Part shown: positions 1 through 64,000 of the stretch, piece after piece | Numbering within the stretch: position 1 is the first letter of the stretch | Layout of the letters: each line of letters opens with the position of its first letter | Source: Artemia franciscana | Taxonomy: Eukaryota > Arthropoda > Branchiopoda > Anostraca > Artemiidae | Assembly: GCF_032884065.1 (NCBI RefSeq) | Contig: NC_088863.1 | Coordinates: 41,882,880 to 41,946,879 of the forward strand | DNA length: 64,000 nt | Direction of reading: 5' to 3' | Made by a program: the position numbers and the translations under genes | Notes under the pieces: model-generated | What the model was told of the DNA's origin: nothing | Databases searched by the model: none | Seen by the model: only the letters and a program-made list of their open reading frames with translations

Positions 1-862
1 ACGTTTTTTCAATTGAAAGTAAGGAATAGCATTGAAATTTAAAACGAACAGAGATTATTACGCATATGAGGGGTTCTAAAAATACTTTAGCATAAAGAGC
101 GAGGTATTTAAGAGGAGATAATTACCTCGCTCTTTATGCTAAAGTATTTTTAGTAATTTCAACTATTTATTCTACGACCTTTTTGATTCAGGGGTCATTC
201 TTAAAGAATTGGGACAAAACTTACGATTTAGTGTAAAGAGCGAGGTATTAACGAGGGTACAAACCCCCTCGTACACATAATAAAAATATAAGAATATAAA
301 AGTTTGTTAGGTAAGTTAATTCTTAAGTTACGCATATTTTTTACTAATAAAAATGTTCGTTAAAAATTAAAAGTTCTAGTAGCCTTTTTAAGTAACCGAA
401 AAATTGGAGGGCAGCTATGCCTCCTTCCCCACCCCTTATTTCTCAAAATCGTCTGATCAAAACTAAGAGAAAGCCATTTAGCCAAAAAAAAATAAATATA
501 CAAATTTCATTTCAATAATTTATGTGCGGAGAGCCAAAATCAAACATACATTAATTCAAAAACGTTCAGAAATTAAAAAAAAACTAGTTTTTTTTAATTG
601 AAAGTAAAGAGCGACATTAAAACTTAAAACGAACAGAAATTACTCGTATATGAAATGGGTTGTCCCCTCCGCAATCCCTCGCTCTTTACGCTAAAGTTTG
701 ACTATTTGCCACAATTCTACTTTTTAAAACAATTAAAAGCTTTAGCGTAAAGAGCGAGGGATTGCAGAGGGGACAACCCATTTCATATACGGAGTAATTT
801 CTGTTCGTTTTAAGTTTTAATGTCGCTCCTTACTTTCAGTTAAAAAAACTACTTTTTTTTAA
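1..862 (-). repeat. Foldback composite element, copy A (cut by window edge)
   Basis: This copy lies in minus orientation and its 3' part is outside the window. At 572-862 it holds the large hairpin: two arms of about 105 bp (about 598-703 and 740-845) around a loop of about 40 nt, each carrying ACGAACAGAAATTACT and CGCTCTTTACGCTAAAG boxes. A second, smaller hairpin sits at 76-153, with 31-bp perfect arms (76-106 and 123-153) and a 16-nt loop. The same arrangement recurs at 20.7, 46.9 and 57.9 kb. No protein is encoded; open frames here are incidental. Confidence 0.85.
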
Positions 863-1340
863 AATTGCTTTCTAGACCAACTTTCTTTAATATTTTGACC
901 GAAGTAGTTGAGGTCTATGAACAAATCTTCCAAATGCAACAGTGGCTACTAAGACCACCGCATCATATCCCAAACCCCAGCCCTTCCCTAGACTCCCTGG
1001 GCTATATCAGATTTTAGGAGTTAGGGGGGGAGTCCGGGGTACAATTATAGTAGTGATACGAAATACAGGTTATTTGGAAAGTGCTAAATGAGGATGTGAA
1101 TGGTATTACTCTTTCCATGTCAATGTAGCTAGTTCAGAGAAGGAATATTGCATCAGGATCATTTCAGTCCAACCATTTCAGGATCAAACATTACAAAATG
1201 TGATGAGATACCCTCCAGCAGTAGCCTAGGTGCAACAGAAAAATATAGTTTCCTAAAAGCATAGGCTTTCTCAGTAGCTTAAAATATCAGTGAGCAGAAG
1301 TAGTGGCTTTTCTTTGGCTTTTTGAGAAAACAGAGACAGG
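863..1340. other. Unassigned spacer
   Basis: This sequence lies between two foldback copies. I see no long open frame, RNA gene or recognisable repeat in it. Confidence 0.4.
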
Positions 1341-3567
1341 TTTTCGGGAAAGTAAGGAGCGACATTAAAACATAAAACGAACAGAAATTACTTCGTATAT
1401 GAATATTTTACTGTTTTAAAAAGTAGAGTTAAGAGAAAGAGTCAAACTTTAGCGTAAAGAGCGGGGCGTTGATGAGGAAGCAGCCCCTTTCATATACGAA
1501 GTAATTTCTGTTCGTTTAAGTTTTAAATTCGCTCCTTACTTTCCGTTAAAAAAAAACTCGTTTCTTTTCTTTAATTTCTGAACGTTTTTGAATCAATGCA
1601 TGTTTTGATTTTGGCTCTCCGCAGATGAATAATTAAAACGAAATTTGCATATTTTTTTTTTTGATAATTGGCTTTCTCATAGTTTTGATCGAATGATTTT
1701 GAGAAAAAAAGGAGCGGGGGAGGAGGCCTAGTTGACCTACGATTTTTTGGTTGCTTAAAAAAGCAACTAGAATTTTTAGTTTTTTACGAATGTTTTTATT
1801 AGTAAAAGATATACGTAACTTACAAATTAGATTACGTATAGAACTTCTGTATTCACATGTTTTTATTACGTATATGAAGGGGTTCACCCCCTCGTCAGTA
1901 CCTCGCTCTTTACACTAAAGCTTAAATTTTGTCCCAATTTCCTAAGAATGACCCCTGAATCACAAAAGCCATAGAATAAATAGTTGAAATTACTAAAAAT
2001 ACTTTAGCGTAAAGAGCGGGGTATTAGGAGGAGGTGAGCTCATCATACGCGTAATAATTTCTCTTCGTTTTAAGTTTTAATGCTTCTCCTTACTTTCAGT
2101 TGAAAAAACTTTTTTATATTTATTTTTTTCATTGTTTTTTTTTTTAATAATGCTAGAAAATCCTGCGATCCCTTCATGAAAATTTTCTTCATCCATGACA
2201 AATTCCTCCAAAGAAATTTCCCCCAGCATATCCCCCTATTTTCTACCCTCCCCCCCAACCTAAAAATCCCCCTGAAAACGTCTGTACACTTCCAAAAAAA
2301 CATTACTATATGTAAGCACTGGTCAAAGTTTGTAACTTGTAGCCCTTCCCACGGGGACTGTGGGGTGTATGTCGTCCCCAAAGACATAGTTATAAGGTTT
2401 TTCGACTACGCTGAATAAAATGGCTTTCTCAGAATTTTGATCGGGTGACTTTGGAAAAATAATTAGCGTGGGAGGGGGCCTAGGTGCCCTCCAATTTTTT
2501 GGTCACTTAAAAAGGGCACTAGAACTTTTCATTTCCGTTAGAATGAGCCCTCTCACAACATTCTAGGACCACTGGTTCGGTACGATCACCCCTGGAAAAA
2601 AACAACAACAAACAAACAAATAAACACGCATCCGTGATCTGCCTTCTGGCAAAAAATACAAAATTCCACATTTTTGTAGATAGGAGCTTGACACTTTCAC
2701 CTAAAAATCCCCAAGAAAACGTCTGTACACCCAAATAACCATTACTATATCTAAGCACTGGTCAAAGTTCGTAACTTGTGGCCCCTCCCACGGGGACTGT
2801 GGGGGTTTAAGGCGCCCCCAAAGACATGGTTATAAGATTTTTTTGATTACGCTGAATAAAATGGCTATCTCAGAATTTCGATCCGGTGACTTTGGGAAAA
2901 TAATTAGCGTGAGAGGGGGCCTAGGTGCCCTCCAAGTTTTTTGATCACTTAAAAAGGGCAGTAGAACTTTTTATTTCCATTAGAATAAGCTCAATCGCAA
3001 GATTCTAGGAACACTGGGTCGATACGATCACCCCTGAAAAAAAAAACAAAAAAAAAACAACAAACAAACAAATAAACACGCATCTGTGATCAAGTCCGTG
3101 ATCCGTGATACAAAATTCCACGTTTTTGTAGATAGGAACTTGAAACTTCTACAATAGGGTTCTCTGATACGGTGAATCTGATGGTGTGATTTTCGTTAAG
3201 ATTGCATGACTTTTGGGGGTCGTTACCCTATTTTTTAAAATAAGACAAATTTTCTCAGGCTCGTAACTTTTGATGGGTAAGGTTAAACTTGGTGAAACTC
3301 ATATGTTTAAAATCAGCATTACAATGCGGTTCTTTTGGCAAGAAAATGCGATTACTTTCTGGCAAGAAATTTGAATTCAACCTGATGATGACAGGCACAG
3401 GTCCTGTCGAAATTATCGTTAGAAAAAATCAATCACCTGACATCCATAGCTTAGGTAAGCTTATTACCATCCATCATTATTATGTATCAAAATTTCATTT
3501 TTTAGAGTTCTAGTTACTATTGAGCCGGGTCGCTCCTTACTACAGTTCGTTACCACAAACTGTTTGA
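1341..3567 (+). repeat. Foldback composite element, copy B
   Basis: This is a plus-orientation copy. The hairpin (about 1350-1556) has lost the inner part of its left arm. The first core monomer follows (about 1560-2110), then the second, which carries an internal tandem duplication: the segment starting near 2265 (AAAACGTCTGTACAC) starts again near 2703. The copy ends at the family 3' hairpin, here slightly mutated, followed by TTTGA at 3567. It is older than the copies at 20.7 and 38.3 kb, judging from its decay. Confidence 0.8.
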
Positions 3568-3814
3568 CATGCCACAGAATAAATGAAAATCCGTCAAAAG
3601 AAAAAAACAAATAATACTGAGAGGCAATTAGACTGCTAACAGTAATGAATAAACAATATCTGTAATTGCTTAAATAATGCTGATGGTCAATCAATTTTGT
3701 TGAGAATTATAAATTTGACAGTTTTTCACAGGGCAGTAACACTGCGTTAGTAAAGACCGACCCGGCTTCAATGTATTACTATTTTTTTTTCCTTTTTTCA
3801 CCGTACCACTTCGC

Positions 3815-5000
3815 TTGGAAGTTCAGTGCCTTTTAAGAGTCAAAAGAGATCGGAGGGAAAATCGCTCCATTCCTACTCCCTTTTTAGCTATCCTTCCCCC
3901 AAAGACATCCAATCAAAACTTGAGGATGGCTGTTTTATTCAAAATAGTCAAAAGGTTCAAGAACTGTGCTTTTGGAGATGAGATGACCCCCAGAGCCCCA
4001 GGGTATGGGATATAGTTTATGTAAGTTGCCCATCATTATGATATATATTTTTTTAATTGGGTAAGGAGCCATGTTTAATCTGGGGTCAGAGGCGACGCAT
4101 TTGCGTCGGCTGTAGTGCAAAGCACCATAATCTTCCAATGTGTTATTTATTTTTATTGTTTTTTTCCCAGAGCCACTTCAAATGGAAAGAATGGTCGTAG
4201 AAAATGTGGAGGGGCGCTGTTTCGATAGGAAATTAAAAGTCATAGCGCCCTTATTAAGTCAAAAGTGACCAGAGGAAAGCCTGTTCTCCTCTTAGGTCCT
4301 TCTCAGGTCCCCACCCAAAGACATCTGATTAAAATTTTGAGGTGGCCATTTTGTTCCAAATAGTCTAAAATAAAATAACTAGGCCTCTGGGGATGATATG
4401 AACACCCAAGACCATGGGGCAAGGGCAGTGAGTTATGAAGTTGCCTATTGTTTGTTCAGCATTTTGGGTCTCCAAAAATGCTCAGGGTTTTAAGAAAAAC
4501 CTTCCAGAAACTGTTGAAAGGGACGTTTAATAAAATTAAAACACAGCATGTGCATGCTGGTTGTCAAAAGGACGTATTAGAAATATCTCGGAAGCGTCTC
4601 AGGATAATAAATTGAAACATTTAGGGCACGATGAGGGGAATAATAAAAAGAGACTGGAGAGCAATCAGTCCCCAGTCGTTTTTAGATATCCCCGCCCCTT
4701 CTCCTTAACGCTCATCAAACTTCAGAGATAACCATTATTCTCTATATAATCAGAGGATTTATTGACTATGTCCCAGGCGACGACAAGAACCCCCACAGCC
4801 CCTGGGACAAGGGTTGAAAATTATGCATTCGACCATCGTCTACGAAAAGACTGAGAGTATTAAAGTAAAACTTCAGGGAATGTTTAGGGAGATGTTAAAT
4901 TAAATCAAAATAATGTGCATCCAGTTTATCAAAAGGGCATGTCTTCACTATCTTAGGAACGGGTAAGGGTATTAAATTGAAACTTTCAGGGCTTCTACTG
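3815..5000 (-). repeat. Degenerate core-monomer array
   Basis: This array holds several diverged copies of the core monomer on the minus strand. They are recognised by the complement of GCCCTCCAATCACTTTTGAC, by the 'idle' segment TTTGAACAAAATGGCTATCT read in reverse, and by a recurring CCCCAAAGACATC segment. A further partial monomer lies at about 5220-5420. Divergence between units is high and no coding potential is seen. Confidence 0.65.
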
Positions 5001-5215
5001 CTACTGTGACTACTTCTGACTAACTGCAACTACTCGTCACTACGACTGCGACTACTTGGAACAACGTCCCCCTTTTTTTCGGCGACTGCAAATACTTGTA
5101 ACTGTGAATACTTGCGTCTGCTGACCACAAAATAACTTTCACTACTTGTGACTGCTACTGCTATTAACCTGATTGTAACCGTGTCTGCTATTGCTGCTAC
5201 TACTTAAACGCAAAA
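4998..5215 (+). repeat. Degenerate CTACTG/ACTACT trinucleotide tract
   Basis: About 200 bp are dominated by ACT, GCT and CTA triplets (for example CTACTGCTACTGTGACTACT), interrupted by point changes. The tract lies within a core-monomer array, as comparable TAG/GTA tracts do near 42.2 and 51.7-52.6 kb. Confidence 0.7.
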
Positions 5216-5419
5216 GAGTCTAAGTGGATCAAGGTTGTCAAAAAAGGCCTATCTGCAATATCTCAAGAGATGTTTATTTTATTAAGTTGAAAACTTCTAG
5301 GAATGTCTAAGGAGATTAAAAACACTATGTGCATCCAGGTGTTCAAAAGAACGTATATGTAATATCTCAGAAAAAGCAAAAGGTCTATCTGAGACTTTCA
5401 GAAAATATTGTAGGGATCA

Positions 5420-6037
5420 TAAAGACAAGACTGCCTGAAAAAATAAGGATTTTAGAGATCACAAAAAGGGACAACATTAGGGCCATGTTTTCTATGTAAA
5501 TAATAGAAAATACCCACTGAAAAGTACCACATCTAATCTAATTATTCCCGCCAAAGCTCCTTATCCACACTACGAGTAACATTTCTATCCCTAAAACATA
5601 CTAGAACACAGTGGAGTGGCTCAAGATTGACCATAATACTGCCACCATCAAGCAAACTCTTAAGGGGTAAGAGTGATAAACAATTGCAAACAGTTTGAAT
5701 CAAACAAAAGCACCACCGCATCCACTCAAGACTAATGCATAAACATTCACTAGGGTGCCAAGTGCTGTTCACTTAATTAACTTGCTTTGTATAGATTTTG
5801 GATAGGTGTGGTACATACGCGGCAATTATTTTGCTAGATTGAAACTGCTAATGTTCTTTACAAATTTCGTACATTTGCTTCGCCACAGCTAATTCAAATA
5901 TACTATAAATAAGGAAAATATCACAAGAAAGGGTAAAGTAAATAAGCCAAATAAATAAATTGTTGGGTTTATTTTGGCAACCTTTTCAATGTACTCGATA
6001 TGAACTCGTACTTATTTTTTGGAACAATCGATTATAA
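5420..6037. other. Unassigned spacer
   Basis: The sequence is AT-rich. An open frame of 76 codons on the minus strand (5542-5772) resembles nothing I recognise. No other feature is supported. Confidence 0.35.
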
Positions 6038-6700
6038 TTAATCTGCCTTCAAGTCCTTTTCAAAGAGAGCTTTTGTAGCATATAACATAGACTTTGATAC
6101 CTGTGCCTCAATTATACTCTTTGGCGGATCGTTATGAAGTCTTTTGATTATTTTTCCAAAAGATTGTTTTACGCTGTTTACTGTACAGAGAGCTATTCTT
6201 TCTCTCTATCCCCATGAATTTCTAATGCATCTATAAGCATCTTTATCCTTTTTGAGGTTTTTTTTAATGCATGAGGATTGTTTTCATGTTGCTTACTTTC
6301 TTTGTCTATTGTCTCAATAGCTCTATCAGCAGCTAAGGTTTGAAGATAGCATAGCTTCAGTGCATCTTTGGTGGTCAGTTTGGCATAGAGAGTTCTCTCT
6401 CATATCAGGGTCCAATGCTGGTTCAGTGTATTTTTGGGGTTTGGGAGAAACAACATTGTACATTTGCGCTTCCACATGAAACGTTGAGGGCAGCACATAA
6501 GACACTGGCCAAATTAGTGTCGCTCCTTTTTATCACAAGAGGGGGTCCAATAACAATCAAATCGTCACTTGTGTAATTCCTTCGGCTCATCTTCCTATTG
6601 AATCCAACGAACTCATCTTGCAGCCTGTCAATATCAAGGAGATCTGACAGCTGTCGTGCAACAGCTAGCACCCTTTCAACAGCCAAAAAGTATTTTTTCG
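6038..6700 (-). pseudogene. hAT-like transposase C-terminal relic
   Basis: Read on the minus strand, this stretch stays largely open, with at least one frame change near 6400, and ends at a TAA at 6038-6040. The order of motifs fits the C-terminal dimerisation region of the zinc-finger/hAT-like transposases that are widespread in arthropods: a VLAVARQLSDLLDIDRLQDEF helix region, then ALNVSCGSANVQCCFS, matching the SNA-x-VER-x-FS signature with the VER residues changed, then a stretch resembling the 'R-LS-RS-NAL-A-KDA' helix (NSLYAKLTTKDALKL). No N-terminal part was found nearby, so this is a 5'-truncated fragment. The assignment rests on motif resemblance alone. A domesticated gene fragment is a less likely alternative. 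Confidence 0.5.
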
Positions 6701-6749
6701 AAGAAGGAACAAGAAATATCTTTTAAACCGAGCTCTGTATGTCCAAACG

Positions 6750-8540
6750 GGTACAACCCCCCCATTTACGGAAAAGCTTCTGGTCGTTAAACTTTGAAGT
6801 TTCTGGTCGTTTCAATCCCTCAAAAATTTGCCGATTGGTAATATATTCTTTTTCAGCATAATGTATGTTCTTTTTCAGTAGAAAGTGTTTAAAAAGGGAA
6901 AAGTTGTTATCATTTTTAGGTTAACCTAACAGCATTACCATCAACTCAAGGGGCCTACAATCTCTACGATGATATGAATTACTGATGGAAACAGAACATG
7001 CCTCAGAGGAAAGTGGCAAGGATGGAAGCTTTTGTTCGGGGGTGAAACCTGTTAATGTAGCCCCCCATCTTTGATTTCGATGTTCTTATAAACAATCTCG
7101 GCCTTAACAAGGACTTTTAAAGGGTAGATTAGGAGCTAAAACCCAGCGAGGTCAAGAAGGTACAGGTAGACCAGGGAGCGACCAGTCCCCTAAGTGACTG
7201 TGAGGAAGGGAAACAGGACAAAGTGGAAGCGGTTTACCCTTGTATTGCCTGAAATTTACTTGGCTAACTCTGCCTGGCGTAATCTTCACATTTTTAGAGC
7301 TGAGTTTGGAGATATCTTTCACGATTAAACTGGTAGCACTTAAACTTTAACAATTAAACCGAGTATCCACTCGGATCAGATTGACATAGGAAACTCTTAT
7401 GCGGGCAAGATTCGAGCCCTTCTAGAGAAAAAGGTTCGAAAGGGGGTGGATGGGATAGTATTAAAGCATCTATCGGACAAAGTTTTTTTTTATTTAAATG
7501 CGAAATCGGGTAAAGTGCATCCGCGTTACATACAAAACGGGAATGCAGACACTTCATCCAGACTTGCACAATCCTGAGGGTTTTTTCAGACTGGTTGGGT
7601 AGCATTTTTAATAAGGTGGATAGTTAAAATGAAAAGGGGAGTGGGTCAGTAGTTTTATTTATAAAAGTTTAGATGCCAATGTTACAAAATTTGCAACGAA
7701 ATTTATTTTAAGAGGCGGGAAGGAGAACAAAAATTTCTAAAAATATAATGGAGATTTAGAGGGTTGTAAAGGTGTACGACGCTTATGTTTCGCTACGGGC
7801 CTAGAGTCCTTCAAGTATGCAGTCCTCGTGGCAGCCCATAAACCCCTACGACAGGACACTAGTAAGACACTTTTGGACGATTTGGATATCAATGAGGGTG
7901 GGGAGGGGGTAGTTTCCTAAAGTAGATTTTACCTGTTTAAAGGGCGATTTCCTGTAAAACTTAAGGGGATAGACATTTATGAGAGGGCCAATGAACATTA
8001 GAGATTGATGTTGCAGTTTTATAGTACGACACAGAATTTGAAGAGGACAAACGTAAATATAAAAGGGGGTTATATATTCAGTGAGGATCGTCCTTCGAAT
8101 CGGCGAAACACTAGTTAGCGCTTCTTTACGAACCTGCCAAAGAGCCCAATTCAATTGGACATTTCTTTCCAATTACATATATTAGTTATATGAGGGTAAA
8201 AAATTCGGGGTGAATGCTTTTATTGTATGTGTCTGTATAGATTCTATAGAAAATTAAAGTCAAAGCATCACATGAGGCACCGTTAGCGCCATAGGCACAA
8301 GTCTGTTGAGACGGATTTGGGTGACAAGGCCAGCTTATGGAGCTATCAGAATTGGCTATTGCAGAGCGATAAGATGGCTTAAATTATCGACCCCAGACTC
8401 AGAGACGTATATGATCCATTCAAATCGTATTGTGTTGAATAACATGAAACCATTGCAATCTCTTATGCCCACGCACAAAGAGATGCTAGCAATACCATGC
8501 GGTTGTATCGAAAATCTTTACTAAGGTTTTCGAGACATTG
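6750..8540. other. Unassigned region
   Basis: No gene could be supported here. Short open frames exist at 7354-7605 (-), 7846-8172 (-) and 8306-8524 (+). None resembles a family I know. The last lies just upstream of the polymerase relic and could be part of the same decayed element. Confidence 0.3.
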
Positions 8541-8939
8541 GATGGGGAAGATTGTTTGACCGCAGCCATGGTTACGCAGCCGCAGCCACTTAGTAAAATT
8601 AATAATAAGTCTATTTCGGGGCTGCGCAATACGTCTTACCAAATGACTTTATCACCAGAGGCTACTTAGCTATTAAAAATAAGGAAATGTGGTGGGTTTG
8701 CAAGAAGAAGTTTGTTAATGCTAGTTGGGAAATACCAGTCCACGACCAAGATCATTAAATAATCTAATTTTATCAGGGGGGAGTAACTTTCGTGAACTGG
8801 CCCATATATCATGTAATTCTAATGTTAAGCAACTATACTTTCTACCGGTTTAAATTCACAATTCCGACTATGATTTGAAATTCAAATTACCAGCGTTGAC
8901 ACGTTTGCAGAAAGGTGAAGTTGTAGATGGGGCATGGGC

Positions 8940-11040
8940 ACATTGTTTTTTTTTCTTATAAAATCATGCCCAAATCATCTGAGAAGCTGATAGTCTTAGA
9001 TGTCCAATGGATAACAATTGATAATGGTAAAACGTACTTGAATAAAATCTGTCTTTTAGATTCCTATCGTTTACCCGAAAATACTTCAGCCAATTAATTC
9101 AAGTACACAAAAGTGATGACTGTATTAGTCATCACTAGTCATCCCACCTTCTTAAACAGCACCTTCCAGATGATGAAATGTAGGATTTATTATCATGTAA
9201 GGGCATTAACGTGTAAACGTATGAGTACTACAACTACATCTCGAGGCTATACGAGGGAAAATTGCCGCCTGTCGAAGCGTTTTGATTCACTTCACGATCA
9301 TCAATCCACCACTGCCGACTATGAGTTTGCAAAAAAAAAGTTTGGGCCAAGGAAGGGTGTAAAAATGGGAAGCAGCATAGTAAAACGTACTTGGCAAGCC
9401 TATTGACATTGTAGAATATTGTACATAAAAACAGGGATAAGATCTATCAGGAATTTGGTTTAGGTTATTATTCTTCAACTCCTCACCAGATGATGGATTT
9501 AATTCTTAAACTGGGCAAGGACGAAATAGGTTTGATCACCGACGTGGGTCAGCAATTATTTGCAGAGAGATCAATACGGGAATTGTGTGTTTCCGAAGGA
9601 TATCGAATCCTGGAAACTAACCCGACTGGACAACGGTGAAAAGTCGGATGCGGTTTTTCTTGATATGAAGTCCCTTTATCGTGCTACGAACTCCCTTGTC
9701 AGCAGTATTCTTTGCGTGGGAATTACAAATGGCTGGACAATCCCTGTGATCCTAGTTTCCCCGACATTACCAGTGTTGAGGAAAATGGACCACAAGGATG
9801 GTTGTTCGAAATTGATGGTGAAATACCAGTGGAGCCTCAAGACTCAGTAAAGGGTTTTGTTTTCCCGTGCATGAACAGGCCGGTATCATAAGACTAATTG
9901 AGTCCCTATAATATTTCTTTGGTAGAGGATAAGGGTATGCACTGGACACCTTCAAACAAAATCTTGTTGCCGACCTTCATCTGAAACAAAATATTGTTGT
10001 GTACCACGTTCTTTTGCGATGGATGCTAGCCAACGATTTCAACGTCAGAAAGATTGTTAGAGCCCTCCAATTCGATCAAAAACCATATATGAAGACGTTT
10101 ACTGACGCAGTTGTCAATAAACGCTTTGAGGCAAAAACGAAGATAAAAAAGAGATCTTTACTCATTTTAAATTTAGCCTTCGGTAAAATATGCGAGTGCG
10201 CGCCATTGGAGTCGTTATGACGTTGTAACCGATCTAAAAGATTGTGCTAGAATCATTGCCGATCCGAACTTTACACCGTTCACTATCATAGATTCCAATA
10301 TGGCCCTCTTGCATAGGAAAACAGAAGTACAGTTTTAAATAAAAATATTGCCACTGGTAGCTTAATTTTGGAAATTTCCGAAAAACATGTTGAAATTTTA
10401 TTGCATTGTGGTAAGCTCCTATGGGCGGAGAAGGGACAACTTCAGGTTTATTACGGGGATACAGACTCACTTTCGTGTACAAATTGAAATTGAAAATTTA
10501 TTTATAATACTAAAAAAATGGTGAGCACATTAGCTCCCAATTGGGCTATACCAACTGGGAAGAGTCCATTTATCCAGAACTATTGAGGCGCCTGGCCCCA
10601 AATAAGTTATTACTTGTAAAATCCGAAACGGGGAGCTACTTGATTTCCCACGATGTGCCTGTAGGTCCAAAGATGTGCTGTACTTAAATGCACAATGAGG
10701 AAATCAAAAGTCTGCAAGGGGATGCCTACTCGCTAAGTGAAGGAGAATTTCGACACAAGTGTTTATAGAAACTGTGCAGAAAATAATTTAATTCCAAGGC
10801 AGAAGGCCATGGCGGTTCGCTCTTTAAAATCCAAAACTACACAGTTGAGAAAAATGACATATCAGCCGTATCAGACAAGGTCTATCCATGCGTGGACGGT
10901 GTGAAGGTACTATCGCAAGTTCATTACCTATCCTCAGACCAGGATGCATGTGTAGAATATAGACATTTTCTCGGTCTGGAGAAAATTCAATAGTTGGCGG
11001 GAGGAGCGTCCGCTTTTTCTCAGTATTCAACCCAGCAGTA
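8940..11040 (+). pseudogene. Polinton-type protein-primed DNA polymerase B relic
   Basis: Three widely spaced landmarks occur in the right order for a family B DNA polymerase of the protein-primed (Polinton/Maverick or adintovirus-like) type. A palm segment with the frame GWLFEIDGEIP lies near 9796-9830. A motif-B-like block (KPYM at about 10080, then LNLAFGKICE at about 10168-10197) matches the 'LMNNSVFGKTMEN' region. The catalytic motif C, YGDTDSL, is at 10452-10472. Between and around them the reading changes frame many times and meets stops, so nothing here could be translated. Such polymerases copy linear element DNA using a terminal protein as primer. No integrase, ATPase, capsid or protease gene and no terminal repeats were found. 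It is therefore an isolated, old fragment, and its exact limits are uncertain. Confidence 0.6.
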
Positions 11041-13030
11041 TTTTCATAGTGTTTTTTTGTAGTGTTTCACGCAAAGCAGAATCATTGTTGTACTTTAAAA
11101 AAGTGTTTAATATTGTACTGTTATTTTCTATCATCATCAATTTCTATAACACTAGCCTAGTCTGATTCATTTTTGAAAATTCACGAATTTCAATTTGCTT
11201 ATTTGAAGCAATGTCACATACGATATTCTCATATGAAGAATCACTTTCTGTAACAGCCAAATAAAAACAAGTAAGTTTACAATCATAGTAGCAAATATCT
11301 TAACAGAGATACGATAAAAACTAACTCATTATTCCAACAATTGAAGCATATACCAGGTTTTTCTTCCCAAAAAATTTTAAATCATCAACTCATTTAGTTG
11401 CTGGTTCTTTTCATTTTGAGTAAACGGATGTTTCCTTTTATTTCTCTGTTGTTTGCTAGTATCCGTTGATGGCGTCTCACCATTTTTGGATATTGTACAC
11501 ATGGGGGATATTGGGGAATGACTTGCTTTATTGTTGTTAGGTATTTGGTTTTAATTCTTATAATTTTTGGCTTTTATTGAAATCTACTAGCTTTTAAACA
11601 TTTCGTGTTTCTTTTTTTTCGCACTGACTTTCTGCGTTTTTTTTTTGGTTTTCTTCTTCGTCATTTTCCTTGAATATATTGTTTTGTTTTACGCCGACGA
11701 AGAGGGACGGATGTCCTCTTGAAATATTCATTTAATTTTTTTTATTCAGTATTCTTGTTTAGCCTTAAAAAACCCATTTTAGATTGTATCCTTTTTTTAC
11801 ACTATGGCAAGCCAATTTGGTTTAAGTAATTATCTTCGCCAGTTCCCTTTTTGACAAGTAGATAAGATACTCTACATGATAATTTTGAAGGAGTATACCT
11901 GTATATTTTTTACCTTTTATAAATATTAATACTAGGGGGATGATGAAAAAATTTATCAGCTGGTAATGTGTTACCAGCAGCAGCATAAAAAAGAAGTTGG
12001 CCCTCCACATCAACTACTATTTTTATGTCTGCATTCTCTTTCAACACTAACTTCTCTAGAAATGTTACTCCCACATATCTACGAATACAACACTTGAATT
12101 TTTTTGGTACTCCAAAGAAATTTAATCTCTTGCTGCTGGGACAACACACACATGCTTATCCATTAGTGTTACCATTAACTCTTGGTTCATAATTCAAATT
12201 TCTCCGTCAGCATTCAATGTTTCTACAACGCTATCATGTACACACAACTCCTTAAAATATTTCATCTTCACTTTTTAAAAAATAAGATGTAGGCGATGAT
12301 TCTTCCAATGCACAAATAATACTGAGGTAAGCGGATCATAAGATCTAGCAAAACAAGTCATGTGATGTTATATCATCCTTGATGAATTTACATAAGTAAA
12401 CAATTATATAACAAGCACCTGCGTATTGAAAAACTGTTAAAAAAAAGTGCCAGCACCAAGATCCAAAGGGATAGGGCCCTGTCAGTAATATTACCTCCCC
12501 CCTGACAACTGATAAGGGAGAGTTTGTTGGATTCTCGTGCTTTTGAGTGAATGTCAAAAAAGTAAATTTGGGTGGGATCACTTTTTTGACTGGCCAATTT
12601 TACTTTTTTGGCATCCAATCACAGCACAATCCATTAATTAATCAGTCAATTGATCAAATTAATCAGTTGATTCTACTGGAAGCTTTGTTTTCAGCAACTT
12701 AGTAATAGTAATATTTCTATTTTCCTATTGATATATTATGTTTCAATGTGTTTAAACATAAAAATTTAAGGACCAGAGAGCCCTGTTGTAGAGGCCACAA
12801 TGGTTTTGGCTGCATAGAAGATCAAAACACAAGCACAACTTCAATCCATATAAGCAATAATACCACTGTCAGTCTACTGGAAATTCTGTAATAAAATACT
12901 ATTCTATCATCAGAAATCTTGACTAAATATTTTAATTTTGTCCCAGGGCTGTTGGATTCAAATAACAAAGCTTTTTGATAGCACTATAAAGCTTTAACAA
13001 ACCAACCAAGGTGTTTAGGGGTGGGGGGGG
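11041..13030. other. Unassigned AT-rich region
   Basis: Long T-rich stretches occur at 11560-11770. Short minus-strand open frames at 11822-12149 and 12345-12618 are not recognisable. At 13040-13110 there is a worn right arm of a foldback hairpin (GGAATAATTTATGTTC to CTTTCAGTT). Confidence 0.35.
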
Positions 13031-13118
13031 TAATTACTCCTATAAGGAATAATTTATGTTCATTCTAAGTTTTAGTTCTTCTCCTACTTTCAGTTAAAAA
13101 AATGTTTCTTTTAATGGT

Positions 13119-15070
13119 ACTTGGCATTTACCAAGTGACATATAGCAATCGCAAATTTTGTCAGTCTGTCTGTCAGTATATCTCGTTTTTGCTAGTTTGA
13201 GCGCTTCCAGATAAGCTAGGACAATGTAATTTGGCAGGCGTATCATTTAACTTACGAACAGAGGATCGGATCTTAACGAAATTTGATATTTAGAAGGATG
13301 TCGTGTCTCAGAGCTCTTATTTTAAATCCCGACTAGGTCTGGTGACGTTGGGGGGAGTTGGGGGGGACCTGAAATCTTGGAAAACGCTTAGAGTGGAGGG
13401 ATTAGGATGAAACTTGGTGGCAAACATAAGCAAAAGTCCTAAATACGTGATTGACAGAATCGCAATGGATCCACTATATTTGGAGGAGTTGAAGAAGGGG
13501 GGGGGGGGGGGTTAATGCGGAAAAATTAGAAAAATGAAGTATTTTTGACTTACAAACGAGTGATCGAATCTTAATGCAATTTGATGCTTAGAAGGACCTC
13601 GTAACTCAGGCCTCTTATTTTAAATCCCAACTGGATCCAGTGTCATTGGGAGGAGTTGGGGTTGGAACGGAAAATCTTGGAAAACGCTTAAGAGTGGAGA
13701 GATCGGGATGAAACCTGGTGAGAAAAATAAACACATGTCCTAGATACGTTATTGACATAGCCGGACCAGATCCACTCTCTTTGGGAGAGTTGGGGGGGGG
13801 GCACCTAATTCAGTAATTCAGAAAAATTAGAAAAGATGAGGTATTTTTAACTTATAAACGGGTGATTGGATCTTAATGAAATTTAATATTTAAAAGGATC
13901 TCGTGTCTCAAAGTTCTTATTTAAAATCGTGACCGCATCTGGTGACATTGGGAGGAATTGGAGGAGGAAGCTGGAAATCTTGGAAAACGCTTAGAGTCGA
14001 GAGATCGTGATGATACTTGATGGAAAGAATAAGCACAAATCCTAGATACGTGATTGACATAACCAGACCGGATCGGCTCTCTTTGGGGGAGTTGGAGGGG
14101 GGGTAATTAGGAAAAAAATAGAAAAATTGATGTATTTTTAACTTACGAACGGGTGATAAGATCCTAATGAAATTTGATATTTAGAGGAACTTCAAGTCTC
14201 AGAGCTCTTATTTTAAATCCTGACCAGATCCGGTGACATTGGGGGGAGTTGGAGGGGGAAACCGGAAATCTTGGAAAACGTTTAGAGTGTAGAGATCGGG
14301 ATGAAACTTGGTGGGAAGAATAAGCACATGTCCTAGATATGTTATTGACATAACCGGACTGGATCTGCTCTCTTTGAGGTAGTTGGGGGGATTTATTTGT
14401 TTGGGCACTTCCAGATAAGCTAGGACGATGAAATTTGGCAGGCGTATCAGGGACCAGACTAGATTAAATTAGAAATAGTGTCTTCCTCGATTCGACCATC
14501 TGGGGGGGGGGGACCGAACGAGATAGTTGAGAAGAGTTTTATTTGTTGATAAAACAAACCATTGTTTTTCTTAAGTATGACTTGCGGTCTTGGAGCCTGA
14601 TTCTCGCTTAGAGTACGAGAGGTCTGAGGTGCAAATCTCGGACCACCCCAATTTTTACACGAAGAAGATGCGAAACTAGATACGTGATCAATATAGCGAT
14701 CGCTGAAAGTTGGCAGGCATACAAGGGATCCAACCAGATTAAATGAGAAATAGTAGCTTCCGCGATCTGACCATCTGGAGGGAGTAGAAGGACAGTTAAT
14801 TCGGAAAAATTAGAAAAAATGAGGTATTTTTAACTTACGAACGGGCTATCATATATTAATGAAACTCAATATTTAGAAGGACCTCGTGTCTCAGAGCCCT
14901 TTTTTAAATCCCGACCGGATCCGGTAACACTGGGGGGAGTTGGAGGGGGAAACCGAAAATGTTGGAAAACCCTTAGAGTGGAGAAATCGTAATGAAACTT
15001 AGTGGGAAGAAGCTCTTGGCTCTTCCGACCTCGTCACAAGTGCCACATGAGCTCTTTGCTCTTGTTTTTC
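13119..15070 (+). repeat. Tandem array of about 300-bp units with a left terminal palindrome
   Basis: The array begins with a short palindrome, ACTTGG-CATTTA-CCAAGT (13119-13136). The segment 'GATCGGATCTTAATGAAATTTGA' then recurs in variant form at about 13262, 13562, 13863, 14154 and 14847, giving spacings of 300, 301 and 291 bp before a different unit interrupts. That interrupting unit (GATAAGCTAGGACGATGAAA) occurs near 13210 and again near 14413. G-runs of variable length mark each unit. The array ends in a stretch rich in AGCTCTT near 15010-15070. It is unrelated to the foldback families. A minus-strand frame at 14208-14408 is incidental. Confidence 0.8.
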
Positions 15071-15079
15071 ATTTTATCC

Positions 15080-15640
15080 TTATGATTTGTTTTTATACTT
15101 TATTTGTGTTAATTCTTCTTTTCGTGTTTTTGGGAGATGGGGCTAGAGTGATCATAGCAAGGTAGAATAAAGATAAAGTTATCGCCTCATGTTCCTGCTT
15201 CCCAGGAGCCTTCGTATTTCAAGTTCAGAAACTGAGAGTCAATTTATGGTGAGAGTGCACTTGATTTTAGTTTGAAGTCAACTTTTTAATCTTATGAGTT
15301 ATTTTTATTCTTTTTTGCTAATAATAAAAGGTTTGTGCCATAACCCGCAATGTACCATACCTTGTCCCTGTGTGTACCATCCCCTGGTATTTAGTGGGAC
15401 AACTGGTACGTGCAGGGATCCCCCCCCCATTTTCTTCGCAGAAGCGGAAAGTCTGGAAAAAATCTCATTCTATTCTCTGATAATGGACTCATTTAAGCTA
15501 TAAACCAGTTCTTTAATAAAATCAATCCTTTGATATGATTTTTCTTTTTGTATTATGTATCTAAAAATAACTGTCCTGGTATATACCACTCTCCCCTAAT
15601 AATTTAGACGAATAAATAAACCTTCAAACAAGTAAAAATT
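15080..15640. other. Unassigned spacer
   Basis: A 69-codon frame at 15294-15503 is not recognisable. I see no other feature. Confidence 0.3.
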
Positions 15641-15654
15641 AAATTGACTGTACA

Positions 15655-16180
15655 CATCAAACTTAAAATAAATAAAAATTACTACAAACAGGAGCTTAGC
15701 TACTGCCCTTTTCCTCCTCCCCTAATCTTCCCTAAAGACTTGAGCTTTCTGTATGATTTACGCTTTACTGAAAACAAATATATTACAAATATCCACTACA
15801 ACCAGAAGTGCTGCTAGTACCTACCCCCTTTCCTATCTGTATAAGTCTAAAGCTTGTTACATCATTTGCATCTGATGGAAAACTATATTTTAATCTCGAA
15901 AACTCTAATTTGGTTTTTCAAAACACTGACAAAAACAAATATAAAATCACTACAATAGTCGAGACGACTGGAAAGAACTAAGAAAAATAAACTGAGGATT
16001 TTATACATGAAAATATTTATTCTTGGAAATATCTGTATTATATTTTGTTTTCAGTAAAGTGCAAACAGTGCAACAGGCTTTAGTCTTTGACAGCTATGGA
16101 AGGGGGAAAAGGACAGTGGCCAAACTCTTATTTTTAGTAGCCATCCCCAAAATTGTGATAAATGTTGGTGGGAAGGGGTA
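15655..16180 (+). repeat. Second-family foldback hairpin (module U)
   Basis: An inverted repeat: the left arm near 15665-15775 contains AAAAATTACTACAAACAGGAG and ends in GCTTTACTGAAAAC. Its complement starts near 16052 (GTTTTCAGTAAAGTGC) and runs to about 16135. It leads directly into the core-monomer array to its right, the same order as at 43.7 and 53.9 kb. Confidence 0.65.
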
Positions 16181-17289
16181 GCTAAAGATGGCAAGGGCGG
16201 GGGTTTGTAGTCCTTCAATCATTTCTCAACATCCTCTTCAACCTATGCCATAAATTTCAACCTAATACCCTTAGCAGTTCCTTAGACATTGCAGATATGT
16301 CCTTTTGACAACCAGCAAAAATCTAAAATGTTTTGGTTGTGTTTGACATTCTTCTCCATAGCCATGGAGGGTCATGTCGTTCCCATAGGCATTAGTATTT
16401 GACCTTTAAACTATTTTGAACAAGATGATTATTTGAAAAATGTTACTGAATGTTTTGGAAAGAGCGCATGGAAGGGGGGCTGGCTACTCTCCAACCAATT
16501 CAGAGAAACACCCTTAACATGTCCTAAAAGTTTCGACTTAATGCCCTCAACCATTCTTAAGATATTGCAGATTCAATTTTTAACAAACTGGAGTTAATAG
16601 TGTCTTTTGATTTAGTTTAAGATATCCCTTAACATTCTCCAAAATTTTACCGTAACCCTTTGGCATTTTCAATTCACCCAGAATAAAAAATTTCCCGTTT
16701 CCTAATGATAAATCCTGCATGTAAGCAATTTATGAATTTCTTGATTTACAATCCTTGCTCAAAGGCCGTGGAGGGTATGGTATCCCTGGAAGTACCACTA
16801 TTATACTGTTTGATTAGTTTGAACCAAATGATATAAAATTTTAAAAATTTTCGACCATTTTTGAGGAGAGGGCACATAGAAATGAGAAGGAGGGGCTGGT
16901 TGCACTCCAATCTCTCAACATCCCCTCAACAAACGTAAAAAGTTTCAACCATTCACTTAGCCATTCTTTAGGTGTTTCTAGTATTCCCTTCATCAACTAT
17001 GCAGAGACAAAACGAGTTTTCACTGTATTTGGCATCCCTCTCAACATTCTTTTAAAAGTTCAACAGTAATACTCTAAGCTTTTTTTGAGAATGTCAATCC
17101 CCAGGGGCCTTTGTACTATTTCAAACAAACTGTGTATCTTAAAAACTTCATTTGAGAAAAGTGCTCTTTTCTTGATAGAAGACCTTATATGTAAACAATG
17201 GGCAGCTTGTGAAACTTACAGCTCTTGTGTCAGAGGCTGGGGGGTTATCCCTGGATGCATATACAATCACCCCTTCCATATGAAATGCC

Positions 17290-17342
<53 letters not shown>

Positions 17343-18370
17343 ATGGATGCCTTATTGCCATTTAAGATAGGCAATTCTAGTGTGATACATCTGATAGCAT
17401 GTCCCTCAACATTCTCCCAAGCTTCACCTTCATACCCTTAGGTGTTTTGATACATATAGAATGATGAAATGTATTTGGAAAGAAAGATTTGGGCTATTTG
17501 CCCTCAAATCACTTTTGACTGTTAAAGAGAGCACCAGAACTTTCAAATTCCAATCAAATGAGCTCTTCCCAAATTTTATAAAATCCTTTTGAAGTTCATC
17601 TGAAAAAAAAAACATTTCGAATCCTTATGGCCTTTTAGTATAGGCAACACTAGTGCAGAGCTCTGATAGAGGGGAGGCTGTTTGTCCCACAATTTCTCCT
17701 CAAATTACATCAAAAGTTTCCACTGAATGCCCTCAGCCATTGCAGATATTCCTTTTTCTAACCAGCAATCACATAGTGTGTTTTAATTCTGTTTGGCATC
17801 CCTCTAAACATTTCCTTAAAGTTCAACCTTAATACTCAAAGGTTTTTGGAGACCTAGGATCAAAAGTACCCCTATCCTCAATTAAAAAAAGAAAAAAAAT
17901 GCGTGTAAACAATGGGTGGTTTGTATAGCTTACAGCCTTTGTCCCAGGGTCTGTTCAAGGGTCAACCTGCAGACACAGTTATTTGAACTTTGGGCTATAT
18001 TGAATGAAATGGTTACTGTATCTCAAAATTTTGATTGGGCAAATTTGGGGGAAAAGGGCATGGGGGAGGGACTGCTTGCCCTCTAATCACTTTTGACTCT
18101 TAAAAAGAGCACAAAACTTTCTATTGTCAAAGCTGATAAACTACCCCAACCATAAAACCTAATATGGTAAAAGCAACTGCATAGCTCACAAAATTTGCCC
18201 TAGGTGCTCTAGTGGGTTTTGTCAACCCCAGAGGGATTATCTTATCTTTGGGCAATTTTCAACAAAATAGCTATCTCAAATTTTGATTGGATACACCTGG
18301 AGGAAAAGGACACTGGCAGAGGGGGGGGGGACTGGTTGCCCTCTGAAGCATACATAATTATATTAGTGAC
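16181..18370 (+). repeat. Core-monomer tandem array
   Basis: Repeated, diverged units carry the marks ATTTTGAACAAGATGG, CTCCAATCACTTTTGACTC, AAGAGCACAAAACTTTC and a CCATATGAAATGCCTCT end. A box resembling the second-family 3' hairpin (TATAGGCAACACTAGTGC) occurs near 17640-17665. No coding function is seen. Open frames of 60-90 codons here are by-products of the repeat. Confidence 0.7.
17293..17341 (+). repeat. Uninterrupted A tract of 49 nt
   Basis: A pure run of A follows a CCTCT segment of a core monomer. Sister monomers at 46.08 and 17.61 kb have only about 9-10 A at the same point, so this looks like a local expansion, or an assembly or sequencing artefact. Confidence 0.9.
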
Positions 18371-18378
18371 TTATTATC

Positions 18379-19690
18379 AAACAATTTGTGGTAAGCAACA
18401 TAGGTCAATAGTAACCAAAAACTCTAAAAAGCTGAGTTTGATAACAAAAGATTCATTCAAAGAATCAAATTTTTATGTTGATTCATAATATAAAAATTTG
18501 ATTAAATTTAACATTACCCATTGAAAGTTAGAGGCCTTAGAAATTTTGCCTTAGTTCAGAAAAAGGGGAAAATACCCCAAAAATGTCAAGCAATCTTAAT
18601 GAAAATCACTCTATTCTCTTCATCATATCAAAGAAGACTGCTGTAGATGTTCCATTCTCCTATATAAAAAACTGTGGAATTTTGTATTTTTTTTGTGATG
18701 GACGAAAGATCACTGATGCATGTTTATTTTTCCAAGAGTGATTGTATTGAACTAGTGATCCTAGAAGATCAGGAGAGGAATCATTTGATTTGAAATTGAA
18801 AGTTCTAGTGCCTTTTCTAAGTAATCCAAAAAATGGATGACTGTCAGCCTCCTCCCATTGTCCTTTCCCCTTGGTGATCCAATCAAAATTTTGAGATGAC
18901 CATTTTGTTCAGCATAGTTGATAGGCCTAATAACTATGCCTTGAGGGATAACATGACCCCCCCATGGACACTAGGGAAAGGGCTGTAGGTTACAAAGTTT
19001 ACCCATTGTTTAAGTATAGTACTTGTTATTAAGGAAAATTCTCCATGGGAGAATTTGCTGTGGGAGCAACTTTTGACTGGGGGTCAGACAATTTCCAAGA
19101 ACAAATTTCCATGAAGGGAGGATATCCAACATGATTTAAAAAACAATCAGAAATTAAAGTCTTTATCAAATGAAAGTATACCAAGACAAATTTTTGATAC
19201 AGATTCATTTACAAGAATTTTCCCTGAGGGATTTTCAGCAAGGATGGAATTGTCCAAGGGGAGGTATTTTACATGGGGGAGGGGGCTTTCCTTTGAGGAA
19301 TCTTTTGTGGGAGAAGGGAATTTTCCATTTGAAGGAAGCCTCATTTTTTGTTATTATTTGAAAAATGATCAGAAATCAAATAAAAGAAACAGATGTTTTC
19401 AACTTAAAACAAAAAAACAGAAATTATTCTGTATATAAGAGGGCTTGCCCCATCCTCAATACTTTGCTCTTTATGCTAAAGTTTGACCATTGGTCCCAAT
19501 TCTTTAAGAATGACTCCTGAAACAAAATTAGAACAACAAGGTTTTAAAAAGTTCTAAAATAGCTTAGTTTAAAGAGTGAGGTAATGAGAGGAGGCAACCA
19601 TCCTCATATATGGAATCATTTCTGTTTGTTCCAAGTTTCAATTTTGCTCCTTACTTTCAGTTTAAAAAACTTGTTTCACTATTTAATATA
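18379..19690 (-). repeat. Foldback composite element, old diverged copy
   Basis: This minus-orientation copy begins with TCAAACAATTTGTGG, the complement of the family 3' end, and proceeds through the second and first core monomers to a degraded hairpin (about 19395-19690, with CTTTGCTCTTTATGCTAAAG). It has many more substitutions than the 46.9 and 57.9 kb copies. Confidence 0.65.
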
Positions 19691-19714
19691 TATAATAAGC
19701 CAATTTACTACTAC

Positions 19715-20640
19715 TAACCACTCCCTACAGCACCAAGTTGCCAGAGGGCAACACAGCTACACATGCTCCTCCTTCATCCTAATCTATTCAAAGCTTCTCT
19801 CTTTACATCCTCCCAAGAAGTTCCTATTTCCCTTAAATCTATCTTCACTACATCCTCCTACCCCAACCACAGACAACATGCTTTCCATATAGCCCTAGAG
19901 GGTTGACCAAAAGGGACAACTTGACCAATCTGTCATTCTTCATCCCTAGAATGTATCCTAGCCATATCAGACATTTCTTTCATTACAGACCTAGAAAGCA
20001 GGATTGAACCACACTTTATTGTACAGCCCACTGTTTGAAATAAGGTCAGTCAGCCAGGTACCCAAAACAATCTGTTGGCAATTTCTCTGTGAAACATCTA
20101 GTAAATCTTCCTCCATTCTTAGAAAACCCATACTTCAGAGCCATATTTGGCTGAAGTGGCCAATGGCCACTGTCATCACTGTAGCTTCCAATATTCTGAT
20201 CTTGGTTTGCAGACTTTAATTCCTTTTCTTCCAAGCTTTTTTCAACTGTGAAAAAACACATTGAGCCTTGGCTAATCTACTTTGAACATCTTCACTGCTC
20301 CCACTATCTTTACTAATAATACTGCCAAGGCAATTGAATCTGTCCACTTCATAAATCTTTTTGTTATAAAACGTCACCTTTTCATCATCACTTATTCCTA
20401 GCCTTAGTGACTTAGTCTTCTTAACATCAATTTTCAAACCTATTCTAGCACCCTGAAATTGCAAATTCCCTAAAAGTTTCATCCAAAGTTTCTTGCTCAC
20501 ACTTTCATCCAAGATACTTAAATCATCATCATAATCTAAGTCCAGGACAGTTTTTCTTCTGCATTTTATTATGTGTTCTCCCATTGCCTTTCCTGCACTC
20601 CTTAAGATAGCCAATCATATGGAATCTTCTCTAAACTATA
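19715..20640 (-). pseudogene. LINE reverse transcriptase, C-terminal half, broken
   Basis: On the minus strand the segment 20614-20216 is open and carries the catalytic-box region of a non-LTR reverse transcriptase: DLDYDDDLSIL in place of the usual YADD surroundings, then NLQFQGARIGLKIDVKKTKS, then a 'CLGSIISKDSGSSEDV' thumb region and RLAKAQCVFSQLKKAW. Below 20216 the frame shifts, but the downstream part of the same protein can still be followed to about 19720 (a DLREIGTSWEDVKREALNRL segment, with stops). This domain order is common in the endonuclease/reverse transcriptase LINEs of invertebrates. The 5' two thirds are absent. The fragment is dead. It lies between two foldback copies. Confidence 0.75.
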
Positions 20641-20709
20641 TTAAAAGACAATCTTGAGACCAGTTCTTGACTTCAGAACCAGCTGTGCTGGTCCTTCTTA
20701 AAAAGGTGA

Positions 20710-22454
20710 TTAAATAAAAAAAAACTAATTTTTTTAGCCGAAAGTAAGGAGCGACATTAAAACTTAAAACGAACAGAAATTACTCCGTATATGAAATGGG
20801 TTGTCCCCTCCGCAATCCCTCGCTCTTTACGCTAAAGTTTTTAATTGTTTTAAAAAGTAGAATTGTGGCAAAGAGTCAAACTTCAGCGTAAAGAGCGAGG
20901 GATTGCAGAGGGGACAACCCATTTCATATACGGAGTAATTTCTGTTCGTTTTAAGTTTTAATGTCGCTCCTTACTTTCGGCTAAAAAAATTAGTTTTTTT
21001 TTATTTAATTTCTGAACGTTTTTTAATTAATGCATGTTTGGTTTTGGCTCTCCGCACATAAATTATTAAAATGAAATTGGTATATTAATTCTTTTTTTGG
21101 CTAAATGGCTTTCTCTTAGTTTTGATCAGACGATTTTGAGAAATAAGGGGTGGAGAAGGAGGCCTAGCTGCCCTCAAATTTTTCGGCTACTTAAAAAGGC
21201 AACTAGAACTTTTAATTTTTAATGAACGTTTTTATTAGTAAAAAATACACGTAACTTAAGAATTAACTTACGTAACAAACTTTCATAACCTTATATTTTT
21301 ATTATGTATACGAGGGGGTTTGTACCCTCGTTAATACCTCGCTCTTTACACTAAATCGTAAGTTTTGTCCCAATTCTTTAAGAATGACCCCTGAATCAAA
21401 AAGGTCGTAGAATAAATAGTTGAAATTACTAAAAATACTTTAGCATAAAGAGCAAGGTAATTATCTCCTCTTAAATACCTCGCTCTTTATGCTAAAGTAT
21501 TTTTAGAACCCCTCATATGCGTAATAATCTCTGTTCGTTTTAAATTTCAATGCTACTTCTTCCTTTCATTTGAAAAAATGTTTTCATGTTTATTTTTCAT
21601 TGTTTTCTTATAGTAATGCTAGAGAATCCTGCGCCCTTTTCATTGAATTTTTCTTCCCCCATGACAGATTCCTCCAAGGAAAGATCCTCCAACATAGCCC
21701 CCTCTCCTCAGCCCCACCCCCAAACAAAATAAAATCCCCCTGAAAACGTCTGTACACTTCCCAATAACCATTACTATATGTAAACACTGGTCAAAGTTTG
21801 TAACTTGCAGCCCCTCCCCCAGGAATTGTGGGGGAGTAAGTCATCCCCAAAGACATAGTTATTATGGTTTTCGACTATGCTGAACAAAATGGCTATCTCA
21901 AAATTTTGATCCGTTGACTTTGGGAAACAAATGAGCGTGGGAGGGGGCCTAGATGCCCTCCAATTTTTTTGGTCATTTAAAAAGGGCACTAGAACTTTTC
22001 ATTTCCGTTAGAATGAGCCCTCTTGCGACATTCTAGGACCACTTGGTCGATACGATGACCCCTGGAAAAAAAATAAAAAAAAAACAAATAAACACGCACC
22101 TGTGATTTGTCTTCTGGCAAAAAAAAATACAAAATTCCACATTTTTGTAGATAGGAGCTTGAAACTTCTGTAGTAGGATTCTCTGATACGCTGAATCTGA
22201 TGGTGTCATTTTCGTTAAGATCCCACGACTTTTAGGGGGTGTTTCTCCCTATTTTCTTAAATAAGGCAAATTTTTAGAGGCTCGTAACTTTTGATGGGTA
22301 AGAGTAAACTTGATGAAACTTATATATTTAAAATCAGCATTAAAATGCGATTCTTTTGACGTAGCTATTGATATCAAAATTCAATTTTTTAGAGTTTTGG
22401 TTACTATTGAGCCGGGTCGCTCCTTACTACAGTTCGTTACCACGAACTGTTTGA
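20710..22454 (+). repeat. Foldback composite element, copy C (full length)
   Basis: A complete copy of 1745 bp. It begins ATTAAATAAAA, has the large hairpin at about 20717-21000, the first core monomer to about 21430, the small hairpin at about 21433-21510, and the second core monomer. It ends with the palindrome CAGTTCGT-TACC-ACGAACTG followed by TTTGA. Comparison with other copies shows that similarity stops sharply at both points. It is non-coding. Confidence 0.85.
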
Positions 22455-23004
22455 TATACAGCTGACTGAAAGTGTATGCAGGAGGACCACCAAATACATC
22501 TCTGGACTTGAAGAGAAACTATATAGTGAAAGTTGATCTACTGTAAAACTCTCATCTTTAACCTTCTAATGCAGATGTAGTGACATGGTACTGATATATA
22601 AATATATTGAACAACCCCAAAATAAGCTCTATACTTGGTCATCTAGAGAATGACAAAAATGATGTCATGCTAAGAAGCTTCAGAAGTCCAGAGTTGACAG
22701 CAGAAAATATAAAAAACTTTTTAAGCCAAAGGTTTATCAATGATTGGACCTGTTTAAGTCAGGAGACCATGTCTCTGACATCAGCTATCGTTTTAAAAAT
22801 GAGACTAAACAAAGAGTCAGAGGCCAAATCTTCAAGATACAACTGGGGCTGCCTATCATCTGTGTTTTGTATATAGTGATTAATATGTGTGTATATATAG
22901 CCTATGTAAAGGAGTTGGGCTACAATGCTGATACTCCTAGTCATACCCAATCAGCTTGTCTACTGTATCAGAAATTGATGTTGTGCAACAAGGGTAGGTA
23001 AATT
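22455..23004. other. Unassigned spacer with short open frames
   Basis: Overlapping plus-strand frames at 22607-22876 and 22744-23001 (89 and 85 codons) are not recognisable. There is no clear exon structure or repeat. Confidence 0.3.
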
Positions 23005-24615
23005 TATGACAGGTCATATAACTAACTTACCAATAAAGTGAACATACCACTTACCTTAAATCACAGCTTGGAATGAATTTTGATCCTGTTGAATCACTCC
23101 TTGTGATGACAGTCCATTCAGGGTTGATTAGATTCTGGTTCATCCCAGTCAAATCTCCATGGCTTGTCACTCCACTCAGCATCCAGATGGCATTTGAATA
23201 CATCTGATGATTCAGCAGAAACAGTGTTCTCCTTGAAGTTGTTCCAGAGGTTCACAATCCAGTTTGAGAAGAAGCTGCATTTTGCCCAAGTCCTTGCATG
23301 AAGTTTGCAGATTTGTTTTTGGTGTCCTCATGTTATGTGAGAGGGGTCCATCTCCAGGAGCTCATTTTCTTGATTGGTAGAGGAGTTTGTGTGCCTATAT
23401 CATGTCCCCACATTTCTGCCTGTAGACTAAAGAGGAGAAGTTGAGTTCCCTCAGCCATTCACTGTAGGGCTTGTTTTACATACTGGCAATCAGCTTAGTG
23501 GCCCTTTTTTGGATTTGCTCATTTTGGTCTTAACAGTCCTTTGTAGAGCTTGGTGATTACATGTCTACTTCTGCTGGTAATGCTGTGTTTAATGATGCCT
23601 AGGGCTCTGCTAGTATTGGCTGAGATCTTCTGTGAGTGGGAGCTGAATTTCAACTGGGAGTCTACAACAACTCCAAGGTCTCCCTCCTCCTGAACATTCT
23701 TTAGTATGTGGTGACTCCCAGGGTTTTGGGTCATAAGATACTGTTACTTGGGGTTGTTGTATCTGAAGTGTATGACCTTGCATTTTTCAGTGTTGAATTC
23801 CAGCAGCCATCTTTTGACCCAGGAGCACATGTGGTTAATATCAGTTTGGAGGGATTCAAGGGCAGAAGGGGTGTTGGCAGGACCTATGAGTTTTGAATTG
23901 TATGCATAAAGAATGGTTTTGTTACTGGTGATAAGGGCTAGCTCATTTATGTATATATTGAACAGGGTAGGGCCCAGGACACTGCCCTAGGATACCCTGC
24001 TGGTGACTTTGACTTCATCAGAGAGTGCATGACTGTTTGGTCCTGTGGTTACTTTCACTTGCTGTGTTCTGTCCCTCAGAAAATCCTTAATCCAACTGAT
24101 CACTTGTGGACTAAGAGATAGGGTATGTAGCCAGTGAATGAGGTAGTGGTGACAAACTTTGTCAAAAGCTTTGGCTAGATCCAGCAGTATTACATCCACT
24201 GGTACTCCATTCTCTAGTAGGTTGGATATAAGGCTGTAAGACTCAAGAAAGAAACACTTGAAGCCTTTTTTATGTTCTTTACAAATATAATAATTACTTC
24301 TACCACAAATTCAAATTTAAGCACTTTTTAACCTAACCTAAACTAACCTTATTATAAATAAGTTTAGCACTGCAAAATATAGCATTATTTGGGTAATAAC
24401 AATGAAAAAGATGGTGCTGAGAAAGTGTAGTATCATTTGGTGGAAAACAAGAAATAACCATTACTTTAATTGAAAATTTGTCATTTTTAAGAGTATGAAG
24501 TGCCTAAATTTGTATTTGTGGTAGAAGCAATTATTATACTTGTAAAGAACATAAAAAAAAAACATCAAGTAGTATGTTTGCTTTATTGGTAAGTCAGTTA
24601 TATGAAATGTCATAA
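23005..24615. repeat. Inverted repeat pair enclosing a LINE fragment
   Basis: A segment near 23005-23055 (CATATAACTAACTTACCAAT, then AAAGTGAACATACC) returns as its complement near 24580-24612 (GTATGTTTGCTTTATTGGTA), with a further diverged copy near 24725-24770. The arms are about 45 bp and enclose about 1.5 kb. A second inverted pair lies on the right-hand side (about 24260-24330 against 24500-24560, containing TTATGTTCTTTACAA and its complement). The pattern could be the termini of a DNA element that acquired the LINE. Confidence 0.6.
23060..24240 (-). pseudogene. LINE reverse transcriptase fragment (CR1/Jockey-like)
   Basis: Read on the minus strand, 24199 to about 23990 gives the start of the palm: VILLDLAKAFDKVCHHYLIH (the first catalytic aspartate region), followed by IKDFLRDRTQQVKV. 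After a stop near 23990 the segment YINELALITSNKTILYAYNS corresponds to the catalytic-box region, with the YxDD aspartates lost. Further down, LGVVVDSQLKFSSH and TSRALGIIKHSI (23734-23519) fit the thumb. Stops and frame changes separate these parts, so it is inactive. The motif order suits CR1- or Jockey-type LINEs. The endonuclease domain and the 3' tail were not found. Confidence 0.75.
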
Positions 24616-24775
24616 TTTTTTTAAAATTTGTCATTTTTAAAAGCTCAAAAGGTGCTTAAATTTGAATTTACAGTAGAAGCAATTATTGTATTCATAAAGA
24701 ACATAAAAAAATGCATCAAGTGGTATATTCACTTTATTGGTAATCCAGTAATATGAACTATCATAATTTTACCCA
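24475..24775 (+). repeat. Direct tandem duplication of about 150 bp
   Basis: The block AAAATTTGTCATTTTTAA to AATTATT and ACATAAAAAA to TTTATTGGTAA occurs at about 24475-24620 and again at about 24632-24775, with point differences. Confidence 0.7.
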
Positions 24776-24986
24776 AGGTTCTACTATAAACCACAGAAGA
24801 ATATTTCTCCTGATCATGCCTATTTGTGGTCAGTATGATCAAGTGGGCTTATATTGCATCTATCCTGGCACTTTCCTAGTCAGAATGTATATCACTGGGC
24901 TGTATACACAGTCACCACAACCCTCTTTTATACATTTTATGTAGTGTCTAAATAGTATTCTTCTTGCCAAAGAAGAAGAAGGAGCA

Positions 24987-25600
24987 GTAAAATTCTAGTT
25001 AATTGACTTCTTGCTATCTCAGAAGGGGTTTAAGTTTGGAAAAAGAAACTTTCAGGGATGAATCTATAGACTAAAGTATGTCCCAGGAAGGTATTTTGAA
25101 GCAACCACCTCTACTCCTTCTCCCTCTAGAGGGCCTTGACCTTTAAAAATATGTGTGTTATAAAAGTGAAACCTTGCAAAATAGATCTTCTGCTTAATTG
25201 TAGTACAACAAAATTGTTTTCAGCTTCATAACTTAGCTCAATTCCATTTTATAGGGTTTTAAAGATATGTAAATACATTTCCTAAATTTTGAAAAAAAAA
25301 CATTGATATGGCTCAAAATTCTACTCAAATAACAGGATTGCATTTTCAGAACTAAAGGCAGGGAAAAAGCAACTAGTAACTGAAAATTAAGGTAAAATGT
25401 TGTTTTGTCAAAATTTCAATAGGTATAGACTTGTCATGTAGGCAAATTTCAGGGCCTTCTAGAGGGAGAAGAAGTAGAGGTAGGTACTTTAAAATACCTT
25501 CCTGGGACATACTTTAGCCTGTAGACCCATCCCTGAAAGTTTCATTTTTCTAACCTAACCCTTTCCAGGATAGCAAGAAGTCAATTAACTAGAATTTTAC
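24987..25600. mobile_element. Foldback/MITE-like element, 614 bp, arms of about 150 bp
   Basis: The left arm, 24987 to about 25135 (starting GTAAAATTCTAGTTAATTGA), is matched by the reverse complement of about 25450-25600 (ending in AATTAACTAGAATTTTAC). Match is high throughout, including the block AAAGTATGTCCCAGGAAGGT. The centre (about 25140-25445) is AT-rich and codes for nothing. No convincing target-site duplication is visible at the ends. It is unrelated to the large foldback families. Confidence 0.8.
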
Positions 25601-26900
25601 CAAAGGTGCCATCTCAACAACAGACCCAAGCAGATTCAACATTGGACCTTGTTGTGATCCATTAAGGTAGGGCTAACTAAGCGCAGAGAAGAAGAAGAGA
25701 CCAAAATTGCTCAACATTACAAAATAAGAACACAAGAAACACAAAGAATAATAGATAAGCAATATTTACAGTAGAGCACATCTCATTAATGTTGTTATTT
25801 GCTTAGTTGTCTGTAGTGATTCTGTTAACAAGTTGCTGGTTTGTTAATATCTTTTGCAGATTCTATCCAAAGTAGTTAATACTAAGTTGATAGCCAGATA
25901 AGGGATGCTTAAATAAGAAAATAGGAGCAACTTTCCCAGTAGAAACTTGAAGAAAGCATTGGATCTCACAGGAAAGCAAGAGAAGGAGAAGTTCTGTAGA
26001 GAGAAGAAAAAGGTACAAAAGCTAAACACGGTTATGACCTTCAAAATTAAATGTCTTCCTAGCAAAATAAAAAATGTAAATCCTAGATTACCAAATGTCA
26101 GCCTTTCTAGCTTAAACACGGCAGTAAAAGCATGCAATTTTAAGACTTGCTTCCGCTCTTTCTTCTATAATGCAATAGGGAATTTTGCAAACATAATATC
26201 TTTTTGGCCTTTCCCTATTAACCGAACTCCTGAAAGCTTAATAACAAATTAGATTTTTTTTTTAGGAAAGTGTTGAAGTTTCAAAATCTAGAAAGTTTTC
26301 TTTAAGGGGCTAAAATAGTTTTTCAAGGGCTTTTGTGCTTGCTTCATTTCAGCTGCGTTTTCAGGCATTAGGTTCCAAATCGGGTTGAAACCCAGCTCTG
26401 CACCCGTCATTTTCAAAAGTCGAGTTTACAGTTCATGACCCGAGTATACATTTCATGGATTTTTTTCATTAGTATCTGTTGATCAATTTTATGTGGTCTT
26501 TGCCATTCTGATGAAAGCTATCCATACATTCAATCTTTCACAATATAACCAATTTATGTATCTCTTTAAGATACGGTGGAAATGCAATAATAGAAACAGA
26601 TTATAAAATTTGAATTATCCTAGCATGAAAACAGCTATCCTAACATTTCCTAGCATGAAAACAGCTATCCTAACATTTCCTAATGGAAAACAGCAAAAAT
26701 CAATTAAAAATCTGAAGCATAACTAACGAACAATATCTTTGTATTTCTTGATCTAATTTCTTTTCTTCTTAAATATCATAGTTACTGGAGTTTCAATCGG
26801 TTTAAAACTTCATATTAAGCAATTTTTGAATTCTTGCCTTCAATCCTACCATTAGGTATTTCCAGCAGAGCGAGTTCCAGCCCTGTTCTTTAGTGGTAGA
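25601..26900. other. Upstream region of MCMBP; no gene recognised
   Basis: A plus-strand frame at 25947-26252 (101 codons, lysine-rich) and its minus-strand counterpart at 25844-26137 are not recognisable. A 30-bp minisatellite lies at 26619-26678. Confidence 0.35.
26619..26678 (+). repeat. 30-bp minisatellite, two copies plus a partial third
   Basis: The unit CCTAGCATGAAAACAGCTAT followed by CCTAACATTT occurs twice without change. A decayed third start (CCTAATGGAAAACAGC) follows at 26679. Confidence 0.9.
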
Positions 26901-26908
26901 ACCCGCAT

Positions 26909-26945
26909 TATAAAAACGCTTGTTGCACTACACGCTTCCTTCCCG
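26909..26945 (+). promoter_or_regulatory. Possible core promoter of MCMBP
   Basis: TATAAAAA at 26909-26916 is the only good TATA-like box close upstream of the start codon. The surrounding 26880-27045 is richer in CG dinucleotides than the neighbouring DNA. Initiation about 30 nt downstream would put transcript starts near 26940. This is an inference from position and composition. Confidence 0.35.
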
Positions 26946-27045
26946 TGTTGAGATCCAATGCGTCTGTAAATGCGACTGTAAAGGCGACTTAGATAATTTC
27001 TTGTTGGCGAAAGAATTCAAACTTTTGTAACTTGGTAAATCTACC

Positions 27046-27103
27046 ATGCCAGTTCCTATGGATATCATAAAGTCACCATTGAAGGAAATTGATGTTATAT
27101 TCG
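27046..27103 (+). CDS. MCMBP: MCM complex-binding protein, exon 1
   Basis: MCMBP binds the MCM2-7 helicase in the nucleus and helps with its assembly and its unloading from chromatin. This exon encodes the first 19 residues (MPVPMDIIKSPLKEIDVIF) plus one base of the next codon. The spacing of M-P, D, P-L and I-x-x-x-F agrees with the known vertebrate N-terminus. The decisive point is phase: the exon ends in phase 1 with G before GTAGTG, and exon 2 begins with CG, so the split codon becomes GCG (Ala), which is where the conserved 'A-x-N-x-x-N-P-x-W' segment starts. The ATG context (CTACCATGC) is acceptable. The donor GTAGTG is weaker than consensus. The exon is short and 16 kb from the next, so it needs transcript support. 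The later exons are much more certain. Confidence 0.65.
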
Positions 27104-27399
27104 GTAGTGTGTAGTTTTATATTTTAGGCTATCATCTATATCAGACTGTCCATTATTAAGAAGATGATTTACTCTCTATTCTCATGTACCCTACACAAAA
27201 CCAATGAAGGAAATTAGCTTAGGCTAGTCCACGTATTTCCGAGCATAAAAGGTATAGAGGAACTGCCAAAATAGGGTTCCCATTCCTATTGAACTGTCAC
27301 TTAAAAAGATGAGTCACATGGCAGGAGTATTTTGCTATGGCAGCTCATAGAAACATTTGTCTTATCACAGATAGGCTAAGAGACTTTGGTTAGCTCTCA

Positions 27400-27950
27400 T
27401 TATAGAGCTTATAGTGACAGAAAAAACCCTATGTAATTTGCAGGGGAAGCTTGTGTGTTTTCATTATGTACTTCTGCTTCTCAAGTATTGCCTTGGCTTA
27501 AGAGTCAGGATGCCCAACTACAATGAGTACATCAACTTCAACTGTCAGTTCATCATTGCAAATTACTACTCCAACTGCTAGAACCATTTTAGAAGATACA
27601 TCTGTTGACTCATCAATACTAACAGAGAAGCAGTGATTCTGTAACATCTAAATCAAACAAGATCATAAAATTTACCTAGTTCAGTTTGTATAAAATTGGC
27701 AGCTTTCTGTTCATTGAAGTGTACATTCTCCCCTACTTGCTTTAAAAGTATTTTTTTTTCAAAGTTACAAAAAGCTTGACCTTAAAAAAAATCAAAAATG
27801 AAAAAAATTCATTTTCAACTAGAAAACTGCAGATTTTGGCCTCCAGAAGAATTGTCTCATCAGTGAATCTGCCTTGCAAAAAATGGTCACAAATTTTTGA
27901 AGTGCACCCTTCTGCTTCAATGTTCAACATTTGTTTTTTTTTGTGTTGGA
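27400..27950 (-). pseudogene. hAT-like transposase N-terminal/core relic
   Basis: On the minus strand, 27930-27742 is open and contains EAKICSFLVENEFFSF, which fits the helix preceding the catalytic core of zinc-finger hAT-like transposases. After frame changes and stops, NHCFSVSIDESTDVSSKMVL follows (about 27650-27590). This is the 'FS-L-IDESTD' block that carries the first catalytic aspartate region of this superfamily. The downstream parts (second aspartate block, C-terminal dimerisation region) are missing. It belongs to the same broad superfamily as the element at 33-42 kb but lies on the opposite strand, and is not part of it. Confidence 0.55.
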
Positions 27951-29824
27951 GTGCACTGTAAGATCTGATTGTTTAGCCTTTATTAGCCTAAGAACAGTGT
28001 TGCATACTCCATAATAGCCTTCCAAGAGGTGTTTTTTCTTAACCATACCTTTTATTGCAGTTCAATCATAAATGAATCAACACTTTTGGGAGTATTGAAT
28101 CTAAATGGCAAAACTTTATAGAGGTTCATGTTTCTTCTGTTTTTTTTTCTATGGAGGAGTTGTATAATTTGATGAGGGCACAACTCTACAGTTTGATATG
28201 AATCATCCAATGTTGATTTTTCCAATACCAATTTTAAAAATATCTGGCATCAGGTATACAATCTTAGAAGCCACATAAAATGTTTCTTTTGTGCACTGTT
28301 GACATTGGTGTGATTAGCAGTATAACCCTACTATACCTGAATACACTAAAAACATCATAAAAAATCAATATTTTGTTTATTTTGACCATCTTATCCCAGA
28401 AGAGTAATACTCCTTGCTCTATAGTAAATCATACTTATCTTACTGTCCTTTGAGTAAAACTTAGGAAGGAATAGAAAAGTCACTATAAACATAATACATG
28501 CTTATTGTTTTGATGCAGATCACTGGTTTGTTTATTCATCTTCATCAAGAAAGGGAGAAACATATTGAAACATGTTTACAACAGAATGGTAATCATGCAG
28601 ATTATGTTATATGAATAAATTATTTCTGATTCAAACATGATTGTTTTTCTATTTTTGGTTACTTATGATTATGGGCCATCCTGTTAGATTAAGTTAAGTT
28701 TATTTCCAAGTATAAATAAACAGTGCCATTGCAACATTGTAGAATATCTCAGTCTTTCACTTGGCAGCCAGGCAGACTATACAAGCAAGGCTCTCTTATC
28801 TTTATTGACAAGAAAGTCATTATCCTATTCAAAAACAAAATGTTTAAAATGACCAGTAAAAGGTGACAGATAACCAAGTATCCCAAATGTTTACAATTCA
28901 TGGTATCATTGGTGGCTGACTATTGATTACAGTTCAATGATCAAATGTTGAAAAAAAAGGCAGGGAGGCTGTAGAAACAGCTTCATTAAAACTTCCATTT
29001 TTTTTAAAATTTTCATTAATTTTGAATTAAAATAACTCAATTATTGCTCTTATCTAAACAACTACCAAGCTTGTGGTAAAGTTGTAAAAAAGGGATTCTG
29101 ATAAAAACATCTTATCTTTTGCTATATTATATTTGTTGACTAGAAACAGGATATAAACAATTAGTTTGTTACTGCAAGTCCTGGTTGAATTGAGCAGTGC
29201 CTCTGTACATCTCCTAGAAGGCTCTGTCCAGCATAGGCAAGCATTCAAACATAACAAAGGTGCTTTAGAATTGACTCTGCAAAAGATCTTTAACTGCCTT
29301 TATTGTGTATCCAAACTATCTGCTTTCTAGGACAATGGGTGGAAAACTATTTCTGTCCCATTTTTCCTTTTATGGGTTGGAGAATTTTCTAGGGCCAAAA
29401 CCCTAGAAATTCTCAAATAAATCCAGAAGGCTTTTAGATATGTATGAAAAAACCCAAATCCCTAAATGAAAAAGTTTGCCCTAAAAGACCTTGAAAATCC
29501 CCATTTTAGGAAGGAAATCAATAGAATGGGAACACTGGACTATGGGCTAATGATGGATTTTTTTTTAATACGACCTGTTTTAATTTTTAAATCTCCTTTT
29601 CACTATAAAGTGTAAAAAAAACTTCAAAAAATTCTATAAAGGAATTTAAAAAAAGAGACAGTTTTCTTTGTTTCTTTTTTTGATGGAACAAAGAATGACT
29701 GCTAAAGAACAAAGATAATTTGGGTGGAATCAAAATAATGTTTCACAGTATTTCATCTGTTTAAACAATAGAATTTTCAGTTCATATATTTTAAAAGGCT
29801 TCATTTATAAGTTCAGAATAGCAC

Positions 29825-31200
29825 TTTAAAACATTAGCATAAGAGTGGGTAGTTGAGGAGAAGGTAGCCATCCCTATGTACAGAATAGCATTTGTTTCAT
29901 TTTAAGCTTTAATATTGCTCTTCACTTTCATTTGAAAAATAAACTTTTCAAGATAAGTACCAGTTGGCTTCCCAATTATCAACCTTTCAAAAACTCAAAG
30001 TAGGCACAATTGTGAAAAGTTCACGTTTCCCCCTGATTCTTGAATATGACCCTGAGCTCCATAGAAGAATTTGCTAATTCTTTTGATTTAGTTGAATATT
30101 AACATTATAAAAGAAAAAGCATTTGAGATATATTTTGCTTCAAGTGAATTGCAAATAAAATGTGGTTTTAAGTTTGGCTTGTCCATTCACTGTAATTTCT
30201 ATTCGATTTTGGTCTCATGTATTTATTGATGGTGATTTCTGTTTATTTTAAGCTTTAATTATTATTTGACTATATTTTTACTTGTCTTTGGTTGAATGTT
30301 ACTCTATTTGTTTTTGAAGAACCTCTTTTGTGGGAAAAGTTTTTTTTAATGCATTCCTCTTTGTTCTTATTGATTAATAATCATCATATCAGTAATGATT
30401 TTTTGGGATTTTCCATGTAAGAGTCAAGATTTTGGCATGCCATTTATATTTTGAATAAAATTCTGCAAAAAATTTTAATAATAGTTTATTTTAGATTTTT
30501 GATGGATAGACAGGGCGAATATTAATCAAATAAATTAATTGAAAATCTGCAAAATTTGTAGTCTTCAATAGGTCTGAAGCTATCCTGAACCATCATGTTG
30601 CAATGTTGAGTAAAGACAAATATAGATCAATCATTCTGTCCTACAAATCTTACTGTGTTATATCTTACTTTAACTGCTTGTTTGTTAAATACACCAAGAA
30701 TCAATGCCACCAGATTAATTTCGAGCCAAGGTTTCATTAGTGAAATTTTAATTGAAGTGTCTTCAGGGTATAAAATTTTAAGCAGATCAAAAAAAAAAGA
30801 AAAGAAGAAACCATTACATAATAAGAGTCATTGCAATTACATTTTCGAGGCTTAATTTTGTCCTTGATAAGCCCCCCCCCCTGGTGACCCAAGAACCCAA
30901 TTAGAACTATTTCCTTATCCAATGTTCCTTCAAAATTTCAGCTAGGTCCCTTAAGTTGTTAACTTATACCCTTAGCCATTCCTGTGATATTGTAAATATG
31001 CCTCTTTGACAACATATATGTACATGGTGAGTTTTGATTTAGTTCCACACCCATGCCACCAATGTTTACTGAAAGATTTTTTTTGACAACTTGGGTGAAC
31101 TTAGTATCCTTTGGATTAGTTTACCCCCCCCCCCTTAACACGCACTGAAAAGTTTCAAGTTGATACCTTTAACCATTGCTGAGATATTGCAGAGTGTCCT
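29825..31200 (+). repeat. Old repeat modules: hairpin arm, V module, core monomers
   Basis: A worn foldback arm lies at 29825-29945 (CATTAGCATAAGAGTGGGTAG to CTTTCATTTG). A T-rich module at 30225-30360 (GATTTCTGTTTATTTTAAGC to GAACCTCTTTTGTGGGAAAA) recurs at 41.95 and 44.29 kb. Core-monomer fragments follow at 30890-31200. The order is that of the second foldback family. Plus- and minus-strand frames near 30655-30922 are incidental. Confidence 0.55.
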
Positions 31201-31870
31201 AGGCTATTCCCCATGGAAGACACCGTCTAGACAATTGTCACAGAAAATCCCCCCAGGTACAATTCTACCTGAAAATCCTCCTCAAAAATTATTCTTCTGA
31301 ATATTCCCCCTGGTAATCTCCCTGTTAACAAGTATCCTCCAGAAAATTCCTCCCATGCATAAAATTGAGCAGCCAAAGGGAAAGTATAACAAATAAGTAG
31401 CCAAAGGGAAATTCATATTATTACATTTGTATTCCAGAAGATGGGTAGAATATATGGTGTAAAATATCCTATAGTATTATTTTTATATTTTCACTAGCTT
31501 ACCCATCATACATTACTGAGATTTCAAAAGAAAGGAAATTCAAGGACCCCCCCCCTGGAAAATTCAATCCGCAAAAAACCTCCCATGTAATAGTAATTGT
31601 CGTATTTTTAAAATTGAGGTATTCGGACCCTCCCCTGGACAACTTTTACCCGTGGACCCTCCCCTTGGCAGAAGGTTTTCACCAGGAAAAATGTCCTTCA
31701 TCCTACACTTTACATAAATTTCTTAATTAACTTAATTTGTACGCATATATAGAGAGTCTAAAAAGATGTACAAAACAAAGCTCATTTTAATACGGAGATT
31801 CCCTTCCCCCCTATAATTCCCCTCAACAACCCCCTCCCCTCGCAATTCCCCTCTGGGAAATTATCCTTAT
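31200..31870. repeat. Degenerate C-rich short repeats (CCCCCTGGAAAATTC type)
   Basis: Variants such as AATCCCCCCAGGTACAATTC, AATATTCCCCCTGGTAATC, CCCCCCTGGAAAATTCAATC and CCCTCCCCTGGACAACTTTT recur at irregular spacing. They resemble, in reverse, the GGGGGAAGATAATTTCC stretch at the junction of the two core monomers of the foldback family. Confidence 0.5.
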
Positions 31871-33539
31871 GAGTAAAAGTGATAGTATTTCTAGATTTGG
31901 AAAGTATTTTAATAATTAGGTATAAAACCAAAGTGACAAAACTGTTGAGTACCAAATTCAGAGAATTCATGACAAAAGGAATTTCATAATTACGGAAGTG
32001 TGTTAGATGACAGAGTTGATAATTAACTAACCCGTTAAATTTATATTCAGAAAATGTGCATAATGTGACAAGAAGTAACTTTAAAGTATTTGCATTGTGG
32101 GGTCTGTAATTTTGGTCAGCTAGAAAAATACTAAGAGGGCCTTGGTAGGGGGAATTTTTTGCCTAAAACCTTCATAAGAGTGTATTGAAAAGCTTCTTAA
32201 AGCCCCTTGGTAATTGGATGAACAGTGTATTAATACATACAGGACTCATGCACAAGACTGACATGCATTTGTTTTGCGTCCATAGATTTTTTTTATTCTT
32301 TTTTTTGTGTTTTTGAGGGTTGAGTTGTCATTCGGGCGCAGATCCGTTACTTGGGGGTTTGTAACCAGGGCAGTTGAGTTGTCTTTCGGGGGCTGTAATT
32401 ATTTTTTCTGGGCACTACATCAACTCTAGCGGCTGTGTTCCAGGGTAAGATAAAGATTAAAAAGCCACTTCAAGCCGCGATAACATTGTGAGGTCTAGGT
32501 CGCCTTTTCGTATTAAATTTGTAGCATTTAATAAATATATGATTTGAAAAAGTAAATATTACTAAAAAGAATTTTGCTGTCAAAGTGTCAAAGTGCTGAC
32601 AAAGTCTTTTTTTTAATGCATATTCTCTTTCAAGGGCTAATTCTTTCCCAATGATTGGATCTCCTAAAATGTTAAAGTAAAAAAAAAAGCAAAAATAAAG
32701 AGAACACAAATTTGTCTAGCTTATATTAACTACAATCTTAAATGCTTTTAATAATATCAAAGATATTTGATTTTTTTGGCAACTATGGCTTCTGAAGAAC
32801 AGAACTTCAACTACGCTTTACTGAAAAAAATCTTTATTTTGGGCTGTGTTTTTATTTGTCATAACATCACAAAATTAAAGAAACTCGCCACAATAAACAA
32901 GATTATTGAAAATTCTAATTAAATGTAGATTTTATATTTGAATGTATGTGAATATTCATTCCTGTAAGTCTGAATAGCTTTGGATTTACCAATGTTGTTA
33001 AACAGAAAACGTTTAAGCGACATTTTTTTCCTGTAAAGCAGAAACAGTGCTTCCATTGTCCCCGAATTTTCGGGGATTTCCCCGAAAATCGAGAAAAATC
33101 CCCGAAAAAAAATGCCGTTTCCCGAATCCCCGAAAACTCCCAGAAAATCTTTCATTTCCCATGATCTACCCGAAATAGAGTTAGTGGAAGGCTCACTGTT
33201 TGTTCCACAATTTTAATATTGTTTTGCACCTTTATACTATGGTACGCTGGCGAACGTATGATATTGAAAAATTTAAAACGGAATTGAGCTTCAATAGTTT
33301 GGAAATTCAAATCTTCTAAGCATTGGAAAGTTCAAAATTAACCGGTTGGATATAATATCTTCTGCTTCAAGTTATAATTATCTCGTGAGTATTGGTCATT
33401 CTTCGTATTTCCTTGATTATTTTACCATACTTACACTTTACACAATTGTGATTGCAGCTGAATGCTTCAGTTACCAAACCAGGGTCTACCTGGTCCCACC
33501 CAAAATTTCCATCCCCCCTACTCTCAACCTCTATTTGGA

Positions 33540-34643
33540 ATCCTCCCTAGTGCCTCTGCGAAATTGGACTGGTTTCTGTGCCGACTCAACAAACTCAATG
33601 ATGGGATGTCATAATGCGGTAGCAAAGCTGATCAGTGACAATTATCCGTGGGTGGTAGTTGTCAAGTGTAGCTGCCACTCCATTCATCTTTGTGCTTCGT
33701 ATGCCTGCAAGAAGTTTCCCAAAACTCTGAAAGACTTGTGTCGCCACGTTTATAGTTATTTCTTTATGAGTGCTAAGCAAGTTACAGTACTTAAAGAATT
33801 TCAAGATTTCTTGGCTACACCAGATCACAAAATTCTAGCCCTTGGAAAAACCCCGGTGGCTGTCCCTCCATGCATGTGTGCGAAGAATTCTTGAACAGTG
33901 GAGCGCATTGTCCCTCTATTTCACTAGTGCCAATTTTGATGACCCCACCCATGGCAATGAACTTGGCCTTAGTGCTCTGAAAAATCCTTTTATGAAGGTT
34001 CTAATGATGTTTGTTGACTACGCTTTAGGCCTTTTGAACGACTTTAATGTATTGTTTCAATCGAAGTCACCAATTTTCTATAAGCTGAAGACGGAAATAC
34101 TTAAGCTTATTGCAACCTTGGCTACAAACTATATGGATGGAACCTACATCAGAAACTGTACTGATCTTTTGGCTCTTGACTTAAAAGACGAGAGCCATTA
34201 TGTTGACGTTCAGAAGGTCTATCTTGGGTATACTGCAGAAGAGGAGTTGGCATCCTTGGTCTCGTCTAGTCCAGATATCTCACAGTTGGAGGTGAGGAAG
34301 GTCTACATAACAGCAAGAGACTTTTACAAGGAGGCCATTATCCAGTTACAGAGACGCTTTACGTTTGAATGTGACGTTTTATGAGTTCACAAGTCTACTT
34401 GATCCTGTCAATGCTCGAAACTTGAACCCACCTAGATTAGCAAATTTTCTAAGAAGTCGTGGGTTGCCTTCGTGGAACAAGGCACTAATTGACAGGGAAT
34501 GGCGCGAACAGAGCACTGTTTCTTTGGCGGGTTTATACATATGTACGATATCCGTGGAGGAGTATTGGAAGTTTATCTGTAAGCAGACATACCCATGTGG
34601 AAAGCCGAGGTTTGAAAACCTAAGAAAGGTTTTAGATTACTGA
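33540..34643 (+). pseudogene. hAT transposase, core region (5' piece)
   Basis: The reading GFCADSTNSMMGCHNAVAKL (from about 33575) is the 'TD-A-NM-G-x-N' catalytic block of zinc-finger hAT transposases. It is followed by the SCHSIHLCASYACKKFP segment (the C-H-x-H-x-L region). After one frame change near 33855 the TRWLSL-type motif appears as PRWLSLHACVRRILEQWSAL. The frame then stays open to 34384, shifts, and continues to a stop at 34641-34643. That stop is the first codon of the inserted LINE: the transposase frame resumes at 40197 after the LINE. The BED-type zinc finger expected at the N-terminus was not identified. Two frameshifts plus the insertion make it inactive. Transposases of this family cut at the 8-bp target and join the terminal repeats. 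Confidence 0.8.
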
Positions 34644-34765
34644 TTTTAGTACTGATTACTAGATTATTGACTATAGTACTAAATTATTAATGAGCTCTTG
34701 TCGCGTGCAAAAAGTAACCAGTTATTTTTTCCTATTGAGTTTGTCTGGACTTCTAAATTAGCATA

Positions 34766-35786
34766 ATGTCGAATGAGATAGAAAGACTTGTGCATAATGC
34801 TTTGCTAAATTATTTATCGCGAGCGCTCCAAGCAAATAAGACTGATGAAATTTGCGAAAAGGCAATGGGATTTTATGACAAGGATACGATTATAAAAGCT
34901 AAGGATACACTTTGGCACTATTCAAACTAACTGGATCAAATTGCCGAAATTCGTAATTTTTGATCCTACGGAGGTCCCAACTACGCCTGGTGAATTGAGT
35001 GCTATTGTTCCTCAAAAAGTGAGAGAAATATCCAATAATTTGAAGGACTTTATTGAAAGTGAGAAAAAAGCCCGTGCAGCTGAGAAACTTGCTACATCCA
35101 TAAATCAATCAGTCACTCCACCGGCCAAGCCTTCCTATGCAGTTATTCTCAAGAAGTCCCCCTCTGACCTTAAAAAGCCTGAATCCCGTAAAGCTTATCT
35201 GGAGCATTTTTGTGGAGAAGCTAGTGGGAATATAATCGAGCTCCGTCCCAGTAGAGACGCCTGGAAAGTAGTCACAAAGGATAAAAGTGGTGCTGAATCT
35301 ATTATGTCACGCATAACCGGGAATAACCCTGAAGTCGAGCCTAAACTCCAATGCCCCTCTCTTTTCGGTATTATCCGTTATGTTCCTGAAGATCTGAATT
35401 AAAATAGCCCATGTGATCTGATTGCCAACTGTTTGAAAGCAACTCAAATCCGAAACACCCGTTCGTTTAAGTTTCTTTTTGAGTCTAAAGAGGACCTTGA
35501 GTCTTCTGTTCGCTTTCCACCCATCATAGGGTACGGAAGACTCCCCATTAGTATATTTCAACGCTTGCCACCCCAATGCTTTTCTTGCCAGTCATATCGT
35601 CATTTTACGTCTGCGTGCTCAGGTACCCGAAAATGTTCCAGGTGGGGTGAGGCTGGCCACTCCACAACCAAAGATAATCCTTGTACCAAGGCACTTAAGT
35701 GTGCTCTTTGCAATTCATCCGACCACCCATGTTACACTTTTAAATGTCCTGTCACTCAGTCTCTTCTAAAGAATTCCAATGCCTGA
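34766..35786 (+). pseudogene. LINE ORF1 (zinc-knuckle nucleic-acid-binding protein), broken
   Basis: ORF1 proteins bind the element RNA in the cytoplasmic particle. The ATG at 34766 opens a reading of 54 codons with an N-terminal domain (MSNEIERLVHNALLNYL onward) that ends at a TAA near 34930. The reading continues in another frame from about 34941 to 35402, and after an in-frame stop resumes at 35433-35786. The C-terminal part holds a knuckle series: CFSCQSYRHFTSAC is an intact C-x2-C-x4-H-x4-C. The second has lost its second cysteine (CSRWGEAGH). A third, CALCNSSDH, follows. The final codons overlap the start of ORF2 by eight bases, a usual LINE arrangement. Confidence 0.75.
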
Positions 35787-38254
35787 AGAAACCTTAAAAA
35801 TTGTATTGTGGAACATCAATGGGAAAGTTCTACCGAAACATCACCTACTGTCTGAACTTTGCTTGCGGTTTGACGTGGTGGGTCTTCAGGAACACTTCTT
35901 GTCAAGCGATAGTCGTCAACTGTTGGAGTTCACGTCTTCTCATAATCTGTGCATAACCATGCTAAGTCCATTTGCGGTAGGCCTTCAGGTGGTTTGGCCC
36001 TGATGATATGTAAAGAGCTACTTGGTAATCGAGTTGCTAAGTCTGACAGTTTTTTTGTGGTTGAAGTTTCGAATGTGGTCATTTTCGTCGTTTATTTTCT
36101 TACTAATTACTGTAATGATATGTCTGAGAGGAAGTTCTCTCTCACATGTACATCTATTGCCAAGCTAGTATCAAAATATGAACATGAAGGCCTAACTTGT
36201 CTCCTGTTTGGTGACTTTAACTGTGAACTGTCTGACCCTGAAGACAATAGATCTCAGATCTTGCTCCATGCTTGTCCAAGTCTCACCTATGTTGGAAATG
36301 ATCGTGATTTTACGTACATCCATCAATCTGGCTCCGTGTCTCAGTTGGACTATTTCTATTGTTCTTCTATGATCAAACCCACCTCTAATACTACGGTTCT
36401 TTTTTATTACTCCATATCCGACCACATGCCTATCTGTAATTCTTTTCAAATAAAGCCCTTGCCGCAAATTTCACCCACAAATTCCCCACCTAAATGGTTG
36501 TTCAGCCTCAACTGGGAAGCTGCTAACATCGATTCGTACCAAAGTTCATGTGACTACATACTGTCGAAGATCCGAATTCCTTTCGCACTTCTTTGTTGTC
36601 CGAACATGACAGCAGACTCAGCAAAAAAAAATCCTACTAAGCATCTACTGTTCTGAGATAACGCATGCTATCCATACAGCTGAGAAAACTGCAGTTTCGG
36701 TCCGCAAAATTCGCCACGGCACGGAAGTGCGTAACTGGCGGAATAATCCTAATCTCCTGGCCGCATGTGATTCAGCAAAATTCTGGCTACAATTATGGGC
36801 ACATTGTGGGAAGCCACGCTCCGGAGTAGTCAACGCTGTTCGTATTTACACGAAATGTAAATTTTCCAAAGCCATCGCACAGCATAAGGATAACGAAATT
36901 GCCCGTACCAGCGAGATTGTCGATAATTCGCCTCCTGCTTTATGGCATCTTCGAGCTAAGAACAAATCTTCCAATGGCCCGCCCTACATGCCAGAAAAAG
37001 ACTGGTGCGACTACTTCAGAGACCAATTTTCAGCCCCTAATTCCTACTTTGATAACACCTTTTGCCAGGCCCTCGATAAGGAGCTTCGGTTTACAGTTAA
37101 GGATATTGGTGTCCTGGTCACTTCGTCCTTGATGCGTTCCCAAATTGATAAGCTAAAAAAAAAAAAAAAGAAATCTAAGGGCATCAATGGTATATCTGGT
37201 ACTCATTTAAGCTTTGCCAGCAATCTTCTCCTAAAGCACCTTTCTCTGCTATTTCAAATGATTTTTGTTACTGGCATCGTTCCAGACAGCTTTGGTTATG
37301 GATTAGTCCATCCTATTCTCAAAAAAGGTAAACCAGCTGACCAGTGTGCTTCATATCGTCCGATCACTGTTTCAACTACTTTTTGTAAGCTATTTGAATC
37401 CCTTATTTTTGATGAGACTGCACTTCGATGCACTACTTCGGACGACCAGTTCGGGTTCAAAAAAACACTCAGGACGGGAACACGTTCACAGCGTTCTTGT
37501 AATTCTTCTTATTGATGCAGATAAAAATGGTGATCTTCTCGTCTTTGGAGCACTTGATGTTAGTAGAGCCTTCGATTCTGGCATCCATGGCCATATCCTG
37601 CTCAAAGCCCTTCAGCGAGGTGTTTCCTCTTGCATCCTTTCCCCTGTTTACAGTATGTACAACAAGCTCTCGGCTCTGATCCTGATCCCCTCTCCGTCCG
37701 GCATTTTCCTTCTAAAAAAACGCTGAGTGTCAAGAAAGGCGTAAGTCAAGGTGGCAAAAATTCTCCATCACTGTTTAATAACGCTATTATCGAAGCACAG
37801 CAAGTAATAAAGCCGTCGTGCTTTTTCCGTGGGATTAATCTTTCGCTGCTGAACTTTGCTGATGACATTCTTCATGTTTCTCGTTCGATATCTTTATTTC
37901 AACAAAATTACGACTCACTTGCAGCGGCATACAAGCAGATCAGACTTTCATTCAACGAATCTAAAACAGAACTTCTTTTCTTCAATGGTTCAATAATTGA
38001 GTTTTCTATTAACCTCTCCGTTAAAATTGGCAAAACTCTGATTAAGCCTTGTGAGTCCCTTACGTATCTTGGCCTTCCTATTTCTTCTACATTGAAGGAA
38101 ACACGCTCAGCACTGACAAACCACCTCTGTTCCCGTCTACGAGCGTCTTACGGATTACTTGTTGTCAATAAGTGTCGTTTCAACCGTCCTCTCCTTGCCC
38201 GGCTATACAATGCTTTTACTACCCCCCATCTGCTTGCTCTGGTTCTCTTCTGGA
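35779..38254 (+). pseudogene. LINE ORF2 (endonuclease and reverse transcriptase), 5' part, broken
   Basis: The ATG at 35779 starts LKIVLWNINGK, the first catalytic strand of an APE-type endonuclease, followed by DVVGLQEHFL. After a frameshift near 35990, LLFGDFNCELSD (GDFN, about 36209) and ISDHMPI (about 36415) complete the endonuclease. Reverse transcriptase begins around 37100. The palm shows LDVSRAFDS (about 37555) and, after another frameshift, KKGVSQGGKNSPSLFN and the catalytic LNFADDILH with FADD at 37855-37866. Frameshifts near 35990, 36640, 37480 and 37715 mean it is inactive, but all expected motifs are visible in order. The enzyme would nick target DNA and prime reverse transcription there. 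The reading is cut by the foldback insertion at 38255 and resumes at about 39880. Confidence 0.85.
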
Positions 38255-39875
38255 ATTATATAAAAAAAAAACAAGTTTTTTCAACTGAAAGTAAGGAGCC
38301 ACATTAAAACTTAAAACGAACAGAAATTACTTCGTATATGAAAGGGGCTGCTTCCTCATCAACGCCCCGCTCTTTACGCTAAAGTTTGACTCTTTCTCTC
38401 AACTCTTCTTTTTAAAACAGTAAAAAACTTTAGCGTAAAGAGCGGGGCGTTGATGAGGAAGCAGCCCCTTTCATATACGAAGTAATTTCTGTTCGTTTTA
38501 AGTTTTAATGTGGCTCCTTACTTTCAGTTGAAAAAACTTGTTTTTTTTATTTAATTTCTGAACGTTTTTGAATCAATGCATGTTTTGATTTTGGCTCTCC
38601 GCAGAGGAATTATTAAAACGAAATTTGTATATTTATTTATTTTTTTGGCTAAATGGCTTTCTCATAATTTTGATCGAATGATTTTGAGAAAAAAAGAGCG
38701 GGGGAGGAAGGCTAGTTGCCCTCCAATTTTTTGGTTAATTAAAAAGGCAACTAGAACTTTTAATTTTTTACGAATCTTTTTATCAGTAAAGATATACGTA
38801 ACTTATAAATTAGCTTACGTAAAGAATTTTTTATTCTCATGTTTTAATACACATATGAGAGGGTTCGCCCCCTCGTCAGTACCTCTCTCTTTACACTAAA
38901 TCTTAAATTTTGTCCCAACTCGTTAAGAATGACCCCTGAATCTCAAAAACCGTAGAATAAATAGTTGACATTACTAAAAATACTTTAGCGTAAAGAGCGA
39001 TGTATTAGGAGGAGGTGAACCCCTCATTTTGGTAATAATTTTTGTTCGTTTTAAGTTTTAATGCTGCTCCTTACTTCCAGCTGAAAAAAACTTTTTCATA
39101 TGAAAGTTCCCCCAGTATATCCTCCTCTTCTCAACCCCTTCCCCAACCAAAAAACCCTCCTGAAAACGCCTGTACACTTCCCAATAACCATTACTATATG
39201 TAAGCACTGGTCAAAGTTTGTAACTTATAGCCCCTCCCACGGGGACTGGGGTGGAGTAAGTCGTCTCCAAAGACATAGTTATAAGGTTTTTCGACTACGT
39301 TGAATAAAATGGCTATCTCAGAATTATGATCCGGTGACTTCGGGAAAATAATTAGCGTGGGAGGGGGCCTAGGTGCCCTCCAATTTTTTTGGTCACTTAA
39401 AAAGGGCACTAGAACTTTTCATTTCCGTAAGAATGAGCCCTCTCGCAACATTCTAGGACAACTGGGTCGATACGATTACCCCTGGGGAAAAAAACAAAAA
39501 ACAAACAAATAAATAAACACGCATCCGTGATCTGCCTTCTGGCAAAAAATACAAAATTCCTCATTTTTGTATATAGGAGCTTGAAACTTCTACAGTAGGG
39601 GTCTCTGATACGCTGAATATGATGGTGTGATTTTCATTAAAATTTTATAACATTTAGGAGGTGTTTCCTCCTATTTTCTAAAATAACGCAAATTTTCTCA
39701 GGCTCGTAACTTTTGATGCGTAAGACTAAACTTGATGAAACTTATATATTTAAAATCAGCATTAAAATGCAATTCTTTTGATTTAGCTATTGGTATCAAA
39801 ATTCCATTTTTTAGAGTTTGGTTTCTATTGAGCCGGGTCGCTCCTTACTACAGTTCGTTACCACGAACTGTTTGA
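38255..39875 (+). repeat. Foldback composite element, copy D, inserted in the LINE
   Basis: A complete copy of about 1620 bp. The hairpin is at 38262-38540 (arms about 38283-38382 and 38425-38525), followed by both core monomers and the 3' palindrome plus TTTGA. Two features set it apart. It lacks the small second hairpin seen in copies A, C, E and F. And its hairpin loop (TTTGACTCTTTCTC onward) is inverted relative to the rest of the element when compared with copies B, C, E and F. Because it sits inside the LINE, which sits inside the hAT element, it is the youngest insertion of the three. Confidence 0.85.
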
Positions 39876-39879
39876 AATA

Positions 39880-40086
39880 TTCACAGCTACCGAAAAGAAA
39901 GCCATTTGCAGCGCATTTTACAGATATGCTAAGTTTCTCCTGCGTCTCCCTTTGTGGCACAGCAATGGCGACATCTCCAGGAAATATAAGGTCACCAACC
40001 CTTCCATGTCCATAGAGAGAAGAATCTCAAAATTCAGTACCAATGTTTTAAGAGCCAACCACCCCTGGACTAGTGCTATTTTATAA
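39880..40086 (+). pseudogene. LINE ORF2, C-terminal tail
   Basis: An open reading of about 68 codons ends at TAA 40084-40086. It contains YRYAKFLLRLPLWHSN, a conserved C-terminal segment of LINE ORF2 proteins, and NVLRANHPWTSAIL at the end. It is the continuation of the frame cut at 38254. The 3' untranslated part and the TAA-type tail follow, to 40191. Confidence 0.75.
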
Positions 40087-40196
40087 TATGTGTAGTGGAA
40101 GTGTATTTAAATTTTTGTGCTTTTCTTTCTTTTTCTTTTATATACTGCGTCTCTTCCGTTTTTGACGGGTCATAAATTATTAATAATAATAATTAC

Positions 40197-40457
40197 ATGT
40201 GTGCACTGCCATTTTCTAACGTTACAGCAGAACGCTTGTGCAGTGCCCTCAAAGCTTTGAAAACAGATAAACGAAACTGTTTGGTGACAATATTGGTTGC
40301 GTGTAGTCTTCAGACCAAAGTGGGAATGAAGAGATTCATTCTCAGTTCGTCTTCTCTTGTCCTTGACCGCGAAATGACGAAGCTTCTGTCAAATGTTAAG
40401 GCTTCTACAACTGCTGAAGAAGCAGCTACGCTTATTTCTGGTTTTGTGGCTCCATAG
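40197..40457 (+). pseudogene. hAT transposase, C-terminal dimerisation region (3' piece)
   Basis: The reading from 40197 starts MCALPFSNVTAERLCSALKA, which is the classical hAT dimerisation signature (LP-x-SN-x-x-x-ER-x-FS-x-x-K), followed by LKTDKRNCL. It ends in TAG at 40455-40457. Its first codon directly follows the LINE target duplication, and in phase it continues the reading that ends at 34640. In a working transposase this region holds the protein as a dimer or higher oligomer. The signature is nearly intact, in contrast to the damaged 5' piece. Confidence 0.85.
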
Positions 40458-40459
40458 GT

Positions 40460-41875
40460 CGTAGGTAGTATACTTGATTTAGCTGATATTGAGCCTCTTC
40501 GTGGCAATTTTCAATGACATATTTTTTTTTGTAATTGAATATAATTGAAACTTAAAGGCTTTATTTGTTCCTGCACAGTATAGTACAAACAAGGTTTGTT
40601 GCAAATACATGTTAGATCATTAGAAAAATTCTTTTGGCTTTCCCATCCCAAAATACTGCCTTTTTGGTGCAGAATAAATTGAAAAAGCTGATTTCCACTC
40701 TAGGATTTAAGCAGGCCTAAGTGTTTGAAGCTAGGTAGAACCGCCGGACCGAAAAGGCTTTTAGAACACCAGTCAAGACAATTAAACCTGTATATATTTT
40801 CAACCAATCAGAGAAAAACGGATTGGCCAGGATTCCTAAACAAAATTCTTTTTATTTATTGTAAGTTTATCTTTGTAAACCGAATCTTGCGCGTGGAGAC
40901 CTTATGGTTTTTGTCCGGGATAAATTTTTAACGGTATTGAATTGTCTAGACGATTTTTCCGGGGAGAGGAACAATTTTTCTGTGGAGATGGAGCTGGATT
41001 TCCTGGCATTTTTAAAAAACTGTTTGAAATAAAATAAGATTTTTTCCGTCCTAAAGTACGCCCAAGGAGCAACATTAAAATGAACAAAAAATATTATATA
41101 TATGAAGGGGATAGCCCCCTTTTTATTTACGCTTAAGTTCAGATTTAGTCCCGATTCTGTAAGAACAACTTCCGAAACAATTGAAAAATGAGAGGCTTAA
41201 GTACTAAAAAATTTCAGCATGAATAGTTGGGCGTTTAGAAGGGGACAGTCCTCTTACTATGTTATCGTTTCTATTCGTTTTAATTTTTAATTATTTTCCT
41301 TGCTTTCAGGTGATTTTTTAAAATTAAATTTCAGGTGTAAGTTCATGTTTGCTTGCCGAAGAATATTCATTAATTTCGAGAAATCATTGCACATGTTATT
41401 GCTTCGTATGAGATTATTGCCTTTCTATAGGCTACTTTATTTTCGTCGTCTTTCTGAAAATAAATGACATAAAAATCTCGTTTTCGGGCTATGGGAATAA
41501 AGCAGCAAAGGTAATATAGAACCTAAAGCAACAAAGTTCCAGAGTGTCATTCAGCCTATTTTTTTTTAATTTATTTAAAAATAGTTCTGAGGTTTTGTCT
41601 GCAATGCCAGCAAAAATCGTTTTAGCTATGGGTTCCAATCCTGTACTCTAGCTCTAGAACCTACTCTGCTAAAAACTTGATTTAGTACGCGGATCCAAGC
41701 CCTACTTGAGCCTGAAAACGAAGCTATAACTAATTTTGGCTCCCAAATTTTGTAACAAAATTCCATTTTGAACTTGCCCCCGAAAATTCCCCGAATCTTG
41801 AAGACTTGTCCCCGAAAATTCCCCGAATTTTTTAAACATGTCCCCGAATTTTGAGATTCGAGAGTGGAAGCCCTA
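40460..41875 (+). other. 3' part of hAT element with a decayed hairpin
   Basis: Non-coding. A worn foldback hairpin occupies about 41050-41310 (GGAGCAACATTAAAATGAAC on the left, TTCTATTCGTTTTAATTTTT on the right). CCCCGAA-rich subterminal repeats lie at 41776-41850. Confidence 0.6.
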
Positions 41876-41944
41876 AGCACAAATGACATTCTGATCCTTT
41901 GAAGGCACAATGGTCGTTAAGTTCGTTTCAAATTGGACTTTATT

Positions 41945-42930
41945 TTTTTAGGGTGATTTCTGTTCGTTTTTCGATGTACTTAATTTTTCGCGTGATTATC
42001 GTCGTTTTACTCATGAATTGCGTTTTAAATTTATTTCTGCTTGTCTTAGGTTTAATTTAGCTCTTTTCTGTGAAAACTTCTTTTGAGGAAAAAAGTTTTA
42101 AAGTTAATTTCTGTTCGGTTTTATATTGACGTAGTTTTTTTTATTGGTTAATAAGAAGAATATTTATAAAGCTTTTCTCGCTTTTGCTTAGTCGCGGTAG
42201 TCTTAGTAGTAGTTGTCGTAGTAGTAGTAGCTATTGCCGTAGTAATAGTGCCAGCTGTATTCGTTGTATTTTTAGCGGTAGTATGCACATAGTGCATCTT
42301 GGTTATTGAACAACCCCTTCAATATGCAATAAAAGTCCACCTTAGGGCCCTAGTCCTACCTGAAGTATTCCTGATACACCCTTTCGCAACCTTCATACAC
42401 ATTGTGTGTTTTCATTTAGTTCAACACCTCTTCAACATTCCCTGGAAGTTTCATTTTAGTGTCTTAAACTTTTTTGGAGACGCTGTAGACATGTCATAGA
42501 CGTAACCTTTCCAAGTAACAAAACCTTTGTGTGAACAATGGGCAACTTCCATGACTTACATCTTGCCCCGTACTTCCATACTTACTTACTCTTGCCCCGT
42601 GAGATATGGGGGGGGGGGTCATATCATTCCTGGAGGCAAAGTTATTGGAACATTCAACTATTTTGAACAAAATCGCTATCTAAAATTTTTTTATTTGAAA
42701 TCTTCGAAGGGACAGCAGCTGAAAAGAACGAGATGGAGGCTTACCTTGCCCTCCTATTTCTTTTAAATAAAAACAAACACTCTAAATTTTAATTTTCTAT
42801 CGAATGAGCCTCCTCCAAAGCTTCTACGATAACTCGTTCCACAAGAAGTGGCTAGGTCAAAAGAAAAAAAAAATACATAGAGCCCACTTCGCTCTTTACT
42901 TAGGCAGCGCTATTGTGCTGTCTATGATTT
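41945..42930 (+). repeat. Second-family repeat: V module, trinucleotide tract, core monomers, 3' box
   Basis: The T-rich V module (41950-42165) is followed by a GTA/TAG tract at about 42190-42275, then core-monomer sequence (42290-42870), and finally the hairpin box TAGGCAGCGCTATTGTGCTG near 42901-42920, which is preceded by CGCTCTTTAC. Confidence 0.65.
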
Positions 42931-43058
42931 TATTTCTTTGTTTTATTCCGTGTATAAATTATCAATTTTAAACACTACTTGCTGCTCTATCTCATGAGAG
43001 AAAATGTAATTTTTATTTATATTTTTATTGGACAAAGCATTATTACTGTGTTTTATAG

Positions 43059-43315
43059 CGAAAAATCCTACAAATCCAACATGGCATACTGAAGTCACTG
43101 AGAAGTTTAAAGGAATTTTAGCAACTGATAGACTTCGAGAAATACCCTGTTTAGAATCTGCACCAAAAGAAAACCTGCTGGATGGCCAACTTGTTGTTTT
43201 TAAGGGCATGATTCAAGATATGTTTGATCCGGAATATTTCTTTGATTCTTATGAAGGAGAAACAAGCACTGGAGAAAAAGTTATGAAGACAGGACGCTTT
43301 CGCGATACCATTGAT
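43059..43315 (+). CDS. MCMBP: MCM complex-binding protein, exon 2
   Basis: This exon encodes residues 20-105 (the first codon shared with exon 1). It covers the conserved N-terminal region of MCMBP: NPTNPTWHTEVTEKF, then the strongly conserved FKGMIQDMFDPEYF and TGRFRDTID, aligning with 'FRCMIQDMFDPEFY' and 'FGKYRD' of vertebrate proteins. MCMBP acts in the nucleus on MCM2-7, in a form where it takes the place of MCM2. The acceptor is TGTGTTTTATAG with a pyrimidine-rich lead. The donor after GAT is GTAAGT, a perfect U2-type match, in phase 0. In-frame sequence upstream of the acceptor is non-conserved, which supports the splice site over a start codon here. Confidence 0.93.
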
Positions 43316-43659
43316 GTAAGTTGTTAAACTCTTAAGTCTTCGTGTGCTTGAAGACTGTGCCAAAGTTTACATACCAACAATCAATAAATAAAAATTAAAT
43401 TAAAAAGCCTTGTTTTAAGGAGGTATTGTGAAATAGTTGTTCAACACTACTTTTAAATCAGACTGATGCTTGCATTTTGAATAAATTGATGGTATTTAAT
43501 TTGAAAATAAACACGCAGATTCTTGCAGTGTAGATTTCTAAAACAAAAGAAATACCGCATTATCTTTTCTAAAATAGGGTTGTTGACTATTTTAGAATGA
43601 ACAACTTGAATATATGAATGAACAACTAATTCTTAAAACGTGTAACGCTTAAATTGAAT

Positions 43660-46180
43660 CAAGCTTAAAACGAACAAAAATTACTACAAATAAGAGTTTC
43701 GCTACTCTCCCCTTCCCTAACTGTAAACGTCTAAAGCCTATGGTGCTTTACTGAAAACAATTTATATTACAAATATTTTTTTTCTGTACTTGTCACAAAT
43801 TATAACATTGAAAATAAAAATGAAAATTACAGTGAAGTAAGATCTTGAATTGAGCTTCCAGCGATTAATGTCATTATATATTAAATATTCAGTTTGATTG
43901 TATTAGTTCTTTCCAATACTGTTCAAGACGCATTTAGTTTTAACTTCAAACAAGAGTTTGGCTACTGCCCCTTCCCTAACTGTAAAAGTCTAAAGCCTAC
44001 TGCGTCATTGGTGCTTTACTGAAAACGAATCATATTATAAATTTTTTCTTTGTTACTTTTTATAATATTGAAATAAAAATAAAAATTGTAGTGAAATAAA
44101 ATTTGGAACTGATGAGCTTTCAGAATTAATATCATTATATATCAAATATTCGGTTTAAATATTAGTTCTTTCCAGGACTGTTCAAGAAACAAATAGCTTT
44201 CAGTAAAGAGCCAATGCACAGTAGGCTTTATACTTTTACAATTAGGGAACGGGCTAGTAGCCAACCCTTATTTGCAGTGATTTCGTTCGTTTTAAGCTTG
44301 ATTTGCATATTCAGTTTAAGTGTTACTTGTTTTTGGATTTATTTCTTCATGTACATTATTACCTGTTTTATGTTTGTTTGCTATGATTGTTTATCTAATT
44401 TCTGCTCGTTCTAGGTTTCATTTATTCTTTAATAGATATTTTGGTCGTTTTGAGTTTGGAGTTTCAATTTTTCCAACAGTCCCCATTTCAAAATTTTTCG
44501 TCGGATCCATTTGTGGGAAAGAAGTGCAAGAGAGAGAGACTTCTGCTCTCCAATCACTTTTGACTCTTGAAAATGGGACTAAAACTTTCGATTCTTCAAT
44601 AAAAACCTTATATGTTAAAAATGAATAAACAAAATAACTTATAGCCCTTACCCTGGGGGCCCGGGGAGGGAAAGTCAGCCTTGGAGGCATAAGTATTTTG
44701 TCTTTGGACTATTTTGAACAAACTGGCTATCTCAAAATTTTGGTCAGATCCATTTTGGGGAAAGGAGTCTCAGGAAGAGGAGGCTCTGGTTGCCTCCAAT
44801 CACTTTTGACTCTAAAAAGAGAACTAGAACTTTCAATTTCCAGTCAAAAGAGCCTCTACCACAATTTATACGATCACCTCTTCTGTACAAGCCATATATG
44901 CCCCAGGGCATAATGTGCAAACCTTGCCTCCGGGCTGTAGGGGGTTATTTCAATCCTGGTGGCATTGTTGTATTATCTTTGAACTATTTTGAACAACATG
45001 GCTATATCAGAATTTCGACTGATATAGCCTGAGAATTTGTGGAAAAGAGGGCTGTGGGGGGACTAGTTGCCTTCCGATTACTTTTGACTCTGAAAAAGGA
45101 GCCAAAACTTTCAATTTTCAACTAAATGAGACTCTTACAAAGTTTATACAACTAGCTCTTCCATAAAAACTTTATATGCCCCGGGGCATTAATTACAACC
45201 CTTGACCCCGGGATCTTGGGGGCTGTGTCAACCCTGAATGCATTGTTTTATGACCTTTGGACTATTCTAAACAAAATAGTTATCTCAAAGTTTCGATCGT
45301 ATTCCTTTGGGGAAAAGATGGCATAAGGGGAGCTACTTTCCCTACGATCACTGTTAACTCCCAAAGATGGAACTAGAACTTTCAATTTTCATTCAAATGA
45401 GCCTCCTCCAAAGTTTATACTGACACCCCTCCCATAAAACCTTTTATGCCCCTGGAGCATAACTTGCAACCCTTGCCGTCAGTCTCTAAGGGTTGTATCG
45501 ACCCCCGAGGTATTGTTAAATGATACTTGGACTATTTTGGAGAAACGTCTATCCCAAAATTTCGGTCAGATGCATTTGAGTACAAGAGGAGACGGGGAGC
45601 TAGTTGCGCTCCGGTCACTTTTGACTCTTAAAAAGGGAGCTTGAACTCCCAAATTCAAATTAAATAACTTCCTTCAAAGTTTATACGACCACACCTTTTC
45701 AAACACCAAAAACAAGAAGAACATAGGGAATTTCGTCGTTATTTACGACCACCTCTTTCATAAAAATATTATACGTCTCCGTGGCATAACTTTCAACACT
45801 TATCACAGGGCTCTGAAGAGTTGTGTCGATCCCAGATTTTTTGTTATCTTATGTTTGGACTATCTTTTTTTGATCTTTGGAGGCATTGTTATATGATCTT
45901 TGGAATATTTTGAACAAGATGGCTATCTATAAATATTGATCGGATGCGTTTTGGGAACGGAGGGTGGGGGGATAGTTAACCTCCTATCAATATTGATTCT
46001 TCAAAAGGGCACTATAACTTTAGAATTTCAGTCGAATGACCCCCCCCCCGAAGTTTATGCGACCACTCCTTCCATGTGAAGTGCCTCTGAAAAAAAAACA
46101 CACACACAATAAAACGCTTAAACCTTGTGGCCTTTACTATAGGCAACGCTAGTGCGTTACCTCTGATTAGTATCATACAG
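43660..46180 (+). repeat. Second-family foldback element: U hairpin, V module and 275-bp monomer array
   Basis: The left arm (about 43670-43760, AAAACGAACAAAAATTACTA to GCTTTACTGAAAAC) is duplicated directly near 43940-44030 and returns inverted at about 44195-44300. The core array follows. The anchor 'GCATTGTT...TTTGGACTATTTT' occurs at about 44688, 44962, 45240, 45511 and 45884, so spacing is 274, 278, 271 and then 373 bp. It closes with the box TATAGGCAACGCTAGTGCGT near 46140-46160. Confidence 0.75.
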
Positions 46181-46855
46181 TAGGGATTCTTGGAACGAAA
46201 AATGTATTTCCCACTTTGAGTTTTGTGCTGAACTAGACAATGGTGAGGGTTTATCAGCTTCAAGAACCAATGTGAGCACCCTTGATATTTTGGGGGTTCA
46301 CACCAGGACTCCGAAGCTGGAGTTCCAGGTTTTTGGAGGTCGGTCCACAATCCTGAGGGTATGTAATTCAGACCGAAAGTAAGCAGCTCTAAGCCAATAT
46401 ATCAAGAGTCTATTGTCTAAAGCTCTTATCTTTTTAATGCAAATACCTGAAGTTCCTCCCACGATATCTGCTCCGAGAAATAGGCACATTAGAATGAGAT
46501 CCCAAATATGGCGGACTTGGTTCACTTTGTGCAATGCTATGAAAGAAGTACTGAAAAGTGAGCGTCTGAAACATAGTGCTACTTTTTGTCTTTGCGTCTA
46601 ATCTGCACTGCACGTGGACATCTTACAGATCTTTTTTTTTTTATTATTGAAGTGTTCTTGTTTTTTTTTCCTCCTTTAATGCTCTGATTCTCCTTTTTGA
46701 AAGAGCGAACAAAATATAATAATTATTATTACAAAACCTGACGCTTGTTAATCATCTTTTCCAGGCAATTTTGCTTGGTATTATAGGGATGAATTGTAAA
46801 AAAAAATCCAAGTTTTTAGACTTGACATTTAAAAAAATGAACCTGCTGATAAAAA
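46181..46855. other. Unassigned spacer in MCMBP intron 2
   Basis: Short frames on both strands (46298-46534 minus, 46413-46601 plus) are not recognisable. Confidence 0.3.
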
Positions 46856-48595
46856 TCAAACAGTTCGTGGTAACGAGTAAGGAGCGACCCGGCTCAATAG
46901 TAACCAAAACTCTAAAAAATTGAATTTTGATATCAATAGCTACATCAAAAGAATCGCGTTTTAATGCTGATTTTAAATATATAAGTTTCATCAAGTTTAG
47001 TCTTACCCATCAAAAGTTACGAGCCTGAGAAAATTTGCCCTATTTAGGAAAATAGGGGGAAACACCCTCTAAAAGTCGTAGGATCTTAGAGAAAATGACA
47101 CCATCAGATTCAACGTATCAGAGAACCCTACTGTAGAAGTTTCAAGCTCCTATCTACAAAAATGTGGAATTTTGTATTTTTTGCCAGAAGACAAATCACG
47201 GGTGCGTGTTTATTTGTTTTTTTTTTTTTTTCTTTTCCCCAGGGGTCATCGTATCGACCAAGTGGTCCTAGAATGTCGCAAGAGGGCTCATTCTAACGGA
47301 AATGAAAAGTTCTAGTGCCCTTTTTAAGTGACCAAAAAAATTGGAGGGCATCTAGGCCCCCTCCCACGCTCATTTTTTTCCCAAAGTCAACGGATCAAAA
47401 TTTTGAGATAGCCATTTTGTTCAGCATAGTCAAAAACCATAATAACTATGTCTTTGGGGATGACTTACTCCCCCACAATCCCTGGGGGAGGGGCTGCAAG
47501 TTACAAACTTTGACCAGTGTTTACATATAGTAATGGTTATTGGGAAGTGTACAGACGTTTTCAGGGGGATTTTATTTTGTTTGGGGGTGGGGCTGAGGAG
47601 AGGGGGCTATGTTGGAGGATCTTTCCTTGGAGGAATCTGTCATGGGGGAAGAAAAATTCAATGAAAAGGGCGCAGGATTCTCTAGCATTACTATAAGAAA
47701 ACAATGAAAAATAAACATGAAAACGTTTTTTCGAATGAAAGGAAGAAGTAGCATTGAAACTTAAAACGAACAGAGATTATTACGCATATGAGGGGTTCTA
47801 AAAACACTTTAGCATAAAGAGCGAGGTATTTAGGAGGAGATAAATACCTCGCTCTTTATGCTAAAGTATTTTTAGTAATTTCAACTATTTATTCTACGGC
47901 CTTTCTGATTCAGGGGTAATTCTTAAAGAATTGGGACAAAACTTACTATTTAGTGTAAAGAACGAGGTATTAACGAGGGTACAAACCCCCCTCATATACA
48001 TAATAATAATTAAAGAATATAAAAGTTTGTTACGTAAGTTAATTCTAAAGTTACGTATATTTTTTGCTAATAAAAAAAAATCATTAAAATTAAAATTAAT
48101 AGTTGCCTTTTTATGTAACCGAGAAATTGCATGGCAACTAGGCCTCCTTCCCCATCCCATATTTCTCAAAATCGTATGATCAAAACTAAGAGAAAGCCAT
48201 TTAGCCAAAAAAGGAATTAATATGCAAATTTCATTTGAATATTTTACGTGTGGAGAGTCAAAATCAAACATGCATTAATTCAAAAACGTTCAGAAATTAC
48301 ATAAAAAAAACTAGCTTTTTTAACTGAAAGTAAGGAGCGACATTAAAACTTAAAACGAACAGAAATTACTCCGTATATGAAATGGATTGATCCCTCCGCA
48401 ATCCCTCGCTCTTTACGCTAAAGTTTGACTCTTTGCCACAATTCTGCTTTTTAAAACAATTAGAAGCTTTAGCGTAAAGAGCGAGGGATTGCGGAGGGAA
48501 CAATCCATTTCATATACGGAGTAATTTCTGTTCGTTTTAAGTTTTAATGTCGCTCCTTACTTTCAGTTAAAAAAAACTAGTTTTTTTTATGTAAT
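46856..48595 (-). repeat. Foldback composite element, copy E (full length)
   Basis: A minus-orientation copy of 1740 bp running from TCAAACAGTTCGTGG (3' end of the element) to TTTTATGTAAT (5' end). The terminal palindrome has lost part of one arm (GGTAACGAGTAAGG). The small hairpin is at about 47797-47880 and the large hairpin at about 48305-48590. It is very close to copies A, C and F, so a recent burst is likely. Confidence 0.85.
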
Positions 48596-50115
48596 TTTAA
48601 AGAAGGAACGATCTTTATTTAGCTGAAATCACGCGTGATAAATTGAGCCCAAGCATCAGTTTTTGGGTGTCTTTGTCTTGGGTTAAAAATTTTTTCTTTG
48701 AAAAACAAAACAACAAAAAAAAAACAAAAAAAACAAACAAACGAATTGAGGGTCAAATTTTGATTTGATTTTCAATGTTTGGTAAATAAAGTAAATTCTT
48801 CTAATGAAAATAAATCCCGTATGTGCAGCCTGAAATCTTATAGTTTATTTTGTAAGTATGGTATGATAGACGAATTTTCTAGTATTGTTTGTTATTTTTA
48901 TCACTAGTTGTTATCTGCTAATCTATTTTTACTTCAAAGTGATAACTTTAATAAGTGCCTCATATCTAGCAGACTCGAACATATTGCGTCTTTATGCAAA
49001 AATAATTTGAGTCATGCTGGTGACCTCTTTGTTTGATCATTTTTCCCACTGCAGTTAGTAACCTACTTAAGGTTTGTGAGAGCTTTTCTGCGATATTACA
49101 CATAACTCTGTAAAGAAAAGTGAATAGGCTTTCATCTGCAACACTCTCTGTTGCCTGTTATTCTTCTTGTTCGACTATGCAGTATTCGTATGACTTTCGT
49201 CATGTCATCAGTTTCATTAGGCTTATTTTTAGTGAGCATTCATTTGATGATGCTCATATTTGTTATGCTTTAAGGTCAGTGTATCTCAAAGGCCTACATG
49301 AACCAGTCTGATCATGATCTGCACAAACTGATAGTCATGGAAAATGAATCCTTACTTTTATGCATAGTCCGTCTCGTTATGACCGTACTACTATGTTGTT
49401 GATTTTCGTTTGCCAAAGTTTTAATACATCCATATTGGTGCCCGTGGTTCTTTCTGTGGTTGCCTTCTGTCATCAGATAATGGGCTAGTTGTAGCAATAT
49501 TTTCCCTTTTTTGCGGCTTTTGTTGCCTGAATATTAAAAGCTGTATGAGCCTTCTGACATTGGCAAGGCTATTTGTGTTTTCGATTTCTACTAGCTTTGT
49601 TTTCATTTTTTGTTCTGTCTTAAACAGTTATTTTACCTGAATTGAAATATTAAAGTAAGTTAAACTGTTCATGAGCCCCTTATACAGGAAAATGCTCTGT
49701 CAAAATATCACGTCTTTTGCAGTTTTGGCTGTCATTTTCTTATTAATGTTTTTTTTGCTGTTTTGACAAACTTAAAGCCCCCCCCCCCTCTCCACGTGAA
49801 TTCCTGTACTCGTGCCAGTCCATAGCTTATAAATATAATAGTTAATGGAAAAAACATTATATGTCTTTTTTTTTAATGCAATGCACTGTTAAGGATAAAG
49901 CTATTTTTGAATAATTAACTGTTGTTAAGTGAGCATCCTTGCTGTAGTCTAAGCACTTTGTTTCAGCACTAAAGTTTTAGTTTTCTTGAAGTTTTGTTAT
50001 GCTATGAGCTGATTTTGAAAAACAGAATTATGTTCTCATTCAAAGCTTTTTGATAATTTGGTTCTCATTTTCTCATTCTGCACGCGGCAGGTCTACATCA
50101 ATCTATTATTTTCAG

Positions 50116-50217
50116 GCAACGCTTCAAACAAATCACGATAGCCTCACCACGAGGACAATGGATCGTATGTCATATTACTGCATCAGTGTTCCTGCAGAAT
50201 CACCTTGGGTCAAAAAG
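50116..50217 (+). CDS. MCMBP: MCM complex-binding protein, exon 3
   Basis: This exon encodes 34 residues (106-139), beginning ATLQTNHDSLTT and containing DRMSYYCISVPAESPWVKK. The segment YYCISVPAESPWVK matches the conserved 'FYCVPVPGESTWVK' of vertebrate MCMBP. The acceptor TATTATTTTCAG is good. A second AG 25 nt upstream would shift the frame. The exon ends after AAG at 50217 in phase 0, directly before ATATCCTTT, which is a U12-type donor. The two GT dinucleotides nearby (GTCAAA at 50209, GTTTTT at 50233) are poor donors. The conserved WVK residues lie immediately before the boundary, as expected. Confidence 0.92.
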
Positions 50218-50539
50218 ATATCCTTTTTACAAGTTTTTATGCCAAGCTACTTTTCAGTTTAAAAAAAAGATGAAATTGAAATTATGTATAAGGGGGTAAC
50301 AGTTTTGAAAAAAGTTAAATCAAATAAATATTGTCTGAATATTTTGATTCTTTATTCAGACATTTTTTTTAAAAGCAAAAAAAAGGAAAAAGTAAATGTT
50401 AGAAAAACAATCAATGTTAGAAAATCAAATAGAATCAATGGCACGTTGCATTTAAACACGTTTTCTTTTGCAAGAATTGTTAGAAAAGACCTGCAAATTG
50501 AAGTGACAAAACGTGCAAGTCAAGGTTTAACTATTCTTA

Positions 50540-53500
50540 GGCTGCGCAATGGCGCTGCCTAAGTAAAGAACAATGTGGGCACAATGTATTATTTATTTTT
50601 TTTTTCTTTTTGGTTTGTTTTAGACCAGGGAACTTCGTGTCGAAGGAGTTATCATAGAAACTCCAAAAAGGACTCATTTGACTGGAAATTGAAAGGGGTA
50701 TTGCCCTTTTCAATAGTCAAAAGCTATTGGAGGGCAACACTCCCCCCTCCCAGGCCCATCATTTCCCCATACATCCAGTCGAAATTTTGAGATTGCCATT
50801 TGTTCAAAAATAGTCCAGAGAATAAATTCTTTGGGATTGACAGAATCCCCCAGAGTCTGGGAGCTGCAATTTGTATATCGGGAGAAACTTCTTCAACACT
50901 TTTTAATCTTGAAACAAATAGTATTTTTTATTTAATCTTATACCTCCTGAAGTTGATTTGAAAAAAAAAACAACAAACTTAATATCATTCCCAAAAGATT
51001 ATATCTATGCTGGTTGACAACCTGTATACACTTCCACTCTATTTATTTAAATTGTAAAAGTAAAATTAGTATAGTATTGGTCGCAAAAGTTTCAACTTAA
51101 TACCCCCAGTCGTTCTTGATATATTGCTAAGGTGTCTTATTTACAACTCTACACGAAATGCGTTTTGATTTAGCACAAAGCAATATTTAGTTTCAAAGCA
51201 TAATGGGTTAATTGCTTAATTGTGGGGGGTTGACATGAGCAATATCCCTAAAGACATAGTTGCTGGATCGTTCTACTATGCTGGACAAAATAGATGCCTT
51301 AATAGATGACTGGATGCATTTACAAAATGAATGGGCTTGAGAGAGGGGCTGCTTGCCCTTCAATCTTTTTTAACTCTTAAAAAGAGCACCAAAAATTTTA
51401 ATTTTTAGTCAAATTAGCTCCTTTGAAATTTTCAATGATTTTTCTAGCTATTATAGAGTGGTGCTACCTATGATATTGCTTATATATTCTTTTGAAAACT
51501 TACATGCATACAGTTTTTTCGTTTAATAGAAGCACAATAGCATTTTTCGTTTCTTCAACATTCCCTTCAACGCACGCTGAAATTTTCTGCTTAATACCAT
51601 CAACCGTCCCTGAAGTATGTTTGAGGCGTCTGCTTAACATCCTGTGTGGGCATAGTGTATTCCGAATTAGTTTCATACAGTTTCTTTATATCCCAAATTT
51701 TCCACCTTAACATCCTTAGTTTTAAATATCAGTATTAGTAGTAGTAGCAGTAGAATCAATTGTAGTAGCCTAAGTTTTAGCGACAGTGGTAGTAATAAAA
51801 GTAGTAATAATATTAACAGTAATAGTAGTATGAGTAAAAGCAGTAGAATTAGTATGCAAATAATTTATGTGTTTAGTTCAACGTCCCTCACAACAAGCCC
51901 TGTTAGTTTCAGCTTCACACACCAAACTGTTCTTAAGATATTGCTGTTACACCCTTTTGACAACCTGTATAAAGGTGGCGTGTTGTGATTCAGTTCACCT
52001 CCCCCTCCCTTAAAACTCGTTGAAAGTTTCACCTTCATACCCTTGTAATAGTAGTCACAGTAGTAATATTGATATTACTTGTAATAGTATTGAATAGTGG
52101 TAGTACTACTAGCAGCATTAGTATTAACATATTGCCTTTTGGTAAGTATAATATCCCTCCCATCAAGTCCTAGAAGTTTCAGCTTAATATAATTAGCCAT
52201 TGCTATGTCATTGCTGATATGTCCTCTTGATAACCTGTATGTTCATATACTTCTTAAAATTTTGATATCAATGCTCTTAGCCTTACAAGTAATTGCAATA
52301 GAAATTGTAGTAGAATTATTAGTAGTATTAGTAGGAAATTTAGCAGTAACCATAGCATTTGAAGTAGTGTGCACACATTGCCTTTTAGTGAGATGATCTT
52401 CCCCTTTAAGCATCCTCTTAAAGTTCCAACTTAATACCCAAATGAATTCTTGAGATACGCTATTTTGACAATGTGCATGCACGTAGTGTCTTTCGATTTA
52501 GTTCAAGTTTCCCCTCAATACTGTAGGAGTAGTGTGGTAGTAGTGATGGTGGTAGTTGTAGTAGTATTTATAGCGTGCAAATATTGCCTTTTTGACCATC
52601 TCCCATATCATTTCCGGAATTTTCCTAATTAATATACTCGGTTATTAATGTGTTACATCCTTTCGGCAATCCGTATACACATTACATGTTTTGATCTAGT
52701 TCAACACTCCCCTCAACATTCTCTGAGAGGTTCGCCAATGCCCTTCGCCTTCTTGGAAAGTAAAGTTCAAACATGCATTCATATCTAATTAATATTTACT
52801 ATATGTAAACAATGAACGAATTTCCAAACTTACAGCCTTTGTTCTGATGACTGTGGGGAGTTTGATATTCCTAGAGACATAATTACTGGACCTTTCAACA
52901 ATGCTGAACAAAATAGCTCTCTTAAAATTTCAATCGGGTGTGTTTTGGGTAATGACAGGCTTGGGGCAGGGGGCTTATTGCCCTACATTCACTTTTGACT
53001 CTTAAATGGGCATTAGCACTTCCGACTTCCAATCAAATGGGCTCCATCTGATCCAAAGTTTTACGACCATTTGTTCCTTAGAAACCTTATCTGCCCTGGG
53101 GCATACCTTACAACCCTTGCCCTGGGCCCGGGGATTGTGTCCACCCTAAAGACATATATATTTCGGGCTATTGGTAACAAAATCGCTATGTAACAAATTC
53201 ATTTGATTGCGTTTTGGGAAAAGACGATGTCAGGGAAAGGGGCTAGTATCTTTCCAGAATCTTTGACTCTTAAAAGGGAACTAGAAATATATATTTCCAA
53301 GTAAATCAGCCTCTTTTCAACTTCACACAACCAACCCTTCCATAAAAATCTTATAGGCCCTCGGGGTATAACTTACAACCTTTTCGCTGAGGGCCGCGGG
53401 GGAGGGGGAAAGGGCTGTCATCCTCAAAGACATAATTTCTAGGCCTCTAAACTACGCTAAAAATGGCTATTTCAAAATTTCGATTAGATGTGTTTGGGGA

Positions 53501-53720
53501 AATAGTGGGTATAGGAGGGGGGTCAGGTACCGTCCAATCACTTTCGACTATTAAAAGGGCGCTAGCCCTTTCAATTTCCAATTGAATGAGCCCTTTTCGA
53601 AGTTTCTATGACAACTTTTGTACGAAGTGCCCTAGTCTAAAAAAAACAGACAGAAAAAAAGATAGTGCATTATGCCCACATCGCTCATTACTTAGGCAGC
53701 GCTATTGCACCGCCTATGAA
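50540..53720. repeat. Core-monomer arrays bounded by inverted GC hairpin boxes
   Basis: The left boundary near 50540 carries GGCTGCGCAATGGCGCTGCC followed by TAAGTAAAG. The right boundary near 53690 carries TTACTTAGGCAGCGCTATTG, its inverse. Monomers next to the left boundary (50640-50900) are in minus orientation. From about 50980 to 53640 they are in plus orientation. Degenerate TAG/GTA tracts lie at about 51725-51860, 52040-52115, 52270-52360 and 52520-52570. No coding sequence is seen. Confidence 0.65.
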
Positions 53721-53929
53721 AACTAAAAAGGTATAAAACGTTATTTTTTCAGTGAAAAAGACTATGTCAATAAAAAACGAATACAAATTAATTTAAAAAA
53801 TTGCCACAAAATAAGTTTTTCAAAGAAAAGTAAAGAGCTCCATTAAGCCAAGAGTGAGCAAAAATAAAGTCAAATAATCTTTGAAGCGTAAATCTGCCAC
53901 AAATCACTATCAGTAAATAAATGAAACTA

Positions 53930-54720
53930 ACAATGAACAGAAATTACAATAAATAGCCGGTTCAAACTCAAAACGAGCAAAAATTAGCATGAACAGGGCT
54001 GATAACCCCTGTGCCTTCTCAAGACCAGAACACAGTTTGCGCTTTACTGAAAATAAAACACACTTGAAATGTGTTCACCTTTCTTACTTTCATTAATGAA
54101 AATTTACATTTCTTCGCTAAGATTTTGATAAGTTTTCATTTATGAAAGTAAGAAAGGTGAAAACATTTCTAGCGCAATTTCGTTCAGTAAAGCGCAAATT
54201 GTGTTCTGATCTTAAGAAGGCATAGAGGTTTCAACTTAATACCCCCCGTCGTTCTCGATATATTGCTGAGGTTTCATATTGGCAACCATTTAACACAATG
54301 CCTTTTGATTTATTTTAGAGCAAAATTCAGTTTTAAAGTATAATGGGGCTAGCACACCTTATATCCCTAAAGACATAGTTTTTGGGCTGTTCTACTATGC
54401 TGAACAAAATGGCTGTCTCAAAATTTCGACTGGAGGCATTTGGAAAATGAATGGGCTTGAGAGAAGAGCTGCTTGCCCTCCAATCTCTTGTTGCTCTTAA
54501 AAAGGGCACCAGACACTCGCGCTGTAATGGGAGTGCAAGGGGGAGGACTTACCCCTTGACATATCTAGTAAAAATATTTTGAACAAGTAAAAACAAACAT
54601 TTTAAAAATATTTTCTTTTCAGCAAAGTGCAAATTATGTTCTAATCTTGAGAAAGCATGGGGTTTGTCAGCACTTCTTTTGTTAATTTTTGCGCGTTTTG
54701 AGTTTGACTCGGTTATTTAT
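53930..54720 (+). repeat. Second-family hairpin with short core monomer
   Basis: The left arm (about 54016-54110) runs GCCTTCTCAAGACCAGAAC to TTTACTGAAA to ACCTTTCTTACTTTCAT. Its complement lies at about 54138-54225. A single core monomer follows (54230-54560). Another inverted arm copy occurs at about 54627-54712 (AGCAAAGTGCAAATTATGTT). Confidence 0.7.
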
Positions 54721-54805
54721 TGTATGATTTAAATAAACAAAATACTTTTAAATGTTTTAACTTTAATAAGTTAAAAAATGTTAAAACTTTAAGGAATATA
54801 TATAT

Positions 54806-55975
54806 CAAACAGATGGTGGTAACCAACCGTAAGTAAGGAGCGACCTGGCTCTATAGTAGCCAAAACTCTAAAAAACGAAGTTTTGATACAAATAGATATA
54901 TCAACAGAATTGGATTTTTATGCTGATTATAGATATTTAAGTTTTATTAAGTTTAGTCATACATGTCAAAGGTTACATGTCGGAGATAATTTGCCTTATT
55001 TCCAAGAAAAAGGGGGGAAACACGCCCTAAAAGTCATAAAGTCTTAATGAAAGTCTCACGATCAGCTTCAGCGTATCAGGAAACCCTATCATAGAGCTTT
55101 CAAGCTCCTATCTGAAAAAATGTGGATTTTTGTTTTGCCAGAAGAAAGATCATGGATGTGTGTTTTTTGTTCTAGGATTGATTTTATCGATCCAGTGGTC
55201 ATATAATTTCGAGAGGGAAAACAAAAACTAAAAGTTTTAGTTCACCTTTTCATGTGAGCAAAAACTTGGAGGGCAACTAGGCCCCCTCCCACGCTCATCG
55301 TTTCCCAGAGTCACCGGATCAAAATTTTGAGATAGCCATTTTGTTCAACATAGTCGAAAAATCTAATAACTATGTCTTTGAGGACGACTTAATCCCACAC
55401 TGTCTTCGGGGGAAGGGCTGCAAGTTGTGAACTTTGCCCATTGTTCACCATAGTATTGGTTATTGAGAAGTATACAGACAGTTTCAGCAGGGATTTTTCT
55501 GGGGGTGATCGAGTGGAGAGGGTTACGTGGGAGGATTTTTCCATGAAGGATTTTTTCATTGGGGAAGATAATTTCCATGAAGGGGAACGCTGGATTTCCC
55601 AGCATTATTTAAAAAACAGTCAGAAATTAACTTGATAAAAACAAAAAAGTATTTTCAACTGAAAATAAGGAGCAACATTAAAACTTAATAAGAACAGAAA
55701 TTACTGCGTATATTAGATGGTTCGCCCCCTCTTCAATATCTCGCTCTTTACGCTAAAGTATTTTAAGTAATTTCAAAAGAGCTATTTGTGCTAATTAAAC
55801 GGCTTTTAGGATTCAGGAGGCATTCTTAAAGGATTGGAACAAAATTCGAACTTTGGTGTAAAGAGCAAGATATTGACGAGGGGGTAAACCCCCTCATATT
55901 ACGAATATAAGAGAGTTTCTTACCCTCGTCAGTACCTCGCTCTATACGCTGAAGTTAGAATTTTGTTAAATAATG
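54806..55975 (-). repeat. Foldback composite element, diverged copy G
   Basis: Minus orientation, starting at TCAAACAGATGGTGG with a damaged palindrome. The second core monomer and the junction segment (about 55480-55600) are recognisable. The large hairpin is missing or split. Confidence 0.6.
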
Positions 55976-56129
55976 GCCGATATAAACAATGATTTGTTTG
56001 TGATATTTTTCGACCAATCTTAGCATCTAATATTATCTTAAGCAGCTTCTTAACTATGATTTTTATTTGATAATAAACCAGAGATGTTGTATGTGTTCGG
56101 CTCGTGATTGTTATTAAGCAAAACAAAAA

Positions 56130-56950
56130 ACGAGTTTTTTCCAACTGAAAGTAAGGAACAGCATTAAAACTTAAAACGAACAGAAATTATTATGTATGTA
56201 AGGGGGTTGTTCCCTTCTCAGTTCCTCAATCTTTGCGCTAATGTTTGACTTTTTGTTCCAATTATTTAAGGATGACTCCTGACACACAGGACCGTTTAAT
56301 TAAAATAATTAGCTTTTTACAAATTCAAAATCTGCGAAAATTGCGGATCAAACAATTTGTGGTAACGAACTGTAAGTAAGGAGCATTCCCGCTCAATAAG
56401 GAAATTCAACGTTCTAATGCCTTTTTTAAGTGACACAAAATGGAGTGCAATTAGGCCCCTCCCCCGCCACTTCTTTTCTCAAAACTTTAAGTTAGCCATT
56501 TTGTTCATCAGAGTTTAAAGGCCCAATAATTATGCCTTAGTGTATAACATAACCCCCCTCCCCCACAGCTCCTGGGGAAAGGTCTTTAAGTTATAAAATC
56601 TGCCCATTGTTTACGCATGGTTTTTGTTATTGGGATACATGCATACATTTTCGGGTGGGGTGGAGCAAATTTTTTAAATATAAAAAATGAGTTTTTTTTA
56701 CTGAAACTTAAAATGAACAAAAATTATTCTGTATGTGAAAGGGGCTGTCCCCTTTTCAACGCCTCGCTCTTTACGCTAAAGTTTGACTCTTTCTCACAGC
56801 TCTATTTTTTAAAACTATAAAAAAATATAGCGTAAAGAGTGAGACGTGGCGGAGGGGACAGCCCCTTTCGTATACGGAATAATTTATGTTCATTTTAAGT
56901 TTTAATATCGCTCCTTATTTCCAGTAGAAAAAACTTGTTTTTTTTTTTCC
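56130..56950 (-). repeat. Foldback fragments, copy H
   Basis: This stretch holds half of a large hairpin (56135-56270), then a new 3' end (TCAAACAATTTGTGGTAACG, from about 56348) with a shortened core monomer, then a full but diverged large hairpin at about 56692-56945. Confidence 0.6.
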
Positions 56951-56999
56951 TCCAAATGTATACTAAACTGACAATCCGTAGTAATTTTTTTCGGTGTGC

Positions 57000-57835
57000 A
57001 AATTGTGTTGTCTTGAGAAGGTATGGGGGTTGTCTAAGACATAATTTCCAGACCTTTCTGCTACACTGAACGAAATGGCTTTCTCAAAATTTTGATCAAG
57101 ATGTGTTTTGGTAATTGATGGGCGTGGGGGGAGGGCTTGTTGCCCTTAAATCACTTTTGACTAATAAGAAGGGAACTAGCCCTTTCAGTGTCCAATCGAA
57201 TGAGCCTTTTTCGGAGTTTCTATGACAGCAAGTGACCGTCTCATAATTCCTATCAGATGCATTACGGGAAAATACGAGGCTTGGAGGGGTGGGGGTTATC
57301 CACCCTCCAATCACTCTGAATCTTAAAAAGGGCACTACAACTCCTGATTACCAATCCAAAGAGCCTCCTTCGAAGTTTATACAATAACCCTTTCTGTATA
57401 TACCTTGTATGCCGCCAGGGCATAACTTACCTTGCCCTGAGGACTGTGGGGGGTTGTCATCCTCAAAGACATAATTTCCGGTCCAATTACTTTGAACGGA
57501 ATGGCTATTTCAACATTTTTATTGTATGTTTTCGGGGATATGGTGGGCGAGGGAGGGGGGCTAGTTACTCTTCAATCACTTTCGACCATTTAAAAGGGCA
57601 TTTGTCCTTTCAGTTTTTAATCGAATGAGCTGTTTTCGAAGTTTCTACGACGACAAATGGCCTTCTCAAAATTTCTATCAGCTGCATTTCGGTAATATAC
57701 GATGTGTGGGGGGGGGGGGGGGTATCCACCCTCCGATCTCTCTGAGTCTTAAAAGAACACTAGAACTTGTGACTACGAATCCAATGAGCCCCCTCCCAAG
57801 TTTATACGATCACCCTTTCTGTATTATTAATTATT
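57000..57835 (+). repeat. Core-monomer array
   Basis: About two longer units carry GAACGAAATGGCTTTCTC, TTGCCCTTAAATCACTTTTG and AAGGGCACTACAACTCCTGA. It is directly abutted by foldback copy F. Confidence 0.65.
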
Positions 57836-57840
57836 ATTAT

Positions 57841-59630
57841 AAGACACAATATGAATTATTATTATCAAACAGTTCGTGGTAACGAACTGTAGTAAGGAGC
57901 GATCCGGCTCAATAGTAACCAAAACTCTAAAAAATTGAATTTTGATATCATTAGCTACATCAAAAGAATCGCATTTTAATGCTGATTTTAAATATATAAG
58001 TTTCATCAAGTTTAGTCTTACCCATCAAAAGTTACGAGCCTGAGAAAATTTGCCTTATTTAGGAAAATAGGGGGAAACACCCCCTAAAAGTCGTAGGATC
58101 TTAACGAAAATGACACCATCAGATTCAGCGTATCAGAGAACCCTACTGTAGAAGTTTCAAGCTCCTATCTACAAAAATGTGGAATTTTGAATTTTTTGCC
58201 AGAAGACAAATCACGGGTGCGTGTTTATTTGTTTGTTTGTTTTTTTGTTTTTTTTCTTTTCCCCAGGGGTCATCGTATCGACCAAGTGGTCCTAGAATGT
58301 CGCAAGAGGGCTCATTCTAACGGAAATGAAAAGTTCTAGTGCCCTTTTTAAGTGACCAAAAAAATTGGAGGGCACCTAGGCCCCCTCCCACGCTCATTTT
58401 TTGTCCAAAGTCAACAGATCAAAATTTTGAGATAGCCATTTTGTTCTGCATAGTCAAAAACCATAATAACTATGTCTTTGGGAATGACTTACTCCCCCAA
58501 AGTCCCTGGGGGTGGGGCTGCAACTTACAAACTTCGACCAGTGTTTACATATAATAATGGTTATTGGGAAGTGTACAGTCGGTTTCAGGGGATTTTTTTT
58601 TGGTTTTGGGGGTGGGGTTGAGGGGAGGGGGCTATGTGGGAGGATCTTTCCATGGAGAAATGTGTCATTGGGGAACAGAAATTCAGTGAAAAGGTCGCAG
58701 GATTTTCTAAAATTACTATAAAAAAACAATGAAAAAATTAACATGGAAAATTTTTTTTCAATTGAAAGTAAAGAGTAGCATTGAAACTTAAAACGAACAG
58801 AGATTATTACGCATGTGAGGGATTCTAAAAATACTTTAGCATAAAGAGCGAGGTATTTAGGAGGAGATAAATACCTCGCTCTTTATGCTATAGTATTTTT
58901 AGTAATTTCAACTATTCATTCTACGGCCTTTCTGATTCAGGGGTCATTCTTAAAGAATTGGGACAAAACTTGCGATTTAGTGTAAAGAACGAGGTATTAA
59001 CGAGGGTACAAGCCCTCTCATATACATAATAAAAATTAAAGAATATAAAAGTTTGTTACGTAAGATAATTCTTAAGTTACGTATATTTTTTACTAATAGA
59101 AAAATTCGTTAAAAATAAAAATTTATAGTTGCCTTTTTATGTAACCGAAAAATTGCATGGCAACTAGGCCTCCTTTCCCATCCCTTATTTCTCAAAATCG
59201 TCTGATCAAAACTAAGAGAAAGCCATTTAGCCAAAAAAGGAATTAATATGCAAATTTCATTTTAATAATTTATGTGTGGAGAGCCAAAATCAAACATGCA
59301 TTAATTCAGAAACGTTCAGAAATTAAATAAAAAAAAATAGTTTTTTAAACTGAAAGTAAGGAGCGACATTAAAACTTAAAACGAACAGAAATTACTCCGC
59401 ATATGAAATGGGTTGTCCCCTCCGCAATCCCTCGCTCTTTACGCTAAAGTTTGACTCTTTGCCACAATTCTGCTTTTTAATACAATTAAAAGCTTTAGCG
59501 TAAAGAGCGAGGGATTGTGGAGGGGACAACCCATTTCATATACGGAGTAATTTCTGTTCGTTTTAAGTTTTAATGTCGCTCCTTACTTTCAGTTAAAAAA
59601 ACTTTTTTTTTTTTATTTAATAAGACACAA
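57841..59630 (-). repeat. Foldback composite element, copy F, with target-site duplication
   Basis: The element body is 57865-59621, minus orientation, and intact, with the complete 3' palindrome (CAGTTCGTGG-TA-ACGAACTG as read here), the small hairpin at about 58826-58905 and the large hairpin at about 59330-59610. AAGACACAA occurs at 57841-57849 and again at 59622-59630, outside both ends. Between the left duplicate and the element lies TATGAATTATTATTA, which in element orientation is an ATA-rich tail after TTTGA. Confidence 0.8.
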
Positions 59631-60150
59631 AGACAGCGAGTCTAAACAATTTGAGGCCTAGATCTGGAGAATTTCCTAAGCAAATTCTTTCTTCTCTCCA
59701 CGTTCCCGGAATAGAATTACACTAAATTTCCTCCGTTGAATCCTAGTTGAGAGTCAACTTTTTCCCATCAAGATTGGAAGTGCTCTCTCTTTCCCGATAT
59801 ACGATACAAAACACAAGAATTTCTTTTTCTCTTCTTTTTTTCTCTCTCTTTCAATCGGGAAAGCGGAAGATTTATGGGACGACCAATTAAGCGTGGGGGT
59901 CCTTGGCAATATTTTTAGAATAGGTTGTTAAGAGTGAAAATATTATTAATAAAGGGGAAAAGTCCGTTAATCCTTAGTAAGAAGAAAAGTTTATATGATT
60001 AACTTATTTTGTCGTTAGATTAGGTATTTTCGCGCTGTATTCTGTTTCTGTGCGTGCTTGTAATTTGTACTGTTGTTTAATTTTCTTGCTTGTGTGTTAT
60101 TTATTTATATTTTTGTGTGTATATGGCCCTTAGGCTTTTGAAATACACTT
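59631..60150. other. Unassigned spacer in MCMBP intron 3
   Basis: No gene or known repeat was recognised. A short CTAT tract lies at about 60150-60168. Confidence 0.35.
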
Positions 60151-60169
60151 ATCTATCTATCTATCTATA

Positions 60170-62075
60170 CCTTATATGGCCCCGGGACATAACGTACAAC
60201 TCTTGCCCTGAAGACAGTGGGGTGGGGGTTGCCATCCTCAAAGACAATTTCCGGACCTTTTAATTACGTTGAACAAAATGGCTATCTCAAAATCTTTATT
60301 GGATGTGTTTGAGAAAATGATGGGCGTGGGAGGGGGATTAGTTGCCCTCCAATAACTTTCGACTATTAAAAAGGCCGCTTGCCCTTTCAATTTCCAATCG
60401 AATGAGCTGTTTTCAAAGTTTGATCGAATGAGCTGTTTTCAAAATTGAAATCAGTTGCGTTTCGAGAAAATACGAGGGGGGATATCTACCCTCCGATCAC
60501 TCTGAATCTTAAAAAGAGCACTAGAAATTATAATTACCAATCAAATGAGCCCCCTCCAAAGTTTATATGATTACCTTTTCTATATATACCTTATATGCCC
60601 CCAGGGTTTGACTTACAACCCTTGCCTCGAGGGTTCTGGGGGGTTCCCATCCTCAAAGACATAATTTTCGGACCTTTCAATTAAGTTGAACAAAATGACC
60701 ATCTAAAATTTTTATTGGATGGGTTTGGGGAAATGGTGGACGTGAGAGGGGGGTTAGTTGCCCTCCAATCACTTTCGACTGTTAAGAAAGGCACTAGCCC
60801 TTTCAATATCCAATTGGATGAGCTCTTTGAAATTTTAAGACAACAAATGACCATCTAAATATTTCTATCAGATGCATTTCGGGACAATATGAGGTGTGTG
60901 GGGTGGGGTTGCCTACCCTCTGATCACTCTGAATCTTAAAAAGAATGCTAGAACTTTTGATTACCAATCCTGTGACCCCCCTCTGAAGTTTTGCCGATCA
61001 CGCTTTCTATATATACGTTATATGCCACCAGGGTTTTACTTACAACCCTTGCCCTGAGGGGTGTAGGGGTTTGTCAACCTCAAAGACATAATTTCCGGCC
61101 CTTTCAACTACGTGGAACAAGATGGCTATCTCAAAATTTGGATTGGATATTTCTGAGGAAATGGAAGGCGTGGGAGGAGGGTTAGTTGGCCTCCAATCAC
61201 TTTCGAATATTAAAAAGAGCACTAGCCCTTTCAATTTCCAATCGAAAGAGCTCTTTTCGAAGTTTTTATGACAACAAATGGCCATCTGAGAATTTCTATC
61301 AAATATATTTTGGGAAAATAGGAGGTGTGGGGGGGCGGTATCCACCCTCTGAATGCTCCAAATTTTAAAAAAGGACACTAGAACATCTGATTTCCAACCC
61401 AATGAGTCAATTCCGAAGTTTCTACGATCACACTTTCTTCACAAACTCTGTAGGCCCCAGGGTGTAACTTAAAACCTTTACCCTAAGAGCTTTGGCGGGT
61501 CTTCATCCTCAAAGACATAGTTTTGGGACCTTTTAACTACGCTGAACAAAATTTGCATCTCAAAATTTTGATTGGATGTGTTTGGGGAAATGATGGGCGT
61601 AAGAGGGGGGTTAGTTTCCCTCTTATCACTTTCGACTATTAAAGGGGCGCTAGCCATTTCGAACCTAATAAACCCTTTTAGAGGTTTCTACGACAACAAT
61701 TGGCCATCTCAAAATATGTGTCAAATGCATTTCTGGAAAATACGAGGCGTGAGGGGATATCCACCTTCCGACCACTGAATCTTAAAAGAGGGCACTAGAA
61801 CTTTTGATTGCCCATCCAATGGGCCCCCTTCGAAGTTTACACGATCACCCTTTCTATATAAACCTTAAATGTCTCCAGGGCATAACTTACAACCCTTGCC
61901 CTTAGGGCTGTAGGTGGGGGGGGGGTTGTTATCCTCTAAGACGTAATTTCAGGACCTTTCAACTACGTTGAACAAAATGGTTGTCTCAGAATTTCGATTG
62001 AATGTGTTTGGGGAAATGTTGGGTGTAAGAGGGGGATTAATTGCCTTCCAATCACTTTCGATTGTGCTGCCTATG
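60170..62075 (+). repeat. Core-monomer array with 425-bp higher-order period
   Basis: The anchor AAAGACATAATTTCCGGACC recurs near 60241, 60656, 61082, 61511 and 61938, so the units are 415, 426, 429 and 427 bp. Each unit is made of two half-units: one with ATTAAAAAGGGC and ATTTCCAATCGAATGAGC, and one with CTGAATCTTAAAAAGGGCAC and CCAATC. The array ends in GTGCTGCCTATGA near 62065, a remnant of the 3' hairpin box. Confidence 0.8.
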
Positions 62076-62079
62076 ATAC

Positions 62080-63150
62080 ATTAAATAACATAGGAAATCT
62101 AAAGCACTCTAAGTGACACTACTTTTGGAAAATTGATAGGATTTTTCCATTCACTACCCTAGCAAAAGCATGTCGACTTCTTTAATTAGTATTAAGTTAA
62201 TTTGGTCCATTACATAAGGTTAATTTAAGTTGGTAATATAAGTTACAACATAGTTCATTTGATTCATTTACCAGTTATAGGAAATGATAACCTATCTCTA
62301 TGTGTACTATTATGCATAAAATTTATTTTGAAACTTCCTTCGTCACGTTCATGTTCAAATCTACATCAACGTTTTTTTTTTTTTACAATGTTTGTAGACT
62401 TGAAAAAAACGCATACCAATTTTTACAGTCTGTGTAATGGGGGGTGGATCAAAATTGTTCAGCAAACTTAACATTTTAAGAAGGGACTTACTGTATTTTT
62501 TTGTTAGTAATGTCTATTATCTAGCTTGGGTAAGCTCAACCAATGTAAAAATTTTCCACTATTACATGTTATTCTGTAAACCCTGCTGTTTTTGTCAAAT
62601 ATTTTATAGTATTTATTTAGCAATGATGTCGCTGGTAGTTGATTTTCGAAGTCTATTTGAAAGTTTGATTTTGGTAATGCCTCTTAACGGACAGATTTTT
62701 TTTACAATTTTTTTTCCTTTATTCTTTTTTCCATATTTCAATAGTATGGTTAATAGTTTTTACAAGATAATATCTACCGGTTAAAATGTGGTTAATATAA
62801 AGCAAATCTTTATTTATTAATTTCTTAATTTATATAGTTAATTTCGAAACCTTCTGAAACAGTACAATAATTACCCTTCTTTTTAATCTGAAACGAATGA
62901 TGCGACAAAACACAAAAATAATGCTTTATGCTAATAATTCATTGGTCTATACTACCCAAAAATACAAATTCTTTTTTTTTTTAAATGAAAATATCGACAA
63001 TCAGTTCTTGAATTTCTTTTTTTTTTCTCAATTATAAAAACTAATTAGTTCCCCAAATTTTTTGGATGCTCCATTTAGAAGAAAAGATTATAATGAGATG
63101 ACTGATTTACGTTTAAGAACCTGATTGCCAGTATGATATCGTTTTTCGGA
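62080..63150. other. Unassigned end of MCMBP intron 3
   Basis: AT-rich and apparently repeat-free. A 115-codon hydrophobic frame (62437-62784) is likely incidental: it is phenylalanine-rich because the DNA is T-rich. Confidence 0.35.
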
Positions 63151-63154
63151 AAAA

Positions 63155-63178
63155 TCCTTAACCACATTCTTTTCCTAC
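63155..63178 (+). other. MCMBP: U12-type branch site and AC acceptor
   Basis: TCCTTAAC at 63155-63162 matches the U12 snRNA-pairing branch consensus (TTCCTTAAC) in its last eight positions. The acceptor AC is at 63177-63178. Spacing from the branch adenosine to the splice point is about 17 nt, inside the short range typical of this intron class. There is no polypyrimidine-AG acceptor here. Confidence 0.85.
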
Positions 63179-63445
63179 ATCCAAAACCCATTGCTTTCTG
63201 ACAAAAACTCTCCTGATGTTCCTGTTGAAAGTCTCTCTGCCTCTGAGGCTCGTTTGTCCAAGCGTTCTTTAGAAGAAGACGATGTAAATATGGAAGACGG
63301 AAGTTCAAATGAAGCGAATAAGAGGCTTTGCACATCTCCAACCCCTGCTACAACAGAAAATTCTACGTTGACGCCTACTTTTGATTCGAAGAAGATACTA
63401 AATTTTCCAATCCCGAATGAAAGGGGAATCGGCTGTATAGTAAAA
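63179..63445 (+). CDS. MCMBP: MCM complex-binding protein, exon 4
   Basis: This exon encodes 89 residues (140-228). The first part (IQNPLLSDKNSPDV onward) is a poorly conserved linker. The acidic, basic stretch SKRSLEEDDVNMEDG corresponds to the 'HKRSYEDDDDMD' of vertebrate MCMBP. The end, LNFPIPNERGIGCIVK, matches 'LNFPLPGEKGPACLVK'. The linker is serine- and proline-rich and probably disordered. The donor after AAA is GTAAGT at 63446 (U2-type, phase 0). The next expected residues (V-Y-E-D-W) are not in the remaining 555 bp, so the gene continues beyond the window. Confidence 0.92.
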
Positions 63446-63566
63446 GTAAGTTTTTTATGTTTTTTTTCAGTTCCTCTGAGTATTTGTCACAAAAAACTGG
63501 TCCAAAAACATAAATCATTTGTAGATGTCTAATTATACGAGCATTGGCTGTATAGTAAAAGCTAGT
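63430..63566 (+). repeat. Duplicated exon-4 donor segment
   Basis: GGCTGTATAGTAAAAG at 63431-63446 recurs at 63546-63561, with flanking similarity on both sides (AATCGGCTG against GCATTGGCTG, then GTAAGTTTTTTATG against GCTAGTTTTTACG). In the second copy the donor GTAAGT has become GCTAGT, so it should not be used. Confidence 0.8.
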
Positions 63567-64000
63567 TTTTACGCCTATTTTATTGTTTTCTTTATCCTTT
63601 TTTATATAGTAAGGACTTCCGTAAATAATTACAATAGGAATAGTTTGAACTTGCTAATGAGAAGCCGGAAAAAACAACATAAAATTCTATTACAAAAAGC
63701 ACCGTCCTAAACGAGTATAATGAAAGTCATAATAATTTTATGATAAGAAGCCAGAAAAATAATATACGAAAAAAACAATATACGTGAAACAAATATAGGT
63801 ATTGCACCAATTTTCGAATCCTGCAATGGAAAATCAGACTATACTTTGAAGCTTTTGACATCTTAAATTAATAAAGTTAATAGTGACAGAAATTGCAGTC
63901 CCTATTAAAGACATACAAATGTCAGATAATAAATGACGATTAAGGTTATTTTTGGCTATTTTGTTTCTACTTATTAAGGCTGTGCTGTCAGTGGTAATAG
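63567..64000. other. Start of MCMBP intron 4, unassigned
   Basis: AT-rich, with no exon or repeat recognised. Confidence 0.4.

Follow-up and report, generated by a model that had tools for sequence, protein, structure and literature searches.

The MCMBP gene in the 64-kb stretch of Artemia franciscana DNA analysed here (the window) carries what we judge, at a probability of about 0.9 and from the sequence, to be a U12-type AT-AC intron. The intron (50218-63178, + strand; 12,961 bp) lies between the coding exons 50116-50217 and 63179-63445, and the boundaries given in the first-pass annotation (50217/50218 and 63178/63179) are exact. The U12-type call is made because the donor and branch site stand in register with the exon ends, the phase is 0 on both sides, the spliced product fits the MCM_bind family best, and no AG occurs in 63137-63178. 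It looks like a real intron of a known kind, and splicing across 50217/63179 presumably takes place and is carried out by the minor spliceosome.

Splice-site and branch-site signals

The 5' boundary reads AAAAAG/ATATCCTTTTT. The conserved consensus of the U12-type AT-AC 5' splice site is ATATCCTTT, and positions 50218-50226 (+ strand) match the consensus at nine of nine positions, with C at +5, in keeping with the annotation's "perfect" match to the AT-AC class. This is the single occurrence of ATATCCTTT in the window, counting both strands. The 3' boundary reads CCTAC/ATCC, with the AC terminus at 63177-63178 (+ strand). The conserved U12-type branch site is TTCCTTRAY; ATCCTTAAC at 63154-63162 matches this consensus at 8 of 9 positions. 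Its core, TCCTTAAC at 63155-63162 (+ strand), accounts for the intron's sole TCCTTRAY on that strand. The predicted branch A is 63160 or 63161. The 3' end reads TCCTTAAC-N13-TAC, which places the two As of the branch site at distances of 18 and 17 nt from the final base of the intron. This branch-to-end distance of 17-18 nt is short, yet above the optimum of 11-13 nt for U12 introns (PMC3584512). The same review describes U12 introns as having no distinct polypyrimidine tract; here, pyrimidines make up 13 of the 16 bases from the branch site to the intron end.

By the established pathway, the U11 snRNP would pair with ATATCCTTT at 50218 and the U12 snRNP with TCCTTAAC at 63155, after which U6atac, U4atac and U5 would join, and the minor spliceosome would link codon AAG (ending at 50217) to codon ATC (starting at 63179). 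A search of the 64-kb window gave no Rfam match at the gathering score.

AT-AC termini by themselves do not determine the splicing pathway (PMC2831892), which leaves room for a U2-type AT-AC intron removed by the major spliceosome. We give this reading next to no weight: the sodium channel U2-type AT-AC introns described in that paper all have G at +5, where the present intron has C, and both the donor and the branch site fit the U12 class.

Motif counts were rejected as evidence. Shuffled sequences give on average 1.57 perfect AT-AC donors per window, and the presence of ATATCCTTT alone therefore means nothing. In 200 Markov sequences, a pair of AT-AC donor and branch site within 15 kb turns up 0.72 times per strand on average, and 38% of the sequences contain one or more such pairs. 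Only the register of the U12 motifs with the exon ends counts as evidence. Under a first-order Markov model of one strand, the donor 9-mer would land no more than 60 nt from the exon end with a chance of 7e-4, and the branch-site 8-mer no more than 30 nt from the opposite end with a chance of 8e-4, the 60-nt and 30-nt intervals being our own choice. The joint chance is approximately 6e-7, or 1e-5 with degenerate motifs.

Elsewhere on the + strand, the other U12-like pairs comprise five GT-AG pairs involving two donors. The one of the five that was inspected, the shortest (11786-12396; 611 bp), is flanked by open stretches of only about 37 and 35 codons. It was rejected, and we take it as a decoy.

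MCMBP exons and conventional splice sites

Three MCMBP coding exons were placed on the + strand by tblastn with a human MCMBP query. The first of them, 43059-43315, has a start inferred from ..TTTTATAG in phase 1 and ends in phase 0 at GAT/GTAAGT (match 43052-43315, E 2.75e-12). Exon 50116-50217 (match 50155-50217, E 2.3e-4) encodes 34 codons, ATLQ...SPWVKK, and exon 63179-63445 (match 63233-63448, E 1.3e-4) encodes 89 codons, IQNP...CIVK, followed by AAA/GTAAGT. Both of these exons are open and in phase 0 at either end, bearing out the phases proposed in the first-pass annotation. Its assignment of the flanking residues to MCMBP is borne out as well, as the three exons joined across the AT-AC intron score 133.1 bits against Pfam MCM_bind (PF09739; cut-off 25.6), with residues 23-209 aligning with profile positions 8-202 in a single stretch. 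The first exon of the gene was not located with a query of 32 residues, for which the best E of 0.38 is at chance level. Against viral contigs, the 209-aa product gave three pattern matches and no confirmed relatives, and the peptide encoded by exon 63179-63445 together with part of exon 50116-50217 matched no solved structure at E up to 1.

The continuous alignment bears on a further reading, in which 50218-63178 comprises two introns and a hidden exon separating them. Thirteen kilobases offer room for such an exon, but the joined protein spans the family profile in a single stretch and the intron has no second TCCTTRAY on its + strand; we regard this arrangement as very improbable. An assembly misjoin or a decayed gene copy, with a boundary that is not a real intron end, is conceivable in a repeat-rich region, where misjoins occur. 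It is hardly credible here, given that the three exons are ordered on one strand with intact frames, that U2-type sites stand at the outer exon ends, and that phase and U12 signals are matched at both ends of the intron.

Another alternative is a conventional GT-AG intron, which could run, for example, from donor TGG/GTCAAA (50209) or CAA/GTTTTT (50233) to an acceptor within exon 63179-63445 (first exon base 63248 or 63263). A total of 171 GT/AG pairs were tested, combining nine donors in 50117-50300 with 19 acceptors whose first exon base lies in 62901-63330. The earlier statement that no GT/AG combination keeps the frame is wrong as written, since 25 of the 171 pairs keep an open frame. None of these 25 has an acceptor before 63232, however, and every one loses coding sequence. 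The accompanying statement, that the nearest usable AG brings in a TGA, stands: the nearest upstream AG meets an in-frame TGA at 63134-63136, and the interval from this last upstream in-frame stop to the AC (63137-63178) is without any AG.

Six of the 25 GT-AG products were scanned against MCM_bind (splice-score ranks 1, 3, 4, 5, 8 and 10). They scored 81.7-119.6 bits, 13.5-51.4 below the AT-AC product, although three of the six also align through the profile in a single stretch. The next AC, ending at 63187, is likewise in frame, and its product scores 130.8 bits, 2.3 below that of the proposed junction, which has the best family score among the eight products scanned. With a generic U2 matrix, the seven open-frame GT donors score between -12.3 and -1.8, whereas the other two donors observed in the gene score 3.7 and 4.0. 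Not every alternative U2 acceptor is poor: 63273 scores 1.31, beside 0.72 and 2.36 for the other two acceptors of the gene. Overall, a GT-AG intron is improbable: it has open pairs and an acceptable acceptor, but it costs coding sequence and, in the six products scanned, family score, relies on poor donors, and would make the U12 signals a coincidence.

Repeat content and intron length

The first-pass annotation described the intron as packed with recent transposable elements. The description is half correct. Another copy in the window exists for 69% of the intron, but only 3 of 112 matches longer than 200 bp reach at least 90% identity, and the other 109 lie at 65.6-89.1%. All three involve one 1.76-kb dispersed element (57863-59621, + strand), which contains a self-complementary stretch at 59322-59621 and is 92.1% identical to 20709-22456 (- strand) and 93.4% identical to 46855-48595 (+ strand). 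A 31-base piece of this element had no matches in viral contigs and none in genome contigs. The intron also holds a tandem array (60160-62061, + strand; period 427, 4.5 copies, 75% matches).

Repeats have probably filled the intron and given it its great length. The neighbouring upstream intron (43316-50115, + strand; 6,800 bp, phase 0) is a conventional GT-AG intron with a GTAAGT donor and a TATTATTTTCAG acceptor. Of its 6.8 kb, 57% has another copy in the window; the corresponding figures for the AT-AC intron are 13.0 kb and 69%, and the upstream intron was most likely lengthened by repeats in the same way. For the Artemia genome, PMC8406910 reports 58% repeats, an average intron of 3,458 bp and a GC content of 34%.

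Origin and comparison with known minor introns

The present call would supply an unambiguous AT-AC example in a DNA-replication helper gene, a minor intron whose flanking exons would be clipped, and the gene misannotated, by gene finders limited to GT-AG, and it would provide a marker for tracing minor-intron loss between lineages. If splicing is confirmed, the minor spliceosome of Artemia franciscana can span 13 kb of DNA that is largely repeats. As for its origin, the intron is probably an ancestral MCMBP minor intron retained in this lineage, because human MCMBP is reported to have U12-type introns (PMC7612377); its position is putatively homologous to that of a human U12 intron. Repeats that inserted, and tandem arrays that expanded, between end signals that stayed fixed would have made the ancestral intron longer. 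The full scenario, in which it outlived minor-intron loss in an arthropod lineage and reached 13 kb as repeats inserted into it, is tentative, and we hold it at somewhat under even odds. Were it true, the intron would be among the longest arthropod minor introns, and a natural experiment on the need for short-distance recognition in this class.

The sequence supports the earlier claim of a U12-type AT-AC intron in MCMBP well; the surprise attached to it is less well supported. Gene and intron class are shared with human MCMBP, whose U12-type introns are retained more often in two patients carrying RNPC3 variants, according to a passage of PMC7612377 that gives no position, subtype or length. 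The position of the human intron is not given in the main-text literature searched, and the search found nothing linking C10orf119 to U12-type or AT2G40550 to U12. In Drosophila melanogaster, PMC2831892 counts eight U12-type AT-AC introns by its text and nine by its table rows, which share class and subtype with the intron described here; the MCMBP gene of that species, identified as CG3430 in PMC5538549, is absent among the 19 U12 introns listed (rows 1-19). Nor is arthropod loss complete: according to PMC10639083, it is extreme yet incomplete in Diptera, Collembola and Acari, and apparently complete only in some mites, chironomids and two copepods. In the same survey, minor introns of Hermetia illucens have a median length of 4,019 bp, compared with the 12,961 bp of the MCMBP intron, indicating that long minor introns are tolerated in insects such as this one.

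MCMBP gene model and the probable AT-AC junction

Three collinear plus-strand matches to human MCMBP stand out in the window (tblastn; 275-residue query), at 43052-43315 (E 2.75e-12), 50155-50217 (E 2.3e-4) and 63233-63448 (E 1.3e-4); the fourth-best match has E 0.73. By sequence reading, the plus-strand exons span 43059-43315, 50116-50217 and 63179-63445, with U2-type sites GAT/GTAAGT (donor, 43316), TTTTCAG/ (acceptor, 50115) and AAA/GTAAGT (donor, 63446). The 209-residue product matches Pfam MCM_bind at 133.1 bits over profile positions 8-202 in a single stretch. A 32-residue query for the initial exon or exons, expected upstream of 43059, yielded no match above chance in the window.

Between the last two exons lies the intron 50218-63178 (12,961 bp). 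The upstream exon ends in TGG GTC AAA AAG, followed directly by ATATCCTTTTT, while the downstream exon begins with ATC CAA AAC, directly preceded by TCCTTAACCACATTCTTTTCCTAC. Phase is 0 on both sides of the AT-AC junction. Against U12 consensus sequences, the donor (50218-50226) matches at 9/9 positions and the branch site (63154-63162) at 8/9, with the branch A 17-18 nt from the intron end. The phases, the perfect donor and the branch motif about 17 nt before the AC had all been reported in the first-pass annotation, and all hold. The available part of PMC3584512 gives 11-13 nt as the optimum distance and describes a distinct polypyrimidine tract as absent from U12 introns; here, 13 of the 16 bases between branch site and intron end are pyrimidines. 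The features that it treats as defining, the 5' splice site and branch site, are both present. On this sequence evidence, the intron is very probably U12-type, AT-AC (probability roughly 0.9).

The motifs alone are no proof, since by chance the donor 9-mer would turn up 1.57 times in the window (1 found) and the branch-site-plus-TAC pattern 0.65 times (1 found). Across 200 Markov sequences, an AT-AC donor paired with a branch site no more than 15 kb away arose 0.72 times per strand, and 38% of the sequences had one such pair or more; five U12-like GT-AG pairs also lie on the plus strand of the window. The shortest of these five, at 11786-12396 (611 bp apart, only short open stretches alongside), is probably a chance decoy, again indicating that motifs are insufficient. 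The evidence that counts is their exact placement at both exon ends. The chance of a donor within 60 nt of one exon end is 7e-4 and of a branch site within 30 nt of the other 8e-4, intervals of our own choosing; the joint chance is 6e-7, or 1e-5 with degenerate motifs.

Competing splice sites

A conventional GT-AG intron at nearby sites is very unlikely. Pairing nine GT donors (50117-50300) with 19 AG acceptors whose first exon base falls in 62901-63330 gave 171 combinations, 25 of them open and in frame, so the earlier statement that none preserves the frame was wrong as written. However, all 25 lose coding sequence, their acceptors lying at or after 63232. A TGA at 63134-63136 closes the downstream exon's frame, as had been noted for the nearest AG, and no AG occurs within 63137-63178; therefore no GT-AG intron can keep the whole downstream exon in frame. 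The seven open-frame donors score -12.3 to -1.8 (generic U2 matrix), and a better one (1.2, at 50296) sits behind a stop. The acceptors separate less cleanly: the one at 63273 scores 1.31, between the values of the gene's two other acceptors (0.72 and 2.36). The six GT-AG products scanned among the 25 (ranks 1, 3, 4, 5, 8 and 10) reached 81.7, 88.7, 108.4, 113.0, 114.6 and 119.6 bits for MCM_bind, versus 133.1 for the AT-AC product.

A second in-frame AC, at 63186-63187, deletes three residues (130.8 bits) and is a possible minor alternative 3' end. A U2-type AT-AC intron is scarcely credible: base +5 is C, whereas those of sodium channel genes carry G in the available part of PMC2831892.

Repeat content and intron length

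Second copies elsewhere in the window account for 69% of the AT-AC intron, 57% of the adjoining 6.8-kb major intron (43316-50115) and 25-26% of 1-43058. The intron carries, at 57863-59621 (+), a 1.76-kb element that shares 92-93% identity with two other near-full copies, at 46855-48595 (+) and 20709-22456 (-); its beginning is palindrome-like, and a stretch of 300 bases close to the end is self-complementary. A tandem array of a 427-base unit (75% matches) also occupies 60160-62061 of the intron and has related pieces at 57024-57824 and 53261-53615. Only 3 of 112 matches over 200 bp reach 90% identity, the other 109 lying at 65.6-89.1%. All three involve the 57863-59621 element, so in the description of an intron packed with recent transposable elements "recent" applies to that one element; the repeat richness stands.

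Separately, 34896-38307 (+) carries broken remains of a LINE-like retroelement, with an endonuclease-like piece (35946-36656, +; PF03372, E 0.0012, below cut-off) and a reverse transcriptase (37567-38307, +; PF00078, 53.4 bits), each in an open frame of its own; its other scanned pieces gave no Pfam match.

The length of the AT-AC intron fits repeat growth common to the same gene's major intron. It may instead be a class effect of minor introns: a single minor/major pair is compared here, and the available part of PMC10639083 includes insects with minor introns distinctly longer than major ones, e.g. Hermetia illucens (4,019 versus 105 bp).

Comparison with known minor introns

As far as the available text of PMC10639083 goes, ancestral minor-intron loss was pronounced in Pancrustacea, losses are extreme in Diptera, Collembola and Acari, and some mites, chironomids and two copepods seem to have lost all of theirs; the median length of minor introns is related roughly linearly to that of major ones. 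Given such partial losses and this length relation, the survival of a long AT-AC intron in a gene rich in repeats is within expectation, and less of a surprise than first proposed. MCMBP (CG3430 in the fly, according to the part of PMC5538549 available) is absent among the 19 Drosophila U12 introns listed in the portion of PMC2831892 available, whereas the window's MCMBP appears to have one. The intron class is already known, and 50218-63178 would be an added example.
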